Source: a virus
Direction: 5' to 3' (one strand)
DNA length: 57,421 nucleotides
Virus record (IMG/VR): IMGVR_UViG_3300031566_000036
Location: 1 to 57,421 of that record
Shown: positions 1 through 57,421 of the stretch, piece by piece
Layout of the letters: every line of letters starts with the position of its first letter
Position numbering within the stretch: the stretch's first letter is position 1
Program-made: the position numbers and the translations under genes
The notes under the pieces: generated by a model
What the model was told of the DNA's origin: nothing
The model's database searches: none
Seen by the model: the letters and a program-made list of their open reading frames with translations, nothing else

Positions 1-153
1 GAAGCCTTCGGGCATGGCTTCTTTGAATGGGTACACTTCGGGATTTTTGTCGCCTACAAGGTCGAAGACTACTCGCCCGTGCTTCTTCGCCTTTTCGGGT
101 GTAGGCTTAACGGTTGGTTTTGCCGGCTCAGCGGCGGGTTTTACTCTTGCCAT
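1..153 (-). CDS. Small hypothetical protein, C-terminus cut by window edge
   Basis: An open frame starts with ATG at 153 and runs off the left edge, giving 51 visible residues that begin MARVKPAAEPAK. A ribosome-binding site, AAGGAGC, lies about 8 bases upstream, and hammerhead A lies just upstream of that. The first 25 residues are rich in Lys, Ala and Pro and look disordered. The visible part ends in MPEGF, a pentapeptide that also occurs in the 572-955 protein, so the two may be distant relatives. Function unknown. Confidence 0.75.
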   Translation of the reverse strand, partial: MARVKPAAEPAKPTVKPTPEKAKKHGRVVFDLVGDKNPEVYPFKEAMPEGF

Positions 154-190
154 AAATTTTGCTCCTTATTCAAAAATTTCGTTGTTGGCC

Positions 191-246
191 GTCTCATCAG
201 CAACGGTCGCCAATCCGTTGGACGCGGACTCCGTTCCGCGTTTCGA
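191..246 (-). ncRNA. Type II hammerhead ribozyme A
   Basis: On the coding strand the order is GAAA (244-241), stem III of 6 bp (240-235 with 228-223) with a 6-nt loop, U-C (222-221), stem I of 6 bp (220-215 with 206-201) with an 8-nt loop, then CUGAUGA (200-194). That is the hammerhead core opened at stem II. Predicted cleavage is between 221 and 220, which leaves a 67-nt leader before the ATG at 153. Stem II is the weakest of the six copies: only two Watson-Crick pairs are evident. The element begins almost at the stop codon of the upstream gene. Confidence 0.85.
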
Positions 247-248
247 TT

Positions 249-422
249 TTAAAAGATTTCAATCATTCGATTCAGTTCGATGAGCGCCCTTGCATAGCAC
301 TTGTCGCCCTCATCACCAAAGGTGTTTACAAAAATCATCAAGCATTCATCATGCTCTTCAGTGTCACTGCCTTCTTTTTGCAAAGCTACGCTCTGCTTGA
401 AGATGTCATCGTCCGTAAGCAT
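249..422 (-). CDS. Small acidic hypothetical protein (57 aa)
   Basis: The chosen start is the ATG at 422 (MLTDDDIFKQSV), because an AGGAGA site lies about 8 bases upstream. The longer frame back to 542 would read through hammerhead B and has no ribosome-binding site. The product is acidic, with two cysteines and a helical C-terminus (ARALIELNRMIEIF). No family recognised. Its stop codon abuts hammerhead A, and hammerhead B lies 60 nt upstream of its start, so the predicted processed mRNA (482-221) carries this gene alone. Confidence 0.75.
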   Translation of the reverse strand: MLTDDDIFKQSVALQKEGSDTEEHDECLMIFVNTFGDEGDKCYARALIELNRMIEIF

Positions 423-449
423 TTTATTTCTCCTATAAAAATGTTTGAC

Positions 450-517
450 TTGTCTCATCAGGCAGTGGAAGTCACTCACTACGACGCGGTACAGTCCGTT
501 GCACCGCGTTTCGACAA
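450..517 (-). ncRNA. Type II hammerhead ribozyme B
   Basis: Core elements on the coding strand: GAAA (512-509), stem III 6 bp (508-503 with 490-485) with a 12-nt loop, U-C (484-483), stem I 6 bp including one G-U (482-477 with 467-462) with a 9-nt loop, then CUGAUGA (461-455). Stem II is a perfect 5-bp helix, UUGUC with GACAA (517-513 with 454-450). That differs from the AGUC/GACU pair in copies C and E, so stem II covaries. Predicted cleavage is between 483 and 482, 60 nt upstream of the ATG at 422. Confidence 0.93.
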
Positions 518-541
518 TCATCCATGATTTAATATAGACCA

Positions 542-558
542 ACCAGCTTCTTGCTGGT
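542..558 (-). other. Short hairpin in 3' UTR
   Basis: A perfect 6-bp inverted repeat (542-547 with 553-558) with a 5-nt loop sits 14 bases after the stop of the 572-955 gene. No U-run follows, so it is not a convincing terminator. It may protect the 3' end of the upstream message before hammerhead B. Confidence 0.3.
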
Positions 559-571
559 GGTAGCCCAACAG

Positions 572-955
572 CTATTCAGCCGCGGCTGCAGCGATAAGAG
601 CCTCAACGTCAATCCCTTGAGCGATGAGCTGCGCTTTGAGTTCGTTCATCTTGCTGTTCAAGCGTACAATTTGTTTCTTCTTGCGACGGTCAGCAGCTGA
701 ACCCATCGTTCGGCACTCTTCGGCCTGTGCTCTGAAGCCAGCCATCTTGTACGCCATTTCCTCGGCGCGGTGGTCATAGTAGAGCGCCTCAGTTGTGAAG
801 TTTCTTTTCTTCAAAGGTTTGTAGTCTTTGAAGTTGAATCCTTCGGGCATGACGACGTTATACGCTTCTTTGGCAATCTTGAAGCCTTCGCGTTTCTTGT
901 TGACCTTTACTGTTTTGACTTCGACTGTGATTGCTTTTTTGTTTGACTTTGCCAT
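572..955 (-). CDS. Basic coiled-coil hypothetical protein (127 aa)
   Basis: Starts at ATG 955 behind an AGGAGAT ribosome-binding site. The N-terminal 25 residues are very Lys-rich (MAKSNKKAITVEVKTVKV). The C-terminal third (about 85-125) is a charged helix ending in an Ala-rich tail. The N-terminus and the C-terminal helix resemble the 1439-1765 protein (MAKSTKKTTV..., KRRETLEAQLAAVQAKLEKL), and both genes share the same longer 5' leader, so they look like paralogs that moved with their leaders. A small nucleic-acid-binding protein is possible from charge alone. No family recognised. Confidence 0.85.
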   Translation of the reverse strand: MAKSNKKAITVEVKTVKVNKKREGFKIAKEAYNVVMPEGFNFKDYKPLKKRNFTTEALYYDHRAEEMAYKMAGFRAQAEECRTMGSAADRRKKKQIVRLNSKMNELKAQLIAQGIDVEALIAAAAAE

Positions 956-994
956 TGTACTATCTCCTATGTTTGAAGTTTTGAAACTTTTCTG

Positions 995-1051
995 AGTCTC
1001 ATCAGTGTCACCTTATAGTGACAGACGCGGAACGGATTCCGCGTTTCGACT
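995..1051 (-). ncRNA. Type II hammerhead ribozyme C
   Basis: Core on the coding strand: stem II 5' strand AGUC (1051-1048), GAAA (1047-1044), stem III 7 bp (1043-1037 with 1032-1026) closed by a 4-nt loop, U-C (1025-1024), stem I 5 bp (1023-1019 with 1010-1006) with an 8-nt loop, CUGAUGA (1005-999), stem II 3' strand GACU (998-995). Stem II has four perfect pairs. Predicted cleavage is between 1024 and 1023, 68 nt before the ATG at 955. A further short hairpin (AAGUUU...AAACUU) lies between the ribozyme and the ribosome-binding site. Confidence 0.94.
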
Positions 1052-1056
1052 TTAAT

Positions 1057-1302
1057 CTATTCTTGACAATACTTTGTACCGTCTTCGTCGATGCATCCAC
1101 AATTATCGCATGTGATTGGTTTGATTAAAGCGGTGCGAATCTTTTTCATCGCTTTACTCCAACTCTCTTCAGCTTTTTGCAATTGCAATTCGATGTCGCC
1201 AATCATTACTGCTTCTGTGTTAGGATTGTCAGTAACAAAATTCGTCTTGCGTAAAAGTTCGAAAAGATATTCAACCTGTTCTTTTGTAAGTTCTACGTTC
1301 AT
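1057..1302 (-). CDS. Small hypothetical protein with C-terminal Cys cluster (81 aa)
   Basis: Starts at ATG 1302 behind AGGAGATATTAAA. Two predicted amphipathic helices (MNVELTKEQVEYLFELLRK and about residues 38-60) are followed by a C-terminal CDNCGC...C pattern that could bind a metal ion. No family recognised. Hammerhead D sits upstream and hammerhead C begins 5 bases after its stop, so the predicted processed RNA (1361-1024, 338 nt) carries only this gene. Confidence 0.82.
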   Translation of the reverse strand: MNVELTKEQVEYLFELLRKTNFVTDNPNTEAVMIGDIELQLQKAEESWSKAMKKIRTALIKPITCDNCGCIDEDGTKYCQE

Positions 1303-1331
1303 TTTAATATCTCCTATAAAAATGTTTTGGC

Positions 1332-1399
1332 TTGTCTCATCAGCACGAGCTCTTACTCGTGGACGCCCGACATGAGGTAATCATCGGGCGTTTCGACTT
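1332..1399 (-). ncRNA. Type II hammerhead ribozyme D
   Basis: Core on the coding strand: GAAA (1394-1391), stem III 7 bp (1390-1384 with 1370-1364) with a 13-nt loop, U-C (1363-1362), stem I 6 bp (1361-1356 with 1349-1344) with a 6-nt loop, CUGAUGA (1343-1337), stem II of three pairs (GUC with GAC) plus mismatches. Predicted cleavage is between 1362 and 1361, 59 nt upstream of the ATG at 1302. Its stem I and III sequences differ from every other copy yet pair perfectly. Confidence 0.92.
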
Positions 1400-1438
1400 G
1401 CATGCCGTCCGTGACATTACTACAATCCTTGGAGATTA

Positions 1439-1765
1439 TTATGAATCCAACTTTTCGAGCTTTGCTTGAACGGCGGCGAGTTGAGCTTCCAACGTCTCGC
1501 GACGTTTCGTAATGCGCTCAGCTTTCTTTGCTTCGCGTTCGTCCTTAGTCGCTTCGAGGATGATTGCCTTCTCGACGTTATTCGCAATCGTTCCAATGCG
1601 AGCAGCAACCCGTACGATTTGTGGAGCAAACCGCACCATGATGTCGTCCGATACTCCAACGATGCAAATTGATTTTGCAATGTCTTTCAGGTTGGCGACT
1701 GTGCCGGGAGTTGTGTCAATGTTTGTGTTGGTTCGGACCGTGGTTTTCTTTGTTGACTTTGCCAT
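1439..1765 (-). CDS. Coiled-coil hypothetical protein (108 aa)
   Basis: Starts at ATG 1765 (MAKSTKKTTVRT) behind an AGGAGATAGT site. It has a basic, Thr-rich N-terminus, a central hydrophobic stretch with several Ile and Val (about 28-65), and a charged C-terminal helix (about 70-106) with a coiled-coil look. It resembles the 572-955 protein at both ends. Two overlapping minus-frame alternatives and a plus-strand frame exist here, but only this one has a ribosome-binding site. Function unknown. Confidence 0.85.
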   Translation of the reverse strand: MAKSTKKTTVRTNTNIDTTPGTVANLKDIAKSICIVGVSDDIMVRFAPQIVRVAARIGTIANNVEKAIILEATKDEREAKKAERITKRRETLEAQLAAVQAKLEKLDS

Positions 1766-1804
1766 TTTACTATCTCCTATGTTTGGGGTTTTGAAACTTT
1801 TCTG

Positions 1805-1861
1805 AGTCTCATCAGCACTGCCTTATAACAGTGGACGCGACTTCCGTGTCGCGTTTCGACT
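1805..1861 (-). ncRNA. Type II hammerhead ribozyme E
   Basis: Core on the coding strand: AGUC (1861-1858), GAAA (1857-1854), stem III 6 bp (1853-1848 with 1841-1836) with a 6-nt loop, U-C (1835-1834), stem I 5 bp (1833-1829 with 1820-1816) with an 8-nt loop, CUGAUGA (1815-1809), GACU (1808-1805). Predicted cleavage is between 1834 and 1833, 68 nt upstream of the ATG at 1765. The element starts immediately after the stop of the 1863-2057 gene. Confidence 0.94.
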
Positions 1862-1862
1862 T

Positions 1863-2057
1863 TCATTTTGCAACTTGACCAATGCCACATTCATTTTTGA
1901 ATTTGAGCGCTTGGTGTTTTTTAGCGAAGCCAAACAACAATCGTCCGTCGTTGTCAGCATGGCCAAAAAATTCACCATGATGTTTTTTGCAAGCTTGATG
2001 AAATGTGTGAAGCAATACGTTTTCGTTTCTGCCTGCTTGAATAAATACCTTTGCCAT
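1863..2057 (-). CDS. Small hypothetical protein (64 aa)
   Basis: The start chosen is ATG 2057 (MAKVFIQAGRN), because AGGAGATATTAAA precedes it. The longer frame to 2108 would run through the leader and hairpin. The product is basic and His-rich (HTFHQACKKHHGEFFGHAD). No family recognised. It is the only gene of the array with no hammerhead directly upstream. Instead it has a 9-bp hairpin at 2101-2126, so it probably shares one processed RNA (2447-1834) with the 2138-2386 gene. Confidence 0.8.
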   Translation of the reverse strand: MAKVFIQAGRNENVLLHTFHQACKKHHGEFFGHADNDGRLLFGFAKKHQALKFKNECGIGQVAK

Positions 2058-2085
2058 TTTAATATCTCCTATAAAAATAGTTAGG

Positions 2086-2126
2086 TTAAAAAACATGAGT
2101 CCGAGCAATGATATTCGATTGCTCGG
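2086..2126 (-). terminator. 9-bp hairpin with downstream U-run (attenuator or weak terminator)
   Basis: A perfect 9-bp inverted repeat (2101-2109 with 2118-2126) with an 8-nt loop is followed on the coding strand by seven bases and then a run of six U (2087-2092). It replaces the hammerhead in this one intergenic gap. The distance between stem and U-run is long for an intrinsic terminator, so partial termination or an RNA stabiliser are equally possible. Confidence 0.4.
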
Positions 2127-2137
2127 TGTCGCGTCTT

Positions 2138-2386
2138 TTAATCTTCAAGAATTTCGATGTTTTCACAAAGGTCAAGATCTTGCCAAAACATTTGAATCAT
2201 TTGACAAAGTTCTTCAAACGTTCCAGTGTATTTGACTACGGGCCAACATCCACCCGGTCCAACTTCTTGGACAACTTCAACATCAACATCGTTGTCTTGA
2301 CAATATTGTTGTAGGTAACAATTTCTGTCGAGATTCATCGTGTCAAGTTCAACACAGCTAATTTTGTCGTTTCTTTTTGTTGCCAT
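2138..2386 (-). CDS. Small acidic Cys-rich hypothetical protein (82 aa)
   Basis: Starts at ATG 2386 behind AGGAGATTGAATT. The product is acidic and has six cysteines (for example CVELD, CYLQQYC, GGCW, ELCQM, LCEN). The middle contains VEVVQEVGPGGCWPVVKYTG, which reads as two beta strands, followed by a helix (FEELCQMIQMFWQDL), so a small alpha/beta fold is plausible. No family recognised. It is the first gene with a clear ribosome-binding site after the promoter at 2777-2804, with hammerhead F between them. Confidence 0.83.
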   Translation of the reverse strand: MATKRNDKISCVELDTMNLDRNCYLQQYCQDNDVDVEVVQEVGPGGCWPVVKYTGTFEELCQMIQMFWQDLDLCENIEILED

Positions 2387-2414
2387 AATTCAATCTCCTA
2401 TAAAAATGTTTGGC

Positions 2415-2480
2415 TTGTCTCATCAGCACGGTTTGCCAATTTCCGTGGAACCGCGAGATGGCTCTCGCGGGTTTCGACTT
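2415..2480 (-). ncRNA. Type II hammerhead ribozyme F (variant)
   Basis: Core on the coding strand: GAAA (2475-2472), stem III with a 7-bp helix (2470-2464 with 2457-2451) and a 6-nt loop, then UU-C ending at 2448, stem I 5 bp (2447-2443 with 2431-2427) with an 11-nt loop, CUGAUGA (2426-2420), and stem II GUC with GAC. Unlike the other copies, a C-U mismatch follows the A15.1-U16.1 pair, so the cleavage triplet is UUC rather than GUC. Predicted cleavage is between 2448 and 2447, 61 nt before the ATG at 2386. It may be slower than the others. Confidence 0.85.
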
Positions 2481-2538
2481 TAGGAGATTAGTGACTTATT
2501 CTTTTACTGCTTGCTCACAAGCAACAGCAGTGACAGTA

Positions 2539-2586
2539 GTCCAACTCAGAGTCCCAGGATATTCTATCCGTCCAACTTAGAGTCCC
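2539..2586. repeat. 17-bp direct repeat pair, 31-bp period
   Basis: Two copies of a 17-base sequence, GTCCAACTYAGAGTCCC on the plus strand, occur at 2539-2555 and 2570-2586 with one difference. A small palindrome (GGATA-TTC-TATCC) lies between them. They are in the leader between the promoter at 2777-2804 and hammerhead F. They could be binding sites for a regulator or a local duplication. Confidence 0.6.
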
Positions 2587-2604
2587 ATGTCCGCTTCGCA
2601 GCAG

Positions 2605-2706
2605 TCACTCAAAAAAATTTTTGATACCATCGAATTTTACCGTAGCGTCAGAATTTCTTGCGTGCTTCTCAGCCGGGTCGCATCTCGGCGTCCGCCCATT
2701 CGACAT
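2605..2706 (-). CDS. Possible leader peptide (33 aa)
   Basis: An ATG-initiated frame (MSNGRTPRCDPAEKHARNSD...) ends in TGA at 2605. It would be the first reading frame after the promoter at 2777-2804, about 65 nt into the transcript. It lacks a good ribosome-binding site, unlike every other array gene. It could be a short hydrophilic leader peptide or chance. Confidence 0.3.
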   Translation of the reverse strand: MSNGRTPRCDPAEKHARNSDATVKFDGIKNFFE

Positions 2707-2776
2707 TTGCTACAGTCTCATGCCCTTGTTTTTGGCACCGTATTATTAACTTATCAATCAATCAATTTCAATTACA

Positions 2777-2804
2777 ATTATACCATATAGTATAAAAATG
2801 TAAA
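2777..2804 (-). promoter_or_regulatory. Sigma70-like promoter P1 of the hammerhead gene array
   Basis: On the coding strand, TTTACA (2804-2799), a 16-base spacer and TATAAT (2782-2777) match the bacterial sigma70 consensus at 11 of 12 positions. T-rich sequence lies upstream and the next promoter-like site is far away. Transcription would begin near 2770 and run through the hammerhead array. The same GTTTACA/TATAAT pair, with a 17-base spacer, occurs at 16701-16729, which supports a shared host-polymerase promoter type. Confidence 0.75.
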
Positions 2805-3034
2805 CTAAAAAATAAAATTTTTCTTAAAATTTATCATATTTTTTCTGCATCCGTAAAGTGTTATAAACAATGGCTTTATATCTCACGTTTAAGGCCTCTA
2901 CAAGCCTCGTGGAGGCACTTTACTATTCTCGTGTATAATCAATCGAGCAATTGAATAAAGTTTAATGGCGCTTGATTTAACCGGCATTTAACCATATATA
3001 ATAGAGTATCGACAATAACGGCGATGGGATTAAC
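2805..3034. other. AT-rich non-coding gap between polymerase and array promoter
   Basis: No convincing gene. A 5-bp GC-rich hairpin (2904-2908 with 2912-2916) lies about 120 nt after the polymerase stop, but no U-run follows in the minus direction. The rest is AT-rich sequence just upstream of promoter P1, including runs of A and T at about 2805-2845 that could act as an UP-type element. Confidence 0.5.
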
Positions 3035-4981
3035 TTAAATAAATTTTATTTCAGCTGCTTTATCTTTCGACGCTATTTTCCAATTTTTATCAGATGTGCC
3101 ACATGACGTTCGCATAGGCACACGAAATTTGAAAGTAACGTTTTCAATCTCATCTTTAATTTTCTTTAGGGTAGTGACATCTTTTGATAGCCCTATAGGA
3201 TTGTACTGAGCGGTCTCATCATGTACTGAAGCGAAAAAGTCAATTCCTAAATCGCGAATGAATTTATTATACCGTGGAGCGAGTGCAACGGTTCGTTCTT
3301 TCATAACGTCAGCGGCAGTTGACTGAACGATAGTATTAAAAGCACGATAGGACGCTTGCTCAGGTAAATGACGATGCCGACCGTAAGCATTAAAAACATA
3401 ACCTCGACTCAAAAGATTATTTGATGCGGCAGTTGTTGCAATTCTTAAACCCGGTAACGTGCTATGATACTCTTGATAAACATTCTCTCCACGCTTAAAA
3501 CAAAGCATCTCAAAAACTCGCAAGCGTTGGTCTTCTCGAACCTTGCCGGCTGCAACCAATTCTTCGACTTTATTCAAAAGACCACCTACAAGCTCCATGT
3601 TTAACGCGAGCATTGAAACTACTTTCTTCTTGCCACCACCGAATGCAATTGCAAAGTTTACGTTTTTCGCTGGGCCTCGTGGAATGCCACACATCTCTGC
3701 AACCCAATTATGAAAGTCAGTATCTGGGTTTTCATTATAAGCAACAATTGCGTTTTTATCTTTGATATAATGTACGATAATTCTGAATTCGATTTGTGAA
3801 AAGTCCCAACTAATAATTTCTTGACCTTCGGGCGGGTGTACGAGTTCTTTTGCTTCTTCAGATAACTGTTGAGAGTTTGGTCGACGACAAGACATTCTAC
3901 CAGTGCGCACAATTTGATTATAATCTGGGTGCATAACACCGTTAACTTCGTGCTCAAGGTACGTCGTAAGAAATAAACTGTTAAGCGTGTGCAATTTTCG
4001 GTATGCTTGGACTTTGTTCACTATTGTAGTCAATAATTCTGATTCTTGTACAAGTGGATGCGCAAGATACGAAATCAATGCGGCTTTATCGAATGATGGT
4101 TCAAGTTTTTCAGTACGACCTAAAATAGGTAAACCGTACTTATTACATAGTACTTCATAGCAGTCTGCATTCGTATGTGGTCGAATCGCATAACCTGTGA
4201 GTTTATGCAGCTCTTCTTCTAATTGTGACAACCGATAAAGCGTGACTAATTGTTTTTGCTGAAGTTCAAGTCGGTCAACGTGAAGGCCAATAACTTCCAT
4301 ATCAAACAAAACTGGAGTTAATAAAATCTCTGTTTCCCATACCGTTTCTGTTTGCTCATGCCGTCGTCTTAAGATATAGCGATGCAACTTCCTATTTGTC
4401 AAAACATCTTGACAGGCGTACTCTCCAATAATGTCTCCGGGTACGTCGCCGTAGTTCTTACTCTTGCACCCAGCAAGGTACGCCTTTAGTCTATCTTCAC
4501 TTTTTGAAGTATCTTCTTCAAGCCATTCACGCGACAGGGTATTTAACTCATAACCAAAGCGGTCTGAATTAATAATTTTTGAAAGTGTATTAGTATCGAC
4601 TAATCGACAATTAAAAATGATCCCGTCTTGCTTTGCAAAGTGTGCATCGAATTTAACATTGTGGTTCACCCACTCGTAGCAAGAGTTTATTTGTTCTTCT
4701 GCCCAGTCCAAAACAGGGTCAAGCGGAAGATTCCACTTTTCATGTGTACACCTTATCGGCACGTACCACGCTCCAGGTACATCATCTGCAGTAGCGGCAA
4801 TACCGCAAATCCTATGTCCATGATACGGTTTAAACGCTGGTTCATTTGAGTCAAAAGACGTCGTCTCCGTATCAAGGTACAGCGCTTTCGCGTTTTTAAG
4901 ATTCGGCAGTTCACTTAAGTTTTGAATTAATCGACCGCCATTAGGAAATTGTAACACGATTCGGTCTCCAAACATTTCCAT
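3035..4981 (-). CDS. polA: Family A DNA polymerase with 3'-5' exonuclease
   Basis: Replicative DNA polymerase of the phage. The N-terminal proofreading domain shows Exo I (D37-T-E39), Exo II (N108...D112) and Exo III (Y188...D192). The polymerase domain has motif A (WDFSQIEFR, D393), motif B (R435, K439, F443, F447-G) and motif C (VHDE, 586-589). No 5' nuclease domain is present, and 648 residues is normal for phage enzymes of this type. F443 corresponds to E. coli F762. F447 replaces the usual Tyr766. The start at 4981 lies inside the end of the upstream HNH gene (41-base overlap) and has only a weak ribosome-binding site, so translation may be coupled. A start at 4975 is also possible. Confidence 0.97.
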   Translation of the reverse strand: MEMFGDRIVLQFPNGGRLIQNLSELPNLKNAKALYLDTETTSFDSNEPAFKPYHGHRICGIAATADDVPGAWYVPIRCTHEKWNLPLDPVLDWAEEQINSCYEWVNHNVKFDAHFAKQDGIIFNCRLVDTNTLSKIINSDRFGYELNTLSREWLEEDTSKSEDRLKAYLAGCKSKNYGDVPGDIIGEYACQDVLTNRKLHRYILRRRHEQTETVWETEILLTPVLFDMEVIGLHVDRLELQQKQLVTLYRLSQLEEELHKLTGYAIRPHTNADCYEVLCNKYGLPILGRTEKLEPSFDKAALISYLAHPLVQESELLTTIVNKVQAYRKLHTLNSLFLTTYLEHEVNGVMHPDYNQIVRTGRMSCRRPNSQQLSEEAKELVHPPEGQEIISWDFSQIEFRIIVHYIKDKNAIVAYNENPDTDFHNWVAEMCGIPRGPAKNVNFAIAFGGGKKKVVSMLALNMELVGGLLNKVEELVAAGKVREDQRLRVFEMLCFKRGENVYQEYHSTLPGLRIATTAASNNLLSRGYVFNAYGRHRHLPEQASYRAFNTIVQSTAADVMKERTVALAPRYNKFIRDLGIDFFASVHDETAQYNPIGLSKDVTTLKKIKDEIENVTFKFRVPMRTSCGTSDKNWKIASKDKAAEIKFI

Positions 4982-5468
4982 TGCATGTGACTATTGCATG
5001 ACAACTATTACACAATAGCACTCCATTCTTTGGATCGTTATTATAATGGTTTCCGTCAAGATGGTGCGCTGAAAGCTTCCTACCATTATCTTCTTTCATT
5101 TTACCACATATTTGACAAACTTTATCTCGAACTCGAATAGTCTCACAAAACCTCTTTGATTCTACACAAAATCCGGTACTATAATTTGAATTATTTTTGC
5201 CAGTTCGATCATGTGTTTTATCAAATTTTCTTATTCTTCTTTTAGACACTTCTCGTTGTAAACACCCGCAACTTTTTGTATGCCCAATTCGTAGATAGTT
5301 TCCCTGTATAATCTTTTTTGTATCACAATCACATTGACATAAATAATAATCACAGCCTTTTAATTTAGATGTTTCTTTGTCATAATGCAAAACTAAAAGA
5401 CGCCCAAATTTCTTGCTAATCATTTTTAGTTGCTCTTGACCTGCTGTTCCTATAAATCCTCTTGGCAT
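4941..5468 (-). CDS. HNH homing-type endonuclease with N-terminal zinc-ribbon-like region
   Basis: The 175-residue protein starts at ATG 5468 behind AAGGAACTATT. The first half has FGRLLVLHYD, then YYLCQCDC and SCGC, a Cys pattern common in phage HNH proteins. The second half has CQICGK, a GRKLSAHHLDGNHYNN core (HH then N) and LLCNSCH, i.e. a zinc-braced HNH nuclease. Free-standing enzymes of this type usually cut near their own insertion site and spread by homing. The gene overlaps the polymerase start by 41 bases. A paralog with the same layout lies next to the terminase gene (54737-55252). Confidence 0.92.
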   Translation of the reverse strand: MPRGFIGTAGQEQLKMISKKFGRLLVLHYDKETSKLKGCDYYLCQCDCDTKKIIQGNYLRIGHTKSCGCLQREVSKRRIRKFDKTHDRTGKNNSNYSTGFCVESKRFCETIRVRDKVCQICGKMKEDNGRKLSAHHLDGNHYNNDPKNGVLLCNSCHAIVTCNGNVWRPNRVTIS

Positions 5469-5482
5469 AATAGTTCCTTAGT

Positions 5483-5950
5483 TTAGCGTAGTGACTTCCA
5501 ATGTTTTAATAGTACTAACTGCGTTTCTATTCTTAAATTTAACTCGTCGATAATATCAAGTTTGCATTCTTTTAATAAGTCTACACCATCTAAACTTCTG
5601 TACTCTTCAGACCAAATAACACCTACGATACTTGAGCAATTTAATATCGCCCTTGCACAAGCTTCACAAGGCGACTTTGTTGTATATAATAAACTCGGCT
5701 TTGCAAAGTCGTTGTTGAACTTTATAACAGCGTTAAGTTCAGCATGAATGCATCCGCAGTTACCTGGCACTCCACTGCAAGAATCATTTGGTAAATGTTT
5801 CGATGGCCCGTTATATCCAATCGAGTATATTGCGGAGCAATCCGTAGGAAAAATAATTGCACCTACTTGTAAACGCTTACATACCGACAATGACTCTAAT
5901 AACTTTCCCATTTGAATAAACGTTTTTAGTTTTTTCAAATACCGTTTCAT
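5483..5950 (-). CDS. dCMP deaminase-like zinc deaminase
   Basis: The zinc-binding and catalytic motifs of cytidine/deoxycytidylate deaminases are present: CIHAELNAVI (HAE) and KSPCEACARAI (PCxxC). The length of 155 residues is normal. The family converts dCMP to dUMP, the substrate of thymidylate synthase, whose family member lies two genes upstream. The start at 5950 follows AAGGAACAATAGCT. The presence of this gene beside a TS-like enzyme with a dCMP-type Asp is notable: the two would compete for dCMP or serve parallel pathways. Confidence 0.93.
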   Translation of the reverse strand: MKRYLKKLKTFIQMGKLLESLSVCKRLQVGAIIFPTDCSAIYSIGYNGPSKHLPNDSCSGVPGNCGCIHAELNAVIKFNNDFAKPSLLYTTKSPCEACARAILNCSSIVGVIWSEEYRSLDGVDLLKECKLDIIDELNLRIETQLVLLKHWKSLR

Positions 5951-5952
5951 AG

Positions 5953-6552
5953 CTATTGTTCCTTAAATAGGCGATTCTTCCCAGAACCATCATCGGTTAT
6001 TTCCCAGCATATAAACTTTTCTTGTTTCCAACCTACTGGGACATTGTAATACGAAAATTCAAAAATCACATTTCTTAACTCAGTTCTTCGGCAGTGCCAT
6101 ACACAAAGGTCATGTTTATTTCCGCAGTTTATTTTTTGGCCTACCGCATAAACAATCGTTTCGTCAATCTTACCTTCGTTTGTCACTGTTCGTACAGTGC
6201 CGGGTCCGTTTGCAATTTCCATAACAGCCGTGCCTTGCTCTTGAATTAAAATGCAACCTCTGAACCCGCAATCCTTTGGGTTAATTTTATCAGCAACGAT
6301 TAATTGTAGGCCAGTGTCGAACCACTTGGACGCTTTTTTAAGTAGTATGAACTTGGGTATCGTTGGAAAGTGCGGCGCTATTAAGTTTGGTCCCAGTTCA
6401 TCACGATAAAATGTTCGAACGCTGAATGAATTTCGTTGACCCACAAAGTCACTGATTTTTAATTCCTTCATCGAGGTTATAAGCACACTATTCTCTGCGT
6501 TCAGACCAAACTTTCGCGGCAGTTGAACTCGCTGAAATTTATTTCTTCGCAT
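5953..6552 (-). CDS. Hypothetical protein in nucleotide module (199 aa)
   Basis: The start chosen is ATG 6552 (MRRNKFQRVQL), six bases inside a TTG-initiated frame, with AAAGGGA upstream. It overlaps the end of the TS-like gene by 14 bases and stops two bases before the deaminase start, so it is in the same operon. The protein has several aromatic and Cys-containing strands in its C-terminal half (INCGNKHDLCVWHC, FEFSYYNVPVGW, EKFICWEITDD), suggesting a beta-rich fold, possibly metal-binding. I do not recognise the family. Confidence 0.85.
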   Translation of the reverse strand: MRRNKFQRVQLPRKFGLNAENSVLITSMKELKISDFVGQRNSFSVRTFYRDELGPNLIAPHFPTIPKFILLKKASKWFDTGLQLIVADKINPKDCGFRGCILIQEQGTAVMEIANGPGTVRTVTNEGKIDETIVYAVGQKINCGNKHDLCVWHCRRTELRNVIFEFSYYNVPVGWKQEKFICWEITDDGSGKNRLFKEQ

Positions 6553-7480
6553 TTTCAAATCCCTTTCGTAATACCGGTGAAAAGATTACGTTCTCATCAT
6601 GACCAAACTTTCGAGCACAACACGACACTAAATCGTATAGCATTCCTTCGCCCAATGAACGTTGTTCTGCGATTCCGTTAAGCCCGTTTCGATACCTGCC
6701 TTCAGCACACAACGCAGTTTGGATTTGTGAACGCCAAACTCCGATGTCTCGCGGCCAGTCATGTCGTAAGTCTATGTTAGCGCGATACTGCCGACCTATG
6801 GGAACAAGCAGTGATTCTTTGGCAGCTTGCCAATTCTTTTCGTACAGATGCATGCTACCAACTTGATGCGTGTAGGTTCCGTACTTAACATTTAATGCAT
6901 CGGCGATTAATCGCTGCAAACAAGTAAATGCGAATATATCGTACGGTGTACCGAGCCATGCATCATTGCTACGCATTGTAGCAATTAAATGTAATGCACC
7001 ATTCCGTATCAAAAATTGTAGGCTCATGGTACATGGCAAGTCTTTATGGTCAGCAAGATATGCGTGCTCTAAGTCACTACCTTGCCAAAATGAAATAAGC
7101 GCTTGCCGTGAATTCGGATTTTTATGCAAAACATCAATCAATAAACTAAGTTGATTGAACTGTTTTATTCGAGCGCCGTACGCGCCAAACGCAACGCCAT
7201 CTTCTGCGAAATTTACGTACTGCGGCGCATATGCAATTAACATTTCGATTTTACCCGTGCCCGATAAGTACCACAGTGTTTCAGCCGCGGCATACATTGG
7301 TGACAGTTTACGTCGTGGGTTTAATAAAAACGTTGACTCAATATTTAGTAACGTCGCACTATACCCAGTGACTTCTTTTATTTGCCCCACGCGACTTGGC
7401 ATTTCCCGTCCCGTCGCAATGATATTATGAACTACGTTTAACCATAATTCATCAATGTTACTGTACGCATTATTTCCCAT
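6539..7480 (-). CDS. Thymidylate synthase-family dCMP/dUMP (hydroxy)methyltransferase
   Basis: A 313-residue member of the thymidylate synthase fold. The nucleophile is Cys150 (LPCTMSLQF). Phosphate-binding Arg170 is in MRSNDAWLG, and HLY near residue 210 matches the nucleotide-binding His-x-Tyr. The residue that reads the pyrimidine (Asn177 in E. coli ThyA) falls on Asp181 in GTPYDIFAF. In the T4 dCMP hydroxymethylase family that residue is Asp, and Asn-to-Asp is known to shift ThyA toward dCMP. The enzyme may therefore make a modified cytosine nucleotide rather than dTMP. The start at 7480 follows AAGGAG. It is clustered with a deaminase, a MazG-like protein and a C5 methyltransferase. Confidence 0.9.
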   Translation of the reverse strand: MGNNAYSNIDELWLNVVHNIIATGREMPSRVGQIKEVTGYSATLLNIESTFLLNPRRKLSPMYAAAETLWYLSGTGKIEMLIAYAPQYVNFAEDGVAFGAYGARIKQFNQLSLLIDVLHKNPNSRQALISFWQGSDLEHAYLADHKDLPCTMSLQFLIRNGALHLIATMRSNDAWLGTPYDIFAFTCLQRLIADALNVKYGTYTHQVGSMHLYEKNWQAAKESLLVPIGRQYRANIDLRHDWPRDIGVWRSQIQTALCAEGRYRNGLNGIAEQRSLGEGMLYDLVSCCARKFGHDENVIFSPVLRKGFENAKK

Positions 7481-8666
7481 CTTGTGACTCCTTAAACGGC
7501 GGTAAATAATTAGTTAGTTTGAATACTTTTTCAATAGGTTTATCAGTATGATTCTCACCGACCCATTGTCCAGTGTGATGATTGTATGTTGTACTAAAAT
7601 CATCATCACCCCACATATCATTTAAGTACAACTTTATTTGTTCGCCGAGCCAAGCACCAGTCGCGGGTACTACACCTTTTGCGATTTGAGCAATGGGCTG
7701 TGCTCCAACTGGTACAAAGTTTTTCGGCCAACCCATTAACGCAGCGGTCTCTAATGCGGTTATTGGTCGGTCTAAAGTAGGATGAATATTATTGCCAAAA
7801 CTTGAAGCTATTGTTGGGCAATGTCCGTTCCACTTTAAACGGCAAGGCGCATGCAAACTAAATGGTACCTCAGACAAACGATACACATATTTATCATAGT
7901 GATACGGGCTAACTCTTTTCATTTCTTCAAGGCGCTTGCGAGCAACATCATGATAGGACTCACCTTGCCGCAAAATTGGAATCATTACTTTTTCTTGAGC
8001 ATTAAACTCTGTATAAGTATCAGGTGTCCAAGGATTGTTATTGCCCCAAAGTTTGCCGCCCACAGTTTTTCGACCTAAAAGTGGTAATAACACATCGCCT
8101 ACCGTCGTCCGAAACTCTGGCAAGTTTGGTCGCATGACATTAAAGTTTTTGTTATTACGATACGCTACAAAGAAATATCTTCGGCGTTTCTGCGCATTGC
8201 CTTCAGCCGCAGTATTTACAAACAGATGGGCTATCCGATAACCTGCGGGAACAAATAAGTCATCCCGTAAAATGTCAAGTAATGGCCGACCAACGGTGTA
8301 AGCTTGCTGCACGCTTTCAAACGCAATTAAATCAAAGTCAGCATGTATTCCAAATCTGCATAAATCCCAAATGTCTCTTGTAGGTTTCGCGTTTGGTCCA
8401 CGCACAGTAGAATTAGAACCTGCACTATAACTTGAGAATGATGTGCATCGCGGATTGCCATAACAAAATGAACAGCCTTCCCATTCACTTTTATAGTCAT
8501 CCCAACCTCGCCACGTATCAGCGTTCATGAACTTCGTCTTATGCGCCTTGCACGTTTCTCCACCGAAGTTGTGAATCTCTAATTGACCTACGACCGGCAT
8601 CACAGTTTTCATGCCCATTGTAAACCCACCCGCAAAACAGTGAACTCCTACACCTTTATGTTTCAT
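7470..8666 (-). CDS. Divergent DNA cytosine-C5 methyltransferase
   Basis: The start chosen is ATG 8666 (MKHKGVGVHC) because GGAGG lies 7 bases upstream. The longer frame overlaps the 8656-8844 gene. The 398-residue protein has motif I (CFAGGFTMGM, about 10-19), a motif IV-like GNPRCTSFS with catalytic Cys74 (usual form GGPPCQxFS), a motif VI-like FESV (Glu117, usual ENV), and motif VIII QKRRRYFF (159-166). It ends with a motif X-like TGAWLGEQIK. The changes in motifs IV and VI make it divergent but still probably active. Likely role: modification of phage DNA against host restriction. It overlaps the TS-like gene by 11 bases. Confidence 0.85.
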   Translation of the reverse strand: MKHKGVGVHCFAGGFTMGMKTVMPVVGQLEIHNFGGETCKAHKTKFMNADTWRGWDDYKSEWEGCSFCYGNPRCTSFSSYSAGSNSTVRGPNAKPTRDIWDLCRFGIHADFDLIAFESVQQAYTVGRPLLDILRDDLFVPAGYRIAHLFVNTAAEGNAQKRRRYFFVAYRNNKNFNVMRPNLPEFRTTVGDVLLPLLGRKTVGGKLWGNNNPWTPDTYTEFNAQEKVMIPILRQGESYHDVARKRLEEMKRVSPYHYDKYVYRLSEVPFSLHAPCRLKWNGHCPTIASSFGNNIHPTLDRPITALETAALMGWPKNFVPVGAQPIAQIAKGVVPATGAWLGEQIKLYLNDMWGDDDFSTTYNHHTGQWVGENHTDKPIEKVFKLTNYLPPFKESQDGK

Positions 8667-8844
8667 TTGTGGCCTCCGAACATATTCCGTCCAATTTACA
8701 TTTCGCGTCATCACGTCCATGTTTCGCACCATGTATAAAAGCCATAATAAAAGCTGGCTTAAAAACTTTCTCGCATAAAAAGTCAGCGTGCGCTTTAGCA
8801 TCTATTTGGTACTTTTCTTTTAACTCATCTGATAACTCTGCCAT
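8656..8844 (-). CDS. Small hypothetical protein (62 aa)
   Basis: Starts at ATG 8844 (MAELSDELKEKY) behind AAGGAGACCG and overlaps the methyltransferase start by 11 bases. Mostly helical and charged, with the motif FIMAFIHGAKHGRDD near the middle, a pattern seen in many small phage proteins of unknown function. No function assigned. Confidence 0.8.
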   Translation of the reverse strand: MAELSDELKEKYQIDAKAHADFLCEKVFKPAFIMAFIHGAKHGRDDAKCKLDGICSEATNET

Positions 8845-9593
8845 TATTCGGTCTCCTTAAGCCATTCTGCAATTTTCTGCATTGATTTCGCGGGTAAAAA
8901 TAAAGTGTCCCATCGACCTTTAGTTCCTGCACATGCTGACCAACCACCAAAAGTAAACTCACGTACATCATCAGCCCGTATACTTTCGCAACCTGTCACG
9001 CCACCCTTGATAATCCAAACCCACCACTCGCCGGGATAAGTAGATGACTCTTTTTTATTAACAAGCACTTTCATTGTCACTTGCTTATCTGTCACACAAT
9101 TTGTACGGATAGCATCGACCTCCACTCCACGATGCAAATCAAGTACTCGCTTCAAATTCGGCGGGACGTAGTTTGGCCCCTTATCCCGTAGACGAATATC
9201 ATCTTTTTTACGTGGAGCTTTTGTTAAGTTCGAAGCACATACTTCGTCGACTGCTTGAGGCAACGGAAGGCCAAACGCAATCGCTGTTCCCTTAGTGACA
9301 AACTCTAAATCGGCTAAACCGTCGAGCGTTTCAAGCTCATCACAGTTCGCTAATCCAAGAATTGCCTCGCCAAGTTCTTCGACCATCAATTGTGTTCGAG
9401 CAAGTCGTGGGTCTGTGCACGTTTTCATCATTTCTTCCATTATCGTTGCAAGTTCCAACAGCGCGTTAGCGACATCCTTCTCAAGAAACTCACTCATGAT
9501 AACATGCTCTTTAAGTTCAGTCAAGTTTTCGTTAATCGAGAAGCCTTGCTTGCAGTGAAACAACTTCGTTTTTTCAAATTGTTTGTCGTTCAT
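8844..9593 (-). CDS. MazG-like NTP pyrophosphohydrolase with extra C-terminal region
   Basis: Starts at ATG 9593 behind AAAGGACAGAG. Residues about 33-140 match the all-alpha NTP pyrophosphatase (MazG-like) pattern: an acidic VEELGE motif, then DGLADLEFVTKGTAIAFGLP, followed by AVDEVCASNLTKA. The family hydrolyses NTPs or dNTPs to monophosphates. Residues about 155-249 are not part of that fold: a beta-rich, Trp-containing segment (YPGEWWVWIIKGGVTGC) of unknown role. In this cluster it could supply dCMP or dUMP, or remove unmodified dCTP. Confidence 0.82.
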   Translation of the reverse strand: MNDKQFEKTKLFHCKQGFSINENLTELKEHVIMSEFLEKDVANALLELATIMEEMMKTCTDPRLARTQLMVEELGEAILGLANCDELETLDGLADLEFVTKGTAIAFGLPLPQAVDEVCASNLTKAPRKKDDIRLRDKGPNYVPPNLKRVLDLHRGVEVDAIRTNCVTDKQVTMKVLVNKKESSTYPGEWWVWIIKGGVTGCESIRADDVREFTFGGWSACAGTKGRWDTLFLPAKSMQKIAEWLKETE

Positions 9594-9610
9594 TTTACTC
9601 TGTCCTTTCG

Positions 9611-12484
9611 TTAAAATTCCTCAGTCATATAGTCGGGCCGGTCGCCCATTTCCATTTCTTTTGAGTTCAACAATTCTTTTAAGAATTCAATAAATCGAGC
9701 AGTCTTTCGATAACCTCGACCGTCGCGCTGAAAAGCGTTCTTGCGTACGAACAGCGATATTAGTTGAGCGGTGTTTCCTTTGTCCCACCCGCACCAGTCA
9801 CTGACGTCACGAAACTCAATATCATTAGTATATAATAATTGCTTAACGAAGTCACGCGGGAACGGCGTTTGCATAATCCTCTTAGATAATAACTCAGGGG
9901 CAATCAAAACGTTACTTGCGTTGACCGCATCAGAAAAATCTTTGTAGCCAAAAATCCTGTTTGAATAAATTCTTTCAAGGAATTGCGAAATATATTTTAC
10001 GTGGCACTCTTTGACTTCAACAGTATGAAAGTCCTTATTTGAAAACGTTCGGCAGGCTAATGCAATCGCAAGTCGGCATAACTTAAACCGCATTGAGCCT
10101 CGGTCTATAATTGGAACAATCTCTGTAAAGATTGAACATAGCCGAGTTGCTTCAGACAAAATAATCTTAATCGCTTCAGGCGTAAAAGTCACTTGCTCCG
10201 CCGTTCGTGTCCACGCCCAAAGAATTAGACGGTGACTCAATTCTTCAGTACAAAAATGCTTTACCTTTGGGCGATACTGTTGTAAGTTATTTAGCACGTC
10301 AACTGAAATTTCTTCGGCCGATGTTAAAAGAACTGCGTCGAACCTACGAATGTCTTCAAGTCCACCAATCAATTCTTTAACTGCTTCGATTCCAAAATTA
10401 TAAGCGGACAGTGGTAAGTCACCTCGCGGATTGCTAACCATTATTAATCGGGTACGTGCGTGCGTTCTGCGTTTTTCAATCTTAGGTATTTCAGCAACAC
10501 CTGATGAACGCATGTCGGTAAGTTTTCCAATCACCTCAGTGCTCGTTCCCTTAATTTCTTCAAGTATCACTAAACGTTTATCGTGTGTTGGAATTACTCC
10601 CCACGTCACAAACCAACGATTGCCGGCACTCACCTGTTGGAGCCCACCTAAAAGCCCAGCAACTGTTGCATTTTTGCATTCGACGCGCTCACCTAAATTG
10701 TAGTGTTTCATTAAGCGAATTAAAGTTTCTGATTTACCTTGTGAACTGTCGCCTGCGATAAGCGTCTCGACCCATCCTTTAGTTAACTTGCCATCGAAGT
10801 TAAACAGTAGAGTGCTATGATACGTAAGGTCGATGATAAAATGTAAATCACTTCGCTCAAAGATATGTGTGACATTCGCTGATAGGTCTGCGTAAATTGA
10901 TTTTAGTTTTTCATCAATAGATTCGACTGTCCATTCTTTAGGCTGAAAAACATTCAAAGCTTTTAAGTCTGCGTCCGATGGTTGATAACTTGATAATGCG
11001 TCACACGTAGTTTCTGATTCGCTAATTAAAATTACTGACTGTTGGGTTTTCGGGTGTGGGTACATTCGACCGGTGAATTCATACCCTTCATTTGTCTCAA
11101 GCCCATGCCCGATGCATAAAGCGGGTTGTAGAATATCATCGACTGATCGTGAACTAATCTCAAGCTGCGGTGCAAGTCGAATATCTTCAACGTTAAAATA
11201 AGTCGTAGGCACAAATTCTACAACTTTGCATGTTGGTATTCTAAGACCGGCCATAATCGCGTCGCGTTGTGTAATTTTTGAAGTCGCGACCATTTCTAAA
11301 ATAGCGGGTGACTCTGGGTGTAGACTCATTTTGACAAAACCATTATCGTCAAGTGGTAATGCGAACACTGGACATACACTGCAGACCTTTTGGTCACGTG
11401 CACAAGATATTCGAATGTCTTTTGGTATTACATACGGTGCAGTGTCCATCGCTGCAACTGTCGCCTTTACTCGAATCCGTTTTCCGGTATGCTCTGCCCG
11501 TGACGCTTGATTCAAATGAAGGTCAAGTATTTCGCCCGTATTTTCAACGCTTAACTCAAACTTCGATTCCCATTCCGGCGTTGACCCAATGAGCTTTAAG
11601 AAGTCTTTATCAGTTTTCTTCTCGACTCCAAAATAATCATTCACGTCGCCCGTTGGATACTTATCAATGTCAAGTGGTAAGTCTATTTTATGAATACTAT
11701 TAACGTCTTTTTTAAGACGGGCGCATAACGAATCAGCCGACTTATTTCCTTCTTTATCAATGTCAAGACAAACGTATACATCTTTATCTTTGAAAGAAAG
11801 ATTAAATTTCGGGTCCCAGTTCCCCTCTCCCGCTGTTGCGGTAATCGCCCCAATGCCATGCTTATTTAATTTTGAGGCAGTGACAATCGCTTTTAATTCG
11901 CCACCACATATTATAATTGTTTTATATTTTAATTGCTCAAGCGGAAATAAACGAATGCTTCCGTGCCCACGTTTGTTTTTCATTTTCTCAGAACTTGGAG
12001 CGCCGGGCAAATAACGCCGAACGTTAACGATTAACCCATTACTATTTGTAATAGGAATAGAAATACGTCCGTCGTCAAGTCCTATTCGGTATTGTCGAAT
12101 AAGGTCGTCAGTGACACCGCGTTTATATAATTGCTTTAATAAAGGCTTTGCAGTCCATACAAGATTATGCCAACGCTCAACGGCACTACTATCTATGACT
12201 TTCACATTCTCAAATTCGTAGCGGGTCGATAAATCCTCAAACATTACGCGGCGTGTAGTGTTTAAGACCTTAGTTAAAAACGTAACTATGTCACCCGTAG
12301 CCTTACACCCGGCCGTGTGACAAATGAATAAGTTCTTTTTAACATTAATGCTACAACTTGGAGTTTTATCATCGTGAAAAGGACATAGTACTTTAACCTC
12401 GTCATCGGTCGCGAACTCGTATTTGCAACCGCACCGTTCCAATTCATTCAGTGCAGAGATTGATTGCAGTTGTCGGTCATCCAT
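9611..12484 (-). CDS. CHC2-Toprim primase fused to MCM-like AAA+ helicase
   Basis: 957 residues. The N-terminus has a CHC2-type zinc finger (C34, H37, C55, C60) and a Toprim domain with GGE (194-196) and DID (241-243), as in DnaG-type primases. A central region (about 335-460) has three cysteines (361, 368, 371). The C-terminal half is an AAA+ domain: Walker A GDSSQGKS (578-585), Walker B LVILEEI (638-644), sensor 1 MVSNPRG (682-688) and DIRRFDAVLL (711-720), which resembles the SRFD arginine-finger region of MCM helicases rather than RecA-type DnaB. Predicted role: primase-helicase at the phage fork. The start is ATG 12484, with a weak ribosome-binding site. Confidence 0.9.
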   Translation of the reverse strand: MDDRQLQSISALNELERCGCKYEFATDDEVKVLCPFHDDKTPSCSINVKKNLFICHTAGCKATGDIVTFLTKVLNTTRRVMFEDLSTRYEFENVKVIDSSAVERWHNLVWTAKPLLKQLYKRGVTDDLIRQYRIGLDDGRISIPITNSNGLIVNVRRYLPGAPSSEKMKNKRGHGSIRLFPLEQLKYKTIIICGGELKAIVTASKLNKHGIGAITATAGEGNWDPKFNLSFKDKDVYVCLDIDKEGNKSADSLCARLKKDVNSIHKIDLPLDIDKYPTGDVNDYFGVEKKTDKDFLKLIGSTPEWESKFELSVENTGEILDLHLNQASRAEHTGKRIRVKATVAAMDTAPYVIPKDIRISCARDQKVCSVCPVFALPLDDNGFVKMSLHPESPAILEMVATSKITQRDAIMAGLRIPTCKVVEFVPTTYFNVEDIRLAPQLEISSRSVDDILQPALCIGHGLETNEGYEFTGRMYPHPKTQQSVILISESETTCDALSSYQPSDADLKALNVFQPKEWTVESIDEKLKSIYADLSANVTHIFERSDLHFIIDLTYHSTLLFNFDGKLTKGWVETLIAGDSSQGKSETLIRLMKHYNLGERVECKNATVAGLLGGLQQVSAGNRWFVTWGVIPTHDKRLVILEEIKGTSTEVIGKLTDMRSSGVAEIPKIEKRRTHARTRLIMVSNPRGDLPLSAYNFGIEAVKELIGGLEDIRRFDAVLLTSAEEISVDVLNNLQQYRPKVKHFCTEELSHRLILWAWTRTAEQVTFTPEAIKIILSEATRLCSIFTEIVPIIDRGSMRFKLCRLAIALACRTFSNKDFHTVEVKECHVKYISQFLERIYSNRIFGYKDFSDAVNASNVLIAPELLSKRIMQTPFPRDFVKQLLYTNDIEFRDVSDWCGWDKGNTAQLISLFVRKNAFQRDGRGYRKTARFIEFLKELLNSKEMEMGDRPDYMTEEF

Positions 12485-12519
12485 ACGTTCTTTCGGTACG
12501 TTCTATTTATAAAAGTTAC

Positions 12520-12551
12520 GGCGGGTGGAGAAGTAAATCCGTCCACCCGCC
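12520..12551 (-). terminator. Strong 10-bp hairpin before the primase-helicase gene
   Basis: A perfect 10-bp GC-rich inverted repeat (12520-12529 with 12542-12551) with a 12-nt loop fills the gap between the 12573-13406 gene and the primase. On the coding strand it is followed by GUAACUUUUAU, a short U stretch. It could be a partial terminator, lowering primase expression relative to the upstream genes, or an RNA-processing or stability element. Confidence 0.5.
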
Positions 12552-12572
12552 ATAGCGCGAGAGACTCGTTAG

Positions 12573-13406
12573 TTAAAACTCATTTGATGGTTTTGTCGCG
12601 GCTTCATCTTCTTCATCTACGATGTCATACTGTGCTTGAATCTTTTGCTCTTTGTGCAGTGCAACAAACTGCTCATGAAGTTCTTTGAGCTCGTCGAAAC
12701 CATCTTTTCCAACCCACGCTGAACCTTCACTTGGGTTCGTCATATCACATCCGTACCAATCACCTTTTGGATTGTGTCGGATACTAACGTTCGCTTCAAA
12801 TATGCATCCGTAAATCGGCGCTTTTCGCATACGAATAAGAGCGGCGAACTTTGTGCCTGAACGCCACTCCCCTCTTGAGAAGGAAAGTACCGCGGGCTCT
12901 GAACCCAACTCATGGTTGTGCAACAGCACTATAAAGTTTAAGTGCTCAACGTGTCGGATTGTATACTCCGGTTGAGTCGGGTGTTGCTCCGAGCGAAGCT
13001 TAGCGCTTCTTGACTTTGCAACGACTGGGTCATTCGGGTCGATGGTGCGATAAACGATTGACGGTTCCGTTCCTTTTAACTGAATTGGATTCCATGTAAT
13101 CCATTCAGGATAAAAGAAAAGCGGCACGATTTGAAAAATACCTTTCGCGCCCTCAATCGGTCGGCCTTTTTCGTTTCTCGGCATTTCAGCAATTAATGCA
13201 TTTGCTGGCGATAGTATTACGTCACCCGGTGAAAACGTTTGAAGCAGTTCATCGCTCGCCGATTTTTGAATTACTTTGATAAACGGTGGGATGACGAACT
13301 CTTTAAGCACTTCGAGCCCTGTCACTGTTTCTTCTATCATAAAATCTGGAACTGCTAAATTTGGTGTCACCTTAGTGATACCTTGACTGTGGTCTTTCTT
13401 TGCCAT
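12573..13406 (-). CDS. Candidate single-stranded-DNA-binding protein
   Basis: A 277-residue protein with AAAGGAGTATCAA before its ATG. The centre is beta-rich and basic. The last 20 residues are strongly acidic and end in Phe (YDIVDEEDEA...NEF), the architecture of phage SSBs such as T7 gp2.5, whose acidic tail with a terminal Phe contacts the replication proteins. No sequence family was recognised, so the call rests on composition, tail and position directly before the primase-helicase. A recombination-type accessory protein is the main alternative. Confidence 0.5.
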   Translation of the reverse strand: MAKKDHSQGITKVTPNLAVPDFMIEETVTGLEVLKEFVIPPFIKVIQKSASDELLQTFSPGDVILSPANALIAEMPRNEKGRPIEGAKGIFQIVPLFFYPEWITWNPIQLKGTEPSIVYRTIDPNDPVVAKSRSAKLRSEQHPTQPEYTIRHVEHLNFIVLLHNHELGSEPAVLSFSRGEWRSGTKFAALIRMRKAPIYGCIFEANVSIRHNPKGDWYGCDMTNPSEGSAWVGKDGFDELKELHEQFVALHKEQKIQAQYDIVDEEDEAATKPSNEF

Positions 13407-13439
13407 TTGATACTCCTTTATTTGTTCATTGTTTGTTGT

Positions 13440-14054
13440 TTATTCGTTTACTGCTACTTCAAAAGCCTCATCCTCCTTTCCTAATTCTTTATAGGCTTTT
13501 TCAAAGTTAACTAATAACTCGTCCAAGTCACGTTTAGAGCGTATTACTAAAGAATAAGTTGGGTACGTGTTTTCTGGGTCGATGCCCGGCGGTAATGGCT
13601 TACCTTCTTCAGCAAGCACTGAAACGATTTCACAAATCGCAGGCCAATGCGGTCTTACTGCTCTGTCAGTTAATGAGCTTAGCTCAATGCCAAAGTAATT
13701 CATTAACGCTTCAAATTCTTCAGGGTTTCTTTCACGATGTGGAAGTTTAACTGATAACTTCATCGAAGGTGAGCCGGTTGCTAATGAAGCGCGAATCGGC
13801 TTTCCTTCTGCTTGCGTTAAGTACACTACGCAAACCACTTGCTCGAGGATATACACAATGCCATCGGCCTCTTTACGTAGGTCATTTGCGAGCTTTGAAA
13901 TTTCACGTGAAACATGCACAAGATTAACAAGATCCTCCATACTGTACTTGCCACTCTTCGCTTCATCACGTATGTATGCTAATTGCTCATAGCCCGAAAG
14001 ATACGTCGCTTTCATTTTGCCGTACTCTTGTAATAGTTTTAATAGTACTTTCAT
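13440..14054 (-). CDS. Hypothetical replication-module protein (204 aa)
   Basis: Starts at ATG 14054 behind AAAGGAAAGGATAGGAC. The N-terminal 70 residues are predicted helices (EEYGKMKATYLSGYEQ-like pattern). The middle (about 78-120) is beta-rich and basic. The C-terminus is an acidic helix (KAYKELGKEDEAFEVAV). It lies between a SNF2 helicase and the SSB candidate in an unbroken operon, so a DNA-replication or repair role is likely by context. No family recognised. Confidence 0.82.
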   Translation of the reverse strand: MKVLLKLLQEYGKMKATYLSGYEQLAYIRDEAKSGKYSMEDLVNLVHVSREISKLANDLRKEADGIVYILEQVVCVVYLTQAEGKPIRASLATGSPSMKLSVKLPHRERNPEEFEALMNYFGIELSSLTDRAVRPHWPAICEIVSVLAEEGKPLPPGIDPENTYPTYSLVIRSKRDLDELLVNFEKAYKELGKEDEAFEVAVNE

Positions 14055-14059
14055 TTGTC

Positions 14060-14266
14060 CTATCCTTTCCTTTTTGATTTTCCAAATCCCATAGAATTAA
14101 TTTCTGTATTTTCAATTACTTCGCATTCTTCAACGTATCTCGAAGCTGGGTCCCCATTATGATCCAAATATACAAAAGTATAGTTTTTGTTATCTTTGTG
14201 TATCTTAGTTAGTATTCCTTTTATTCCCGTAAAATGAACGATGCTATCACCGACCTTGTACTTCAT
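14060..14266 (-). CDS. Small hypothetical protein, SH3-like pattern (68 aa)
   Basis: Starts at ATG 14266 behind AAAGGATAGGACAA. The sequence MKYKVGDSIVHFTGIKGILT... followed by YTFVYLDHNGDPASRYVEEC reads as a short five-strand barrel of the kind found in small phage proteins (KOW/SH3-like). Five bases separate it from the next gene. Function unknown. Confidence 0.78.
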   Translation of the reverse strand: MKYKVGDSIVHFTGIKGILTKIHKDNKNYTFVYLDHNGDPASRYVEECEVIENTEINSMGFGKSKRKG

Positions 14267-14271
14267 TTGTC

Positions 14272-14598
14272 CTATCCTTTCTTAAAAGTTTTTGAAATAT
14301 ACACGCCTTCGATACTGTTAAATAATAATACTGTAAACGTCTCATGACTTTGTGCGATTGCTATAATACTATTTATCATAATTAGCACCGCGCCCACGAT
14401 GCAAATGTAATCATCTTCTGGATTGTAGTCAAGCTCTTTAAGACGCCCTAACACTGTTCGGCCAAACTTCTTATGGTCCCATGCGCTACAACGTCTATCG
14501 TCTTTATCAAATAGATAAACTATTTGACCGAAGTCTTTAGCCTTTGATACGTCGATATTATTTCGAGGATGCTCAATTATAAAAACTTTTTTACTCAT
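14272..14598 (-). CDS. Hypothetical protein (108 aa)
   Basis: The start chosen is ATG 14598 (MSKKVFIIEHPRN), because AAGGA lies 7 bases upstream inside the end of the SNF2 gene. It overlaps the helicase stop by 8 bases (translation coupling). The beginning (KVFIIEHP, then FGQIVYLFDKDDRR) looks like alternating strands and helices, and IVGAVLIMINSIIAIA is hydrophobic. Families of this shape track near phage helicases, but I cannot name a function. Confidence 0.8.
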   Translation of the reverse strand: MSKKVFIIEHPRNNIDVSKAKDFGQIVYLFDKDDRRCSAWDHKKFGRTVLGRLKELDYNPEDDYICIVGAVLIMINSIIAIAQSHETFTVLLFNSIEGVYISKTFKKG

Positions 14599-16642
14599 TT
14601 CCATTTCCTTCGCCAACGCTTGGGACGTAATTTAAGATTCGCGCCATTATAGACTTCACGTCTTGCAGTTGTAATGCTACAAGTTGTTTATTTACTACTC
14701 TCAACGCTATTTCTTCGTCGATAGTTTGCGGCACTATTAAATCAGTTACACGAACTGACACTCGCGTTCCTCTACGAACTGCTCGCTTTTGACTTTGTGA
14801 CCGATGAATCATGCTCCAGCCTTGCGAGTAATAGATTTCTTGTGTTGTGTTACAGCCGTGGTCTTTGTCTGTTCCCGCCCATTCCGGTATGTGTCCCCAT
14901 AAGTCTAAACCGAGGCCACCCGCGGCAGGGTTGCCAATGAAAACTTTTACTGACGGGTCTTGATTATAGCTGTCTTGTGCAATCTCGCGGTCTTTATCAC
15001 TTGTACCTCCGTAATAAGTGACATGCTTAATGCCTTCTTTAGTTAAGCGAGCTGAAAGCATTTTAATCACTGAGACCCAGTTAGTCCAAATGATTGTCTT
15101 TTCTTTTGGGCCTTTAGCTTTAAGGCCATTTACCACTGCGTCAATTTTTGGATTCGGTGAAATTTCTTCGCACTGCGAATCTGCGTTAAGCACTTCGCCT
15201 TCATCATTATATATCGCGTCCCACTTTAAATATCCCGCGGTTATTTGTGATAGTCGAAGGAGCTTTGTTAAAATATGATTCGCAGTTAGTTGTTTGTTTT
15301 TATCTTTATTCAATTCGTTTTCAATTTCAATCGCTAATTGTTTTTGAAGAGTCATATAGCAATCGCGTTGAAACTTCGTCATCTCAACTTCTTCAATGTC
15401 ATAAGTTTCTTTCGGTAACTCAGGCATCGCTTCAGCCGCACTAATCATAAAACAAAGTCGCGAGAAGCGTTCTTGTAAAATCGGAAGGTTCTGATAGTCA
15501 GTTAAAATGTCACGGCCATCTTGCTCTACAAACTTTCCGTAGTACCTCTTAAACGCTTTATAAGTCGTGAACCCACTTAGGCCTTCGCCAAGCCATTCGA
15601 GCTGTGTCCAAACATCAAATAAGTTATTTGCAATTGGCGTTCCCGTTAAACCTGTTCGGCACTTGCACAAGTCTCTAAGCTCTTTCATCTTAGCCCAACG
15701 TTTAGTTGAAAAGCTTTTAATCATATGCGCTTCGTCAAGTGTACACAAGTCCCACTTAATCATTCTAAGAGCGTCCCAAGAGCGCTGCACAGTTTCATAT
15801 GAACATATTACTACTGTGTACTCTGAATCGTCGTCTTGCTTAAACCCTTCAACGATTAATTTGATTCGCTCTAATTTACCACCTCTCAAAACCGTAAGTT
15901 TGCCGGGCTGTGTTGCAAAGTCAATGAATTTATTATGCCAATTCATTCGCATGTTTTTAGGAACTACAATTAATGCCCGGTACATTCGTTTCTCTTTTTT
16001 ATAAACTCGATGCGCTTCGTAGCAGATTCGCGAGATTATAATCGGAGTCTTGCCTGTGCCTTGTTCCATCCATTCATTTGCGCCTTCTTCAAAAATCTGT
16101 GTTGCAAGACAAGTCTTTTGAAAAGACATAAGTGGTCGAATTGGATGGTCGATGAAGTCCTTTGGCATTTCAGGAACTTCGCCTTTTAATTTGTAAGCGG
16201 CTTTAATGCGAGAGTTGAGCGTCTGCTTAAGAAAACGCGCTAATAGGAACGTATAAAGCATTTTAGCTTCTTTTGTGAATGATACTTGCTCAGCAGGCCA
16301 AAGTCCGTTTATAAGAATAGCTGTAAAGTCAGTGCCTGCAACTTGCCACTTTTCTCCAGGTTCATTTGAATTGTGTAAGCGCTTCCGTTCTGGGATTCGG
16401 CCCATGAACGCGCGACTTACTCGATAAGATGGCGAGCGCTTTAAAGTTGCAGTGTCGGGATTTTCGTAATGATATAACTTTTCTCGAAGTGCATACGTAT
16501 CAAAAATGAAATGTCGACCTTTGCCGTCAAGACTGATGTGCAGTCTATCATTCATCATAAATTTGATAGGCGCTAAAAGTCTTTTAGTGCTATCATTTAG
16601 TGGCTCAAGAAAGTTCTGAGTAATGATGTCCAACTGTTTCAT
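14591..16642 (-). CDS. SNF2-type superfamily 2 DNA helicase/translocase
   Basis: 683 residues with the full set of SF2/SNF2 motifs: motif I GTGKT (195-199), DEAH box (303-306), motif III GLTGTPIAN, a helicase C-terminal domain with VTYYGGTSDKDRE, and a motif V/VI region GGLGLDL...IHRSQSQKRAVRRG. Phage proteins of this kind act in replication or recombination as DNA translocases. The start at 16642 follows AGGAAGTATT. It is the first gene after promoter P2, so it opens the replication operon. Confidence 0.95.
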   Translation of the reverse strand: MKQLDIITQNFLEPLNDSTKRLLAPIKFMMNDRLHISLDGKGRHFIFDTYALREKLYHYENPDTATLKRSPSYRVSRAFMGRIPERKRLHNSNEPGEKWQVAGTDFTAILINGLWPAEQVSFTKEAKMLYTFLLARFLKQTLNSRIKAAYKLKGEVPEMPKDFIDHPIRPLMSFQKTCLATQIFEEGANEWMEQGTGKTPIIISRICYEAHRVYKKEKRMYRALIVVPKNMRMNWHNKFIDFATQPGKLTVLRGGKLERIKLIVEGFKQDDDSEYTVVICSYETVQRSWDALRMIKWDLCTLDEAHMIKSFSTKRWAKMKELRDLCKCRTGLTGTPIANNLFDVWTQLEWLGEGLSGFTTYKAFKRYYGKFVEQDGRDILTDYQNLPILQERFSRLCFMISAAEAMPELPKETYDIEEVEMTKFQRDCYMTLQKQLAIEIENELNKDKNKQLTANHILTKLLRLSQITAGYLKWDAIYNDEGEVLNADSQCEEISPNPKIDAVVNGLKAKGPKEKTIIWTNWVSVIKMLSARLTKEGIKHVTYYGGTSDKDREIAQDSYNQDPSVKVFIGNPAAGGLGLDLWGHIPEWAGTDKDHGCNTTQEIYYSQGWSMIHRSQSQKRAVRRGTRVSVRVTDLIVPQTIDEEIALRVVNKQLVALQLQDVKSIMARILNYVPSVGEGNGNE

Positions 16643-16700
16643 AATACTTCCTATTGTTCTATTTTCAATTCAACATACTATAATTTAATCCAATTTTGCC

Positions 16701-16729
16701 ATTATACAATATTGATAGTCACTTGTAAA
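16701..16729 (-). promoter_or_regulatory. Sigma70-like promoter P2 of the replication operon
   Basis: On the coding strand, TTTACA (16729-16724), a 17-base spacer and TATAAT (16706-16701). It has the same hexamers and T-rich flank as P1. Transcription would start near 16694, about 50 nt before the SNF2 gene. Confidence 0.8.
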
Positions 16730-16744
16730 CAAAAAAATAAAATA

Positions 16745-16826
16745 TTTTGAAAAATAAATAATGAGCACACAACTCAGAGTTTGGCGAGCAAAATCACTAT
16801 TGGAAAGGACCTGAGTGCGCGCTCAT
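16745..16826 (-). terminator. Nested-stem terminator of the glycan operon
   Basis: Two nested inverted repeats, ATGAGC with GCTCAT (about 16761-16766 with 16821-16826) and ACTCAG with CTGAGT (about 16772-16777 with 16811-16816), form one long stem with an internal loop. On the coding strand the stem is followed by UUAUUUAUUUUU. The stem contains the end of the 16823-17410 gene. It separates the glycan operon from promoter P2. Confidence 0.65.
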
Positions 16827-17410
16827 TTAAGCAAAGATTTATTCTTTCGAACTTCACGAGAAGCTTGAAAATGTACGATGATTGGACTTTCAACTTTCTC
16901 ATTCATTGTTTCGTTTATCATACAGTACTCAGGAGGGAGATGATAAAAGTCATCATGTAATATTTTCGCCAAAGACTTTTGGTCCCACACCCGCGGGTTC
17001 TTTTCACATTCTTTTGCCCACTCATCGACAATGCCACGAACTTTTTCATTATTTCTTAAGTAAACCGTTCCGCTTAATACCTCTGCTGGGCATTTCGAGT
17101 TTCTTTGGTACAGCTTACGCTCAAACAAATGAACTGCAACATCACCGTCAAGTGTATCAAATAAAATAGGGTAGGCGCGGAACTCTGCGTCGCAGTCTAC
17201 CCATACAATATCGGTCTCTGGGAAGGCCTTCAAACATGCTGCTAAGAAGGTTGGCTTATAGCATGTATTTTTATACCAGTCCTTTAAGTTAGGGACCCCA
17301 CTGACATGATGGAGGATGCTATGCCGCCTTAAAGACTTCACGAAGTGCTCAGCGTACCGTGCATAAAAAGTTCCGAGTGTATAGTAACTAACTACCATCC
17401 ATTTATTCAT
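16823..17410 (-). CDS. Glycosyltransferase-like protein (GT-A, DxD)
   Basis: The start chosen is ATG 17410 (MNKWMVVSYYTLG), preceded by GGAG at 5 bases and overlapping the DUF2061 stop by 8 bases. The 195-residue protein begins with a Rossmann-like strand and has a DIVWVDCDAEF segment whose D-x-D would bind a metal ion and nucleotide sugar, followed by LSGTVYLRNNEK and WDQKSLAKIL, the layout of small nucleotide-diphospho-sugar transferases. Donor and acceptor unknown. Last gene of the glycan operon. Confidence 0.78.
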   Translation of the reverse strand: MNKWMVVSYYTLGTFYARYAEHFVKSLRRHSILHHVSGVPNLKDWYKNTCYKPTFLAACLKAFPETDIVWVDCDAEFRAYPILFDTLDGDVAVHLFERKLYQRNSKCPAEVLSGTVYLRNNEKVRGIVDEWAKECEKNPRVWDQKSLAKILHDDFYHLPPEYCMINETMNEKVESPIIVHFQASREVRKNKSLLK

Positions 17411-17780
17411 TTCGACTCCATGCCCAATCATAAAAGAAATATAGAATTAACTTTGATTGAATGTATGTTAAAGTTATCCACGTCATTTGTTTAACGTCAC
17501 CTGTGACAAAATATGTAATCAGTCCAAGAATGACATTACCTAAAATAACTTCGTAAGTAATGGCTTTGATTGCATATTTGAGTTTAGGTGTCATTTTAGA
17601 TTTTGACCATGCTCGTTCATGTAAGTAAAACACTACAAGGAAAATTCCGTGATGTATCAGTGTAGTCAATGACATTTGTATCCAGTTTCTTGTAAATGCA
17701 TATGTTATTCCAGCTAACCAAAATACACCAATGACTCTCCACATTACGCTTTTTAATATTGACTTTTTATGACTGTCCAT
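17403..17780 (-). CDS. DUF2061 small integral membrane protein
   Basis: The start chosen is ATG 17780 (MDSHKKSILKSV) behind AAGGAG, and it overlaps the cytidylyltransferase gene by 14 bases. The protein is a tandem duplication: two halves each carry K(S/A)(V/I)xx(R/E)VI, two hydrophobic segments and an R/DWAW ending (HERAW, YDWAW). This matches DUF2061, so four short membrane segments are expected in the inner membrane. Role unknown. Neighbouring genes suggest envelope-glycan modification. Confidence 0.8.
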   Translation of the reverse strand: MDSHKKSILKSVMWRVIGVFWLAGITYAFTRNWIQMSLTTLIHHGIFLVVFYLHERAWSKSKMTPKLKYAIKAITYEVILGNVILGLITYFVTGDVKQMTWITLTYIQSKLILYFFYDWAWSRNE

Positions 17781-18180
17781 TTTTAATCTCCTTTTTAATG
17801 TGCGTTGAAGAATGTTCAGGAAAATACGGTATACAAATAATACGACCATTCAAATCATTCATCGCTTGCTCAACTTTAGACTCAGGAACATGACTATCAC
17901 TCTCCATTAATATATCTGGCTTTAATGCTAAAATATTTTTTAACGGTGAGTACTCTTTTTGTGCTACAACTAAATCAATGTGTTTAACGCTTCTTGCTAA
18001 TTCGACACGTTCTTCAAACGATATAATGGGTTTTGGCTTTTTCTCCATCGCAGCTTTATCTGTTAAAATACCAACAATCAAACGCCCATCAGGGCCGGCC
18101 ATTGCTTTAGCATTTTGTAGCATTTCTAAATGACCTTTGTGAACGATGTCTAAAACATAGTAAGAATAAACTATAATCAT
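17767..18180 (-). CDS. Cytidylyltransferase-like nucleotidyltransferase
   Basis: 137 residues. The HxGH nucleotide-binding motif appears as DIVHKGHLEML, and the C-terminal SSTHIKKEI matches the (I)STxxI motif of TagD/RfaE-type cytidylyltransferases. The family activates an alcohol phosphate or sugar phosphate with CTP (for example to CDP-glycerol). The ATG at 18180 overlaps the stop of the sulfatase-fold gene (ATGA). A GTG nine bases upstream is possible. The pairing with a sulfatase/phosphotransferase-fold gene suggests decoration of a glycan with a phospho-group. Confidence 0.87.
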   Translation of the reverse strand: MIIVYSYYVLDIVHKGHLEMLQNAKAMAGPDGRLIVGILTDKAAMEKKPKPIISFEERVELARSVKHIDLVVAQKEYSPLKNILALKPDILMESDSHVPESKVEQAMNDLNGRIICIPYFPEHSSTHIKKEIKNGQS

Positions 18181-19193
18181 TTTACCCACTCAAAATTTAA
18201 CTTTAATTGCTCTACAATGTTTTCGTCAACTCCAGACTCAAACATAAACGTCAGTTCATGATTAAAATAGCTATAGTTTCTTTGAATAAACTTATCGTCT
18301 GGCTCGTGATAAGTTACGTACTTGAAAATAGGGTTTAAGTATTTACAAGCGATTGCTGTTGTTGATTTTTTAGAGTCAATATTTAATCTACAATCCTCAG
18401 TAAAGTAAAAATCATGAATAGGCCAGTCATTATGTACTGCGTAATAATAAAAATCTGTTGCACTGATAAAGTTTGACATGGGCAATACTCTCGCAGGCCT
18501 ATTGTCTTTTATCACTGCCCAAGTTACAAAGTTGTGTTCTTGCGGATAACCTCCAAGCTCAGGAAAACGCCAATGCCCATGGTCACTGAACACCCAAAAT
18601 AACGCGTCAGGCTCATTAAAATTCCAAAGGCCTAAAATCTCTAAGAAATACTTACTTGCTTTTCTTTGTCGAACTTTTAAGTCACTCTCATCCATACTTA
18701 ATTCACAAGCGTCGTGTGCGTGTACGTAATTCAATACGTACATTACATCTTCGTCGCTTGCTTGAATTTTTTCAATATATCTTTGTTGCGAATCAATATC
18801 ATAGTCTACATCGACTCGCGTATAAATGTTTTGATGCCTTAAATACCCAAAGCACCCGCAAAGAGTTGCAGGATTCATCACTTCAAGTTTACAGTTTAAT
18901 TTGAATGGCACTGTATCTTTAAGCCATGACCAATTTGGCAGCGCTTGCTGCGGGCGGTTTATCATTAGCCCGACTGCCTTTGTTACATCTTCGCATGCAT
19001 CCATCCAACTCGTATATCCAATGCCGTGTGATTTTAATTCAGATGAGTGTTTACCAGTGAGCATCTGAGTCATTGTCTCTATCGTAGCACAACCACCTAT
19101 TTGCCTTACCAAGTGACCGCTAACTTTATCCCGCATTTGAAAAACTTCAGAACAAAATGGTAAGCCATCAAATTTTATACAATATATTTTCAT
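18177..19193 (-). CDS. Sulfatase/alkaline-phosphatase-fold enzyme
   Basis: 338 residues. The segment ATIETMTQMLTGKHSSEL resembles the active-site loop of the sulfatase/phosphoglycerol-transferase superfamily, with a Thr in the nucleophile region. VLNYVHAHDA and FWVFSDHGHWR supply the metal-binding His and Asp (SDHG is typical). No membrane segments, so it is a soluble family member. The usual Cys/Ser maturation motif of true sulfatases is not evident, which favours a phosphotransferase or hydrolase. It overlaps the FkbM gene by 4 bases. Confidence 0.75.
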   Translation of the reverse strand: MKIYCIKFDGLPFCSEVFQMRDKVSGHLVRQIGGCATIETMTQMLTGKHSSELKSHGIGYTSWMDACEDVTKAVGLMINRPQQALPNWSWLKDTVPFKLNCKLEVMNPATLCGCFGYLRHQNIYTRVDVDYDIDSQQRYIEKIQASDEDVMYVLNYVHAHDACELSMDESDLKVRQRKASKYFLEILGLWNFNEPDALFWVFSDHGHWRFPELGGYPQEHNFVTWAVIKDNRPARVLPMSNFISATDFYYYAVHNDWPIHDFYFTEDCRLNIDSKKSTTAIACKYLNPIFKYVTYHEPDDKFIQRNYSYFNHELTFMFESGVDENIVEQLKLNFEWVK

Positions 19194-19843
19194 TCTTTAA
19201 TTGCAAGGCAATCTCCAGTTATAACATACATATTAGTTTTAAAGTCGCGCCAATGTAAAATTTCAACACTGCTTTCATCATATACTTTAAAACCGTGCGA
19301 GTTTAATAATTCCCATATCTGTTGAAAAGAAATTCCCGCATCGTAAAAGCAAGCACCATATTCAAACTGTACATAATCAATGCGACCTTCATTTAGCATG
19401 TCTTTTGCACCTTCAAGCACAAATAATTCGTTGCCTTCAACATCTATTTTAAGAAAGTTTATTTTAAGTATGCCACGCTCTTTACAATACTCGTCTATCG
19501 TTGTTACATCTATAACTATTTCGTTGGGCTTTAAACTATGTAGCATCTCTAATTCTGAGCTACGCCTAAACTCTGTAGATAGTCTTGGCTCAGACGGGTA
19601 ATAGTAAAAGCAAGTTTGACCAATCCTATTTGACAATGCTAATTTATTATGAATTGCGTTCGTTGTTTTTAATACTTCAAATGAAAAGGGCGACGGCTCA
19701 AACTGATGAATCACTACATCTTCATGGCATTGCAACACCTCGTTGGTCCACTCGCCTACACAAGCGCCGACATCAAACACAACATCATTTGATTTGATAT
19801 ACCGTTCAATGTTTAAAATTTCATTATTTGAAATCGTTGGCAT
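19190..19843 (-). CDS. FkbM-family SAM methyltransferase
   Basis: 217 residues. SAM-binding motif I is VVFDVGACVGEWT (about 20-32), then HQFEPSPFSFEVLK and the FkbM hallmark LKIDVEGNELFVLEGA. FkbM enzymes O-methylate sugars and other small molecules. Starts at ATG 19843 overlapping the previous stop, with AAAGG upstream. Probable role: O-methylation of a glycan built by the neighbouring glycosyltransferases. Confidence 0.92.
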   Translation of the reverse strand: MPTISNNEILNIERYIKSNDVVFDVGACVGEWTNEVLQCHEDVVIHQFEPSPFSFEVLKTTNAIHNKLALSNRIGQTCFYYYPSEPRLSTEFRRSSELEMLHSLKPNEIVIDVTTIDEYCKERGILKINFLKIDVEGNELFVLEGAKDMLNEGRIDYVQFEYGACFYDAGISFQQIWELLNSHGFKVYDESSVEILHWRDFKTNMYVITGDCLAIKE

Positions 19844-20394
19844 TATAGTACCTTTGCTAAAATTATATCTTTTGGAAAGTGTGAACTGTCGATGTTTGTT
19901 ATTTCATACGCGGGATTTATTTCTTTGAGCTTTGCGACTATCGTCTCTTCATGAAGATTGTGCCAAGTAGGCTTATCTCCAGTAAAGATGCGTCGGTCGT
20001 CAATAAGAATCGTATGAGTTTTAATCGGATGATTTTTAATCGCTTCCAACTCTTGTAGCACAGGTTGCGCTTCTGTTAAAATTTCTGGGTTGTCTGACTC
20101 TGGAATGTTCGCGTCATAATGCGCATCAAGCCAAAATAAAATAGGATCGTTTATATTTTTTAATAATTCGGCTAAAACCTCACCACTGTTTCCTTGAAGT
20201 ACTTTCACGTAAGCTACGCTTTTGAATCTTGCACGACATCGCCCGAGTCTGTTCGCGTAAAACTCAATACTGTAAATAGAGTTAAACCCAGCATCGACGG
20301 CCGCTTGAATTCCGTCGCCGATATACGAACCTGTTTCAATGAAAGTTTTTATACTTCCCTTATGTGCCTTAAATATTTCACTTGTCACTGGCAT
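19843..20394 (-). CDS. Class I methyltransferase-like protein
   Basis: The start chosen is ATG 20394 (MPVTSEIFKAHKG) behind AAAGGAAACAC. 183 residues. FIETGSYIGDGIQAAVDAGF is a SAM-binding-like loop, SIEFYANR the acidic strand 2, and FWLDAHYDAN a later acidic motif. It resembles small family members in phage and bacterial surface-polysaccharide clusters, which probably modify sugars. Catalytic residues are not assignable. Confidence 0.75.
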   Translation of the reverse strand: MPVTSEIFKAHKGSIKTFIETGSYIGDGIQAAVDAGFNSIYSIEFYANRLGRCRARFKSVAYVKVLQGNSGEVLAELLKNINDPILFWLDAHYDANIPESDNPEILTEAQPVLQELEAIKNHPIKTHTILIDDRRIFTGDKPTWHNLHEETIVAKLKEINPAYEITNIDSSHFPKDIILAKVL

Positions 20395-20404
20395 GTGTTT
20401 CCTT

Positions 20405-21091
20405 TCATAAATGAATGTAAGTGTGTAATTTTGAATGACGGAACATTGATAAAGCTCCATCGACATAAAGAACTGTTGAAGGTTTTCTTATTGCTGCGGC
20501 TAAAGTAATAGAGCCAGTAAGCACACCATAAAAGTGCTTGCACGAATATATAATATCACAAAGGTGACACAAATTATCCGCATGAATAGTTTTAACATCG
20601 AATGGCGCGCTTTTCCGAAAAAGTGACTTCATTTGGTGTGTTACTGCTACGCTGTTATTCTTAAAATACGTTCTGAGTGTTTTTTGATTCGGGATTCCTT
20701 TGCCACTAAAACTATTCCATTCTAAAATTATTGCATCTTTTAATTCGGGTATCAATTTTGGCTTGTAGTAAACCTCAGGTTCTTGAAAACGAATGCCTGT
20801 ATCGGGCACTCCATAAAAGTCAGACACTGCATCGAGAAGATTTTTACCTTCAGTTACTTCCCCGAATTGTGGGTATATAACATCATCATCAACAAACCCG
20901 TCAAAGAATGGATTTAATTCCCATACTAAATGTTTTGTTTCTGGGTTCAAAAACTTTGAAGAGTTAGTCACTACGACTTTGTCAAACACACCACTCTCTT
21001 TTGCAACACGAGGTAGGTGTGACATAAACAAATGGTCACCGAGTCCGCCGTATGGATTTTTAATAACTAATGTTTTAATTTTTTTACCCAA
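20405..21091 (-). CDS. Glycosyltransferase family 9-like protein
   Basis: 228 residues. The beginning (TLVIKNPYGGLGDHLFMSHLPRVAKE) is the typical GT-B start of LPS heptosyltransferase-like proteins, and GVLTGSITLAAAIRKPSTVLYVDG matches the donor-binding end. The start is a TTG at 21091 inside the dehydratase gene (25-base overlap). No ATG precedes the conserved domain, so the non-ATG start is likely real and translation coupled. Confidence 0.75.
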   Translation of the reverse strand: MGKKIKTLVIKNPYGGLGDHLFMSHLPRVAKESGVFDKVVVTNSSKFLNPETKHLVWELNPFFDGFVDDDVIYPQFGEVTEGKNLLDAVSDFYGVPDTGIRFQEPEVYYKPKLIPELKDAIILEWNSFSGKGIPNQKTLRTYFKNNSVAVTHQMKSLFRKSAPFDVKTIHADNLCHLCDIIYSCKHFYGVLTGSITLAAAIRKPSTVLYVDGALSMFRHSKLHTYIHL

Positions 21092-22053
21092 TAATTCAGT
21101 AAGTCACTCATAGTTGTTTCTAACGAGTATTGTTGTTGCCAATCAATTACACTTTTTAATCGAGTGAGGTCACCAATTTGAATCTCAATATCAATCGGTC
21201 GATAAAATGGTTTATGTATAACTTGCTCAATACCTTTCAATCCGGATGCTGCGATTAGCAAATCAGTAAAATGCTGCATCTCATGAACGCCTTCACCGCA
21301 AACATTATAAACTCCGCGGATTCTTTTTGACATAAGTAAGTAATATGCGTTTACGCAATCTCTAACGTCCATTACTACTCTTTTTGTTTTGAGATTTCCA
21401 ATTAACAGTTTATAATTAAATCCTTGCTGCCCGTTCATCATCTTTGCAATTTGAAACGCGTCACTGCTTATCGAAAAGTTATGCCCGCGCCTTGGACCCG
21501 TGTGACTAAAGGCCCGCGTGATAAAACCTGAGATGATTCCATTTCTTATTCGCTCTTGCACGTATAGGTCCATCGCAGCTTTACTAACGGCGTACGGATT
21601 TATGGGATGCAACGCCATGTCTTCTTTTAATAATCCAACTGTTTTACAGTCGTTGCCGTATACTTCAGATGTAGAGCAGAAATGGAAGTGACACGTAGTC
21701 TGTGTTTTCTCTATTGCATCAATTAAATTCGCTGTTCCCATCACGTTTGAATTAAAAGTGTCTATTGGATTTTTGAAACTTGTAGGTGGATGACTCTGTG
21801 CGGCTAAATGAAAAACGCCATCTAACTCAATTTCAGACAATGCTTGCCGTATTGATGCATAATTTGTCAAGTCACCATATACCCAATTGATTGTATTTAT
21901 TTCGTGGGCGCTAAGAATGTCTAACAAGTCCATTTCTCTGCCGTTGCTGCCACGAATCAGACCATAAACTTTATCGCCTTTACTTAATAGGAGTTTAGCT
22001 AAGTGCGGTCCTGCAAATCCAGTGGTGCCCGTAATTAAATAGTTCATTATCAC
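21067..22053 (-). CDS. gmd: GDP-mannose 4,6-dehydratase-like NAD-dependent dehydratase
   Basis: 328 residues of the extended short-chain dehydrogenase family: GTTGFAGPHL nucleotide loop (8-17), FHLAAQSH, CSTSEVYG, and YAVSK catalytic Tyr/Lys, with SHTGPRRG as in GMD enzymes. The family makes GDP-4-keto-6-deoxymannose, precursor of GDP-fucose, GDP-rhamnose or GDP-perosamine. No separate fucose synthase is seen, so the next step may be host-encoded. The start is GTG at 22053 or ATG at 22047. Confidence 0.92.
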   Translation of the reverse strand: MIMNYLITGTTGFAGPHLAKLLLSKGDKVYGLIRGSNGREMDLLDILSAHEINTINWVYGDLTNYASIRQALSEIELDGVFHLAAQSHPPTSFKNPIDTFNSNVMGTANLIDAIEKTQTTCHFHFCSTSEVYGNDCKTVGLLKEDMALHPINPYAVSKAAMDLYVQERIRNGIISGFITRAFSHTGPRRGHNFSISSDAFQIAKMMNGQQGFNYKLLIGNLKTKRVVMDVRDCVNAYYLLMSKRIRGVYNVCGEGVHEMQHFTDLLIAASGLKGIEQVIHKPFYRPIDIEIQIGDLTRLKSVIDWQQQYSLETTMSDLLNYWVKKLKH

Positions 22054-22784
22054 TTTCCAAAAATAAAGTTATTGTTGCATGCTACAATCGATGATTCATT
22101 TCCTTCTACAAACTCAACGTCGTTCAACCCAACTTTGTTTCCGACTACTGGACTGTATACTTTGTTCTTATTAAAAAATCCCGCCCAAAAACTAAAAGTT
22201 GAATTTGCTCTAAACAAATGTTCAGCACTTATCATTTCAAAAAAGTCCGGCAAAAACATTAAGTCACCGTCTAAGTCTCGCCATTTCACTTGCGTTTCTT
22301 CCGTCTTTAAAAAAACATCATGTTCTCGAACACCAAACTTTTCAAAAGCTCTTTGATATGATAACATAGACACAATACAAAAAACATTCGCGTATAAAGT
22401 CTGGTAGTCACCGCGTCGCATGTGAGCAACAGCATATGACTTTAAATTAACAAAGTACTCAAGCCACTTATCTTGGAACGTAAACCATTCACGAAGTTTA
22501 GCCTCAGATAAAATATTTATGAATTCTTGTTTTTGAAAATAGCCGAACAAATCAATATTGACTTCGCCAAATAGAACTTTATCAACTGGTGTTCTTTTAA
22601 GACGCTTAGAGATAGGCCGATGCGAAACGTTCTTAAAAATCTTTTCGCCAATCCAGCTTGGAATTTCTAAAGTACAGTTATACTTTTCAGCGTACGCTCT
22701 TGCAAACGCGTACTGAAACATTTGATTGCCGAACCGACCAAATTTTCCTAACTGCGTAAATTGTATTATGTTATGCGCCGACAT
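22050..22784 (-). CDS. Alpha-1,2-fucosyltransferase-like (GT11) enzyme
   Basis: 244 residues with the GT11 signature motifs: GRFGNQMFQYAFARAYAEK near the N-terminus, HMRRGDY (HxRRxD) in the middle and FRANSTFSFWAGFF (SNSTFSWW-like) near the C-terminus. GT11 enzymes transfer fucose from GDP-fucose to a galactose or similar acceptor. The gene sits directly before the GDP-mannose dehydratase gene, which makes the needed nucleotide-sugar precursor. It overlaps the GT25-like gene by 14 bases. Confidence 0.93.
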   Translation of the reverse strand: MSAHNIIQFTQLGKFGRFGNQMFQYAFARAYAEKYNCTLEIPSWIGEKIFKNVSHRPISKRLKRTPVDKVLFGEVNIDLFGYFQKQEFINILSEAKLREWFTFQDKWLEYFVNLKSYAVAHMRRGDYQTLYANVFCIVSMLSYQRAFEKFGVREHDVFLKTEETQVKWRDLDGDLMFLPDFFEMISAEHLFRANSTFSFWAGFFNKNKVYSPVVGNKVGLNDVEFVEGNESSIVACNNNFIFGK

Positions 22785-23355
22785 CGATTAATGAACCCTC
22801 TGTACGGTTATGATTAAATGCGCTCTTTTTCATTAGGCAATAATTAAGTTGCCGGTATAGAAATAAATCCCACGGCGTCCCATCATATTCATACTGAACT
22901 AATTCCTCAACAACTCTTCGAGGGATTAAGTACGCTAACGCAGCGACAATCCATTCTGAACCTCTGTTCTTCGGTTTTATAAAGTCGGCATTAACTGCAT
23001 CAAAAATCTCTGGAATAAAACCTCGCCCATGAAATGAAACCATTTCAAATGTTTCAAGTAACTTGACTGAGTCACTAACAACTTTTAACCAATCCTCTCT
23101 ATTCGGAACCGCATCATCTTCAAAAACTAAAATCGCATCTTTTGTTGATTTCGCAATCGCATCTTGGTGTCCGCGTAAACATCGCCAAGCTCCGAGATGA
23201 TTTTGAACTAACCCACCAACTTTAGGTTTGAAGTGTGGATTTAATTCGTAGTCAGGTGTAACGCTAACGATAGCATCAAGACCGTCGAGGTATTGCGTGA
23301 TTAATGGCTTTCGTTTTGCAGATGTCACTACTACGATGTCGAAGTTATCAGGCAT
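22771..23355 (-). CDS. GT25-family glycosyltransferase-like protein
   Basis: The start chosen is ATG 23355 (MPDNFDIVVVTSAKR) behind AAGGAACTCT. 194 residues. GGLVQNHLGAWRCLRGH corresponds to the G-x-x-G-x-x-x-SH donor loop and ILVFEDDAVPNREDW carries the EDDA acidic motif of LPS-type GT25 enzymes. Probable role: adds a hexose to a surface glycan. It overlaps genes on both sides. Confidence 0.88.
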   Translation of the reverse strand: MPDNFDIVVVTSAKRKPLITQYLDGLDAIVSVTPDYELNPHFKPKVGGLVQNHLGAWRCLRGHQDAIAKSTKDAILVFEDDAVPNREDWLKVVSDSVKLLETFEMVSFHGRGFIPEIFDAVNADFIKPKNRGSEWIVAALAYLIPRRVVEELVQYEYDGTPWDLFLYRQLNYCLMKKSAFNHNRTEGSLIDVGA

Positions 23356-24181
23356 AGAGTTCCTTAACCATGTTGGAGATGTCACTGTTTATAATGTTTG
23401 CGAGTTCAATAATTTGTGAAGGCTGTGCATCGTACGGTTGCCCTGTAAAACTTGGGGCAATCGAATTGCTATACACAAGCGCATCGATGTTGCACTCAGA
23501 GGGCCTTACATTTTCGTACTCACTCTCTTTTACTAATACTGCTGGGTAGCCCACAATTGTTAATGGCGCGGTTAACTGCGGGCAGTCCATTGAGTACTTA
23601 TAAAATCCGCACGCTCCGAAAAAGTCTCGGAGTAACGCTTGGTCGCAACCCCAGTCCCAGTTCTTACACTTATCAATGTGCTTCGCACCCCACTCTAAAT
23701 AACATTGAAACGTTGGCGCTGCGCCTATGATTTTTGGCTTTACTTTTTGGCACTTAAACTCGCATAGCCCAGCCATGTATGGGACGGTATGTAAATGATA
23801 CGCTCGAATGCTATGTATAAAAGTTTCATCATGAAAGCCAAACCATTCTGTAGCTCTTCTCTCTCTTAAGCTTGTTATTGAATCCAAGTCCCGGCATAGC
23901 AAAAGTCCAACGTCGTCTTCCCATATTGGTTTTACGCGATAGCAGGTTAACTTCGTTCCTACAATCGGCTCATCGATTATCTCTATCTCGACTAACTCAG
24001 GAAACTTTTCTGCGAGTGACACTATGAATGGGTAAAATCTCGATGCCTTTCCACTCTCGTGTAAGTATAGCCGAGTGACGAACCCTTGATATATCGCAGA
24101 GTTCGCAATGATTGCATACGTTAAATCAATCCACCGCTTATCTTCGTCACCCCATAGTACATATGATATTACATTTTTCAT
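23348..24181 (-). CDS. Glycosyltransferase-like protein (GT-A, DLD)
   Basis: 277 residues. The N-terminus (MKNVISYVLWGDEDKRW) and the LLCRDLDSITSLRER motif with a D-x-D metal site resemble GT-A enzymes found in phage and capsule clusters. WDWGCDQALLRDFF follows, as in related proteins. Donor and acceptor unknown. It starts on the ATGA overlapping the previous stop. Confidence 0.8.
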   Translation of the reverse strand: MKNVISYVLWGDEDKRWIDLTYAIIANSAIYQGFVTRLYLHESGKASRFYPFIVSLAEKFPELVEIEIIDEPIVGTKLTCYRVKPIWEDDVGLLLCRDLDSITSLRERRATEWFGFHDETFIHSIRAYHLHTVPYMAGLCEFKCQKVKPKIIGAAPTFQCYLEWGAKHIDKCKNWDWGCDQALLRDFFGACGFYKYSMDCPQLTAPLTIVGYPAVLVKESEYENVRPSECNIDALVYSNSIAPSFTGQPYDAQPSQIIELANIINSDISNMVKELYA

Positions 24182-24843
24182 TTTGGAAATCCTGCCGCCT
24201 TTCGTCGTTGATAAGTTACTTTATCCGGTGAGCCCATGCTTGAGTTTCGTCGATACAAATCGTCCTTGTTTTTTCCATCACCTTTCCATTCATGCTTAAT
24301 GACCACGAATGAATCGTAGTGACAACGCTTTAACGCATAAACTACATCAGTGAATTCATTATCACAAAAGAAACTTTTATAGTCAGGATGATATACATAA
24401 CCAAACCTTTCGTACATCTTCCTTCCCATTATCGACAAAGTGATAGTTCGGTCTTCTCCAAGAAACCCATCGTTGAAATGCAATGCGCCATCGGTATCGG
24501 GGTAATGCATCCTCATCATTTGAGCGATTGTGTGGTCGAAGTTTTTAGCCGCTGGAATCATGTCATCAGAAACTAATACTAAAATATCCCAGTCTTTAAC
24601 AAGTTCCATATCTGCGTTGCAAGCTGCAATCTTATTTGCATTTCTTCCAAAGTTATAAACTAAGTTTGGCATTTTATCCATGAACGTCCTCATCGTCGGA
24701 TTGTTCATAAGATCATCGTCTATATCACACGTTACCAAAAACTCAAAGTCGCAATGCTTGCTCATCATACCATAATAAGTGAGAAGAGTATTCTTGAACC
24801 AATTCGGTCGAGCTCTTGTTGGATACTTGAAAAGAATTTTCAT
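24178..24843 (-). CDS. GT2-like glycosyltransferase
   Basis: The start is taken as ATG 24843 (MKILFKYPTRARP); an ATG at 24858 is possible, and neither has a strong ribosome-binding site. 221 residues. VTCDIDDDLM and ILVLVSDDMIP carry the acidic motifs of a GT-A fold. KHEWKGDGK near the C-terminus fits a catalytic region. Similar proteins handle sugars in O-antigen or phage-encoded glycan clusters. It overlaps the next gene by 4 bases. Confidence 0.8.
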   Translation of the reverse strand: MKILFKYPTRARPNWFKNTLLTYYGMMSKHCDFEFLVTCDIDDDLMNNPTMRTFMDKMPNLVYNFGRNANKIAACNADMELVKDWDILVLVSDDMIPAAKNFDHTIAQMMRMHYPDTDGALHFNDGFLGEDRTITLSIMGRKMYERFGYVYHPDYKSFFCDNEFTDVVYALKRCHYDSFVVIKHEWKGDGKNKDDLYRRNSSMGSPDKVTYQRRKAAGFPK

Positions 24844-24847
24844 TTTC

Positions 24848-25408
24848 TTAGCTTGCATAATAGTAATAAAGCGTCCCAGATATTTTCTCTTCTGTTTTTA
24901 ATAATGAAAACACTTGCGTGGAAAAATCATAATCCTCGCCCATGTTTTTACGGGCAAACCCGACTTGCAATGCGATGCTTCGCTTTATTGAGTTTAAATG
25001 ATTCGGACACCGATAATAAATTCCGTTGTTTGAAAACCAATGGTCATACTCAATTGAATGCTTAAAAATATCTGTCTGCATTTTCTTAGCATTCTTTGGG
25101 CCCATCATGTGTTCAATCTCACCTTGTAGACTACAACAGTCGGGTTTTGTTTTTATCGCGGCTAAAATTTTACTGATGTAATCGTCACTCACTAAATCAT
25201 CGTCATCAACAAATGCTACGTAGTCACCCGTTGCTCGTGACAATAATTTATTTCTTTTTTCTCCGATGGTCATTTCGCGATTGTCGATTTCAGTAATGAT
25301 TTCGACTTCATCAGACATTTGAACTTTCAAATGTACTAATAACCTGTGCAAAAGTTTTGCACGTTCGGTTATAGAACAAATTAAAATTGACAATCGTTTA
25401 TGCATCAT
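24848..25408 (-). CDS. Family 2 glycosyltransferase
   Basis: The start chosen is ATG 25408 (MMHKRLSILICSITER) with GGAAAGGA 5-6 bases upstream. The TTG at 25423 would place the ribosome-binding site inside the gene. 186 residues. The N-terminal strand, then GEKRNKLLSRATGDYVAFVDDDD (split here: GEKRNKLL, VAFVDDDD) is the canonical GT2 nucleotide-sugar and metal site, followed by SDDYISKIL. GT2 enzymes are processive or single-sugar transferases. Confidence 0.9.
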   Translation of the reverse strand: MMHKRLSILICSITERAKLLHRLLVHLKVQMSDEVEIITEIDNREMTIGEKRNKLLSRATGDYVAFVDDDDLVSDDYISKILAAIKTKPDCCSLQGEIEHMMGPKNAKKMQTDIFKHSIEYDHWFSNNGIYYRCPNHLNSIKRSIALQVGFARKNMGEDYDFSTQVFSLLKTEEKISGTLYYYYAS

Positions 25409-25508
25409 CCATGTCCTTTCCAAGAGGTTTTGATGAGAATGTATATAATTATATGGTTGGTTATCTTTAAGTCATCTACGGGTCTTCCAGGGCGCTTAAA
25501 CCTCGTGT
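25409..25508. other. 100-bp non-coding gap in the glycan operon
   Basis: The largest internal gap of the glycan operon. It holds an AT-rich core (TATATAATTATATGG on the plus strand), but no convincing promoter with both hexamers or terminator hairpin. Nothing else is seen. Confidence 0.4.
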
Positions 25509-26126
25509 TTATAGTGGTTCATATGGGATGGTTGAATTTAACCGGCTTATCTTCGACCGACTAATCACTTTAATACTTGTTTGGTCTTTCAAAATGTTTA
25601 ATGCAAGTACAAAATTCTTATAGAACTTTTCAAACGCGTTAGCAGAAATTTGTTTAGTCGTCCCGTAATATTGATGATAGTATTTTCCACCCATATCAAA
25701 GCCCAATAAATGAATTTCATCGTATCCTAATAACACGGCTAATTGCAGCGCACAAAACCCACTGTTGTATCCCGTTCTAAAATCACTAAATGAAAAACCA
25801 ATTCCTTCAACGCCCGCATTACGAATCACCATGTTCATACAAAACAAGTTATATACGAACCCATCTTTATGCACAAACTTCCCATCGCGAAATTTCATTG
25901 AGCAATGTTCGGGATTCGTAACTAAAACCCATGTAGTATTAACGTCTTTGAAACGGCCCTCTTGCACTCTACGAAATATTGAAGAATCTGCAGTAATACA
26001 ATATGTTGGATTTGGCACGTCGAGCGCTGAAACATTTACAGCGATTGTGTCCTCGTTTTTTAATTTACTAAAGTCATAACCACTTAAACTTTTTCCACCA
26101 CCTACAATATATACTTTCCTGACCAT
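25509..26126 (-). CDS. MptE/DUF115-like Rossmann protein, copy 1
   Basis: The start chosen is ATG 26126 (MVRKVYIVGGGKSLSGYDF) with GGAG 6 bases upstream. 205 residues. A Rossmann-type GGGKSL loop is followed by NEDTIAVNVSAL, then CITADSS and GYNSGFCALQLAVLLGYDEIHLLGFDMGGKYYH, matching phage relatives of the MptE/DUF115 family, members of which occur in glycan and motility-glycosylation loci. Related copies are at 47088-47729 and 54087-54728. It is the first gene of the glycan operon. Confidence 0.85.
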   Translation of the reverse strand: MVRKVYIVGGGKSLSGYDFSKLKNEDTIAVNVSALDVPNPTYCITADSSIFRRVQEGRFKDVNTTWVLVTNPEHCSMKFRDGKFVHKDGFVYNLFCMNMVIRNAGVEGIGFSFSDFRTGYNSGFCALQLAVLLGYDEIHLLGFDMGGKYYHQYYGTTKQISANAFEKFYKNFVLALNILKDQTSIKVISRSKISRLNSTIPYEPL

Positions 26127-26136
26127 CGAATTCTCC

Positions 26137-26367
26137 AACTTTATACAGTGAAACTTTGATGCAATTTTCTAATCGGTCGGGAACTACCGAAATCTCTATT
26201 TATTTATATTGATATAACCATATATAAATACAGTAATTAAAAATGCTTTGTTATTATTATTATTATTATATATTATATAGTTATCAAACAATATCGAAAG
26301 ATAAATAACAAAACTGGAATTCTCTGTTCAATTTGAAAATTGCACAACTGTTTCACTGTATAAAGTT
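26137..26367. repeat. 32-bp inverted repeat around AT-rich core
   Basis: The left arm 26137-26168 and right arm 26336-26367 are reverse complements over 18 bases, then differ over 5, then match over 9. The 167-bp core is AT-rich with a (TTA)n run at about 26250-26275 and two TATAAT-like boxes but no convincing -35. In the minus-strand RNA the arms would pair, and the stem ends directly against the GGAG ribosome-binding site of the 25509-26126 gene. It is the boundary between tail and glycan genes. Confidence 0.75.
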
Positions 26368-26388
26368 CATAAAACGTTTATCGAAAAT

Positions 26389-28884
26389 TTATACTCGAGC
26401 GACTGTAATATCATAACTTTGCCAACTATCATAGCCGTCCCGAACACTATACAGCACAAATCTCAATTGTGTATTTAACTCACCGGCCGATGGTAAACCA
26501 CAATCACTCAATTCATCTGCCTCAGAATAAGTATATGTCACACCCGACAAGGCAGTCTCCGTTCTTACTAAATCATTATTCTCATCGTAAATTTTTAACG
26601 TATATGTTGTCCCCGCTTCTGGGCCAATACTTACAGCACTATGTTCTGTAATCTCAGATAGTTGCTGAAGCCTGTCGCGATGAGTCCACGTAAGCGTAGG
26701 TTGCCCCGAAAAAGATACGGGATAACTACTGCTATTGACTTTAAGATTGCCCGGCGGGTATGGCCGAATCATTCGACTTGCAAACACTGATGCGTTGCGG
26801 ACAGTCGCGTCGCCGATAGCTAATTCACCAAGTCCTGTTCGTGGAAGAATCTTTACGCCGGGTTGGTCCGCGACTGTGAACTCTCGACCAGCGATATATG
26901 ATACAGTGCCAATAAACCAAACTCTTGTAGATGCGGCATGAGCCGCGGGCACGGTATCAAGGCATCCTCTTGCAATGCTTACTTGATTGCTTGCGGCCGT
27001 GACTGTTAGAACTTTCACAATCTCATCTTCAATAATTGCCCAGTCTCCCGCAGCAACGTCGGCCAGTCCTTGTTCATCTGTCATTGTGATTGTTGCATTC
27101 GCGGCGTTCAGTAAAAGCTCTGCATCTAAAGTTCCGTTTGGAGTAAAATGTCCGCGACCGTCGCTGTTCAAATCTCCGGTTAAAGAATCTCTTAAATACA
27201 AATGATAATCATAAGCGTCTCCAGACGGTCGCTTTGCCGCCACAACTAAAAATCCACTGTCATCGTCTAATGCTTGCGCCTCTGAAAGTCCCGCGTCTAA
27301 AAGCACATCCCAAAATGTTGCTTCCATTAACATTCTGTCAGGACAAACAGCGGGCTCGTTTCGTGGGTCAGTCCAACCAGAATCAGCCGGTGTTGTATAA
27401 ATCGCCGTGCCTACTGAAAACACATCTTGAACACAATCGATTGTTAATTGGCCATCTTGAAGCGTGCCGAGATTAATTTTTAGAACACGCATAATCATTT
27501 CAGTTATACCTAATATCGCCCAAGTTACTTTGAAAGTATCTCCCGGGCGTAAAGCGCTCATTGTTCTTTTACATTTCAAACGCATCATTACCGCAAAAGA
27601 ACCCACTTGTTGGCGCTCTCTTGCGACTAATTTAGACGCTAATGTGTCATTAACAACACCTAAGTATTCAACCTCATACTCAACCCATTTTCCATTTTGC
27701 ATGTCCATTAGTGCAATGTCGTGGTTTGGAATTGATATAGGCTTATTGTGTAGCATATTCCAATATGTTAATTGAATCGCATTAATTGTTTCGTGAAATG
27801 TGCCTTGGCCATACCCCGTCATATCAACAATATCACTATCATCATAAACAGTTAAGTCACCCGCGGTATAATCATCACGGATTAATTTTATTATTACCTC
27901 ACCTGTTGTAGGCTCTTCGTATATTTTAGCATCAATGTGTCGTAAAACATCTTGTATAAATTGTCGTAATGTTTGTGTTTGACTTTCCCATTTCATACAA
28001 AGACCAAAGCCTTCAGTATAAATAGTGTCAGCGGCCGCTTCCCAAGTAGCTGCGGGTAATAGTGCCGTAGATATTTTAAGACCCCAATCTTGATTCGTTA
28101 AGCACTCTCGTATGATATGAATTACGTTTAGTGAATTACTTATGTCCGCTTTTGCTATATACCATTGAGCGGAACCATCAGTTAATAAGTCTGTTCTTTT
28201 AACTAAAAACTTCCAAGGCTTAAGGTACGGCGACGTGCCTAATCTCACTTGCTGTAAAGTCGCTGAAGTTAATCCCCTATACGCAGAAACATCTGCGCCT
28301 AATTGAGTAACAAGATAAGCATTCTGAGTCTGGTCAGATTCGCCATAATTAAAAGTGACCGTTCCTACAACTCCTCCCTCTTTATCTTCGCCGCCAAATA
28401 AATTGGGCTCATCAATAACTGCGGAAGCCGCGATGTCTGCGTTCAAAACTGTATGGTCAGATGAGTCAGGCCAAACTACGGAGTCACCAACTTTCATTTG
28501 CTTAACGCCATCATAAACGCCTTGACACAATATTAAATTCATGCCAGCTGCATAATGATAACCAATAGTATAATAAACTCTCTTGTTGTTAAACCATTTG
28601 TTGACGGTGTAGTGCCGAACGATTGCTGACGTAGAAATGTCACCCCACCAATCAATCAAAGGATTCTCTATCCAATTTGTTCCAAAGCCAATAGTGTATT
28701 TTGTGCCCTCTCTTTGAGTTGGCATAGAGAAGTCATCGGGTTTAACACTCGGTGGTTTTGGGTCTTTTTGAGTCATTTGACTTATCGCAAATGAAATGGC
28801 CGCAGTCGCTGCCATTAACGCTACATAAGTCCAAAAAATAGCATCGTCAATTCCAAATATAGCTAAGATGTTTTCATTTATCAT
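26389..28884 (-). CDS. Tail tip/host-specificity protein (gpJ-like)
   Basis: 831 residues at the end of the tail operon, where siphophages encode the tip protein. An N-terminal hydrophobic stretch (about 14-36, IFWTYVALMAATAAISFAI) is followed by a basic region, then a hub-like region (about 50-480, including LGTSPYLKPWKFLVKRTD and FVQD-like repeats). The C-terminus contains a beta-sandwich, FNIII-like segment (GNLKVNSSSYP... then TYTLKIYDENND, about 720-800). The start overlaps the DUF2163 stop (ATGA). Likely role: baseplate hub and receptor contact. Confidence 0.85.
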   Translation of the reverse strand: MINENILAIFGIDDAIFWTYVALMAATAAISFAISQMTQKDPKPPSVKPDDFSMPTQREGTKYTIGFGTNWIENPLIDWWGDISTSAIVRHYTVNKWFNNKRVYYTIGYHYAAGMNLILCQGVYDGVKQMKVGDSVVWPDSSDHTVLNADIAASAVIDEPNLFGGEDKEGGVVGTVTFNYGESDQTQNAYLVTQLGADVSAYRGLTSATLQQVRLGTSPYLKPWKFLVKRTDLLTDGSAQWYIAKADISNSLNVIHIIRECLTNQDWGLKISTALLPAATWEAAADTIYTEGFGLCMKWESQTQTLRQFIQDVLRHIDAKIYEEPTTGEVIIKLIRDDYTAGDLTVYDDSDIVDMTGYGQGTFHETINAIQLTYWNMLHNKPISIPNHDIALMDMQNGKWVEYEVEYLGVVNDTLASKLVARERQQVGSFAVMMRLKCKRTMSALRPGDTFKVTWAILGITEMIMRVLKINLGTLQDGQLTIDCVQDVFSVGTAIYTTPADSGWTDPRNEPAVCPDRMLMEATFWDVLLDAGLSEAQALDDDSGFLVVAAKRPSGDAYDYHLYLRDSLTGDLNSDGRGHFTPNGTLDAELLLNAANATITMTDEQGLADVAAGDWAIIEDEIVKVLTVTAASNQVSIARGCLDTVPAAHAASTRVWFIGTVSYIAGREFTVADQPGVKILPRTGLGELAIGDATVRNASVFASRMIRPYPPGNLKVNSSSYPVSFSGQPTLTWTHRDRLQQLSEITEHSAVSIGPEAGTTYTLKIYDENNDLVRTETALSGVTYTYSEADELSDCGLPSAGELNTQLRFVLYSVRDGYDSWQSYDITVARV

Positions 28885-29681
28885 AATTCAATATTCTTTT
28901 CAAATGGACTATCGACTGCTAAAAATTCATTTCCCCCAAAGTTTAGTTTATTATCAAATCTTGCTTTACAAGTTGCCGGTGTATGGTCACAACCTGCGTA
29001 AGCTATAAACGCGTCACCCGCTGCGGCGGAAACAAAAGCTCTATCAACAGTCACGGTATTTGTTGCGTGTGCAATAATTAAGCGAGTAGCTGTTCCTATT
29101 TTTAATTTTCCACCAAGAAAATAGCCATCTGATTCAGTTGCGAATTGACTACTTGTAATAACGGTGGACGCCACGATAGACACCGTGCCAGTCACTTTAT
29201 AACTTTCTTGATTGATTAAGCACCCAGTCTTATATAGTGCGTGATTGCACAAGCGACTACATCGCCTACGGTGTCCTAATCTAAATCTGCTTGTTAAAAC
29301 GTTATCAAACCTACAGGTGGGAACGCCGTCTTTATCAAATGAAATGAAAGACATGTAGCCGCTCCAAATCTTAGCATAGTTCGCGACATGCTGTCTATAA
29401 ATATTTAATGATACTAATGAATCAATTGGACCCGATATAAAATCGTTCGTGAAGTCGTAGCCTCTACTAAGTTCCAAGCTCACTACATTATCATCTTCAA
29501 CCTCACCACCTATTATAATCTCGGACCGTTTAATCATCCCAGCCGTGTACGTATTTCCAATGTAAGTAATATCATCAGCAGAGGTATTTAATCGCCAATG
29601 CTCGCCGTCACTATTATAAATATCAAATTGCTCTATGGGAATTCCATCAGCGGCACTAATCTCGTAGTCTTGATAAGCCAT
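28881..29681 (-). CDS. DUF2163/BR0599-type minor tail protein
   Basis: 266 residues. The N-terminal half (IPIEQFDIYNSDGEHWRLN... TYIGNTYTAGMIKRSEI) fits DUF2163. The C-terminal half has the Cys-rich pattern RRRCSRLCNHALYKTGCLI and GCDHTPATCKARFDNKLNFGGNE, typical of BR0599 tail proteins; the comparable lambda tip protein L carries an iron-sulfur cluster on conserved cysteines. Likely position: between tail tube and tip protein. Overlaps neighbours by 4 and 1 bases. Confidence 0.9.
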   Translation of the reverse strand: MAYQDYEISAADGIPIEQFDIYNSDGEHWRLNTSADDITYIGNTYTAGMIKRSEIIIGGEVEDDNVVSLELSRGYDFTNDFISGPIDSLVSLNIYRQHVANYAKIWSGYMSFISFDKDGVPTCRFDNVLTSRFRLGHRRRCSRLCNHALYKTGCLINQESYKVTGTVSIVASTVITSSQFATESDGYFLGGKLKIGTATRLIIAHATNTVTVDRAFVSAAAGDAFIAYAGCDHTPATCKARFDNKLNFGGNEFLAVDSPFEKNIEL

Positions 29682-31363
29682 TATGCTATTACCCTCGTGA
29701 AGTTAGTCCTACAAATGAGAGTCCCAGGTTCCACCCATTCCATTTCAACGTTGTCCTCTGTTAGTCGACATTTGTCTAACATAGAAATAACACAGTCGCC
29801 GACTTCTAATTCTACGCCTAAAGCGCTACTAAATCCGATTATTTCTTCATCACCCGATGTTGTGATTCCCGTAATTTCTCTAAAGTATTGAGTACCATCT
29901 GAAAGTGTAAAAGCAATATGCGTTCTTAAGGTATTGAGCGTCATATTCCGCGCCCAACCAACGTTAGCGACTGTCACCTCAGTTTCAGCGGCGCCTAACG
30001 TTTGCGTTTGTTGGAAGTCATTCTTATCGCTTACTATCCAAACTGGATTCCTTCGGCCATATAAGTAATGTAAAAACTCTCTGAACGCCCACACCTTTGC
30101 TTTAGTATCCGACCTAAATATATGCCTTTGAGTATATTTATTAAAGTCACTATCTGAAAACATCGTAAATGAATCAATGCCGTACTCAATGAAATGACTT
30201 TCACTATCAACTGAATTCTCCAAACCATCTTCAACTAAAGTAGCTGGGAGTACCGGTAGCCCTTCGTACTCAGTTGGAGCAGAATAAGTAGTGATTAATT
30301 TATTATCTTTAATAATAAAAACACCTTTGAAATGTCCGAACGTGTCGGTGTCTATGTCCCATGGAGCAGGTCCAATCATATACCCGATTCGTAATGGCAT
30401 AATCCATTTTAAACCCGTCCAACTATTCAAGACTGGTGTTTCTAATGTGAGACTGGCATCGGCGACAGTTGCGATTTTAATCGACTCATAAGAGTCAAAA
30501 CTCTGCCAAATAATTGCATAACTATCGTCTCTAAAATCCGCATTAGTTGTATCAAGATTTATTACAGTATCATCTACATCAATGTCCGCAGTATGCTCTT
30601 CTACTTCGCCCCATATAGGAACGCCCCAAGTTCTTTTCATCCATTGAAATAACAACGCGTCTAATCGAGCCTGCTCTTGCTCGGTTTTTAATAAGCTATT
30701 AAATTGAAAACGTTGGCGAGGCGTGGGCCGAATCGTCATTCGCTGCTCTGAACCGTCTTTCGATGTGATTATATCAGTTAAGCACTCAAGCCCTTCTAAT
30801 AACGGCAGTGACGGTTCAAAAGGAAAAACCGCAACCCGTGTTCCCGTCATTGTTAAAACAAGAGTCTCACTCGTTAATGTAAAAGTAATTGTCGCAGAGA
30901 ATTCCGTTGCACCGATTTCTGAAACTTCAACCGTGAAAACTTTACTGCCAAGTGGAGCGATACTAAAAGGCGTTACTTCTGGGTCAAGTGTATATTCAGT
31001 GGCATTAGTTTTTACAATAGCCGAGCATGAAATAATATCAAACCAAGCATTCCATAAAGTAAACTCTTCTTCAACGGTGGCTACGATAGAGCCGAAAGCG
31101 ATGGGCGTTGTTATCATGTGCGTGCGATAATAATAATCATCCAAAAAGGAATCAACTTTAGTTCCAGTCCAAACAGTTTCGTTTTCACTTTGCTCAACGA
31201 ATGCATAATCACTTTCGGCTATTGGGTCAAACGTAGCAATTTCTGTAGGTGGAAACGCAGGCGGACCTTTTTCTGCCGCTTGTATCGTGCTTGATACACT
31301 TGCGTTCCAAGCCGCTTCTATGCTACTTGGGGCTTCAACTAATGTCCCAGTATAATTTGCCAT
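29681..31363 (-). CDS. Minor tail protein (560 aa)
   Basis: A large beta-rich protein directly before the DUF2163 gene. No hydrophobic helix, many Thr, Val and Asp. The C-terminal half repeats pattern-like stretches (FREFLHYLYGRRNPVWIVSDKNDFQQTQTL), as in phage tail proteins placed at this locus. Likely a distal-tail or hub component. The start overlaps the stop of the preceding gene (TAATG). Confidence 0.78.
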   Translation of the reverse strand: MANYTGTLVEAPSSIEAAWNASVSSTIQAAEKGPPAFPPTEIATFDPIAESDYAFVEQSENETVWTGTKVDSFLDDYYYRTHMITTPIAFGSIVATVEEEFTLWNAWFDIISCSAIVKTNATEYTLDPEVTPFSIAPLGSKVFTVEVSEIGATEFSATITFTLTSETLVLTMTGTRVAVFPFEPSLPLLEGLECLTDIITSKDGSEQRMTIRPTPRQRFQFNSLLKTEQEQARLDALLFQWMKRTWGVPIWGEVEEHTADIDVDDTVINLDTTNADFRDDSYAIIWQSFDSYESIKIATVADASLTLETPVLNSWTGLKWIMPLRIGYMIGPAPWDIDTDTFGHFKGVFIIKDNKLITTYSAPTEYEGLPVLPATLVEDGLENSVDSESHFIEYGIDSFTMFSDSDFNKYTQRHIFRSDTKAKVWAFREFLHYLYGRRNPVWIVSDKNDFQQTQTLGAAETEVTVANVGWARNMTLNTLRTHIAFTLSDGTQYFREITGITTSGDEEIIGFSSALGVELEVGDCVISMLDKCRLTEDNVEMEWVEPGTLICRTNFTRVIA

Positions 31364-32364
31364 TACACTTCTTTCAAAAAAGCAAATCCGCAGTACAGAT
31401 TCAATGAGTCACCTTCAAGACTATCTGCGTGAAATATTTTCCACGTGTCACTACCATATACAACCTCTTGTCCGGCTGAATAATTAGTGCAGTTTAAGAA
31501 TCTTACACCTGCGGGCCAACCCAATAAAGAATAGTTATCATCGCTTCTTTTGCCAAACACATAAATGGGACACGCCGCTGCTAAACTGTTATAAAAATTA
31601 GGTGACTTTGACCAGAACATAGAAGCCATGCCACTTTTTGAATAATCGCTATTGCCTGTTTGTCCCGCAACACAAGGGAATGCGATTTCGCCCGCATCGT
31701 TGTTCGCCATTCTCCAATCTGCCACGCTATCCATATCAACGTAAACGGCTCCATGAGGATAACCGCTTGGATTAACTGTAAAGTAACTCGGTTGATACCA
31801 ATTACTTGGGCCATTATTCCAATCGCCATAAGGTGTCCTACTTGAAAATGAAGCGGAGTAAAACTGACCGCCAGTATATAAGCCTTGTTTTTCTAAACAG
31901 CCAAAGCTCATAAATTGGAATTTGCCAGAAGTGACTTCAACACAAATATTTACAGTGTTCTCAACTGCAAAAAAGTAATAAGCAGGAATAGCAGATATTG
32001 ACATTTGGGTCATGCAGTTGCCACAAGCGAGATTGCTATAATTAAGATTCAAAGGATACACTGTTTGCTTATCCCAGTCTTCTGCCACATTGTAGCCGGT
32101 CGAACCATTTATTATTATGCCCGTAACTTTTCCATCAGCAGAGTCTTGATTATCTTGTGTTAATAGCGAACCACTTTCATCGACAGCAGAACGAAAATTA
32201 AAATACATCTCTGTAGATGAACTTGCTGATTTTTGAACGTGCAGTCGGTAGCCCGTGCCATTAGCCGTATAAAGATTTACAGTCCATCCTTCAGCCAAAA
32301 GAAAAACTCTCAGCTTGTCTAATAAATCCGTAGGGCCGGTCGCTGTTCCTGTTTGATAACCCAT
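31363..32364 (-). CDS. Virion/tail protein, paralog 1
   Basis: 333 residues. The beginning (YQTGTATGPTDLLDKLRVFL) and the end (QEVVYGSDTWKIFHADSLEG) match those of the next-door 32369-33406 protein (YEIGTADGYLDLLERLKDFI; DTLTINGETYIVFPIVANAS). Both are rich in Tyr, Ser, Gly and Asn, as in phage tail proteins. Tandem duplication after the tape measure suggests two related distal-tail components. Confidence 0.75.
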   Translation of the reverse strand: MGYQTGTATGPTDLLDKLRVFLLAEGWTVNLYTANGTGYRLHVQKSASSSTEMYFNFRSAVDESGSLLTQDNQDSADGKVTGIIINGSTGYNVAEDWDKQTVYPLNLNYSNLACGNCMTQMSISAIPAYYFFAVENTVNICVEVTSGKFQFMSFGCLEKQGLYTGGQFYSASFSSRTPYGDWNNGPSNWYQPSYFTVNPSGYPHGAVYVDMDSVADWRMANNDAGEIAFPCVAGQTGNSDYSKSGMASMFWSKSPNFYNSLAAACPIYVFGKRSDDNYSLLGWPAGVRFLNCTNYSAGQEVVYGSDTWKIFHADSLEGDSLNLYCGFAFLKEV

Positions 32365-32368
32365 TACT

Positions 32369-33406
32369 TTACTCCTTTTTTATAGCCCAAAAATCACCTC
32401 TGGAGGCATTCGCAACTATTGGAAATACGATATAAGTTTCACCGTTTATTGTTAAAGTATCCTCGGCCGCAAGACCACCATATCCCGGTACGGCATAGCA
32501 GCCTTGCAACTCTCCAAATATATGATTATTCGGATTATTCATTGTCATAATTAAAGGAAACACGGGATATGAGCCGTCAATGTTTTCTCTTAAACTGTTA
32601 GTGAATATATTATCCGGACCATAAGAAGTATTCTCTGAAGATATATATGGCCAGACATTATTATCATTATATAAAGTTGATCCTTCCCTTCCTTTCATTC
32701 TTATCCAAGAAGTTCCTTGCATCACTTTTAATGTAGAATAATAACCTGTAATATCAAATGTTCCCTGTACTATCACACCCTCTGCATTAGCGTATGGATT
32801 TGGGAATGCTCGATGATCTGTCGCAACTGAACTATATCTATGATTCGCCACCGTGCTTATAGGGCATGCACTTCCACCAACAACCATCGGATACGGGAAT
32901 TGGGTCGGCAGTCCATAGGGCAAAGCAAAGCCTTGATATAAGCATTCATACACGCTGGAGATTTTAGCAACAACAACATATCTTCTGCCATTGCCTAAGA
33001 ACCAATACGGGATAGGATTTTCCCACATTAACATTCTTGGCAAACGACCTTGTGTCACGCCCGGCTGTAGAGAAATATCAACACCAGACGAATAGCCGGT
33101 CATCGCGGCCATACGCCAATTATAATAATCATCGCCGACATCTGAGTAGGTGTCAATCCAAGTATAAATTTCATCAACACCAGAGGTGCCAGGACCATGT
33201 GCAAACATTTCAGCTTCGCTGACGGCAGTATAACTATCAATCGTCCAAGCTTGTGAACTTCCACCGGAAGCAACGTCATCGTCAATTGCTACAAGCTCAT
33301 CCATATCAGGATGGTCACCAATTACTCTCGCGGGGTCACTGATAAAGTCTTTTAACCGTTCTAACAAATCGAGATAACCATCAGCTGTTCCAATTTCGTA
33401 AGCCAT
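32369..33406 (-). CDS. Virion/tail protein, paralog 2
   Basis: 345 residues, following the tape measure with overlapping stop/start (TAATG). It shares N- and C-terminal patterns with the 31363-32364 protein, while the middle differs, containing GYSSGVDISLQPGVTQG and many aromatic and Pro residues. Divergent middles with conserved ends suggest a common scaffold carrying variable surfaces. Function not assigned beyond virion structure. Confidence 0.75.
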   Translation of the reverse strand: MAYEIGTADGYLDLLERLKDFISDPARVIGDHPDMDELVAIDDDVASGGSSQAWTIDSYTAVSEAEMFAHGPGTSGVDEIYTWIDTYSDVGDDYYNWRMAAMTGYSSGVDISLQPGVTQGRLPRMLMWENPIPYWFLGNGRRYVVVAKISSVYECLYQGFALPYGLPTQFPYPMVVGGSACPISTVANHRYSSVATDHRAFPNPYANAEGVIVQGTFDITGYYSTLKVMQGTSWIRMKGREGSTLYNDNNVWPYISSENTSYGPDNIFTNSLRENIDGSYPVFPLIMTMNNPNNHIFGELQGCYAVPGYGGLAAEDTLTINGETYIVFPIVANASRGDFWAIKKE

Positions 33407-36231
33407 TATATGATTCCTTTTCTTCGTAGGAAATTCGTATATATTTTTTCGCCTGCGTCACTTGACATTGCTGCAAGAGCCTCATCTTGTGTCAATACAT
33501 TTACAACTTTTAACTTATTCACAACGGGAGCACTGGACTGTTGCTGCGCTTTAACACCTAATTTTCCATCAGCGCCACGTGACAGTGGCATCACTGCCTC
33601 GGGGCCAGCTTCACCCATTAAAGCCATTGGCGAAAGTGTAGGCCCATCGGTGACAAAACCATTCGCCATGGGAACTACTTTGCCAAGATTAAACATAGCA
33701 CCCATTGCATATTTACCAGTATTCAAAAAGTTTTGGCCTGTCGCTTCAGTTCCCGGCGTCCCTGCACTACCGGCAGCCGCAGGATTAAGCGCGCCAATCG
33801 CGGCCATTAACATTTTAGCTAACATCATCTTAATAATCATTTTATTAAGTTCGCCTAAAACACCCGCGACAAAACTTTTGAAGTTCGCAGTTCCGGTTGT
33901 TGCTAAGTCATTTAACGTGTTCGTTAAACCATCCAATGCTCCAACGGCTACATCTCCAAGATTTGCCCATAAGTTTGTAGCGTCACTTAACCATTGTTCT
34001 ATTTTTACGTTAAACGCTGAGACTCCGCGTTGACCCTCTTGAATTTCCTTTAATTTCTCAGCGTATAAATCCATCATAGCATTAAGTTGACGTTGACCTT
34101 CAACTGTTTTTAATATCTCAATACCAATCATTCTTTCAACAACTACTTGATACTCAGCCATCTTTACGGCGCGTTCACGCTCTTCTGGAATTTTGCCAAG
34201 TAAAGTTAATTCAAAATCTAATTCTTTGTTTAGTTGCTCAATGTTACGAGACGCTTCTAATGCTACGACTTCTTGTAACGCGTCCTTGTACTCTTTTAGT
34301 TTTTTGTTTACCCACTCTTGATTGTCAGGACTCTCGGCTAACGCTGCGTTTTGAAATGTGATTATATCCGTAGCGCGTTCGCGTAGTTCATTTCCTGCAA
34401 GCAGTAAAGTTTTTTCTTCTTTTAATGCAGCCATCATGTCTTTCATAATCTGGCTGCCAGCCTCGCCTTCAGCCTTTTGAACTGCTGAAGTAATAACTTG
34501 TTGGTCAACAACGCTTTGGTTGTAGTCATCAATTAATGCGAGACGTGCTTTTTCTTGTGTTAGTAAAATTATGTTATTTTCTATTTCTTGTTCTTTTGCT
34601 CTTTGCATTCGACCAACTGATGAACCCGTATCTTGACCATCCTTGATTATTTCTGGTATTCCGGCATACTCTGACATCTCGAACATTGGTTTTGCTTGTT
34701 TTGGTAACAGTTTATCTGCATTAGTTCGGATAATGCCCATCACTTCTCGGATACTTGCATACCCAGAGAGCACCTCTTTTATTCCTTGTACATAATCATC
34801 CCAATATCCGTCCCAACCTTCTCTAAAAGTTTTTGATTCTCCTGTAAGTACTTTCATCTCAGCTGCAATCGCACCTATATATCCCGCTATAGCAACGAAA
34901 GTAAGAGAAGCAGGTAACACCATAGAGCCCCAGAACAATTTTGCTGCCGCCGTTGCGCCTATCATTATACTCTTAATGCCTAAAATTGCAAACCCTAATT
35001 TTGAAAGGACAATTAATACTGGACCAATCGCAGCAGTGACACCGACGAGTCTAATTATGTACAGTTTTGTAGTATCACTTAGTTCCATCCACCATGTTGA
35101 TGCAGCTTTAAGATGCTCGCCCATTTTCAAAACGACTGGAGCTAACGTTGCACCAATGTCTTTTGCAACACCTTTTATATGATGCCAAGCAATTATCATT
35201 TGAGCTGTAAACGACTTTAAGTTCGCGGTCGCTAGCGCTTGCGTTCGACCACCTGCATTATTTAATCGCTCACCCCAGTTTCGAATCTCATCCGACATTC
35301 CAAGCAATGGAAGAATAACTTGTTGAGACCGCGCTGCGAATCCCAACATATCTAACGTTGCACTTTTTGTTTTAGCCGACATGCCTCCAAGAAGTACAGT
35401 CATGTCACCAATAACATCAGCAAGTGGTCTGAGATTTCCAGTTTCAACGTCGTATAATTCAAGACCGTATTTTTTCCATTCTGCGGCATTTTCACGAGCA
35501 CCCATCATCATAAAACGTAACATACGACCAAATGCAGAACCAGCCTCTGAACCTTTAATATTTTGCTTAGCATACGCGGCTAAAATTGCAGTACCTTCTT
35601 CGAGTTGAATACCCCAAGTTTTCATCGCTGCAGCTGCTTCATTTGTTAAAGCTTCAGCAAATTGAGAAATAGTTGCTTGTGATAATTCGTTAGCAGCAGT
35701 AAGTACATCTGTTACTCGTGTTAAGTTCTTTAAGTTTACTTCAGCATCTTTTGAAGTTAAAGCAAGTGCAGCCTGTGAACCAACAGCCATTTCTGTCGCT
35801 TGACTTAAATCAAAACTACCTGCTGTTGCGAAACGTTCAACAGCCGAAAGAGCCGTCATTGATTGTGTTGCGTTAAGTCCAGCTGAACCTAAGTAAAAGT
35901 AGGCTTTTGCTAAATCGGTCGAAGACTGTGTTGACTTTTTCGATAGCGCTCCGGCAGTCTGTTCCATCTTCTTTCGCATCTCATCAGACACGTCGCCGTA
36001 TAATGCGAGCGACTTTGTCATTGCATCATCGAAACTCGCGAACGCTTTAACTGAAGCAGCAGCTAATCCCACTAAGGGGAGAGTAACTCGCATAGTCATC
36101 GTTCGGCCAGCACGCCCCATTGCTTCAGACGTGGCACGCAACTTTTTCTCTGCCGTGTTTAGCATTGAAACAAACTGCGTACCATCCAAACGAAGATGCG
36201 CGATTAAATTACCGAGGTCCATTGTTGCCAT
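33406..36231 (-). CDS. Tail tape measure protein
   Basis: 941 residues. The N-terminus (DLGNLIAHLRLDGTQFVSML, then GRAGRTMTMRVTLPLVGLAAASVKAFASFDDAMTKSLAL) and the region up to about 300 (STDLAKAYFYLGSAGLNATQSM; SQATISQFAEALTNEAAAAM) match TP901-type tape measure proteins. A hydrophobic block lies at about 385-455. Residues 530-750 are long charged helices. The protein sets tail length. By the usual 0.15 nm per residue a tail of roughly 140 nm is expected. Confidence 0.95.
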   Translation of the reverse strand: MATMDLGNLIAHLRLDGTQFVSMLNTAEKKLRATSEAMGRAGRTMTMRVTLPLVGLAAASVKAFASFDDAMTKSLALYGDVSDEMRKKMEQTAGALSKKSTQSSTDLAKAYFYLGSAGLNATQSMTALSAVERFATAGSFDLSQATEMAVGSQAALALTSKDAEVNLKNLTRVTDVLTAANELSQATISQFAEALTNEAAAAMKTWGIQLEEGTAILAAYAKQNIKGSEAGSAFGRMLRFMMMGARENAAEWKKYGLELYDVETGNLRPLADVIGDMTVLLGGMSAKTKSATLDMLGFAARSQQVILPLLGMSDEIRNWGERLNNAGGRTQALATANLKSFTAQMIIAWHHIKGVAKDIGATLAPVVLKMGEHLKAASTWWMELSDTTKLYIIRLVGVTAAIGPVLIVLSKLGFAILGIKSIMIGATAAAKLFWGSMVLPASLTFVAIAGYIGAIAAEMKVLTGESKTFREGWDGYWDDYVQGIKEVLSGYASIREVMGIIRTNADKLLPKQAKPMFEMSEYAGIPEIIKDGQDTGSSVGRMQRAKEQEIENNIILLTQEKARLALIDDYNQSVVDQQVITSAVQKAEGEAGSQIMKDMMAALKEEKTLLLAGNELRERATDIITFQNAALAESPDNQEWVNKKLKEYKDALQEVVALEASRNIEQLNKELDFELTLLGKIPEERERAVKMAEYQVVVERMIGIEILKTVEGQRQLNAMMDLYAEKLKEIQEGQRGVSAFNVKIEQWLSDATNLWANLGDVAVGALDGLTNTLNDLATTGTANFKSFVAGVLGELNKMIIKMMLAKMLMAAIGALNPAAAGSAGTPGTEATGQNFLNTGKYAMGAMFNLGKVVPMANGFVTDGPTLSPMALMGEAGPEAVMPLSRGADGKLGVKAQQQSSAPVVNKLKVVNVLTQDEALAAMSSDAGEKIYTNFLRRKGII

Positions 36232-36234
36232 TAG

Positions 36235-36573
36235 TTACTTTCGTTTAATGCCTAAGAATCCTAACCATCTACTTTTTGAAGCTTCTGTTTTCTGCTCTAA
36301 CTTTTGCTTAACAAGAGTTTTTTCATCTACGAACTTAATTACGAAGTCACTCACCTTTGTCTTTCGTATTTCTGACTGCTTAATCCATGAGCGTCGAACT
36401 TCAGCCGTAAGCTGTGCAATGTACATGTAAAGTGCGCTAAATCTATTCGGCTCTTCATTTAAGTATACAATCCAGTCAGTAAATTCTAATGAGCTCGTAG
36501 TCCGTTTTACATATTGAATAGGTGAATGAAGATGAGAGGCTAAACGGAACCAGCTTAACCTCTCACCCGTCAT
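36235..36573 (-). CDS. Tail assembly chaperone, -1 frameshift extension (gpT-like)
   Basis: Its 112 codons are most likely translated mainly as the C-terminal part of a fusion with the upstream 36570-36914 gene through the -1 slip at 36576-36582, giving about 226 residues. It also has its own ATG at 36573, overlapping the upstream TGA. It is basic near the end (KQKLEQKTEASKSRWLGFLGIKRK). In siphophages the fusion binds the tape measure protein while the short form coats it. Confidence 0.85.
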   Translation of the reverse strand: MTGERLSWFRLASHLHSPIQYVKRTTSSLEFTDWIVYLNEEPNRFSALYMYIAQLTAEVRRSWIKQSEIRKTKVSDFVIKFVDEKTLVKQKLEQKTEASKSRWLGFLGIKRK

Positions 36574-36582
36574 TCGTTTTTT
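36532..36582 (-). promoter_or_regulatory. Programmed -1 ribosomal frameshift signal
   Basis: The heptamer A-AAA-AAC at 36582-36576 is in the upstream frame (GCA AAA AAC GAA TGA). Nine bases downstream a stem of 14 pairs (36566-36553 with 36545-36532) with a 7-nt loop forms in the RNA. Slipping back one base continues in the frame of the next gene (CGA ATG ACG). Confidence 0.92.
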
Positions 36583-36914
36583 GCTTCTTCCTTCGACTTC
36601 TCAGACAAACCGTTAATGTCTTGAGCTGCATCAAATAAAGCACTTAGGACTACTGCTGGAAACTTTGATACCTCTGCTTCGGGAACCTGCTTACCTTCTG
36701 AATCAAGCAAGCACATACTGACGAGCTTCGACTGCACACCCGTGAACTTTTTGGTCTTTCCTTCGCCCATTCTTTCGTTGACAAAGTCAAACCACTCGTC
36801 GCGTCGTTGACCGTCGAAACCCGACAGTACATAATTTTTTGGTATGCCATCTTTGTCTGTTAAAGTCACAGGGTTAAACGGTAATACTAACGAAAAATCT
36901 AATGCCTTACTCAT
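36570..36914 (-). CDS. Tail assembly chaperone (gpG-like)
   Basis: 114 residues starting at ATG 36914 behind AAAGGATTTAG. It lies between the tail tube and tape measure genes, where siphophages encode chaperone G. The sequence (MSKALDFSLVLPFNPVTLTDKDG...GFDGQRRDEWFDFVNERM) has the acidic, helical C-terminal part expected. The last codons are GCA AAA AAC GAA TGA, which form the slippery site described at 36532-36582. Confidence 0.9.
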   Translation of the reverse strand: MSKALDFSLVLPFNPVTLTDKDGIPKNYVLSGFDGQRRDEWFDFVNERMGEGKTKKFTGVQSKLVSMCLLDSEGKQVPEAEVSKFPAVVLSALFDAAQDINGLSEKSKEEAKNE

Positions 36915-36945
36915 CTTACTAAATCCTTTCCAATATTAAAGTGGG

Positions 36946-37389
36946 TTATGCTGCCGCAGTGTAATCAGGTGCCGTCTCTACACCGGCGTCAGTCTGATTG
37001 CTCGGGACAATTGTTACTGTCGCTGTAGGTTGCTCGCCTTCAACGATGTTGCCCGGTATGAACTTATCAAGCCATCCGTAAAAGGCTACAGTCGATGTGT
37101 CCGGGAACGTGATAGTAATAAGCTGGTTATCTTTAATCATGTCTACAATATCATCGTAGAACTTCGCGTCGTAGCTTACGACTAAGGTCATCGGCGTCAT
37201 TGTGATAAGTTTCTTTGGTGCCTTTGTTCTGTACAAAGTGTTTCTCATCGTCGTTGTGTCAGTTTCGCCGCCAGCGTCCATCCCAGGAGGAGTTATTTCT
37301 TTCTCCCAAAACGTTATGCCGGGGCCTGTTCCACTTCCTTGGTCTCCGAACGCGATAGTCGTTGCGAAGCCGTCATCAATTCTACTCAT
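36946..37389 (-). CDS. Major tail tube protein
   Basis: 147 residues starting at ATG 37389 behind GAAAGGAATT. Mostly beta strands with Thr, Val and Pro-rich loops (EITPPGMDAGGETDTTTMRN, TPMTLVVSYDAKFYDDIVDMI, DNQLITITFPDTSTVAFYGWL), ending in a disordered Asp/Ala tail. Length, position between tail terminator and chaperones, and fold pattern match siphovirus tail tube proteins. Confidence 0.88.
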   Translation of the reverse strand: MSRIDDGFATTIAFGDQGSGTGPGITFWEKEITPPGMDAGGETDTTTMRNTLYRTKAPKKLITMTPMTLVVSYDAKFYDDIVDMIKDNQLITITFPDTSTVAFYGWLDKFIPGNIVEGEQPTATVTIVPSNQTDAGVETAPDYTAAA

Positions 37390-37408
37390 TTGTAATTCCT
37401 TTCAAAAA

Positions 37409-37858
37409 TTATACTTCTTCTAATGTCACGTTAAAGTTCAACTCGAACTTATATCTTCTTTTGGTTCCCGACTCAGTGCCGAGATTTAGAACGCCACTGA
37501 ATTTTGTTGCTGCCCAAAAATAGTATGAGTTTGTACCCACTATTACTGCGACTTTTTGGACATCGCTTAAATCGGTTAAAACACTTTTTAGTTTCAAATA
37601 ACCTGTCTCATAGTCTAATGCTCTTAATTGTATAATGATTCCGTAATGCTTAAAATTTTCGCCGGACGACATGTCCCGGCTATTTATAACATCTTGAGAA
37701 TCGTTTACACATGCAGCGTTATCTTCAACGTTATTTCCATCAGGTAATGACATTTCATATAAAGGCCAGTCGCCACTACTGCTTGGCAGGGTAAATAGTT
37801 CCTGAGCGACTAAATACGTTTTCAAAATCAAACAAGATGTATCAGATAAATTAGCCAT
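37409..37858 (-). CDS. Tail terminator-like protein
   Basis: The start chosen is ATG 37858, directly overlapping the stop of the giant gene (TGATG). 149 residues. A single alpha/beta domain: N-terminal helix (CLILKTYLVAQELFTLP), then HYGIIIQLRALDYETGYLKLK and a C-terminal strand pair (SGTKRRYKFELNF). Placed between neck and tube genes it fits a tail terminator (gpU-like). The same domain forms the C-terminus of the upstream 1520-residue protein. Confidence 0.75.
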   Translation of the reverse strand: MANLSDTSCLILKTYLVAQELFTLPSSSGDWPLYEMSLPDGNNVEDNAACVNDSQDVINSRDMSSGENFKHYGIIIQLRALDYETGYLKLKSVLTDLSDVQKVAVIVGTNSYYFWAATKFSGVLNLGTESGTKRRYKFELNFNVTLEEV

Positions 37859-40800
37859 CAATTCGTACGAGTCAAATGCTTCAAAATACTATCAAAATTT
37901 AATGTAAATAAATAACGCCGTTTCGTTGTCCCTACCTCTTGTCCTAAAGAAATAATACCGGACATATTCGAAAAGCAAACAATTCTGTAAGTCTCTAAAT
38001 CATCAAGTATTATTATTTCATTTTTTACAGTTTCTAATAAAGCCAGAATTGCTTTTATCTTCGCTTTACCTGTCTCATAATTGGATGCTCTGATTTTTAT
38101 CTGTAAACCATAATGCGTAGTTGGATATGATATTCTAATTCTTGTTTCAAGTCTCGGAGTCGTATCATATATGGCGCACGCGTTATTTATAACATCTGGC
38201 AAAGATGATGTGTATATAGGCCAACCGCTTTCTAAACTTGGCAAAGAAACAATAGCCTCAGCAATTAAATACGCGCCTATAATGTAACAAGGTGAAAATG
38301 CTAACACATCATCAATATCATAAGTTGCTGATACGACTGTAACCGCAGAGCTGTCTGTTAAGTCTAATTCATCGTACACAGATATGTCGAGCTGTGTGCC
38401 ATTTACTATTTCAGTATAATCAGTAACTTCAATACTATCTACGACAAGAATTTCATAAACGGGAATTAAAACATTAGTTTCATCACTAACTCCAACATTG
38501 TCAACTACTAATATTTCCAGTATAGAAATGTGTGCAGATATTCCATCAGATAAAACAATGTCATCAGCAACGTCCACCTCCAAAACGCCAATAACACTTG
38601 CTACAATATCTACTTCATCAGCAATACCAATATCGTCATAAACAGAAACTTCAAGTGTAGAAATACTAATCGCTGAAATATCGGTAATACCTATATTGTC
38701 AGTGACTAACACTTCAAAGGTTGAAATTTGTATCGTTATCGCATCGGCAACAACCACATTATCATATACAGATATTTCATAGACAGCGATTTGAACGTCT
38801 ACTTCATCACTAACTCCAACATCATCAGAAACAGACAGGTCGTAGAAATTTAATGAGCCAGCGACAGTTTCTGTTACTTGAACATTATCAAATACATAAA
38901 CATTCAAAGTACCAATATCTTGACGGATTGCTGTGACACCATCTGTAAGACCTACTATATCACTGATTACAATCTCAAGTAACGGATAGAACGTATCAAC
39001 TGATTCAGTTATTCCTATGTCATCAGCAACGGCAACCACAAGAACCGGCTCAAGCACTTCAATAACATCCGTAAGGCTAATTGTGTCACTAACAGATACT
39101 TCAAGAATCGAAATCTCTATGGCCGTTTCGTCACTTACTCCTACAGCATCACTTACCAGCACTTCCAAGATAGGAATAGATGCCGTTATATCATCAGAAA
39201 CGCCAATGGAATCAGACGCTAAAATCTCAAGAACTGGAATTGAGGCTTCCGTTACATCACTCAGACCGACAGTGTCTGACACATAAACATCAAGGATATT
39301 CGCTGCATCTTCGATAAATAAATGATCTATGACAAAACTATGTGTTGGGTTTCCTGGAGAGACATGATTAAACCTAACCCTTAGTTTACCGTCTGATATG
39401 TAGTCAATGTCATTTATCAGATTAAAGCTATAAGATTCTTCAACCGCACTTGATGGAAAATCATTTGCACTGGCAGTTACATTCACCCAGTCCAATATGT
39501 TGTAATTGTATTGCTGTAACTTAACAATGTGGGATGGATTTCCTATATAGTGACCAACCATGTTAAGCTGCATATTAGGGTCAGGAACAGAATAGTCACC
39601 ACCAAATTCAAACTCAAAATCAAATCCGGGCGTGCCTGTCACTTCGTCTATAATCAGTTCATTGTCATCTTCTGAATAAACGTCTATTAAACTACCAGAA
39701 CCTATCGTGTCTAATGGGACAGTAACCGTTATGGAAGTGGGCAAGAACCAAGGAACTACAACCTGACCAGTTACATTCTCTGTTACTACAATTGCATCGC
39801 TGACATATACTTCATAAACTGCAATCTGTACATCAGTTTCGTCACTTACTCCAACATTATCAGCAACTGTCAATTCGTAAAGATTCAACCGACTTGTAAC
39901 ATCTTCTGCTACTTGAATATCGTCATACACATAAACATTCAAAGTAGCAGCGTCTTGACGGATTGCTGTGATGCCATCCGTAAGTCCTATGGCCTCACTA
40001 ACAGCAATTTCCAGTAATGGATAATATGTCTCAACTGACTCGGTTATGCCTATAGCATCGAATACAGCAACTTCCAAGACTGGGATGAGGACTTCAGTTT
40101 CATCAGTAACAGCAATCGAATCACTAACTGATACCTCAAGAATAGAAATCTCAACAACAACACTATCGCTCAATCCAATATCATCAGTAACCGAAACCTC
40201 GTACAGAGATAAAGCTAATTCAACATCATCCGATACCCCGATGCCATCACTTACTGCCACTTCCAGTAATGGCATCTCGTTGACTACAATATCTTGAACT
40301 GCTACATCATCAAAAATGCTGACATTATATAATGGCAACTCGTGGTCACTTAGGTCTGTAACACTAATCAAATCGCTGACATATATCTCGTACAAATCCA
40401 GTTCCGAAACAGCCTCATCGGACAGACCTACATCATCATAAACATAAACTTCTAATGCTCCTGATATGGCAACGACAACTTCATCGGACACGCCAACTAA
40501 ATCTGAAACACTTACTTCAAGAATTGGAATCGAGGCGGAAACATCATCGGCAACGCCGATATTGTCGCTGACGTTTACTGATAATACACCGGCGCCAGGA
40601 ATTTCGACAGCAACATCTTCGGCAAGACCGATGGCATCATTGACGTTAATTTCATGGATTAAATTCAGTGACAATTTATATATTGATATTGGACTGGTGT
40701 AAGTAGAAACAAATAAAAATCCAGAATGAAAGGAAACTTCATTTGGAGAAGTTCCATTAAAAGCGTATGTCGTAAATTCATCTGTTGCAGGGTCTATGCG

Positions 40801-42420
40801 CACAAGATAGCCTGGTGTGCCTGCATATAAGGCCCAAATCCATGTGCCATCGTAAAATGTGCCATAGCATGACGTTGACCGTCCAGTATCAATATTTGTA
40901 ATGTCTGAAAGGTCAGATTTGGAAATTTTCAAAACATTATGTGTTCCTCCTTCGAGTCCAACCCACACATGATTAGCCGTAAAGGCCAAATCATCCGTAG
41001 GGCCGCCTGTAAAAGCTTGGTTTATCTCAGACAAATCAGAAGGGGCTATTTTTAGTATAGAAGACCCCGCAATTGTAGTTGTACCATACAGGTTTGTTCC
41101 ATCAAACCCTAAAGCATGACCAGAAGCTTTTGACAGAGATGTATTAGCATCAGCCACAGCCCACGTTGACATATCATATTTGACAATAGAAGCTTCACCA
41201 AAACACAAAACGTACAAATATGATTCGTCTGTTGCGATAGAACCGTTGTCACAATCATAACCTGTATCTTGTATTACATCAGAAGCACTCAGGTCGGAAG
41301 GATTGACCTCAGATACGGCAATTCTGCCACTTTCCAAATGAAGTGCATATAATTTCTCTTTTGTGGAGCTATAAATCAAATCATATACACCACCATGATT
41401 GCCATCGTCGGGAAATGTTTTTACAGTGTAATCGGATAAATCAGAGGCGTTTATTTTAAGTAACTTACCGGGGTTTACTACAAGACCAACATACACATAG
41501 CCGTTCAGATAGACCATCGAATAAGGTGTATCTTCGCCGGAAGCGTAAGTGTGACTGTCATATTCAAAAAGACTACATGCTTCGGAAACATCATCGGCAA
41601 CGCCGATATTGTCGCTGACGTTTACTGATAAAGCACCGGCAGAGACGATTTCTATGGAGACAGCATCCGTCAAACCGATAAGTGAAAATACCAGAACCAT
41701 CAGAATTGGAATCTGGACGCTGGGTGTATCTGCTACGCCTATATCATCAAAGACATTGACTTCAAGCGGTGGCGGAGCTACCTCGTTCCACGCACCCATT
41801 ACCCAGTTAAAGTCATCGGAAGTACCGCCGCTGACGTAGGTATGCGTTACCGTTGCTGGGCCGCTCACCGGTAATGAGTACGCCGCACCGGTCTGCATGC
41901 TACCTTCGTCAATACTTGGCGTAGTAAGAAGGGTTATTCCTGTTGTAATTGAAGCAAATTGGTCCTTTTCACCGTGAGTCATGCAGGAGACACAGACTGA
42001 ATCTGCCGGTACTGAAGCTATCGAACATGCAACATTAGCACCACTGCTATCAGAAGCTCCACCAGAATTGAAGAAGGAGGCATTTGCACCTGAATTAGTA
42101 AAGTCAACACAGCAATATCTTAAATTTTGAGAAGTAGCAGCATTGGGAATAACTACCGTCTTCTCAACAGAAGCAACCGGCGAGAGATAATACCATATCT
42201 CTGTGCCGCCCTCCGCAGATAATTGCGTAGAGCCACACTGCGTCATGGCCTGCCCATCGTAGGTAGGCGTTCCGGAAGTTACTTTGGCGGCAGCATTGGT
42301 CGCATTACATATAGTAAGAACGACCAGCTTGCTATTAGCTCCCGCTGTAAACGGAAAACTAATAGAAGCATCAGAACTTAATGCAGTAACTTTACCAGCA
42401 CTGTTATAGGTGAATGCCAT
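37858..42420 (-). CDS. Giant repeat virion protein fused to a second tail-terminator-like domain
   Basis: 1520 residues starting at ATG 42420. N-terminal beta-rich domain (about 1-215). About 32 copies of a 21-22-residue repeat of the form LEVxVSDxIGVSDExxxxIPI occur at about 218-280, 590-885 and 1040-1365. A beta-propeller-like block (about 285-590, repeated LxKIxxSDLSD) and another beta domain (about 885-1040) interrupt the array. The C-terminus (about 1370-1520) is clearly homologous to the whole 37409-37858 protein: LRALDYETGYLKLK against IRASNYETGKAKIK, and SGTKRRYKFELNF against GTTKRRYLFTLNF. Probably a fibre or decoration carried at the head-tail region. Confidence 0.85.
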   Translation of the reverse strand: MAFTYNSAGKVTALSSDASISFPFTAGANSKLVVLTICNATNAAAKVTSGTPTYDGQAMTQCGSTQLSAEGGTEIWYYLSPVASVEKTVVIPNAATSQNLRYCCVDFTNSGANASFFNSGGASDSSGANVACSIASVPADSVCVSCMTHGEKDQFASITTGITLLTTPSIDEGSMQTGAAYSLPVSGPATVTHTYVSGGTSDDFNWVMGAWNEVAPPPLEVNVFDDIGVADTPSVQIPILMVLVFSLIGLTDAVSIEIVSAGALSVNVSDNIGVADDVSEACSLFEYDSHTYASGEDTPYSMVYLNGYVYVGLVVNPGKLLKINASDLSDYTVKTFPDDGNHGGVYDLIYSSTKEKLYALHLESGRIAVSEVNPSDLSASDVIQDTGYDCDNGSIATDESYLYVLCFGEASIVKYDMSTWAVADANTSLSKASGHALGFDGTNLYGTTTIAGSSILKIAPSDLSEINQAFTGGPTDDLAFTANHVWVGLEGGTHNVLKISKSDLSDITNIDTGRSTSCYGTFYDGTWIWALYAGTPGYLVRIDPATDEFTTYAFNGTSPNEVSFHSGFLFVSTYTSPISIYKLSLNLIHEINVNDAIGLAEDVAVEIPGAGVLSVNVSDNIGVADDVSASIPILEVSVSDLVGVSDEVVVAISGALEVYVYDDVGLSDEAVSELDLYEIYVSDLISVTDLSDHELPLYNVSIFDDVAVQDIVVNEMPLLEVAVSDGIGVSDDVELALSLYEVSVTDDIGLSDSVVVEISILEVSVSDSIAVTDETEVLIPVLEVAVFDAIGITESVETYYPLLEIAVSEAIGLTDGITAIRQDAATLNVYVYDDIQVAEDVTSRLNLYELTVADNVGVSDETDVQIAVYEVYVSDAIVVTENVTGQVVVPWFLPTSITVTVPLDTIGSGSLIDVYSEDDNELIIDEVTGTPGFDFEFEFGGDYSVPDPNMQLNMVGHYIGNPSHIVKLQQYNYNILDWVNVTASANDFPSSAVEESYSFNLINDIDYISDGKLRVRFNHVSPGNPTHSFVIDHLFIEDAANILDVYVSDTVGLSDVTEASIPVLEILASDSIGVSDDITASIPILEVLVSDAVGVSDETAIEISILEVSVSDTISLTDVIEVLEPVLVVAVADDIGITESVDTFYPLLEIVISDIVGLTDGVTAIRQDIGTLNVYVFDNVQVTETVAGSLNFYDLSVSDDVGVSDEVDVQIAVYEISVYDNVVVADAITIQISTFEVLVTDNIGITDISAISISTLEVSVYDDIGIADEVDIVASVIGVLEVDVADDIVLSDGISAHISILEILVVDNVGVSDETNVLIPVYEILVVDSIEVTDYTEIVNGTQLDISVYDELDLTDSSAVTVVSATYDIDDVLAFSPCYIIGAYLIAEAIVSLPSLESGWPIYTSSLPDVINNACAIYDTTPRLETRIRISYPTTHYGLQIKIRASNYETGKAKIKAILALLETVKNEIIILDDLETYRIVCFSNMSGIISLGQEVGTTKRRYLFTLNFDSILKHLTRTN
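38325..40655 (-). repeat. 63-66-bp tandem repeat array inside the giant gene
   Basis: Most repeat units of the giant protein are coded here in two blocks (about 39766-40655 and 38325-39300), interrupted by a non-repeat domain (about 39301-39765). Each unit codes for about 21-22 residues. The stretch of about six units at 39770-40145 and that at 38730-39105 match unit for unit (both include GLTDGxTAIRQD), so a segment of roughly 0.4 kb was duplicated after the single unit had multiplied. Confidence 0.85.
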
Positions 42421-42438
42421 TTACCTGTTCTTCCAACT

Positions 42439-42639
42439 TCACGGATATTGTCGTCCCGTACTCAAATCAATTTCTTCGATTGTCATAGTTGGTTGCAAAT
42501 GCGGCAAATAATAATCAGCACTTGATGCATTACAACTTTTAACTAAATGTTCAATGAGAACAAATTCGCTTTCCGTGAGTGTAAGTTCAAAAGTAGTAGT
42601 GGTCTCATTGCCAATGACTTCAATTTTATACTTTTTCAT
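42439..42639 (-). CDS. Small hypothetical protein (66 aa)
   Basis: The start chosen is ATG 42639 (MKKYKIEVIGNETTTTF), overlapping the TGA of the upstream glycosyltransferase; GGGGAAA lies about 12 bases upstream. It has a beta hairpin-like N-terminus (KIEVIGNE, TTFELTLTESEF) and ends IDLSTGRQYP. The last 11 codons form a direct DNA repeat with the end of the upstream gene. Function unknown. Confidence 0.7.
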   Translation of the reverse strand: MKKYKIEVIGNETTTTFELTLTESEFVLIEHLVKSCNASSADYYLPHLQPTMTIEEIDLSTGRQYP

Positions 42640-43409
42640 GGAAATTGTTTCCCCGTACTCAATTCGATATGCTTGCAAAATATGTTCGTATCACAGAGAA
42701 ACGGATACTTCTTCCTGCCAATCTTAGGCCAACCAGAACGCTTCAAGACATCCTCTTTGATAACACGGTTGCACCAGTTCAAATCAGACGTACCACTACC
42801 TGAAGCGAAAGAGTTTGTATCTCGGTCGTAATAACATTTTGAAGGTGTCTCAAAGACTTTCCTCGTCTTCCTGCCACCAACGGTTTCGTACTCCTCGCTC
42901 TCATTCCACATCAACTTGATAATCGAATTGTGAATCAAAAGAAATCCCGTTGGCACGCCATCGGCCCAGACCTTATCACCTACTTTGAAATCCTCGTAAG
43001 CACCTCTACCTAAGCCTCTGTAAAGAATCGGCTCAGTATAGTTGCTTTTGAGATAATACAGACCACTCACAACCGGAACATCACCTTTCTTCATATACTG
43101 ATTCAATTGCAGGAAGGCATCTGGAGGAGCAATTACATCATCTTCCCACAAGAGCATCCATTCATAACCTTGATTGACTACATCCTCACAACCGAAGTTC
43201 TGAGCATCAGCAACAAGAAAGTGCAAAGGAACAGTGCAACCTATACCCAATGAACGACCACCTGCCGACCAGTTGCACGGTGTAGGCTGACCATATCTGG
43301 ACATAGCCCATTCAATGCGGATAAGGCCCAACGTGGCAGTGACAATCAGTAATCTATTTCTTGGATTTCCGTCGACTCCGCTTTTTATTATCTTTGTTTT
43401 TTCCAACAT
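42636..43409 (-). CDS. Glycosyltransferase-like protein (GT-A)
   Basis: The start is taken as ATG 43409 (MLEKTKIIKSG) with AGGTG 4 bases upstream. The frame extends to 43469. About 257 residues. The strand RLLIVTATLGLIRIEWAMSRYG, then WMLLWEDDVIAPPDAFLQL with the EDD metal motif, and later GVPTGFLLIHNSI and SDLNWCNRVIKED, fit GT-A glycosyltransferases common in phage structural regions. Acceptor unknown. It could decorate the repeat protein coded next door. Confidence 0.8.
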   Translation of the reverse strand: MLEKTKIIKSGVDGNPRNRLLIVTATLGLIRIEWAMSRYGQPTPCNWSAGGRSLGIGCTVPLHFLVADAQNFGCEDVVNQGYEWMLLWEDDVIAPPDAFLQLNQYMKKGDVPVVSGLYYLKSNYTEPILYRGLGRGAYEDFKVGDKVWADGVPTGFLLIHNSIIKLMWNESEEYETVGGRKTRKVFETPSKCYYDRDTNSFASGSGTSDLNWCNRVIKEDVLKRSGWPKIGRKKYPFLCDTNIFCKHIELSTGKQFP

Positions 43410-43497
43410 CGTCACCTGACTTGACAGGTGCGGTTTTGACGGTTTCGGTAATTTCGACAGCGACTGCATCAGTTATCTTAGCTCCATCACTTGACAT
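43354..43497 (-). CDS. Possible small basic protein overlapping the glycosyltransferase start (47 aa)
   Basis: The ATG at 43497 overlaps the TAA of the methyltransferase gene and has AAGGAA 7 bases upstream, the best ribosome-binding site in the region. The frame codes MSSDGAKITDAVAVEI..., ending in a Lys/Arg-rich tail, and overlaps the glycosyltransferase gene by 56 bases in another frame. It could instead be a coupling device for that gene. Too short to assign. Confidence 0.45.
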   Translation of the reverse strand: MSSDGAKITDAVAVEITETVKTAPVKSGDDVGKNKDNKKRSRRKSKK

Positions 43498-44096
43498 TAT
43501 TTATTTCCTTTCTTCGGTGACATTTCAACCGAATCATCTTTTCTCTGCTCAGGAAGTTTGGCCGGAATAACGGGCTTTCCTTTTTTGTCCTTGCGAGGCT
43601 CCAGTATCATCTCAATACAACCGTTCAAAGAGAACACGCTCCTGACTATCTTCCACGGCAGAGGCTTCTTGTAACTGCAACTATGCCACAGTTGAAAGTC
43701 AGGATCAAAGAACTGGAACGTTGCCTCATTGGGACACATATAGTGTGCAGGATGAGCGGCTTCTAAATAACTACCAGCATAAGGACAACTTAAAAGCAAC
43801 TGTCCATCATGCCTGCAAATTCGCCACAGTTCATCCATCACTGCAAACCTATACTTCGGCTCTATGTGTTCCCAGATATGCGACATCAAAACCTGAAAGC
43901 AACTGTTATCAGGCACAGGCCACGGGAATTGTTGGATGTCGTGAACTATATCAACGCCGGGTTGCTTGTACTGGTCTAATCCAACAAATCCCTTCTGCTT
44001 AAATTGCCCACAGCCTATATCAAGTTTGATACCACTGGCCTTCTGGAATAAAGCCCTGTTTATTCTCTTTGCCATCAGCCAAAATGTCCTTTCCAT
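43497..44096 (-). CDS. Class I SAM-dependent methyltransferase
   Basis: 199 residues. SAM motif I KLDIGCGQFKQKGFVGLD (about 24-41), acidic motif around VDIVHDIQ, post-motif MSHIWEHIEP and LLLSCPYAGS, the layout of methyltransferase type 11 proteins. Substrate unknown; sugar or protein side chains are possible. The start at 44096 has a weak ribosome-binding site. ATG at 44075 is an alternative. It lies with a glycosyltransferase inside the structural operon, suggesting virion modification. Confidence 0.85.
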   Translation of the reverse strand: MERTFWLMAKRINRALFQKASGIKLDIGCGQFKQKGFVGLDQYKQPGVDIVHDIQQFPWPVPDNSCFQVLMSHIWEHIEPKYRFAVMDELWRICRHDGQLLLSCPYAGSYLEAAHPAHYMCPNEATFQFFDPDFQLWHSCSYKKPLPWKIVRSVFSLNGCIEMILEPRKDKKGKPVIPAKLPEQRKDDSVEMSPKKGNK

Positions 44097-44104
44097 TGTC
44101 TATC

Positions 44105-44566
44105 TTAGCTCGTCGAATAACGCCATTCGTAAGTACAGTTCACGGACTGTGTAGTGGCCAATGCCGAAGAAGCAAAAGTCTTGCCTGCCAGTAACGAACC
44201 AGTCGAGGCAGCAAATACTCCAATATTAGCAAGGGTCACTGCGCCTTCCGAACCGTCAAAGCTCTGCGACATCCGGGCAGTCAGACTGTCAATAACTGAA
44301 CTCTGTCCAAAAGTCGAATAGTAATCAGTGCCATGACTGGAATCGAGAGCTACGGCATCAGACGCCGGATTTGTGCCGCTGCCTAACAAAAGTCCAGCAG
44401 CTTGAACCGAAGCGGCACCGATAGGAGCGGCAACAATGCAACTGTTCAAACCGTAGTTAGTAATCTGGTTTTCAAACCAACCAGAATCACCAACCACCTT
44501 TTTCGACTTCTTGTCTACGATTTGCAAACGAGCAAATCCTTTAATACCAATTTTTCTTTTTTTCAT
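44105..44566 (-). CDS. Virion-associated hypothetical protein (153 aa)
   Basis: Starts at ATG 44566 behind AAGGAACAAGAAA. A basic N-terminus (MKKRKIGIKGFARLQIVDKK) is followed by a beta-rich, Ala/Ser/Gly-rich body (GLLLGSGTNPASDAVALDSS, ...SQSFDGSEGAVTLANIGVFA). The same pattern is common in phage structural proteins resembling receptor or fibre-associated modules. Located between neck genes and the giant repeat protein. Confidence 0.7.
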   Translation of the reverse strand: MKKRKIGIKGFARLQIVDKKSKKVVGDSGWFENQITNYGLNSCIVAAPIGAASVQAAGLLLGSGTNPASDAVALDSSHGTDYYSTFGQSSVIDSLTARMSQSFDGSEGAVTLANIGVFAASTGSLLAGKTFASSALATTQSVNCTYEWRYSTS

Positions 44567-44585
44567 TTTCTTGTTCCTTAAAAAT

Positions 44586-45032
44586 TTATTTTATTTCCGC
44601 TGCAATAATTGCTAACATTTCAGTTCGTTTAGTTCTTGCCGGTGTTTCTAAAAACTTAGCTTGCTGTTCTTCGCCACGATTAAATAGTCCGCCGGCTGCG
44701 GTTCTTGCTTTTTTACTCGCATTCGCAATTTCATCTGCATGTTTAACATTAAACTCTTTACCGTGTGCTTTATCTAAATCTTCATGTACGTAAGCTGCAT
44801 ACTCAGCGGTATACCCAACAGTGACGTCTGTTTGAAGTCCAGAGCCTTGACTTCGAGTAAACGCTGAATTTGCTAAATTACCCAATTGTCTTGGTACAAT
44901 TTTTTGACTTTCACGTTGCAAAAATAAGCCACCTTTTTTAAGTCCACGACCAGCGTCATTTTTTATATCAGTGGTCGCACCTTTTAATTTACTAAGCACT
45001 TGAGGAAGGCCTTTTAATTCAAACATTTTCAT
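44586..45032 (-). CDS. HK97 gp10-like neck/tail-completion protein
   Basis: 148 residues. The helix LPQVLSKLKGATTDIKNDAG, then a conserved LANSAFTRSQGSGLQTDVTVGYTAEYAAYVHEDLD and a C-terminal helical region match HK97 gp10-type proteins, which join tail and connector. The start overlaps the previous stop (ATGA). Confidence 0.88.
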   Translation of the reverse strand: MKMFELKGLPQVLSKLKGATTDIKNDAGRGLKKGGLFLQRESQKIVPRQLGNLANSAFTRSQGSGLQTDVTVGYTAEYAAYVHEDLDKAHGKEFNVKHADEIANASKKARTAAGGLFNRGEEQQAKFLETPARTKRTEMLAIIAAEIK

Positions 45033-45394
45033 AAGTAGGCCGTCCTCAAAAACTCAGTTGCTTTAAGATTTGGTAACTTATCAAATTTTCTTATTTCCCA
45101 TGCACCCGCGTTATTCTTCGGAACAGTTAAATCACTAACATTGGCTAATTCACTTAAAAATAAAACCCCGCCCGGAGAAACATCACTCTCTACATAAACT
45201 ATCGACCGTGACATTTCAGTTGTACCTCTGGGTCCAATAAACTCTTCAGCGACATCCTCCCAACGGCACTTGAGTTGCACAGGTACATCATACTGTGGTT
45301 GACCGTAATCATCAAAGTCAAACCCACCGCTGGCTTCAGAACCCGGAGGCCAATACGTGCATTTCTGTTTTAACATTCGAGTGATAATTGACAT
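45029..45394 (-). CDS. Head-tail connector/stopper-like protein
   Basis: 121 residues, beta-rich (MLKQKCTYWPPGSEASGGFDFDDYGQPQY, QLKCRWEDVAEEFIGPRGTTEMSRSIVYVES). Size, pattern and position before HK97 gp10 fit a head-closure (stopper) protein of siphophages. Identification by position and pattern only. Confidence 0.65.
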   Translation of the reverse strand: MSIITRMLKQKCTYWPPGSEASGGFDFDDYGQPQYDVPVQLKCRWEDVAEEFIGPRGTTEMSRSIVYVESDVSPGGVLFLSELANVSDLTVPKNNAGAWEIRKFDKLPNLKATEFLRTAYL

Positions 45395-45727
45395 TTATTT
45401 ACTGCCGTTCTTAATTAACTCACTGAGATTTTCGATACCTTTATTAACTGTACGAAATCTTTCATTTGTTAAATCTGTTAAGCCATTAAACTTTTGCTCA
45501 ATTGTTCTTTGTACTTGCATACAATTATCTTTATACTGTGCTACTTTTTTATGCTCTGCGAATTCTGTTTTAGTTACAGGCCCGTTTCCGTTTGAAGCGA
45601 TTTTTTTATTCTTTATAAATCCAAAAACTTCTCTGATAACTAATAAAGCGAAAATACCGCCAACGCCAATTTGCGTTATAGATTCATTTACATTATTTAA
45701 TTGCTCTGCCGTTGCTAAAAAAATCAT
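45395..45727 (-). CDS. Small membrane protein, holin-like candidate
   Basis: 110 residues, starting at ATG 45727 behind AAAGGGCACCT. One hydrophobic segment (about 20-35, IGVGGIFALLVIREVFGFI) followed by a polar, coiled-coil-like C-terminus. The architecture fits one-segment holins or spanin-like lysis accessories, but no endolysin was recognised nearby, so the function is uncertain. Confidence 0.55.
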   Translation of the reverse strand: MIFLATAEQLNNVNESITQIGVGGIFALLVIREVFGFIKNKKIASNGNGPVTKTEFAEHKKVAQYKDNCMQVQRTIEQKFNGLTDLTNERFRTVNKGIENLSELIKNGSK

Positions 45728-45737
45728 AGGTGCCCTT

Positions 45738-46136
45738 TCAAGCGGGATTATAATCGTTGTCGCCGAGCCAAGATACCTGAACCGTTTGACCCGTGCCTTT
45801 TTTCATTTGTGCGTTTAACGCGGCCAGTCCGCCCTTAGTATCTAACCTCATTGCCATCTGACCGTAATGCGAAGTATCAAATCCTAAACCAATCATTGAT
45901 TGTTTTCTTTCAGATACTGTACCGGCCCTTTCCTCTGAAGCACGCATGTCCCTGATAGTATAAACGTGAGCCGACAACCACCGCTCGATTAACTCTAAGC
46001 GAGTTGCGTCATAATCATCAGCGCTACAACACTCGGTAACTAACGCATTCGCAACTTCAATAAATGAAGTCAAGCTAATGTCATCATCAACGTCAATGAT
46101 TAATGCAACGGCGGCGGATGTCGTTCTCACGGCCAT
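45738..46136 (-). CDS. DUF4054-like head-tail adaptor protein
   Basis: The start chosen is ATG 46136 (MAVRTTSAAVALIIDVDDD) behind AAAGGAAATAATT. 132 residues. The helix-rich body (FIEVANALVTECC, LELIERWLSAHVYTI) and the basic C-terminal part match small gp6-like/DUF4054 adaptor proteins that fill the space between portal and tail. Confidence 0.75.
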   Translation of the reverse strand: MAVRTTSAAVALIIDVDDDISLTSFIEVANALVTECCSADDYDATRLELIERWLSAHVYTIRDMRASEERAGTVSERKQSMIGLGFDTSHYGQMAMRLDTKGGLAALNAQMKKGTGQTVQVSWLGDNDYNPA

Positions 46137-46138
46137 AA

Positions 46139-46267
46139 TTATTTCCTTTTGAATAAACGCCAAACTTTTGCTATTGGAACGAATATAACAGCGATTATCA
46201 CTTTACCAATAGCATCTACAGCTTTTTCACCGGTACTTAGCTTCGGATTTTGCTGTACACTGCCCAT
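46139..46267 (-). CDS. Very small membrane protein (42 aa)
   Basis: A complete frame starts at ATG 46267 (MGSVQQNPKLSTGEKAVDAI) and stops at 46139. A single hydrophobic stretch (VIIAVIFVPIAKVW, about 23-36) is flanked by Lys/Arg residues. No strong ribosome-binding site is seen, so translation may be coupled to the upstream gene, whose stop is two bases away. Possible single-segment holin or regulator. Confidence 0.5.
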   Translation of the reverse strand: MGSVQQNPKLSTGEKAVDAIGKVIIAVIFVPIAKVWRLFKRK

Positions 46268-46269
46268 GA

Positions 46270-46824
46270 TTAAAACGGTATTCTGAATCCCATGTAGCCT
46301 TTGAGTTGATTATCCGGCACACCAGCAAGGTCACCGAAGTTCTTATCATAGGACGCTTCAAACACGAGCTCCGACTTATCCTCCGGTGTGAGTTTAAGTG
46401 TAACACCTACAATAGCACCGTATGTACCAGCATCTTCGTCAATTAAGTTAATCGAAAATTGTCCACCAATGTATGGTCTAATTTGGACATCTTCTGATAT
46501 TACGTTGAGAAACAATTCTGGTAAAAAAGGCACGGAACTATTTGGGTCAATTAAATCTGGCATGTGCTGCACCGCACCAAGTACAACCACTTGTGGAAAG
46601 TCTTGCGTTTCTCGTGGCCTCCAAATACTCCCGGCAAATAGTTCTAATCCGCCATTGTCAGACAGACTCATGTCATAACCAATCCTGCCTGTCAATGAAT
46701 TATCGCCATTGACACTGGATATTTGCTCTGTCAAACCCCAGATAGTCAGTCCGGCAGCCTGCGTCACCGTTGGCATGACTATCAGGCAACATAGCGCGAT
46801 TGCGATTAAGGTTCTTTTAATCAT
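46270..46824 (-). CDS. Secreted beta-barrel-like protein
   Basis: The start chosen is ATG 46824 (MIKRTLIAIALCCLIVMP) behind AAAGGAACAAGAAA. A clear Sec signal peptide (charged MIKR, hydrophobic core, small residues before AAGLT at about 22-24) precedes alternating beta strands (LTGRIGYDMSLSDNGGLELFAGS, IRPYIGGQFSINLI, GYMGFRIPF with C-terminal Phe), a signature of outer-membrane barrels. Not a usual virion protein; possibly exported to the host outer membrane, e.g. for superinfection exclusion. Confidence 0.7.
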   Translation of the reverse strand: MIKRTLIAIALCCLIVMPTVTQAAGLTIWGLTEQISSVNGDNSLTGRIGYDMSLSDNGGLELFAGSIWRPRETQDFPQVVVLGAVQHMPDLIDPNSSVPFLPELFLNVISEDVQIRPYIGGQFSINLIDEDAGTYGAIVGVTLKLTPEDKSELVFEASYDKNFGDLAGVPDNQLKGYMGFRIPF

Positions 46825-46852
46825 TTTCTTGTTCCTTTCCATAAAGTTTAAT

Positions 46853-47098
46853 TTACTTCGGGCCGTATTTGTCAACACCTTTTCGAAGGTCGAGCCCTGT
46901 TACAACTTTAAGAACTTTGAACCAACCAGTAATTTTTGCAACGGCAGCGTCGTCTTTCTTTGTCTTAGTGAATTTAACAATGACCCTTGCAACGATTAGC
47001 AAGGCACCAATGACTGCAGCTATTTCTGTAACGCCAATTTGAATCTGCACATCCGGCGCTTCAATAGACTGGGCGAGAATGAATAAGCTAAGCAACAT
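46853..47098 (-). CDS. Small membrane protein (81 aa)
   Basis: The start chosen is ATG 47098 (MLLSLFILAQSIEAPDV) with AAAGGAAAACTC upstream, inside the end of the MptE-like gene (11-base overlap). An N-terminal signal-like or anchor segment is followed by a second hydrophobic stretch (about 27-42, IAAVIGALLIVARVIVKF) and a basic tail. Possible holin or envelope accessory. Function unknown. Confidence 0.7.
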   Translation of the reverse strand: MLLSLFILAQSIEAPDVQIQIGVTEIAAVIGALLIVARVIVKFTKTKKDDAAVAKITGWFKVLKVVTGLDLRKGVDKYGPK

Positions 47099-47729
47099 GA
47101 GTTTTCCTTTCATCCCAAAATGTGTCACATGCAACTTTTGGAAATAAGTCTAAATCGCTATTATCAGTGACATTGATTATTTCACAGTTAAAGACTCCAC
47201 TTTTTAATGCAATACTTAAATGCATGAATCCTTCAAGAAAGTCAGCATACACATTTTTGTTAGACCGTTTATTCAGTTGACTATGCCAATTAGCTTTTCC
47301 GTCTTTTGAAAGATGCATGTCAAACCCAAGAAGAAAAACACGACGAGCTCCGAGAATCAATGCTAAATTAACAGCTGAAGCGCCGGTGTTTTTATTCCAC
47401 GCAAGTTTACTTCTACTCAAGCCAGTTGACTTTCGTTGTAGTGTCCAAAGCCAAGGAACTTTTGTATGATAAAGTCTTCTGGCATTAGTAAATACTACGC
47501 CGCCGTTATTAGCGTACTGTGCTAATTTTGACTCATGCTCATTGAACCAAGCGACATCGCCGAACACACAAAGCTTGCAAATTGTCGGTCTTAACATATA
47601 CGCGTCATTACAACCGATGGTGCGTTCACCTAAAAGAAGATTCCAATCAAAGTTTCTTAAAGAGTCACCGCCACCGATTATAAAAACGTCTTGGTCCTGC
47701 CAATCATTTGTTGGTCGCCATATCGGCAT
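47088..47729 (-). CDS. MptE/DUF115-like Rossmann protein, copy 2
   Basis: 213 residues starting at ATG 47729 behind AAGGTAAATGT. The QDVFIIGGGDSLRNFDW loop, ERTIGCNDAYML, and GASAVNLALILGARRVFLLGFDMHLSKDGKANWHS match the 54087-54728 copy closely and the 25509-26126 copy more distantly. Members of this fold occur in glycan and motility loci. Its place among head genes suggests a virion-modification role. Confidence 0.85.
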   Translation of the reverse strand: MPIWRPTNDWQDQDVFIIGGGDSLRNFDWNLLLGERTIGCNDAYMLRPTICKLCVFGDVAWFNEHESKLAQYANNGGVVFTNARRLYHTKVPWLWTLQRKSTGLSRSKLAWNKNTGASAVNLALILGARRVFLLGFDMHLSKDGKANWHSQLNKRSNKNVYADFLEGFMHLSIALKSGVFNCEIINVTDNSDLDLFPKVACDTFWDERKTHVA

Positions 47730-47738
47730 ACATTTACC

Positions 47739-48182
47739 TTAAGATGCGAGGTTAATCCAAGCTTGCACAGCGTTCATCCGCAATTTTTCATCGAGCTTCG
47801 AATCATCGTTGATACGAATGGTGCACCAACCACCGCCCTTAGTAAAAACTTTTAGGTTCTTACCTTTGGGTATTTTGTATTGGCTGGTGATGTCATCACC
47901 GAGTGACTCTTCTGAATCTTTTTTAAGTCCATCAACTGTCGGTAATTCCGGGGTCTCCGAATCAAGTGCAGTTCTCATAACCGCACTTGACATCGGAATT
48001 CCCGGAGCAAGATCTGGTGCAGGTGAATCATCGCTGGTCATTAACCGCTCGAACTTTTTTGGGAAACACTTTACTAAGTCTGTATCTGACTCAAGTGTAT
48101 CGCCCGCTTTATAAACGGTTGGAACACCTTCAGCGTTCGGTTGTGTATGATTACCTGCACCTTTTTTAATTCTGAAAAACAT
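47739..48182 (-). CDS. Hypothetical head-region protein (147 aa)
   Basis: Starts at ATG 48182 behind AAAGGACTTAAC. N-terminal beta segment (MFFRIKKGAGNHT), an acidic low-complexity middle (SDDSPAPDLAPGIP, EESLGDDITS) and a C-terminal strand-helix (FTKGGGWCTIRINDDSKLDEKL). No family recognised. It sits between the major capsid protein and neck genes, suggesting a head-completion role. Confidence 0.72.
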   Translation of the reverse strand: MFFRIKKGAGNHTQPNAEGVPTVYKAGDTLESDTDLVKCFPKKFERLMTSDDSPAPDLAPGIPMSSAVMRTALDSETPELPTVDGLKKDSEESLGDDITSQYKIPKGKNLKVFTKGGGWCTIRINDDSKLDEKLRMNAVQAWINLAS

Positions 48183-48222
48183 TTGTTAAGTCCTTTCCAA
48201 AAACTTTTCGCCAAACTATTTA

Positions 48223-49290
48223 CTATGCAACGTTGCCGTGCACGATGCCGGTGTTTCCGTTAAAGTCACCTCGGATCTGCGGAACGATGATGCACATGAT
48301 TTTGAAGTTCTTTTGCATGCCGCCTTTGGTATCCCACTGTAGTGTTGTAATGTCCATGCCAACGACTACACGAACGATGTCACTGGTCATCTGAACCATC
48401 ACGACCTGATAGCCTGTCAAGAAGTCAAGGGTTTGAATGTCAGTGATACCACTCAAAGCTTTGACCCGTTCACGGAGAGTCTTATCTGATGCTGCTTTGA
48501 AGTCACCATCGAGATAAATGTCCCAACCGGGAGCGACGTACAACATCCATGGGCCGTAATGATACGCCGCGACACTGGATGCTCGCATTGTCATGACTTC
48601 ATTCAAGAATGTTGCAGCGGTCCAACCAGCTCCAGTAGGATTGGTAAGTACCTGAGTCAGTCGACCAGTGAAGTTTGTAAGACCTACAACTTGTCCCGCA
48701 CCAAATGCAAGACCGGTCGTAACGCCGAGCGTGATTTTCTCAACTGACTCACCGACTTTTCGAGCGCCGAGTTCAGCCGATGAAGTGTCGAGAGGCGAAC
48801 CACCATTTCGTGAAGTCAGAAGTTGACGCGCACTAAACATGAAGTCTTTGTGCGTGATGGGTAACGGCAAAACACCCAGCTCATATTCGGGCCTGTCATC
48901 AGGGCTCTCCCTCAGACCGTCCATACTTACAACGGCATCATTGACGTCGCCTTGCGTCTCAGTCTCAAGGACTGTTTTGCCCATGCCTTGCGGAATGGTG
49001 AATGTAAGTCCCATGCCACGAATGTCGGCGACCAATTTCAGGCGTTCTTTTGCGGCTTTAACAATCGCGTCATCGAGATACTTCCACTCATCTTTGCGAA
49101 GAGTCGCATGCGTGTTATGAACGGGCGTAACTTCCACGCGCCCCAACGCACTGACTCGCGTAACGTACGTTCCGCCGTCGTTCCCGATGAACGGCCGAAG
49201 AACGTTCACGTCGCCATTAGCTTGAAGCAGTCTGTCGACCGGGTCTCCGCTAAGGGCGCCGAGCTGTTGATATTTCTGAAGCAAATTCAT
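48223..49290 (-). CDS. Major capsid protein
   Basis: 355 residues starting at ATG 49290 behind GAAAGGAAACAT. HK97-fold pattern: N-arm, then a long helix (DDAIVKAAKERLKLVADIRG), E-loop-like LPITHKDFMFSARQLLTSR, and a P-domain with SAELGARKVGESVEKITLG, ending with beta strands (TTLQWDTKGGMQKNFKIMCI). Following protease/scaffold and decoration genes, this is the expected capsid locus. Confidence 0.9.
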   Translation of the reverse strand: MNLLQKYQQLGALSGDPVDRLLQANGDVNVLRPFIGNDGGTYVTRVSALGRVEVTPVHNTHATLRKDEWKYLDDAIVKAAKERLKLVADIRGMGLTFTIPQGMGKTVLETETQGDVNDAVVSMDGLRESPDDRPEYELGVLPLPITHKDFMFSARQLLTSRNGGSPLDTSSAELGARKVGESVEKITLGVTTGLAFGAGQVVGLTNFTGRLTQVLTNPTGAGWTAATFLNEVMTMRASSVAAYHYGPWMLYVAPGWDIYLDGDFKAASDKTLRERVKALSGITDIQTLDFLTGYQVVMVQMTSDIVRVVVGMDITTLQWDTKGGMQKNFKIMCIIVPQIRGDFNGNTGIVHGNVA

Positions 49291-49337
49291 TTATGTTTCC
49301 TTTCAAAAAACTTATTTTGTTGTCGCAGTTATAGGGG

Positions 49338-49802
49338 TTAGTTACCGCCTGTGATTCTGATGCGTGCAAGACGCTCAGTTGATGCTTCGCTACCTGTTAG
49401 GTCGAGTGCTTCCATCATGACACCGATAACAAAGATGTCAACAGCCTCACTATCGAGTGTGTCGAGGCCGATGAGTGTTCCGTCACCGCCACTTACAACT
49501 CGGTCACCGATAGCGAGGTCTACGCCATCTTGAAATCTTGCTCGAACTTCTGAGCCGAGGCCAGGAAGTATTACTGAGCAGAGTTCGTCGACTGTATAAA
49601 CTTTGTCAACGGTATTGCCTTGCAGCGCGTCTTCTTCCGCGAACATCGCTTCAGCACGGCCACCCTCTGTAGCGTGCATTGTGACATCACCGTCCGCATC
49701 CAGTTTAACGAGCATGCCGGGATAAATCCCAGCTTCTCCGGCATTATACTCTTCGTGAGTATACGGCCCTTTGGAGTGAATCCTATTATTTGTCGTAGTC
49801 AT
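49338..49802 (-). CDS. DUF2190-like capsid decoration protein
   Basis: 154 residues, starting at ATG 49802 behind AAAGGAAGCTAC. Beta-rich, with GIYPGMLVKLDADGDVTMHA and the regular Gly/Val strands of trimeric head-stabilising proteins, directly upstream of the major capsid gene. Likely trims or stabilises the mature capsid. Confidence 0.8.
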   Translation of the reverse strand: MTTTNNRIHSKGPYTHEEYNAGEAGIYPGMLVKLDADGDVTMHATEGGRAEAMFAEEDALQGNTVDKVYTVDELCSVILPGLGSEVRARFQDGVDLAIGDRVVSGGDGTLIGLDTLDSEAVDIFVIGVMMEALDLTGSEASTERLARIRITGGN

Positions 49803-49867
49803 TTGTAGCTTCCTTTATAGAATAATGTATCTTGTAGTTCGATTACTTAACTGTTTTGAGTGACCTA

Positions 49868-50434
49868 CTATTTCTTATCGGGACCGATGACCGATTGCAT
49901 GAGCATCGGCGTTTCTGCATTTTGCGTGTTACCAGTGCTAAGAACCGAAAAGTCGTTCACAGATTCATCAGCTAAAGGCTCCATCAAATTGGCAATCATT
50001 GCCAACTCAGTGTTATCTTTCAGCTCAAGCTGTTCTTTCGTAAACTGATTCCGCTCGTTTGCAGTGATATGTGTGATGTACGCGGCCTTCTGTGCGTTGT
50101 ACGTTGCAAGGCCACTTTTCAGAACGTTCCGAACCGGAGCGGGAATGCTTTCGTCGTTGACATATTCATCAACAGTTTTCGGTGGCTTCTGATTGTTCGC
50201 AGTCAGCTTGTCAGCCGCGGCCTTTTCATCGGCGGCCTTCTTTTCATTCGCGGCCAACTCTTCAGCAGCTTTCTTTGCGGCATTCTCGACTGCCGTCTTT
50301 GCGGCTAATGCTTCGGACGATACCATTTTCTCTAATGAAGCGTCGTCAAGCTTCATCAAAGTATCACGGTCAGTCTCAACCCAACTGTTGAGGTTGCTCG
50401 TGATAATGTCACTTACCATCTTTTCTTTGTTCAT
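49868..50434 (-). CDS. Nested in-frame scaffold protein
   Basis: An internal ATG at 50434 (MNKEKMVSDIITSNLN) in the protease frame is preceded by GAAAGGAAGCTCAG, the same ribosome-binding site used by true starts in this genome. The 188-residue product would be the free scaffold, like lambda Nu3 inside gene C. Helical, Ala/Lys-rich, acidic ends. Conserved logic in phages with C-Nu3 type genes. Confidence 0.75.
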   Translation of the reverse strand: MNKEKMVSDIITSNLNSWVETDRDTLMKLDDASLEKMVSSEALAAKTAVENAAKKAAEELAANEKKAADEKAAADKLTANNQKPPKTVDEYVNDESIPAPVRNVLKSGLATYNAQKAAYITHITANERNQFTKEQLELKDNTELAMIANLMEPLADESVNDFSVLSTGNTQNAETPMLMQSVIGPDKK

Positions 50435-51295
50435 CTGAGCTTCCTTTCGATTTGCAACATCATTTTCATTACCAACGAACGTTCCGTCGGGTGTACGATA
50501 TTCTGTCACTTGAACTACTTCATCAAATAAGCCGGTGACAGTCACAGCATTGTCTTTTACAGTATAATCTCCTTTAAAAAGTTTTGCATTTTTTGTAAAG
50601 ACAAAGAAGTCTGAGTAAACGTCTCTCACCCAAACGTCTAAATCTTTATTCTTTTCTTGCAACCAACTATTGAGCATTGAGCGAATGTTGTCAAATGACA
50701 TTTCATTATTAATGATTTTAATCTGTCCAGGCACTGCGTTCAACCGTAAAAATCCCGCGCCGTCTTCAATCGAGCAAGCACCTTTCAAGTCAGGCAATAA
50801 TGCCAAATGGTCTGGCCTAAAGTTTCGTGCAACGCGGTCATACTTTTCGCCGTTCCATTCACCAGACTCTGCAACGTTGTCCGTGAATAAGCCAGTTGAT
50901 AATTCCATCACTTGATTCTTTTCAATGGCCTGAGCAATACGCTCGTCGATTTTATTTGCTCGTGATTCGTCTAACCACGCTTCGGCTTTTAATTTGCCGT
51001 CTTCGAATCGTGTGTTCATTATTAGACCAACACCGCGCCTTGATAGAATATCTGAGTTGCATGCGCTCAAGGCTGAACCGTCCGGGGCGGATGGGTGATA
51101 AACTACGACTGGCTTATGATTCCATACTTGAGGTGTTTTGCTAAGTTCCTCGCTCGGATAAAACAGCGGGCCCGAAGTTCCTGCGTGTACGCCTTCTGTG
51201 AGCATCACCATCGGAGCAACAAGGTATTGCTTGTCACCGATTGTATCGTATCGTGTGTTTCCAACGAAATTAGCAGTTATTCTTTGAAAGGACAT
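49868..51295 (-). CDS. DUF2213-type prohead protease fused to scaffold
   Basis: 475 residues. The N-terminal half is a DUF2213-like capsid maturation protease: VWNHKPVVVYHP (His60), MELSTGL with Ser133, and HLALLPD (His163) form the Ser/His-type set of the prohead protease fold. From about residue 288 a charged Ala/Lys-rich region (about 345-395) and helices follow, the expected scaffold. A strong ribosome-binding site precedes an internal in-frame ATG at residue 288. Confidence 0.88.
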   Translation of the reverse strand: MSFQRITANFVGNTRYDTIGDKQYLVAPMVMLTEGVHAGTSGPLFYPSEELSKTPQVWNHKPVVVYHPSAPDGSALSACNSDILSRRGVGLIMNTRFEDGKLKAEAWLDESRANKIDERIAQAIEKNQVMELSTGLFTDNVAESGEWNGEKYDRVARNFRPDHLALLPDLKGACSIEDGAGFLRLNAVPGQIKIINNEMSFDNIRSMLNSWLQEKNKDLDVWVRDVYSDFFVFTKNAKLFKGDYTVKDNAVTVTGLFDEVVQVTEYRTPDGTFVGNENDVANRKEAQMNKEKMVSDIITSNLNSWVETDRDTLMKLDDASLEKMVSSEALAAKTAVENAAKKAAEELAANEKKAADEKAAADKLTANNQKPPKTVDEYVNDESIPAPVRNVLKSGLATYNAQKAAYITHITANERNQFTKEQLELKDNTELAMIANLMEPLADESVNDFSVLSTGNTQNAETPMLMQSVIGPDKK

Positions 51296-51305
51296 TTATT
51301 ACTCC

Positions 51306-52685
51306 TTAAATTACTTCGCGCGACCAAACTTTTGCGTTGATGAATTTTTGCCCGAGAGCTCTTGCTGCTTCAACTCGATGATGACCATCTAAAATCATAT
51401 ATCGCCCATTTCGATAAATGACTTCGATTTCCTTATACTTTTCAGGGTTAAGCGCAAGATACTTTCGTAAAGGAACTACACTTACATCGCCTTGGATACT
51501 ATGATACAGTTTATCAATTGAAATTTGTTGTCCTTTGTATAACTTTGCTCCAGACTTGCTTAAGTCTATCCCGCCGGGAAATGATGACAGAATCAAATCC
51601 TTATCGTCAAACTTAGATAAGCTTTTAAGAGCGTCCTCTTTTGAACTAAATATCGGATTTGGGGCGCCTTTACCTTGAGCCCATGCGGGTAATCGGGGGT
51701 CGTCTAATGGGCGAGCAACTTCTTTACTTTTATCAGCCCATGTAGTACCACTTGTAGGTTTAGTCTTTAATGCTGGTTTTGGGGTTCCTGGTACGGCCTG
51801 TGGCGCCTTTTTTGTCGGAACGCGGGTAATTATATCGGGTTTAGTTGTCGGCGCCCCAATAGGCCCTGAGGCCCTTTTACCAGGGACTGTTTTCGGTTGC
51901 ATGTCTGAGGGTATCCACGCGCATCGACAATTGGGATGTAAAGGAATCTGACCGCGGGCTTCGTCAATAGTATATGTTTCACCTTCCATTGAACTACACT
52001 GCTCACAAACTCTATCATCACCCGCTGTACTCCACTCGACCATTGCCGATACTTCTTCAACGTTCAATCGTTGGAATGAGTCGAGTTGTCCTTCCGCGTG
52101 TGCATGTATAATTTCAGTACGCGCGATAACGTTTGCCCGCGTGCGAGTTAACTTTTTAATGTTATCAGTTAACGACCGAGCAATTTTCGCTGGTCCTTCG
52201 CCTTTGATTAACCCATCAGATAAAATGCGCCCCATCTGTTGCGACATTGCAGCAGTGACCCCTTTGAGCTCTTCGAAGGACCGCGTCATTAGCAATTGAA
52301 CTTTGCTCATCATCTCAGGTGAATTAAAAGCGTCTCGCAAAAATTCTTGTTGTGAGCCACTGTAAAAATCAAATCTTTTATTCACATCAATGTATGCGCG
52401 CTCAACACCTTTTTTATATCCCGACTCTATATACGGTGATGTCCATGGCTCACCTGTTCCGCTAACCGTTAAAATCTTTGAGTCGACTTCTTTTTGTAGC
52501 CATTTCTTATACGCGTCAATTTTACCTGAGTCTGTTGCAAAACGCCATGCTTGGTCAGCTTGAAGAATCATCATCGGATTGACTTTTAGACCGAACGCGT
52601 CCTCTGTCACTACAAGCTTTTTAACTGCCTGAGCAAGTGAGTTGAATCTTCGTTGCATTTCAGAAACGAAACGCCTACGAATCAT
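51306..52685 (-). CDS. MuF-type head protein with C-terminal ParB-like domain
   Basis: The start chosen is ATG 52685 (MIRRRFVSEMQRRFNSL) overlapping the portal stop. GTG 52688 is possible. 459 residues. The middle has RANVIARTEIIHAHAEGQL, then EWSTAGDDRVCEQCSSMEGE and LHPNCRCAWIP, the hallmark of MuF/SPP1 gp7 head morphogenesis proteins. After a Pro/Lys/Thr linker the C-terminal ~110 residues carry RYMILDGHHRVEAARALG, a ParB/Srx-type motif. In other phages MuF domains carry toxin cargo delivered with DNA. Confidence 0.85.
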   Translation of the reverse strand: MIRRRFVSEMQRRFNSLAQAVKKLVVTEDAFGLKVNPMMILQADQAWRFATDSGKIDAYKKWLQKEVDSKILTVSGTGEPWTSPYIESGYKKGVERAYIDVNKRFDFYSGSQQEFLRDAFNSPEMMSKVQLLMTRSFEELKGVTAAMSQQMGRILSDGLIKGEGPAKIARSLTDNIKKLTRTRANVIARTEIIHAHAEGQLDSFQRLNVEEVSAMVEWSTAGDDRVCEQCSSMEGETYTIDEARGQIPLHPNCRCAWIPSDMQPKTVPGKRASGPIGAPTTKPDIITRVPTKKAPQAVPGTPKPALKTKPTSGTTWADKSKEVARPLDDPRLPAWAQGKGAPNPIFSSKEDALKSLSKFDDKDLILSSFPGGIDLSKSGAKLYKGQQISIDKLYHSIQGDVSVVPLRKYLALNPEKYKEIEVIYRNGRYMILDGHHRVEAARALGQKFINAKVWSREVI

Positions 52686-54090
52686 CACTGTTCGGGTCGG
52701 GTCTATTGTCTTCGTCAGAATCATTTAGTTCGTCTTCGTCTATTGTGTCATCTTGAAACTCTTCTGCTTCTAAGATAAACTGCTCAGCTTCTTCATCAGT
52801 ATATCCCATGACCGTGGTTAGGAATTGATGCGGTGGGATTAGCGTATTTCCACTTGAAGCGACATACTTTGCAATCGCGTCTGTTTTATCCTTCATTATC
52901 GTAGCCTCGTCCTTCGGGTCGAGCTCAGCTAAATCGGGCCATGCGACAGTGTACTCTTTTGGCTCAGATAAAATTCCTGCTGCGATTAAGCGGTCGATGA
53001 ACGGGTGAACTATTTCAACAGTGCAGTAATTCTCTTGCCGTTTTTTAATGCGACGATTCCAAGTCGTAGTATCGGCCGATGATGCAAGTTTCGCCTCTTC
53101 ACTGCCGACTAATAATCTATACGGAATTCCAAGTGTTATTCCAATTGCTTTCAAGAGCACATCAAAGTGCTCTTTTGGACTGGCTACTTGTACAGCGAGT
53201 GACTTCGCAGACACTCCGACAAGAGCCATGTACCGTTGTAGTTTATTTGAGTAATTGTCGAACTCTTCTCGAATTTCTTTTTTCTCTGTGGATGTTAAAC
53301 CAGCAGTTCGTTCGGGATTGACTTCGAATGCTAAACCCGGATACGCACCTCGCCAAAACATTTCTGCACTACCACCTAATAGTTTTTTAATATCTAATAG
53401 GTAATTATACACCTGCTGCATACGAGGCGTGCCAAATGTTTCGCTTGACAATTTACCATCAACGACGTGAATGATTCGAGTCCAATGCACGAGAATCTCT
53501 GTGCCTTCTAATTCACCGTTTAAGTTCTCTGACCTAAGGCTGTATAATAGTGGGCGACCAAATCGTGGTGATTGTGGATTCTCGTCTTTCGTGTTGATTT
53601 GAATCATCATCTCAGAGAACGGTTTTAAGTACAGCAACTTTCGTGTAGCTTTTCGCCCGGACCTTTCAGCTTTCTTGCTGCTTAAATCAACACTATTGAC
53701 ACCATCGACGGGCTCATATAATTTCTTGCCATCGTTGACGCCTATGAGCAATGCGCCGTACTGCCCGATACCCGAAAGAATGTCGAGGCGTGATAAGTAA
53801 TTGAAGATATGGAATTCTTTTTCTAAAGCTTTCCATTCTTTTTCAAACGCTGTTTCATTATCCGTTTCATCCTCAATTATTTCAGGCACAACGTTCCAAC
53901 ATTCCTCTGGCATTAAATTGTTTACGCGAGATGCAATGCCGTGTCGATTCCATGCGACGTTATAGTCACCTTGTGAAATGGTTAAAGGATAACCGCACTC
54001 ATCGTCGATGCTACGAGTCGTGTCTTGTATTAAATTTAACAGTTCACGCCGTAGAGTATTAGCGTTTTGTATGTAATCGGCTTTGTTCAT
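52675..54090 (-). CDS. Portal protein (DUF1073-like)
   Basis: The start chosen is ATG 54090 (MNKADYIQNANTLRREL), overlapping the MptE-like stop (ATGA). The N-terminal extension to 54105 lacks support. 471 residues. The region around FHIFNYLSRLDILSGIGQYGALLIGVNDG, and later GGSAEMFWRGAYPGLAFEV and SADTTTWNRRIKKRQENY, match DUF1073-type portals. The acidic C-terminal tail is typical. Confidence 0.93.
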   Translation of the reverse strand: MNKADYIQNANTLRRELLNLIQDTTRSIDDECGYPLTISQGDYNVAWNRHGIASRVNNLMPEECWNVVPEIIEDETDNETAFEKEWKALEKEFHIFNYLSRLDILSGIGQYGALLIGVNDGKKLYEPVDGVNSVDLSSKKAERSGRKATRKLLYLKPFSEMMIQINTKDENPQSPRFGRPLLYSLRSENLNGELEGTEILVHWTRIIHVVDGKLSSETFGTPRMQQVYNYLLDIKKLLGGSAEMFWRGAYPGLAFEVNPERTAGLTSTEKKEIREEFDNYSNKLQRYMALVGVSAKSLAVQVASPKEHFDVLLKAIGITLGIPYRLLVGSEEAKLASSADTTTWNRRIKKRQENYCTVEIVHPFIDRLIAAGILSEPKEYTVAWPDLAELDPKDEATIMKDKTDAIAKYVASSGNTLIPPHQFLTTVMGYTDEEAEQFILEAEEFQDDTIDEDELNDSDEDNRPDPNSDDS

Positions 54091-54728
54091 ATTCTCGTAT
54101 TCCAAAATTCATCGAAATTTATTTTTGGAAAAACATCTAAGTTGCTATCATTAGTGACATTTATAACTGAACGGTCAGGATATAATTGTCTTAGTTCAGG
54201 AGCAGCTTTTTCAAACCCACGTATCATTCGGTTATACACTTCTTGATTCGGCGTATCAATTACATAGTCATGCCAATTCGGTCGACCCTCCGCATCGAGG
54301 TGCATGTCGAACCCTAAGAGGTAAACAGTCTGTGCACCCATTATTAATGCAAGATTAATCGCGGTTGAACCAGTGTTCATATTCCAGCCTAACTTATCAG
54401 TAGCAAAGCCTGAAGCTTTACGCTCGAGTACTGTCACCCAATTAACTTTGCACTTCGTTAATAGTCGGTCAGTCGATACTACAGGATTCGGAAAAGCTTT
54501 AAGCTCATTATAAAAGTCTTTTCTCGGCGTTCGTTGATGCGTCAAAATAAACTGCCTATCACCGAAGATACAAATATCACATACATCATGACCTAATCTA
54601 AACGCGTTATTACATCCGATAGTACGTTCATTTATTAACCGACCAAAATCGAACTCACGCAGTGACGCTCCACCACCAATTATAAAAACGTCTTCACCTT
54701 TCCAAATTTCTGTGGGTTGCCAATTCAT
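54087..54728 (-). CDS. MptE/DUF115-like Rossmann protein, copy 3
   Basis: 213 residues starting at ATG 54728. EDVFIIGGGASLREFDFGRL, ERTIGCNNAFRL, and GSTAINLALIMGAQTVYLLGFDMHLDAEGRPNWHD closely match the 47088-47729 copy. The gene lies between an HNH gene and the portal gene, which it overlaps by 4 bases. Family members are linked to glycan modification or transfer. Role in the phage unknown. Confidence 0.85.
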   Translation of the reverse strand: MNWQPTEIWKGEDVFIIGGGASLREFDFGRLINERTIGCNNAFRLGHDVCDICIFGDRQFILTHQRTPRKDFYNELKAFPNPVVSTDRLLTKCKVNWVTVLERKASGFATDKLGWNMNTGSTAINLALIMGAQTVYLLGFDMHLDAEGRPNWHDYVIDTPNQEVYNRMIRGFEKAAPELRQLYPDRSVINVTNDSNLDVFPKINFDEFWNTRI

Positions 54729-54736
54729 TTACATCG

Positions 54737-55252
54737 CTATCCTACTGACAACATAAACCTTTTTGCTTTCCCGGTATTTTCAAAGCCATGACATTCACAG
54801 CAAAGACTTATCTCATTTTCAAAAGTATTGTTATAATGATTACTATCAATATGATGAACGTCGAGTTTTCGACCATTTTCTTTTTGAGTTTTACCGCATC
54901 GTTGACATCGGTATTCATCACGTTGACGAATCAACTCGCGATGACTCTCTTCTGCTTGTGAGTTAAACCCATGAATATACTGACTGTTATTTTCGCCTGT
55001 TCGGTCTAATGTTTTATTTCGCTCTATAGTCTTTTCTCGTTTCCAACACCCACAACTTACGACCGCTCCACCCCGTAAATGTAAGCCTCTTATAACTTTT
55101 TCAATTCCGCAATCACAATGACACAAGTAGTAGTCTCGTTTATTTTGTTTTGATTTGTTCACGTCGTACTTAACTATAACGTATCGACCAAATCGTTGAC
55201 CAATTATTAATTGCGGTACACTCCACTGTCGTTTATACGCGCCTTTTGGCAT
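54737..55252 (-). CDS. HNH endonuclease, paralog of the 4941-5468 protein
   Basis: 171 residues. The N-terminal zinc-like pattern YYLCHCDCG...SCGC and the C-terminal CQRCGK...GRKLDVHHIDSNHYNN...LCCECH match the 4941-5468 protein along its whole length. The start overlaps the terminase stop (TAATG). It may be a homing enzyme next to terL or, as in several phages, an HNH partner in packaging. Confidence 0.9.
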   Translation of the reverse strand: MPKGAYKRQWSVPQLIIGQRFGRYVIVKYDVNKSKQNKRDYYLCHCDCGIEKVIRGLHLRGGAVVSCGCWKREKTIERNKTLDRTGENNSQYIHGFNSQAEESHRELIRQRDEYRCQRCGKTQKENGRKLDVHHIDSNHYNNTFENEISLCCECHGFENTGKAKRFMLSVG

Positions 55253-57093
55253 TATAGTTTCCCCACTTTCATAACGCCTTCAGCTAACTTATTAAATGCG
55301 CCAGACGTTGCATCGATTTGATCTTTATACTTCGAAGCTGGGAAGTATCGCATTTCGTCAAGATATGTTTTATTCCAATCCGCTTCGACCATCCACATAT
55401 TACCACAGTTCACTTGGTCGGCGCAAGGGCCTGCTCGAACAATTTTATTTCCTGAAGCTGAACCAACAGGATCTTTTTGAATTCGATAGCCTGCGAGGTT
55501 TCGTATAGTGTAAGTCGCTTGGTCTTTGCCGCCGCTCCCGGGCTCTTGCTCAATCCAAATCCAAACAGGCTTACCATCGAACCGTGCAGTATTTTTTATG
55601 ATTGATTCACGCTCATCCATTGCCCATTGACCGCGGATGACGTCGAGTATCCAAAAGCGCCCTTCTAAATCGAGTCCCATTTTGACGCCTGCGGTATAAC
55701 AACCCGCGCCTTGTGTTCCTGCTTTGTCCCAATATCTAATTACTTGTTTCCATTTGTTTACCGGTACACCAATGGAAATTCTGTCAGGTTTGAACATAGC
55801 ACCGCCACGAGGCACGGGCGTTTGATTAAATTGACCCGCGTATCCAAATTCGCCAAGTGTTTTAAAGTTACTTTTCAGAGTTGCTCGTGATAGCCTGCGA
55901 GGGTCCAATAATCCGTCGATGTATCTTTCTCTAACCTCTGCTGGCTTAACTAAGTCACTGTCCTCAGCGGGCAAGCAAATATGTTTCACCGTTTCGTAAG
56001 TATCGAGCATGTGCTGCGTACAGTCGTTCTGATGCAAGCGCTGCATAATTAAAATTGTAGGTGTGATGTCTTTATCAACTTTACGCGTAAACAGTGTTTC
56101 GCTCATTACACGATTCGCTTTATTTAACTCGACTTCACTAACCGCTTTTTCAGGGTTCAGTGGGTCGTCGACTCCGATAAAGTGAGCGTGCATACCCGTG
56201 ACTGTGCCTTGTGTTCCGAAAGAATACCGACTACCACCTTTTGTATTTACAAAGTGTGACTTCGCGTGTTGGTCTTTTCTTAACACAACCTCAGGGAATA
56301 GTCGTTGATACTTATTACATATAACAATGTCTTTATTCTTTCGGGCTAAGTCCATCGCTAACACATCAACGTAACTTCCGCCAAGAAACCTTGATGAAGG
56401 CATTCGGGTCCATGTCCACGCTGGAAACATTATACTGGCCGCAGTAGATTTAGTTGTTCCCGGTGGAATGTTAATTATGAGGTCATACTCTTTAGGCTTA
56501 CCTGCGAATACCCGCTCAGCGACATATTGCAATTCATCCGAGATATATGAAATGTGCCAGTTCCAAACGGGTCGCTCTGCAATAATCTCGCCCCAAAATT
56601 CTTTCATGAATTCAAAAAATGATTCACGGCATATTGATGCAAGCAATTCATCTTCGTCAAATTGAACGTTGCTGCCCGCTCGTAGCGCTTCGAGTAATTC
56701 TTTTCGCTGAATGAGGGTGAGTCCAAGAGCGTCAAGCGGAGTCACCTCTGTATACTCAAGGACCCGCACCTCATCAGCTTTAATACTGGCAGCGTCATAG
56801 TCCACGTTGTCAAGCACGCACCTATCGTAGTTAGCGCCTTGTAGTTCGCCGGACATTGCGAACGTTATGTTTTCAAACTTCATTCTTGGATAGATTGCGA
56901 ACTTATTAAGGAGCGCTTGTCTCGCTGTTTCAGGGAATTGACTTAACCAAAGTCCGCGTTGTGATTCTACAAGCCACATGAGCAAAACGTCCCGCGACTG
57001 ATTTGCTTCATCATGCGGCACCTTCAAAAACGGCGAGGCGTCGAACACTGTTCGCAAATGGTCAGGACAAGATATGTCTAATGTTATACTCAT
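55252..57093 (-). CDS. terL: Terminase large subunit
   Basis: 613 residues. Walker A NIPPGTTKSTAAS (PPGTTKS 210-216), Walker B HFIGVDDPLNPEKA, and a C-terminal RNase H-type nuclease with the acidic VRYWDKAGTQ-like and LDVIRGQWAMDERE motifs. An unusually long N-terminal region (about 1-165) precedes the ATPase. The enzyme translocates and cuts DNA at the portal. The start overlaps the small upstream gene by 4 bases (ATGA). Confidence 0.95.
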   Translation of the reverse strand: MSITLDISCPDHLRTVFDASPFLKVPHDEANQSRDVLLMWLVESQRGLWLSQFPETARQALLNKFAIYPRMKFENITFAMSGELQGANYDRCVLDNVDYDAASIKADEVRVLEYTEVTPLDALGLTLIQRKELLEALRAGSNVQFDEDELLASICRESFFEFMKEFWGEIIAERPVWNWHISYISDELQYVAERVFAGKPKEYDLIINIPPGTTKSTAASIMFPAWTWTRMPSSRFLGGSYVDVLAMDLARKNKDIVICNKYQRLFPEVVLRKDQHAKSHFVNTKGGSRYSFGTQGTVTGMHAHFIGVDDPLNPEKAVSEVELNKANRVMSETLFTRKVDKDITPTILIMQRLHQNDCTQHMLDTYETVKHICLPAEDSDLVKPAEVRERYIDGLLDPRRLSRATLKSNFKTLGEFGYAGQFNQTPVPRGGAMFKPDRISIGVPVNKWKQVIRYWDKAGTQGAGCYTAGVKMGLDLEGRFWILDVIRGQWAMDERESIIKNTARFDGKPVWIWIEQEPGSGGKDQATYTIRNLAGYRIQKDPVGSASGNKIVRAGPCADQVNCGNMWMVEADWNKTYLDEMRYFPASKYKDQIDATSGAFNKLAEGVMKVGKL

Positions 57094-57421
57094 AAGCTTT
57101 GGCTCTGCCCGCGTCCGTCACCAATCTGAACTCTTATAGTAGGCTCAACACTATTCAGCGGCAAACGAACTCGCTCGTCTATTGCACGGGCGATTGCTTC
57201 GGCGAGGTCTAAATGCTCCGCTCCACAAACGTCGTTAATCGCGAGAATGATTTGCATCACTATTAAATTAACAACTTTTAAACTTACTTTGTCACCAGCC
57301 TCTTTTTCTAATCTCGATGCTGCAAGGACTAAGTCCTTTACCTCACCCATCGCCGTGCCTAAAGTTTGAATCATTAACGACTTTAAGTCAGGCGTTAACT
57401 TGGCTGCTTGCTTTTCGTCAA
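57090..57421 (-). CDS. Possible terminase small subunit, N-terminus cut by window edge
   Basis: The frame is open to the right edge (about 110 visible codons, first ones DEKQAAKLTPDLKSLM), so the ATG at 57374 is probably internal. It is helical with a short hydrophobic segment (VVNLIVMQIILAINDVC). Position immediately before terL and 4-base overlap with it suggest TerS. No helix-turn-helix can be checked because the N-terminus is missing. Confidence 0.6.
   Translation of the reverse strand, partial: DEKQAAKLTPDLKSLMIQTLGTAMGEVKDLVLAASRLEKEAGDKVSLKVVNLIVMQIILAINDVCGAEHLDLAEAIARAIDERVRLPLNSVEPTIRVQIGDGRGQSQSL

What the first reader, a model, noticed from the sequence alone, without database searches (positions are those of the whole stretch)
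153..2481. Array of six type II hammerhead ribozymes between small genes
Six intergenic elements at 191-246, 450-517, 995-1051, 1332-1399, 1805-1861 and 2415-2480 all carry, on the coding strand, GAAA - stem III hairpin - UC - stem I hairpin - CUGAUGA in that order, which is the full hammerhead core opened at stem II. The constant bases (plus strand TCATCAG, GA, TTTC) are identical in all six, while stems I and III differ in sequence and keep pairing. Single type II hammerheads are known in bacteria and phages. A tandem set placed before nearly every gene of one operon is not something I know to be described.
Basis: partly seen in the sequence, partly recalled or inferred. Interest (0 to 1): 0.96.

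Follow-up and report, generated by a model that had tools for sequence, protein, structure and literature searches.

The report
Six self-cutting ribozymes separate phage genes
In this uncultured phage, six of the seven small genes in a row are each preceded by a short RNA (a type II hammerhead ribozyme) predicted to cut itself, so one long message would be chopped into single-gene pieces without any protein enzyme; hammerheads clustered around single phage genes were reported in 2011, and arrays of up to 13 turn up in other phages here.

Summary
All six minus-strand elements (191-247, 452-515, 996-1050, 1334-1397, 1806-1860, 2417-2478) are complete type II hammerheads. A covariance model trained only on elements from other contigs finds exactly these six in 57 kb (37.5-48.4 bits, E 3.5e-14 to 2e-10; next best 9.8 bits). 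Rfam's own model misses them at its cut-off; one reaches 35.0 against 37. Three also have the loop I/3'-tail pseudoknot typical of type II hammerheads. Reservation: 2417-2478 has a mismatch next to the cleavage site.

The claim that such sets are undescribed is wrong. Perreault et al. 2011 reported clustered hammerheads flanking single genes in prophages, proposed mRNA processing, and showed that triple arrays cleave.

Most likely function: each element cuts in cis between cistrons, leaving a 3'-hairpin end and a 5'-hydroxyl hairpin leader. Neighbouring half-ribozymes do not co-vary, which argues against selected mRNA circularisation. One of the seven gaps carries a long plain hairpin instead.

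The parts
2417..2478 (-). Type II hammerhead 1 (before gene A); predicted cleavage after 2448; pseudoknot UUGGC/GCCAA; C/U mismatch at 15.2/16.2
   Evidence: R1 37.5 bits, E 2e-10; pseudoknot
2138..2386 (-). Gene A, 82 aa, unknown function (weak phrog_5922)
2083..2144 (-). Gap A/B without a hammerhead: long imperfect hairpin (27-nt arms)
   Evidence: z -7.1
1863..2057 (-). Gene B, 64 aa, unknown
1806..1860 (-). Type II hammerhead 2 (before gene C); predicted cleavage after 1834
   Evidence: R1 43.9 bits, E 1.3e-12
1439..1765 (-). Gene C, 108 aa, unknown
1334..1397 (-). Type II hammerhead 3 (before gene D); predicted cleavage after 1362
   Evidence: R1 48.4 bits, E 3.5e-14; RF02276 35.0 bits
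1057..1302 (-). Gene D, 81 aa, unknown
996..1050 (-). Type II hammerhead 4 (before gene E); predicted cleavage after 1024
   Evidence: R1 47.5 bits, E 7.3e-14
572..955 (-). Gene E, 127 aa, unknown
   Evidence: no relative in viral contigs
452..515 (-). Type II hammerhead 5 (before gene F); predicted cleavage after 483; pseudoknot UGACUU/AAGUCA
   Evidence: R1 45.5 bits, E 3.5e-13; pseudoknot
249..422 (-). Gene F, 57 aa, unknown
191..247 (-). Type II hammerhead 6 (before gene G); predicted cleavage after 221; pseudoknot UUGGC/GCCAA; stem II 2 bp
   Evidence: R1 42.0 bits, E 5.7e-12; pseudoknot
1..153 (-). Gene G, cut off by the contig end
   Evidence: sequence
2777..2804 (-). Promoter-like site upstream of the array (TTTACA-16-TATAAT, TG before the -10), candidate start of the operon transcript
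   Evidence: consensus match only

Best explanation
The six elements are cis-acting type II hammerhead ribozymes that fill the gaps of a small-gene operon. After transcription of one long minus-strand RNA, each ribozyme folds from its own two halves and cuts once, 3' of its C17 (window positions 221, 483, 1024, 1362, 1834, 2448). The upstream mRNA would keep a short 3' tail ending in the stem III hairpin with a 2',3'-cyclic phosphate. The downstream mRNA would start with a 5'-OH on the stem I hairpin (in three copies tied to its tail by a pseudoknot), with the ribozyme ending about 30-40 nt before its own start codon in the window. The phage thus makes mostly single-gene mRNAs with structured ends without RNase III or RNase E. 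Shown here: identity, position, strand, gene-by-gene arrangement, recurrence in other phages. Inferred: actual cleavage, end protection, benefit to gene expression.
For: Independent covariance model finds exactly the six. In other contigs 209 of 263 raw motif matches have both stems of at least 5 bp, 0.3 expected after shuffling. Pseudoknot of at least 4 bp in 112 of 177 elements, 33 expected, and three in the window. All multi-element contigs carry all copies on one strand, 35/35 viral and 21/21 genomic. Sense stop codon ends -1 to +10 nt from the element in 239 of 308, antisense 24. Sense start codon with Shine-Dalgarno follows at a median 24.5 nt in 166 of 186, antisense 32. Arrays mostly alternate ORF-ribozyme-ORF-ribozyme. 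Stem II pairs within its own element in 170 of 174. Rfam gives 23 above-threshold Hammerhead_II hits in ten array loci. Precedent: triple arrays cleave in vitro and in E. coli, and the HF1/HF2 mRNA 5' end maps to a hammerhead site (PMC3088659).
Against: No cleavage data for any of these six. Element 2417-2478 has a stem III mismatch beside the cleavage site and may be slow. Minimum-energy folds of four of the six (996, 1806, 191, 2417) do not show the full three-way junction, although nearest-neighbour energies ignore hammerhead tertiary contacts. One of seven gaps has no ribozyme, so a ribozyme is not indispensable at each gap. The two nearest relatives found in viral contigs (DNA polymerase 43-44% identical) and the one in GenBank show no hammerhead match. 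No relatives of the tested small gene 572-955 were found, so orthologous gaps cannot be compared.
Confidence: 0.78

Rival explanations
1. Circular mRNAs: the two ends of each released mRNA carry complementary halves of a hammerhead (5' stem I-CUGAUGA-GAC, 3' GUC-GAAA-stem III), and these re-join around the gene and are ligated into a circular message.
For: In the window stem II is GUC/GAC in five of six, so neighbouring halves could pair. Type II opens at stem II, which puts the gene in that loop.
Against: In arrays where stem II deviates, it co-varies within the element (170/174) but pairs with the neighbour fully in only about half of the deviating neighbour pairs. Perreault et al. looked for circular or spliced products and detected none.
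Confidence: 0.06
2. Regulated switches: cleavage of each leader is controlled (by a translating ribosome at the abutting stop codon, Mg2+, or a ligand) and sets expression of the downstream gene.
For: Elements sit directly at stop codons, with stop UAG sharing its G with stem II in 59 of 308, so a terminating ribosome would probably cover the 5' part of the ribozyme. Leaders end close to the Shine-Dalgarno sequence.
Against: No conserved extra domain; loops vary freely. Abutment is equally explained by genome compaction.
Confidence: 0.12
3. Relics or inert hairpins: repeated intergenic hairpins spread by leader duplication; catalysis is not selected.
For: Leaders are copied within the operon (87% over 83 nt for 935-1017 and 1745-1827). 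One gap has a plain hairpin and one copy a mismatch.
Against: Core identical in all six while stems diverge and stay paired; pseudoknots kept; strict core in hundreds of unrelated copies.
Confidence: 0.04

Closest known systems
Rfam RF02276 Hammerhead_II (type II hammerhead ribozyme)
   Same: Same core order GAAA-stem III-UH-stem I-CUGAUGA, short stem II, loop I/3'-tail pseudoknot in three copies.
   Different: Five copies give no RF02276 match and the sixth scores just below Rfam's cut-off (35.0 against 37); longer stem III; three copies lack the pseudoknot and carry a UAAG-type loop I.
Clustered hammerheads of prophages (Agrobacterium tumefaciens ardA triple array, Clostridium scindens, Azorhizobium caulinodans; Perreault et al. 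2011)
   Same: Several ribozymes on one polycistronic transcript flanking single genes; proposed processing to gene-length mRNAs.
   Different: The best-documented array in the text I read has three ribozymes; here six in series, and 6-13 in other viral contigs, with the stop-codon abutment measured.
RNase III hairpins between phage T7 early genes (from general knowledge, not tested)
   Same: Intercistronic RNA structures that yield single-gene mRNAs with hairpin ends.
   Different: T7 needs a host protein; here the RNA is predicted to cut itself. The odd gap 2083-2144 looks more like such a hairpin.

Membership tests
Type II hammerhead ribozyme (RF02276) | Core GAAA ... UH ... CUGANGA in type II order | tested here: met
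   All six; no UG at the cleavage site
Type II hammerhead ribozyme (RF02276) | Stems I and III closed by hairpin loops, stem II open | tested here: met
   2417-2478 with one internal mismatch in stem III; 191-247 with 2-bp stem II
Type II hammerhead ribozyme (RF02276) | Rfam gathering score (37 bits) | tested here: not met
   No hit at gathering; best 35.0 bits. This is a search cut-off, not a biochemical criterion; an independent model gives 37.5-48.4 bits
Type II hammerhead ribozyme (RF02276) | Loop I/3'-tail pseudoknot (typical of most, not all) | tested here: met
   Three of six: 191, 452, 2417
Type II hammerhead ribozyme (RF02276) | Self-cleavage 3' of H17 | not testable with these tools
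   Needs in vitro transcription or RNA-end mapping
Clustered phage hammerhead arrays (Perreault 2011) | Several hammerheads on one strand flanking individual genes of a phage | tested here: met
   phage by terminase, tape measure and DNA polymerase
Clustered phage hammerhead arrays (Perreault 2011) | Cleavage of a long transcript at all sites | not testable with these tools
   Shown in the paper for other arrays

The most novel reading that the evidence does not exclude
Gene-by-gene hammerhead punctuation (6-13 ribozymes per operon, packed between stop codon and Shine-Dalgarno) is a widespread way for phages to process mRNA without host nucleases, possibly with cleavage gated by the ribosome terminating at the fused stop codon.
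Probability: 0.35. Interest if true: 0.8.

Novelty: new member of a known kind. Interest (0 to 1): 0.52.

Why it matters
The role of hammerhead ribozymes in bacteria and phages is still open. A long array with one ribozyme per gene, and a measured fixed position between stop codon and ribosome-binding site across hundreds of copies, makes the mRNA-processing idea testable: it predicts a ladder of single-gene mRNAs with 5'-OH ends at named nucleotides. It would also show phages that replace host RNase processing by built-in RNA catalysis.

Tried and rejected
Rfam at the gathering score gave nothing in the window, so a model was built from outside elements. The DNA polymerase gave only two distant viral relatives without hammerheads, and small gene 572-955 gave none, so orthologous-gap comparison in this phage was not possible. 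Window array DNA has no match in GenBank phages; three proteins from other arrays had none either, so no cultured phage with a long array was found. mRNA circularisation by neighbouring halves was tested by stem II covariation and disfavoured. Rfam found no other ribozyme class in ten array loci. A decayed hammerhead in gap 2058-2137 was considered: it lacks CUGAUGA and the model gives no hit, so it is treated as a different hairpin.

Full report
The window is an IMG/VR virus record of 57,421 bases. It carries a large terminase, a tape measure protein, a primase/helicase and a family A DNA polymerase, so it is a tailed phage. At its left end, on the minus strand and downstream of the DNA polymerase gene, lies a row of seven small genes (A to G; the last is cut by the contig end) after a long non-coding stretch with a good promoter-like site at 2804-2777 (consensus match only). 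Six of the seven gene starts are preceded by the elements in question.

Check of the observation. The open pattern GAAAC-N(8-38)-GTC-N(8-38)-CTGATGA occurs five times against 0.10 expected; the sixth copy (2417-2478) has UUC at the cleavage triplet. Rfam at its gathering score finds nothing. With relaxed settings 1325-1398 matches Hammerhead_II with 35.0 bits (cut-off 37, E 9.8e-5) and 973-1031 matches Hammerhead_3 weakly. With filters off it finds the six window elements (37.5-48.4 bits, E 3.5e-14 to 2e-10); the next best place in 57 kb has 9.8 bits.

The training elements are real, not chosen into shape. Of 263 distinct raw motif matches in viral and prokaryotic contigs, taken without asking for pairing, 209 have both stems of at least 5 bp; shuffling the arms gives 0.3. 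The loop I/3'-tail pseudoknot that Perreault et al. describe for type II is present in 112 of 177 elements against 33 expected. In the window it is present at 191 (UUGGC/GCCAA), 452 (UGACUU/AAGUCA) and 2417 (UUGGC/GCCAA). The other three have an 18-nt stem I with a UAAG-like loop, resembling a short-stem I subclass seen elsewhere. So the array mixes two subclasses.

Surroundings and relatives. Searching whole records, arrays of 13, 11, 10, 8, 8, 7 and 6 hammerheads appear in other viral contigs (records behind L012, L124, L091, L036, L122, L084, L037), and Rfam's own model gives 23 above-threshold Hammerhead_II hits in ten such loci. All 35 viral and 21 genomic multi-element stretches have every copy on one strand. 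In the six longest arrays examined, small ORFs and ribozymes mostly alternate. Over 186 elements, 166 are followed on the same strand by a start codon with a Shine-Dalgarno motif at a median of 24.5 nt, against 32 on the antisense side. Over 308 elements, 239 have a sense stop codon ending within -1 to +10 nt of stem II, against 24 antisense; the commonest case is a UAG stop that shares its G with stem II (59 copies). The ribozyme thus fills the whole gap between stop codon and ribosome-binding site. These surveys used a simple ORF finder and a motif-selected, row-capped sample, so the percentages are not population estimates.

How it most likely works. Each element cuts in cis. Stem II, when it departs from GUC/GAC, stays paired within its own element (170 of 174) but not reliably with the neighbour's half, which fits autonomous cutting and argues against selection for re-joining of neighbouring halves into circular mRNAs. 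Cutting would give single-gene mRNAs with a stem III hairpin and cyclic phosphate at the 3' end and a 5'-OH stem I hairpin at the 5' end. From general knowledge, such ends are poor substrates for 5'-monophosphate-dependent decay and for 3' exonucleases. Cleavage itself and its effect are inferred for this phage. For other phages there is direct support: tandem arrays cleave in vitro, a triple array cleaves in E. coli, and in haloviruses HF1/HF2 an mRNA 5' end maps to a hammerhead site 13 nt before a start codon (PMC3088659).

Weak points. Copy 2417-2478 has a mismatch beside the cleavage site, and copy 191-247 has a 2-bp stem II. Simple energy folding recovers the three-way junction only in part. 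Gap A/B (2083-2144) has no hammerhead but a long imperfect hairpin (z -7.1). It may be an RNase III-type site or a plain stabilising hairpin; I cannot tell. Leaders with their ribozymes have been copied inside the operon (87% over 83 nt between 935-1017 and 1745-1827), which suggests how such arrays grow.

Novelty. The kind is known: Perreault et al. [quoted passage not shown] The papers I could search and read (open-access library only) do not, in the parts I saw, report arrays of this length or the stop-codon abutment, but absence from that library is weak evidence. I file the window's array as a new member of a known kind, with the scale and geometry as the useful addition.

Noticed in passing
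window 2083-2144: The one gap of the operon without a hammerhead carries a 27-nt-arm imperfect hairpin (z -7.1), in the place where the others have a ribozyme.
   Followed up: partly
window 222-241 and 1025-1044: Stem-loops III of two ribozymes are inverted copies of each other (95%), as if one hairpin had been flipped.
   Followed up: no
window 2539-2556 and 2570-2587: Two direct copies of an 18-nt sequence (GTCCAACTYAGAGTCCCA) 31 nt apart in the leader between promoter-like site and first ribozyme.
   Followed up: no
window 5483-9593: dCMP deaminase, thymidylate-synthase-like, C5 methylase and MazG-like genes in a row, suggesting a phage with modified pyrimidines in its DNA.
   Followed up: no
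window 16823-26138: Long block that includes sugar-nucleotide and glycosyltransferase-like genes (GDP-mannose 4,6-dehydratase at 21067-22053) between replication and tail genes.
   Followed up: no
window 25509-26138, 47088-47729, 54087-54728: Proteins sharing a 'DVFIIGGGxSLxxFD'-like start (the first more loosely), apparently paralogues scattered among other genes.
   Followed up: no
L202 805-4887: A contig binned as Candidatus Lokiarchaeota carries four type II hammerheads around ORFs that by eye look ubiquitin-like, JAB-like and ThiF/E1-like; possibly a mis-binned phage or mobile element.
   Followed up: partly
L047 7107, L068 11300, L082 8872: Homologous elements show a compensatory change in the pseudoknot (loop GACC/tail GGTC against loop AACC/tail GGTT).
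   Followed up: yes

What the first reader, a model, noticed from the sequence alone, without database searches (positions are those of the whole stretch)
37409..42420. 1520-residue repeat protein ends in a copy of the tail terminator-like protein
The C-terminal ~150 residues of the giant protein align along their whole length with the complete 149-residue protein encoded directly downstream. A neck/tail terminator domain therefore exists both free and as the anchor of a long repeat fibre. This suggests a tandem duplication followed by fusion to a repeat array, perhaps a fibre or whisker placed at the tail terminator ring.
Basis: partly seen in the sequence, partly recalled or inferred. Interest (0 to 1): 0.75.

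Follow-up and report, generated by a model that had tools for sequence, protein, structure and literature searches.

The report
Long phage fibre fused to tail terminator
In a group of uncultivated tailed phages, the small protein that caps the top of the tail tube has been duplicated and repeatedly fused to large adhesin-like proteins, here a 1,370-residue repeat array, so the phages probably carry host-binding fibres at the neck as well as at the tail tip.

Summary
The last ~148 residues of the 1520-aa protein align end to end with the complete 149-aa product of the next gene (37% identity, E=2e-26). The giant's C-terminal domain (T1) folds confidently (pLDDT 94.8) as a phage tail terminator, and both copies lie in the canonical terminator position, directly before the tail-tube gene. 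The giant is intact in a second metagenome, and a diverged 1666-aa giant plus separate terminator occurs in a third virus. About 80 relatives, all uncultivated, show a graded series: single plain terminator; terminator with a ~30-aa N-terminal extension when a fibre-gene cassette sits upstream; tandem terminators, the first always extended; and repeated fusions to Ig-like, beta-helix, propeller or sandwich domains, on either side of the terminator domain. T1's closest relative (72% identical) is an unfused terminator, and another virus encodes the giant's N-terminal and island domains as a free protein just upstream of its terminator. So duplication came first and fusion later. Best reading: T1 anchors a glycan-binding fibre at the neck ring, in a mixed ring or beside the free copy. 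Virion location and stoichiometry are inferred. This is a new variant of neck fibres/decorated tail proteins.

The parts
37858..42420 (-). giant fibre-terminator protein, 1520 aa
   Evidence: intact in L003; homologue of 1666 aa in L013
41767..42420 (-). N-terminal domain, residues 1-218
   Evidence: 46% identical to the N terminus of a free 1279-aa protein in L063
41566..41766 (-). first short block of 21-residue repeats (~3 copies)
40660..41565 (-). propeller-like region, residues ~286-587, seven repeats by inspection
   Evidence: 29% identical to LR756504.1, E=3e-20; propeller assignment by eye, no Pfam hit
39766..40659 (-). second block of 21-residue repeats (~14)
39295..39765 (-). CBM4/CBM29-like beta-sandwich domain, residues 886-1042
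   Evidence: homologues in L013, L063, L092-L096; AF2 pLDDT mostly 65-96 in this part; PDB matches to CBMs and to phi812 baseplate chains
38317..39294 (-). third block of 21-residue repeats (~15)
   Evidence: beta-rich but low confidence
37861..38316 (-). T1: tail terminator domain at the C terminus of the giant, residues 1369-1520
37409..37858 (-). T2: free tail terminator, 149 aa, start overlaps the stop of the giant
36946..37389 (-). probable major tail (tube) protein, 147 aa
   Evidence: position between terminator and assembly chaperone genes; conserved in about 80 loci; no confident family hit
36570..36914 (-). tail assembly chaperone
   Evidence: phrog_344 E=1.6e-7
33406..36231 (-). tape measure protein
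   Evidence: phrog_1533 E=1.2e-47
44586..45032 (-). HK97-gp10-like tail completion/neck protein; usual upstream neighbour of the terminator
   Evidence: phrog_5 E=2.7e-11; synteny
42636..44566 (-). cassette inserted between gp10-like gene and giant: fibre-like protein, methyltransferase, glycosyltransferase-like protein
   Evidence: phrog_4176, methyltransferase families; the last two also precede the giant of L013; glycosyltransferase by eye only

Best explanation
The 1520-aa protein is a neck-anchored adhesin fibre. Shown: its C-terminal ~150 residues are a tail terminator paralogue (T1), followed by a second, free terminator (T2); the rest is ~32 21-residue repeats, a CBM-like beta-sandwich, a propeller-like region and an N-terminal domain. 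Inferred: T1 assembles into the terminator ring at the head-proximal end of the tail tube, either mixed with T2 in one hexamer or as a second ring, so that the repeat array projects outward and presents its glycan-binding-type domains at the neck. Duplication freed one copy to carry the fibre while the other keeps the plain tail-capping role. In relatives the same fibre is a separate protein that probably docks on a ~30-aa N-terminal extension of T1; in this phage it is covalently fused.
For: Homology of T1 and T2. T1 AF2 model pLDDT 94.8, pTM 0.89; best PDB matches are phage terminators or connectors: Douge Z 14.2, Bxb1 13.7, T5 p142 11.7, lambda gpU 10.2. 59/68 members hit PF12691. In relatives with a terminator hit it lies just upstream of the tail-tube gene. 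N-extension correlates with an upstream fibre cassette: 8 of 9 loci with cassette against 1 of 37 without, Fisher p=3e-7. Fusions of at least 80 aa to the terminator: 10 of 72 distinct domains, at least 4 changes forced on the tree, against 0/46 for the gp10-like neighbour and 2/69 for the tube protein. Separate parts: L063 has the giant's N-terminal and island domains in a free 1279-aa protein 3 nt upstream of an Ig-Ig-T1 protein; L010 has unfused T1 and T2. Purifying selection on T1 (dN/dS 0.24) and T2 (0.13). T1 stop and T2 start overlap or abut in the tandem loci inspected. The same island domain is inserted in a head-tail adaptor protein in L095.
Against: No virion, mass-spectrometry or microscopy data exist for any member; there are no isolates. 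The repeat array could not be modelled reliably (pLDDT ~45), so 'fibre' is inferred from repeats. Ligand binding is untested. A single terminator hexamer may not tolerate six ~1,370-residue appendages. Cleavage releasing T1 is not excluded. The N-extension correlation is not corrected for phylogeny.
Confidence: 0.72

Rival explanations
1. The giant is a distal-tail or baseplate fibre; T1, whose fold is of the tube/terminator/Dit superfamily, docks at the tail tip or along the tube instead of the neck.
For: Terminator, tube and distal tail proteins share folds (PMC7296036, PMC11784142); the CBM-like island also resembles a phi812 baseplate protein.
Against: T1 groups by sequence with free terminators at the terminator locus (72% identical to an unfused one), and PDB matches are terminators, not Dit. 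The gene lies in the neck module, away from the tail-tip genes.
Confidence: 0.12
2. T1 is cleaved from the giant, or is only a passive fusion partner; the fibre works elsewhere or is a soluble decoy.
For: In L010 and L063 fibre-like proteins and T1 are separate polypeptides, so a covalent link is not essential.
Against: Fusions recur with unrelated partners and in both orientations; selection keeps T1 intact. Cleavage sites were not tested.
Confidence: 0.1
3. T1 forms a second ring, stacked on the T2 ring as a sleeve or spacer of the neck, and the fibre is secondary.
For: Two terminator-like copies per virus; T1 lacks the conserved loop T and E residues in 8 of 8 pairs while T2 keeps each in 4 of 8, so surfaces may have diverged; PVC16 caps carry a duplicated terminator domain (PMC11784142).
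Against: The split of conserved sites is not statistically significant with 8 pairs; many single-terminator viruses carry extensions or fusions without a second copy.
Confidence: 0.2
4. Assembly artefact or lost stop codon with no biological meaning.
For: Only metagenomic contigs.
Against: Same intact ORF in two samples, homologous 1666-aa giant in a third, several other fusion architectures.
Confidence: 0.02

Closest known systems
Neck passage structure (NPS) of lactococcal 936 and P335 siphophages (PMC6669499)
   Same: Neck/collar fibres ending in carbohydrate-binding modules, serving as auxiliary host binders
   Different: NPS is proposed to use a BppU-like N-terminal ring on the portal/connector and coiled-coil trimers; here the anchor is a tail terminator domain at the C terminus
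Phage 812 stopper and terminator decoration proteins and neck whiskers (PMC12886913)
   Same: The outside of the stopper/terminator rings carries extra proteins; whiskers at the neck
   Different: Separate proteins bound non-covalently; no terminator paralogue as anchor
Tail terminators gpU, T5 p142, SPP1 gp17, PF12691 (PMC11784142)
   Same: Fold, size, gene position of T1 and T2
   Different: Known siphophage terminators are single small proteins; here one copy carries ~1,370 extra residues
PVC16 cap with duplicated terminator-like domain (PMC11784142)
   Same: Duplicated terminator fold
   Different: Duplication within one chain of a contractile injection system, no fibre
CBM-bearing 'evolved' Dit and extended major tail proteins (PMC6669499)
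   Same: Structural tail proteins extended with adhesin domains
   Different: Different ring: distal end or tube, not terminator

Membership tests
Phage tail terminator (PF12691 and relatives) | Terminator fold | tested here: met
   T1 model against Bxb1 9d94 Z 13.7, rmsd 2.5 over 130 residues; T5 p142 Z 11.7; gpU Z 10.2
Phage tail terminator (PF12691 and relatives) | Sequence profile match | tested here: met
   59 of 68 members at E up to 0.01, best 2.4e-13; T1 itself E=2.7e-4, under the curated cut-off; T2 alone no hit
Phage tail terminator (PF12691 and relatives) | Gene between neck/gp10-like and major tail protein | tested here: met
Phage tail terminator (PF12691 and relatives) | Hexameric ring capping the tube | not testable with these tools
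   no multimer prediction or virion data
Neck passage structure (lactococcal NPS) | BppU-like N-terminal collar domain | not tested
   HMM scans of Pfam and PHROGs show no such hit, but no direct profile comparison was run
Neck passage structure (lactococcal NPS) | Carbohydrate-binding module on a neck fibre | tested here: inconclusive
   CBM-like fold of residues 886-1042; binding and location unknown

The most novel reading that the evidence does not exclude
In this uncultivated siphophage lineage the tail terminator ring is a general adhesin platform: paralogous terminators co-assemble (mixed hexamer or double ring), one plain and one bearing docked or covalently fused host-binding fibres, and this has arisen repeatedly.
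Probability: 0.45. Interest if true: 0.75.

Novelty: new variant of a known kind. Interest (0 to 1): 0.62.

Why it matters
It would show that the ring that stops tail growth and joins the head can be duplicated and turned into an anchor for long glycan-binding fibres. That makes two questions testable: how a terminator ring handles unequal subunits, and how phages place adhesins away from the tail tip. The many graded relatives give natural intermediates (plain, extended, tandem, fused).

Tried and rejected
No isolate relatives: the terminator, tube protein or giant gave no match in 50,697 phage records except the propeller-like region in LR756504.1. No relatives of the tube protein in GTDB genomes with two pattern scans, so the host is unknown. 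The alignment of nine terminators was too diverse for a pattern scan; the tube protein was used instead. AF2 of residues 870-1370 failed for the repeats (pLDDT ~45), so matches of that part to beta-helix enzymes were ignored. A separate internal start for T1 was sought: only GTG codons without a clear ribosome-binding site. Complementary loss of conserved sites between T1 and T2 is suggestive but not significant. One single duplication for all tandem pairs was rejected by the tree: starred branches force at least 6 label changes, though gene conversion could mimic this. The N-terminal domain alone found only two viral loci. Papers on terminator duplication or on Ig/CBM fusions of terminators: none found in the held library.

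Full report
OBSERVATION. The minus-strand ORF 37858-42420 encodes 1520 residues, and 37409-37858 encodes 149 residues from an ATG that overlaps the giant's stop codon (TGATG). Residues 1373-1516 of the giant align with residues 4-149 of the small protein at 37% identity, E=2e-26, score 231 against at most 51 in 1000 shuffles. The same giant with 3 amino-acid differences is present in an independent metagenome contig. The finding is real and correctly placed.

WHAT THE GIANT CONTAINS. From the N terminus: a domain of ~218 residues, three repeats, a region of seven propeller-like repeats (by inspection; 29% identical to a stretch of huge-phage record LR756504.1), ~14 repeats of 21 residues, a beta-sandwich (886-1042), ~15 further repeats, and the terminator domain T1. 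The beta-sandwich resembles CBM4/CBM29 modules and phi812 baseplate chains (VIA Z ~10-12). The repeats are predicted beta-rich but with low confidence.

TERMINATOR IDENTITY. The AF2 model of residues 1366-1520, with 68 sequences in the alignment, has pLDDT 94.8 and pTM 0.89. Foldseek and VIA-align return mainly phage terminators and connectors: mycobacteriophage Douge (Z 14.2), Bxb1 (13.7), T5 p142 (11.7), lambda gpU (10.2). 59 of 68 family members match Phage_tail_terminator_6. Downstream come a probable tube protein, tail assembly chaperone and tape measure; upstream an HK97-gp10-like protein. The virus is therefore most likely a siphophage with two terminator copies, one inside the giant.

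COMPARATIVE EVIDENCE. A search with the tube protein gave about 80 related loci in IMG/VR, none in isolates or GTDB genomes. A profile of the terminator found it just upstream of the tube gene in nearly all (a few short or cut loci had no hit). Four states occur. (1) Single plain terminator abutting the gp10-like gene. (2) Terminator with a ~30-residue N-terminal extension, often with a motif like TGG[VL]F, when a 3-5 kb cassette of fibre-like genes lies between gp10 and terminator: 8 of 9 against 1 of 37 without the cassette, p=3e-7. (3) Tandem terminators, the first always extended (eight distinct loci); their stop and start codons overlap or abut. (4) Fusions: window 1520 aa; L013 1666 aa plus a separate 144-aa terminator; Ig-like pairs (L063), repeats (L017, L072, L078, L079), beta-helix-like (L030), and on the other side of the domain a propeller (L042-L044, DUF6923 E=1.3e-6) and a sandwich-like domain (L027) (Ig-like, helix-like and sandwich-like are readings by eye). 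Fusions of at least 80 residues affect 10 of 72 distinct terminator domains and need 4 to 7 changes on the tree; the neighbouring gp10-like protein has 0 of 46 and the tube protein 2 of 69.

ORDER OF EVENTS. The window's T1 is sister to an unfused 183-aa T1 in L010/L011 (72% identity, support 100/100), and T2 to their T2 (100/98). So the duplication preceded the split of these viruses and the fusion came later or was lost in L010. L063 has a free 1279-aa protein sharing the N-terminal domain (46%) and island (48%) with the giant, ending 3 nt before an Ig-Ig-T1 protein. L013's giant is 38% identical over 848 columns but has a different N-terminal domain and a different propeller-like region: the tip is exchanged while the shaft and anchor are kept, as in many phage fibres. 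T1 has a lower synonymous divergence from L010 than T2 or the tube gene, which suggests recombination of the T1 module. Tandem pairs arose more than once or were homogenised.

MECHANISM. Most likely T1 joins the terminator ring and holds the fibre at the neck, while T2 supplies plain subunits. Known terminators form hexamers on the tube (PMC11784142). Whether T1 and T2 form one mixed ring or two rings is open; T1 has lost conserved loop residues that T2 keeps in half the pairs, but the numbers are too small. The island domain also occurs inside a head-tail adaptor protein in L095, a second neck position, which fits a neck-decoration role. Fibre location, ligand and stoichiometry are inferred.

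KNOWN SYSTEMS. Neck fibres with CBMs are known from lactococcal phages (PMC6669499), and decorated terminators from phage 812 (PMC12886913). I found no published case of a terminator paralogue as the covalent anchor of a long fibre, within an open-access library only. I rate it a new variant of a known kind.

Noticed in passing
window 9611-12484 (-): 957-aa replication protein with DnaG-type zinc ribbon, Toprim and a weak MCM-like P-loop match (E=5.5e-4, below cut-off): a possible primase-MCM fusion.
   Followed up: no
L095:3739-4530: Head-tail adaptor-like protein with the CBM-like island domain inserted in the middle, directly upstream of gp10-like and terminator genes.
   Followed up: partly
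L011:612-4897, L012:2472-7210, L020:3440-6805: Fibre-cassette proteins begin with signal-peptide-like N termini, odd for phage virion proteins.
   Followed up: no
L020:3440-6805: 1121-aa cassette protein with a GDSL lipase/esterase domain (E=1.1e-12), possibly a depolymerising or deacetylating enzyme at the neck.
   Followed up: no
window 42636-44096 (-); L013:295-1893: Methyltransferase and glycosyltransferase-like genes lie directly upstream of the giant in both giant-bearing viruses, so the fibre may be glycosylated.
   Followed up: no
L078:1324-3555: Tube protein with a 598-residue C-terminal extension.
   Followed up: no
L012:7217-7543: A second copy of the head-tail adaptor lies between the fibre cassette and the terminator.
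   Followed up: no
L042:5015-6706 (also L043, L044): Terminator followed by a C-terminal propeller-like repeat domain, with no second terminator.
   Followed up: partly
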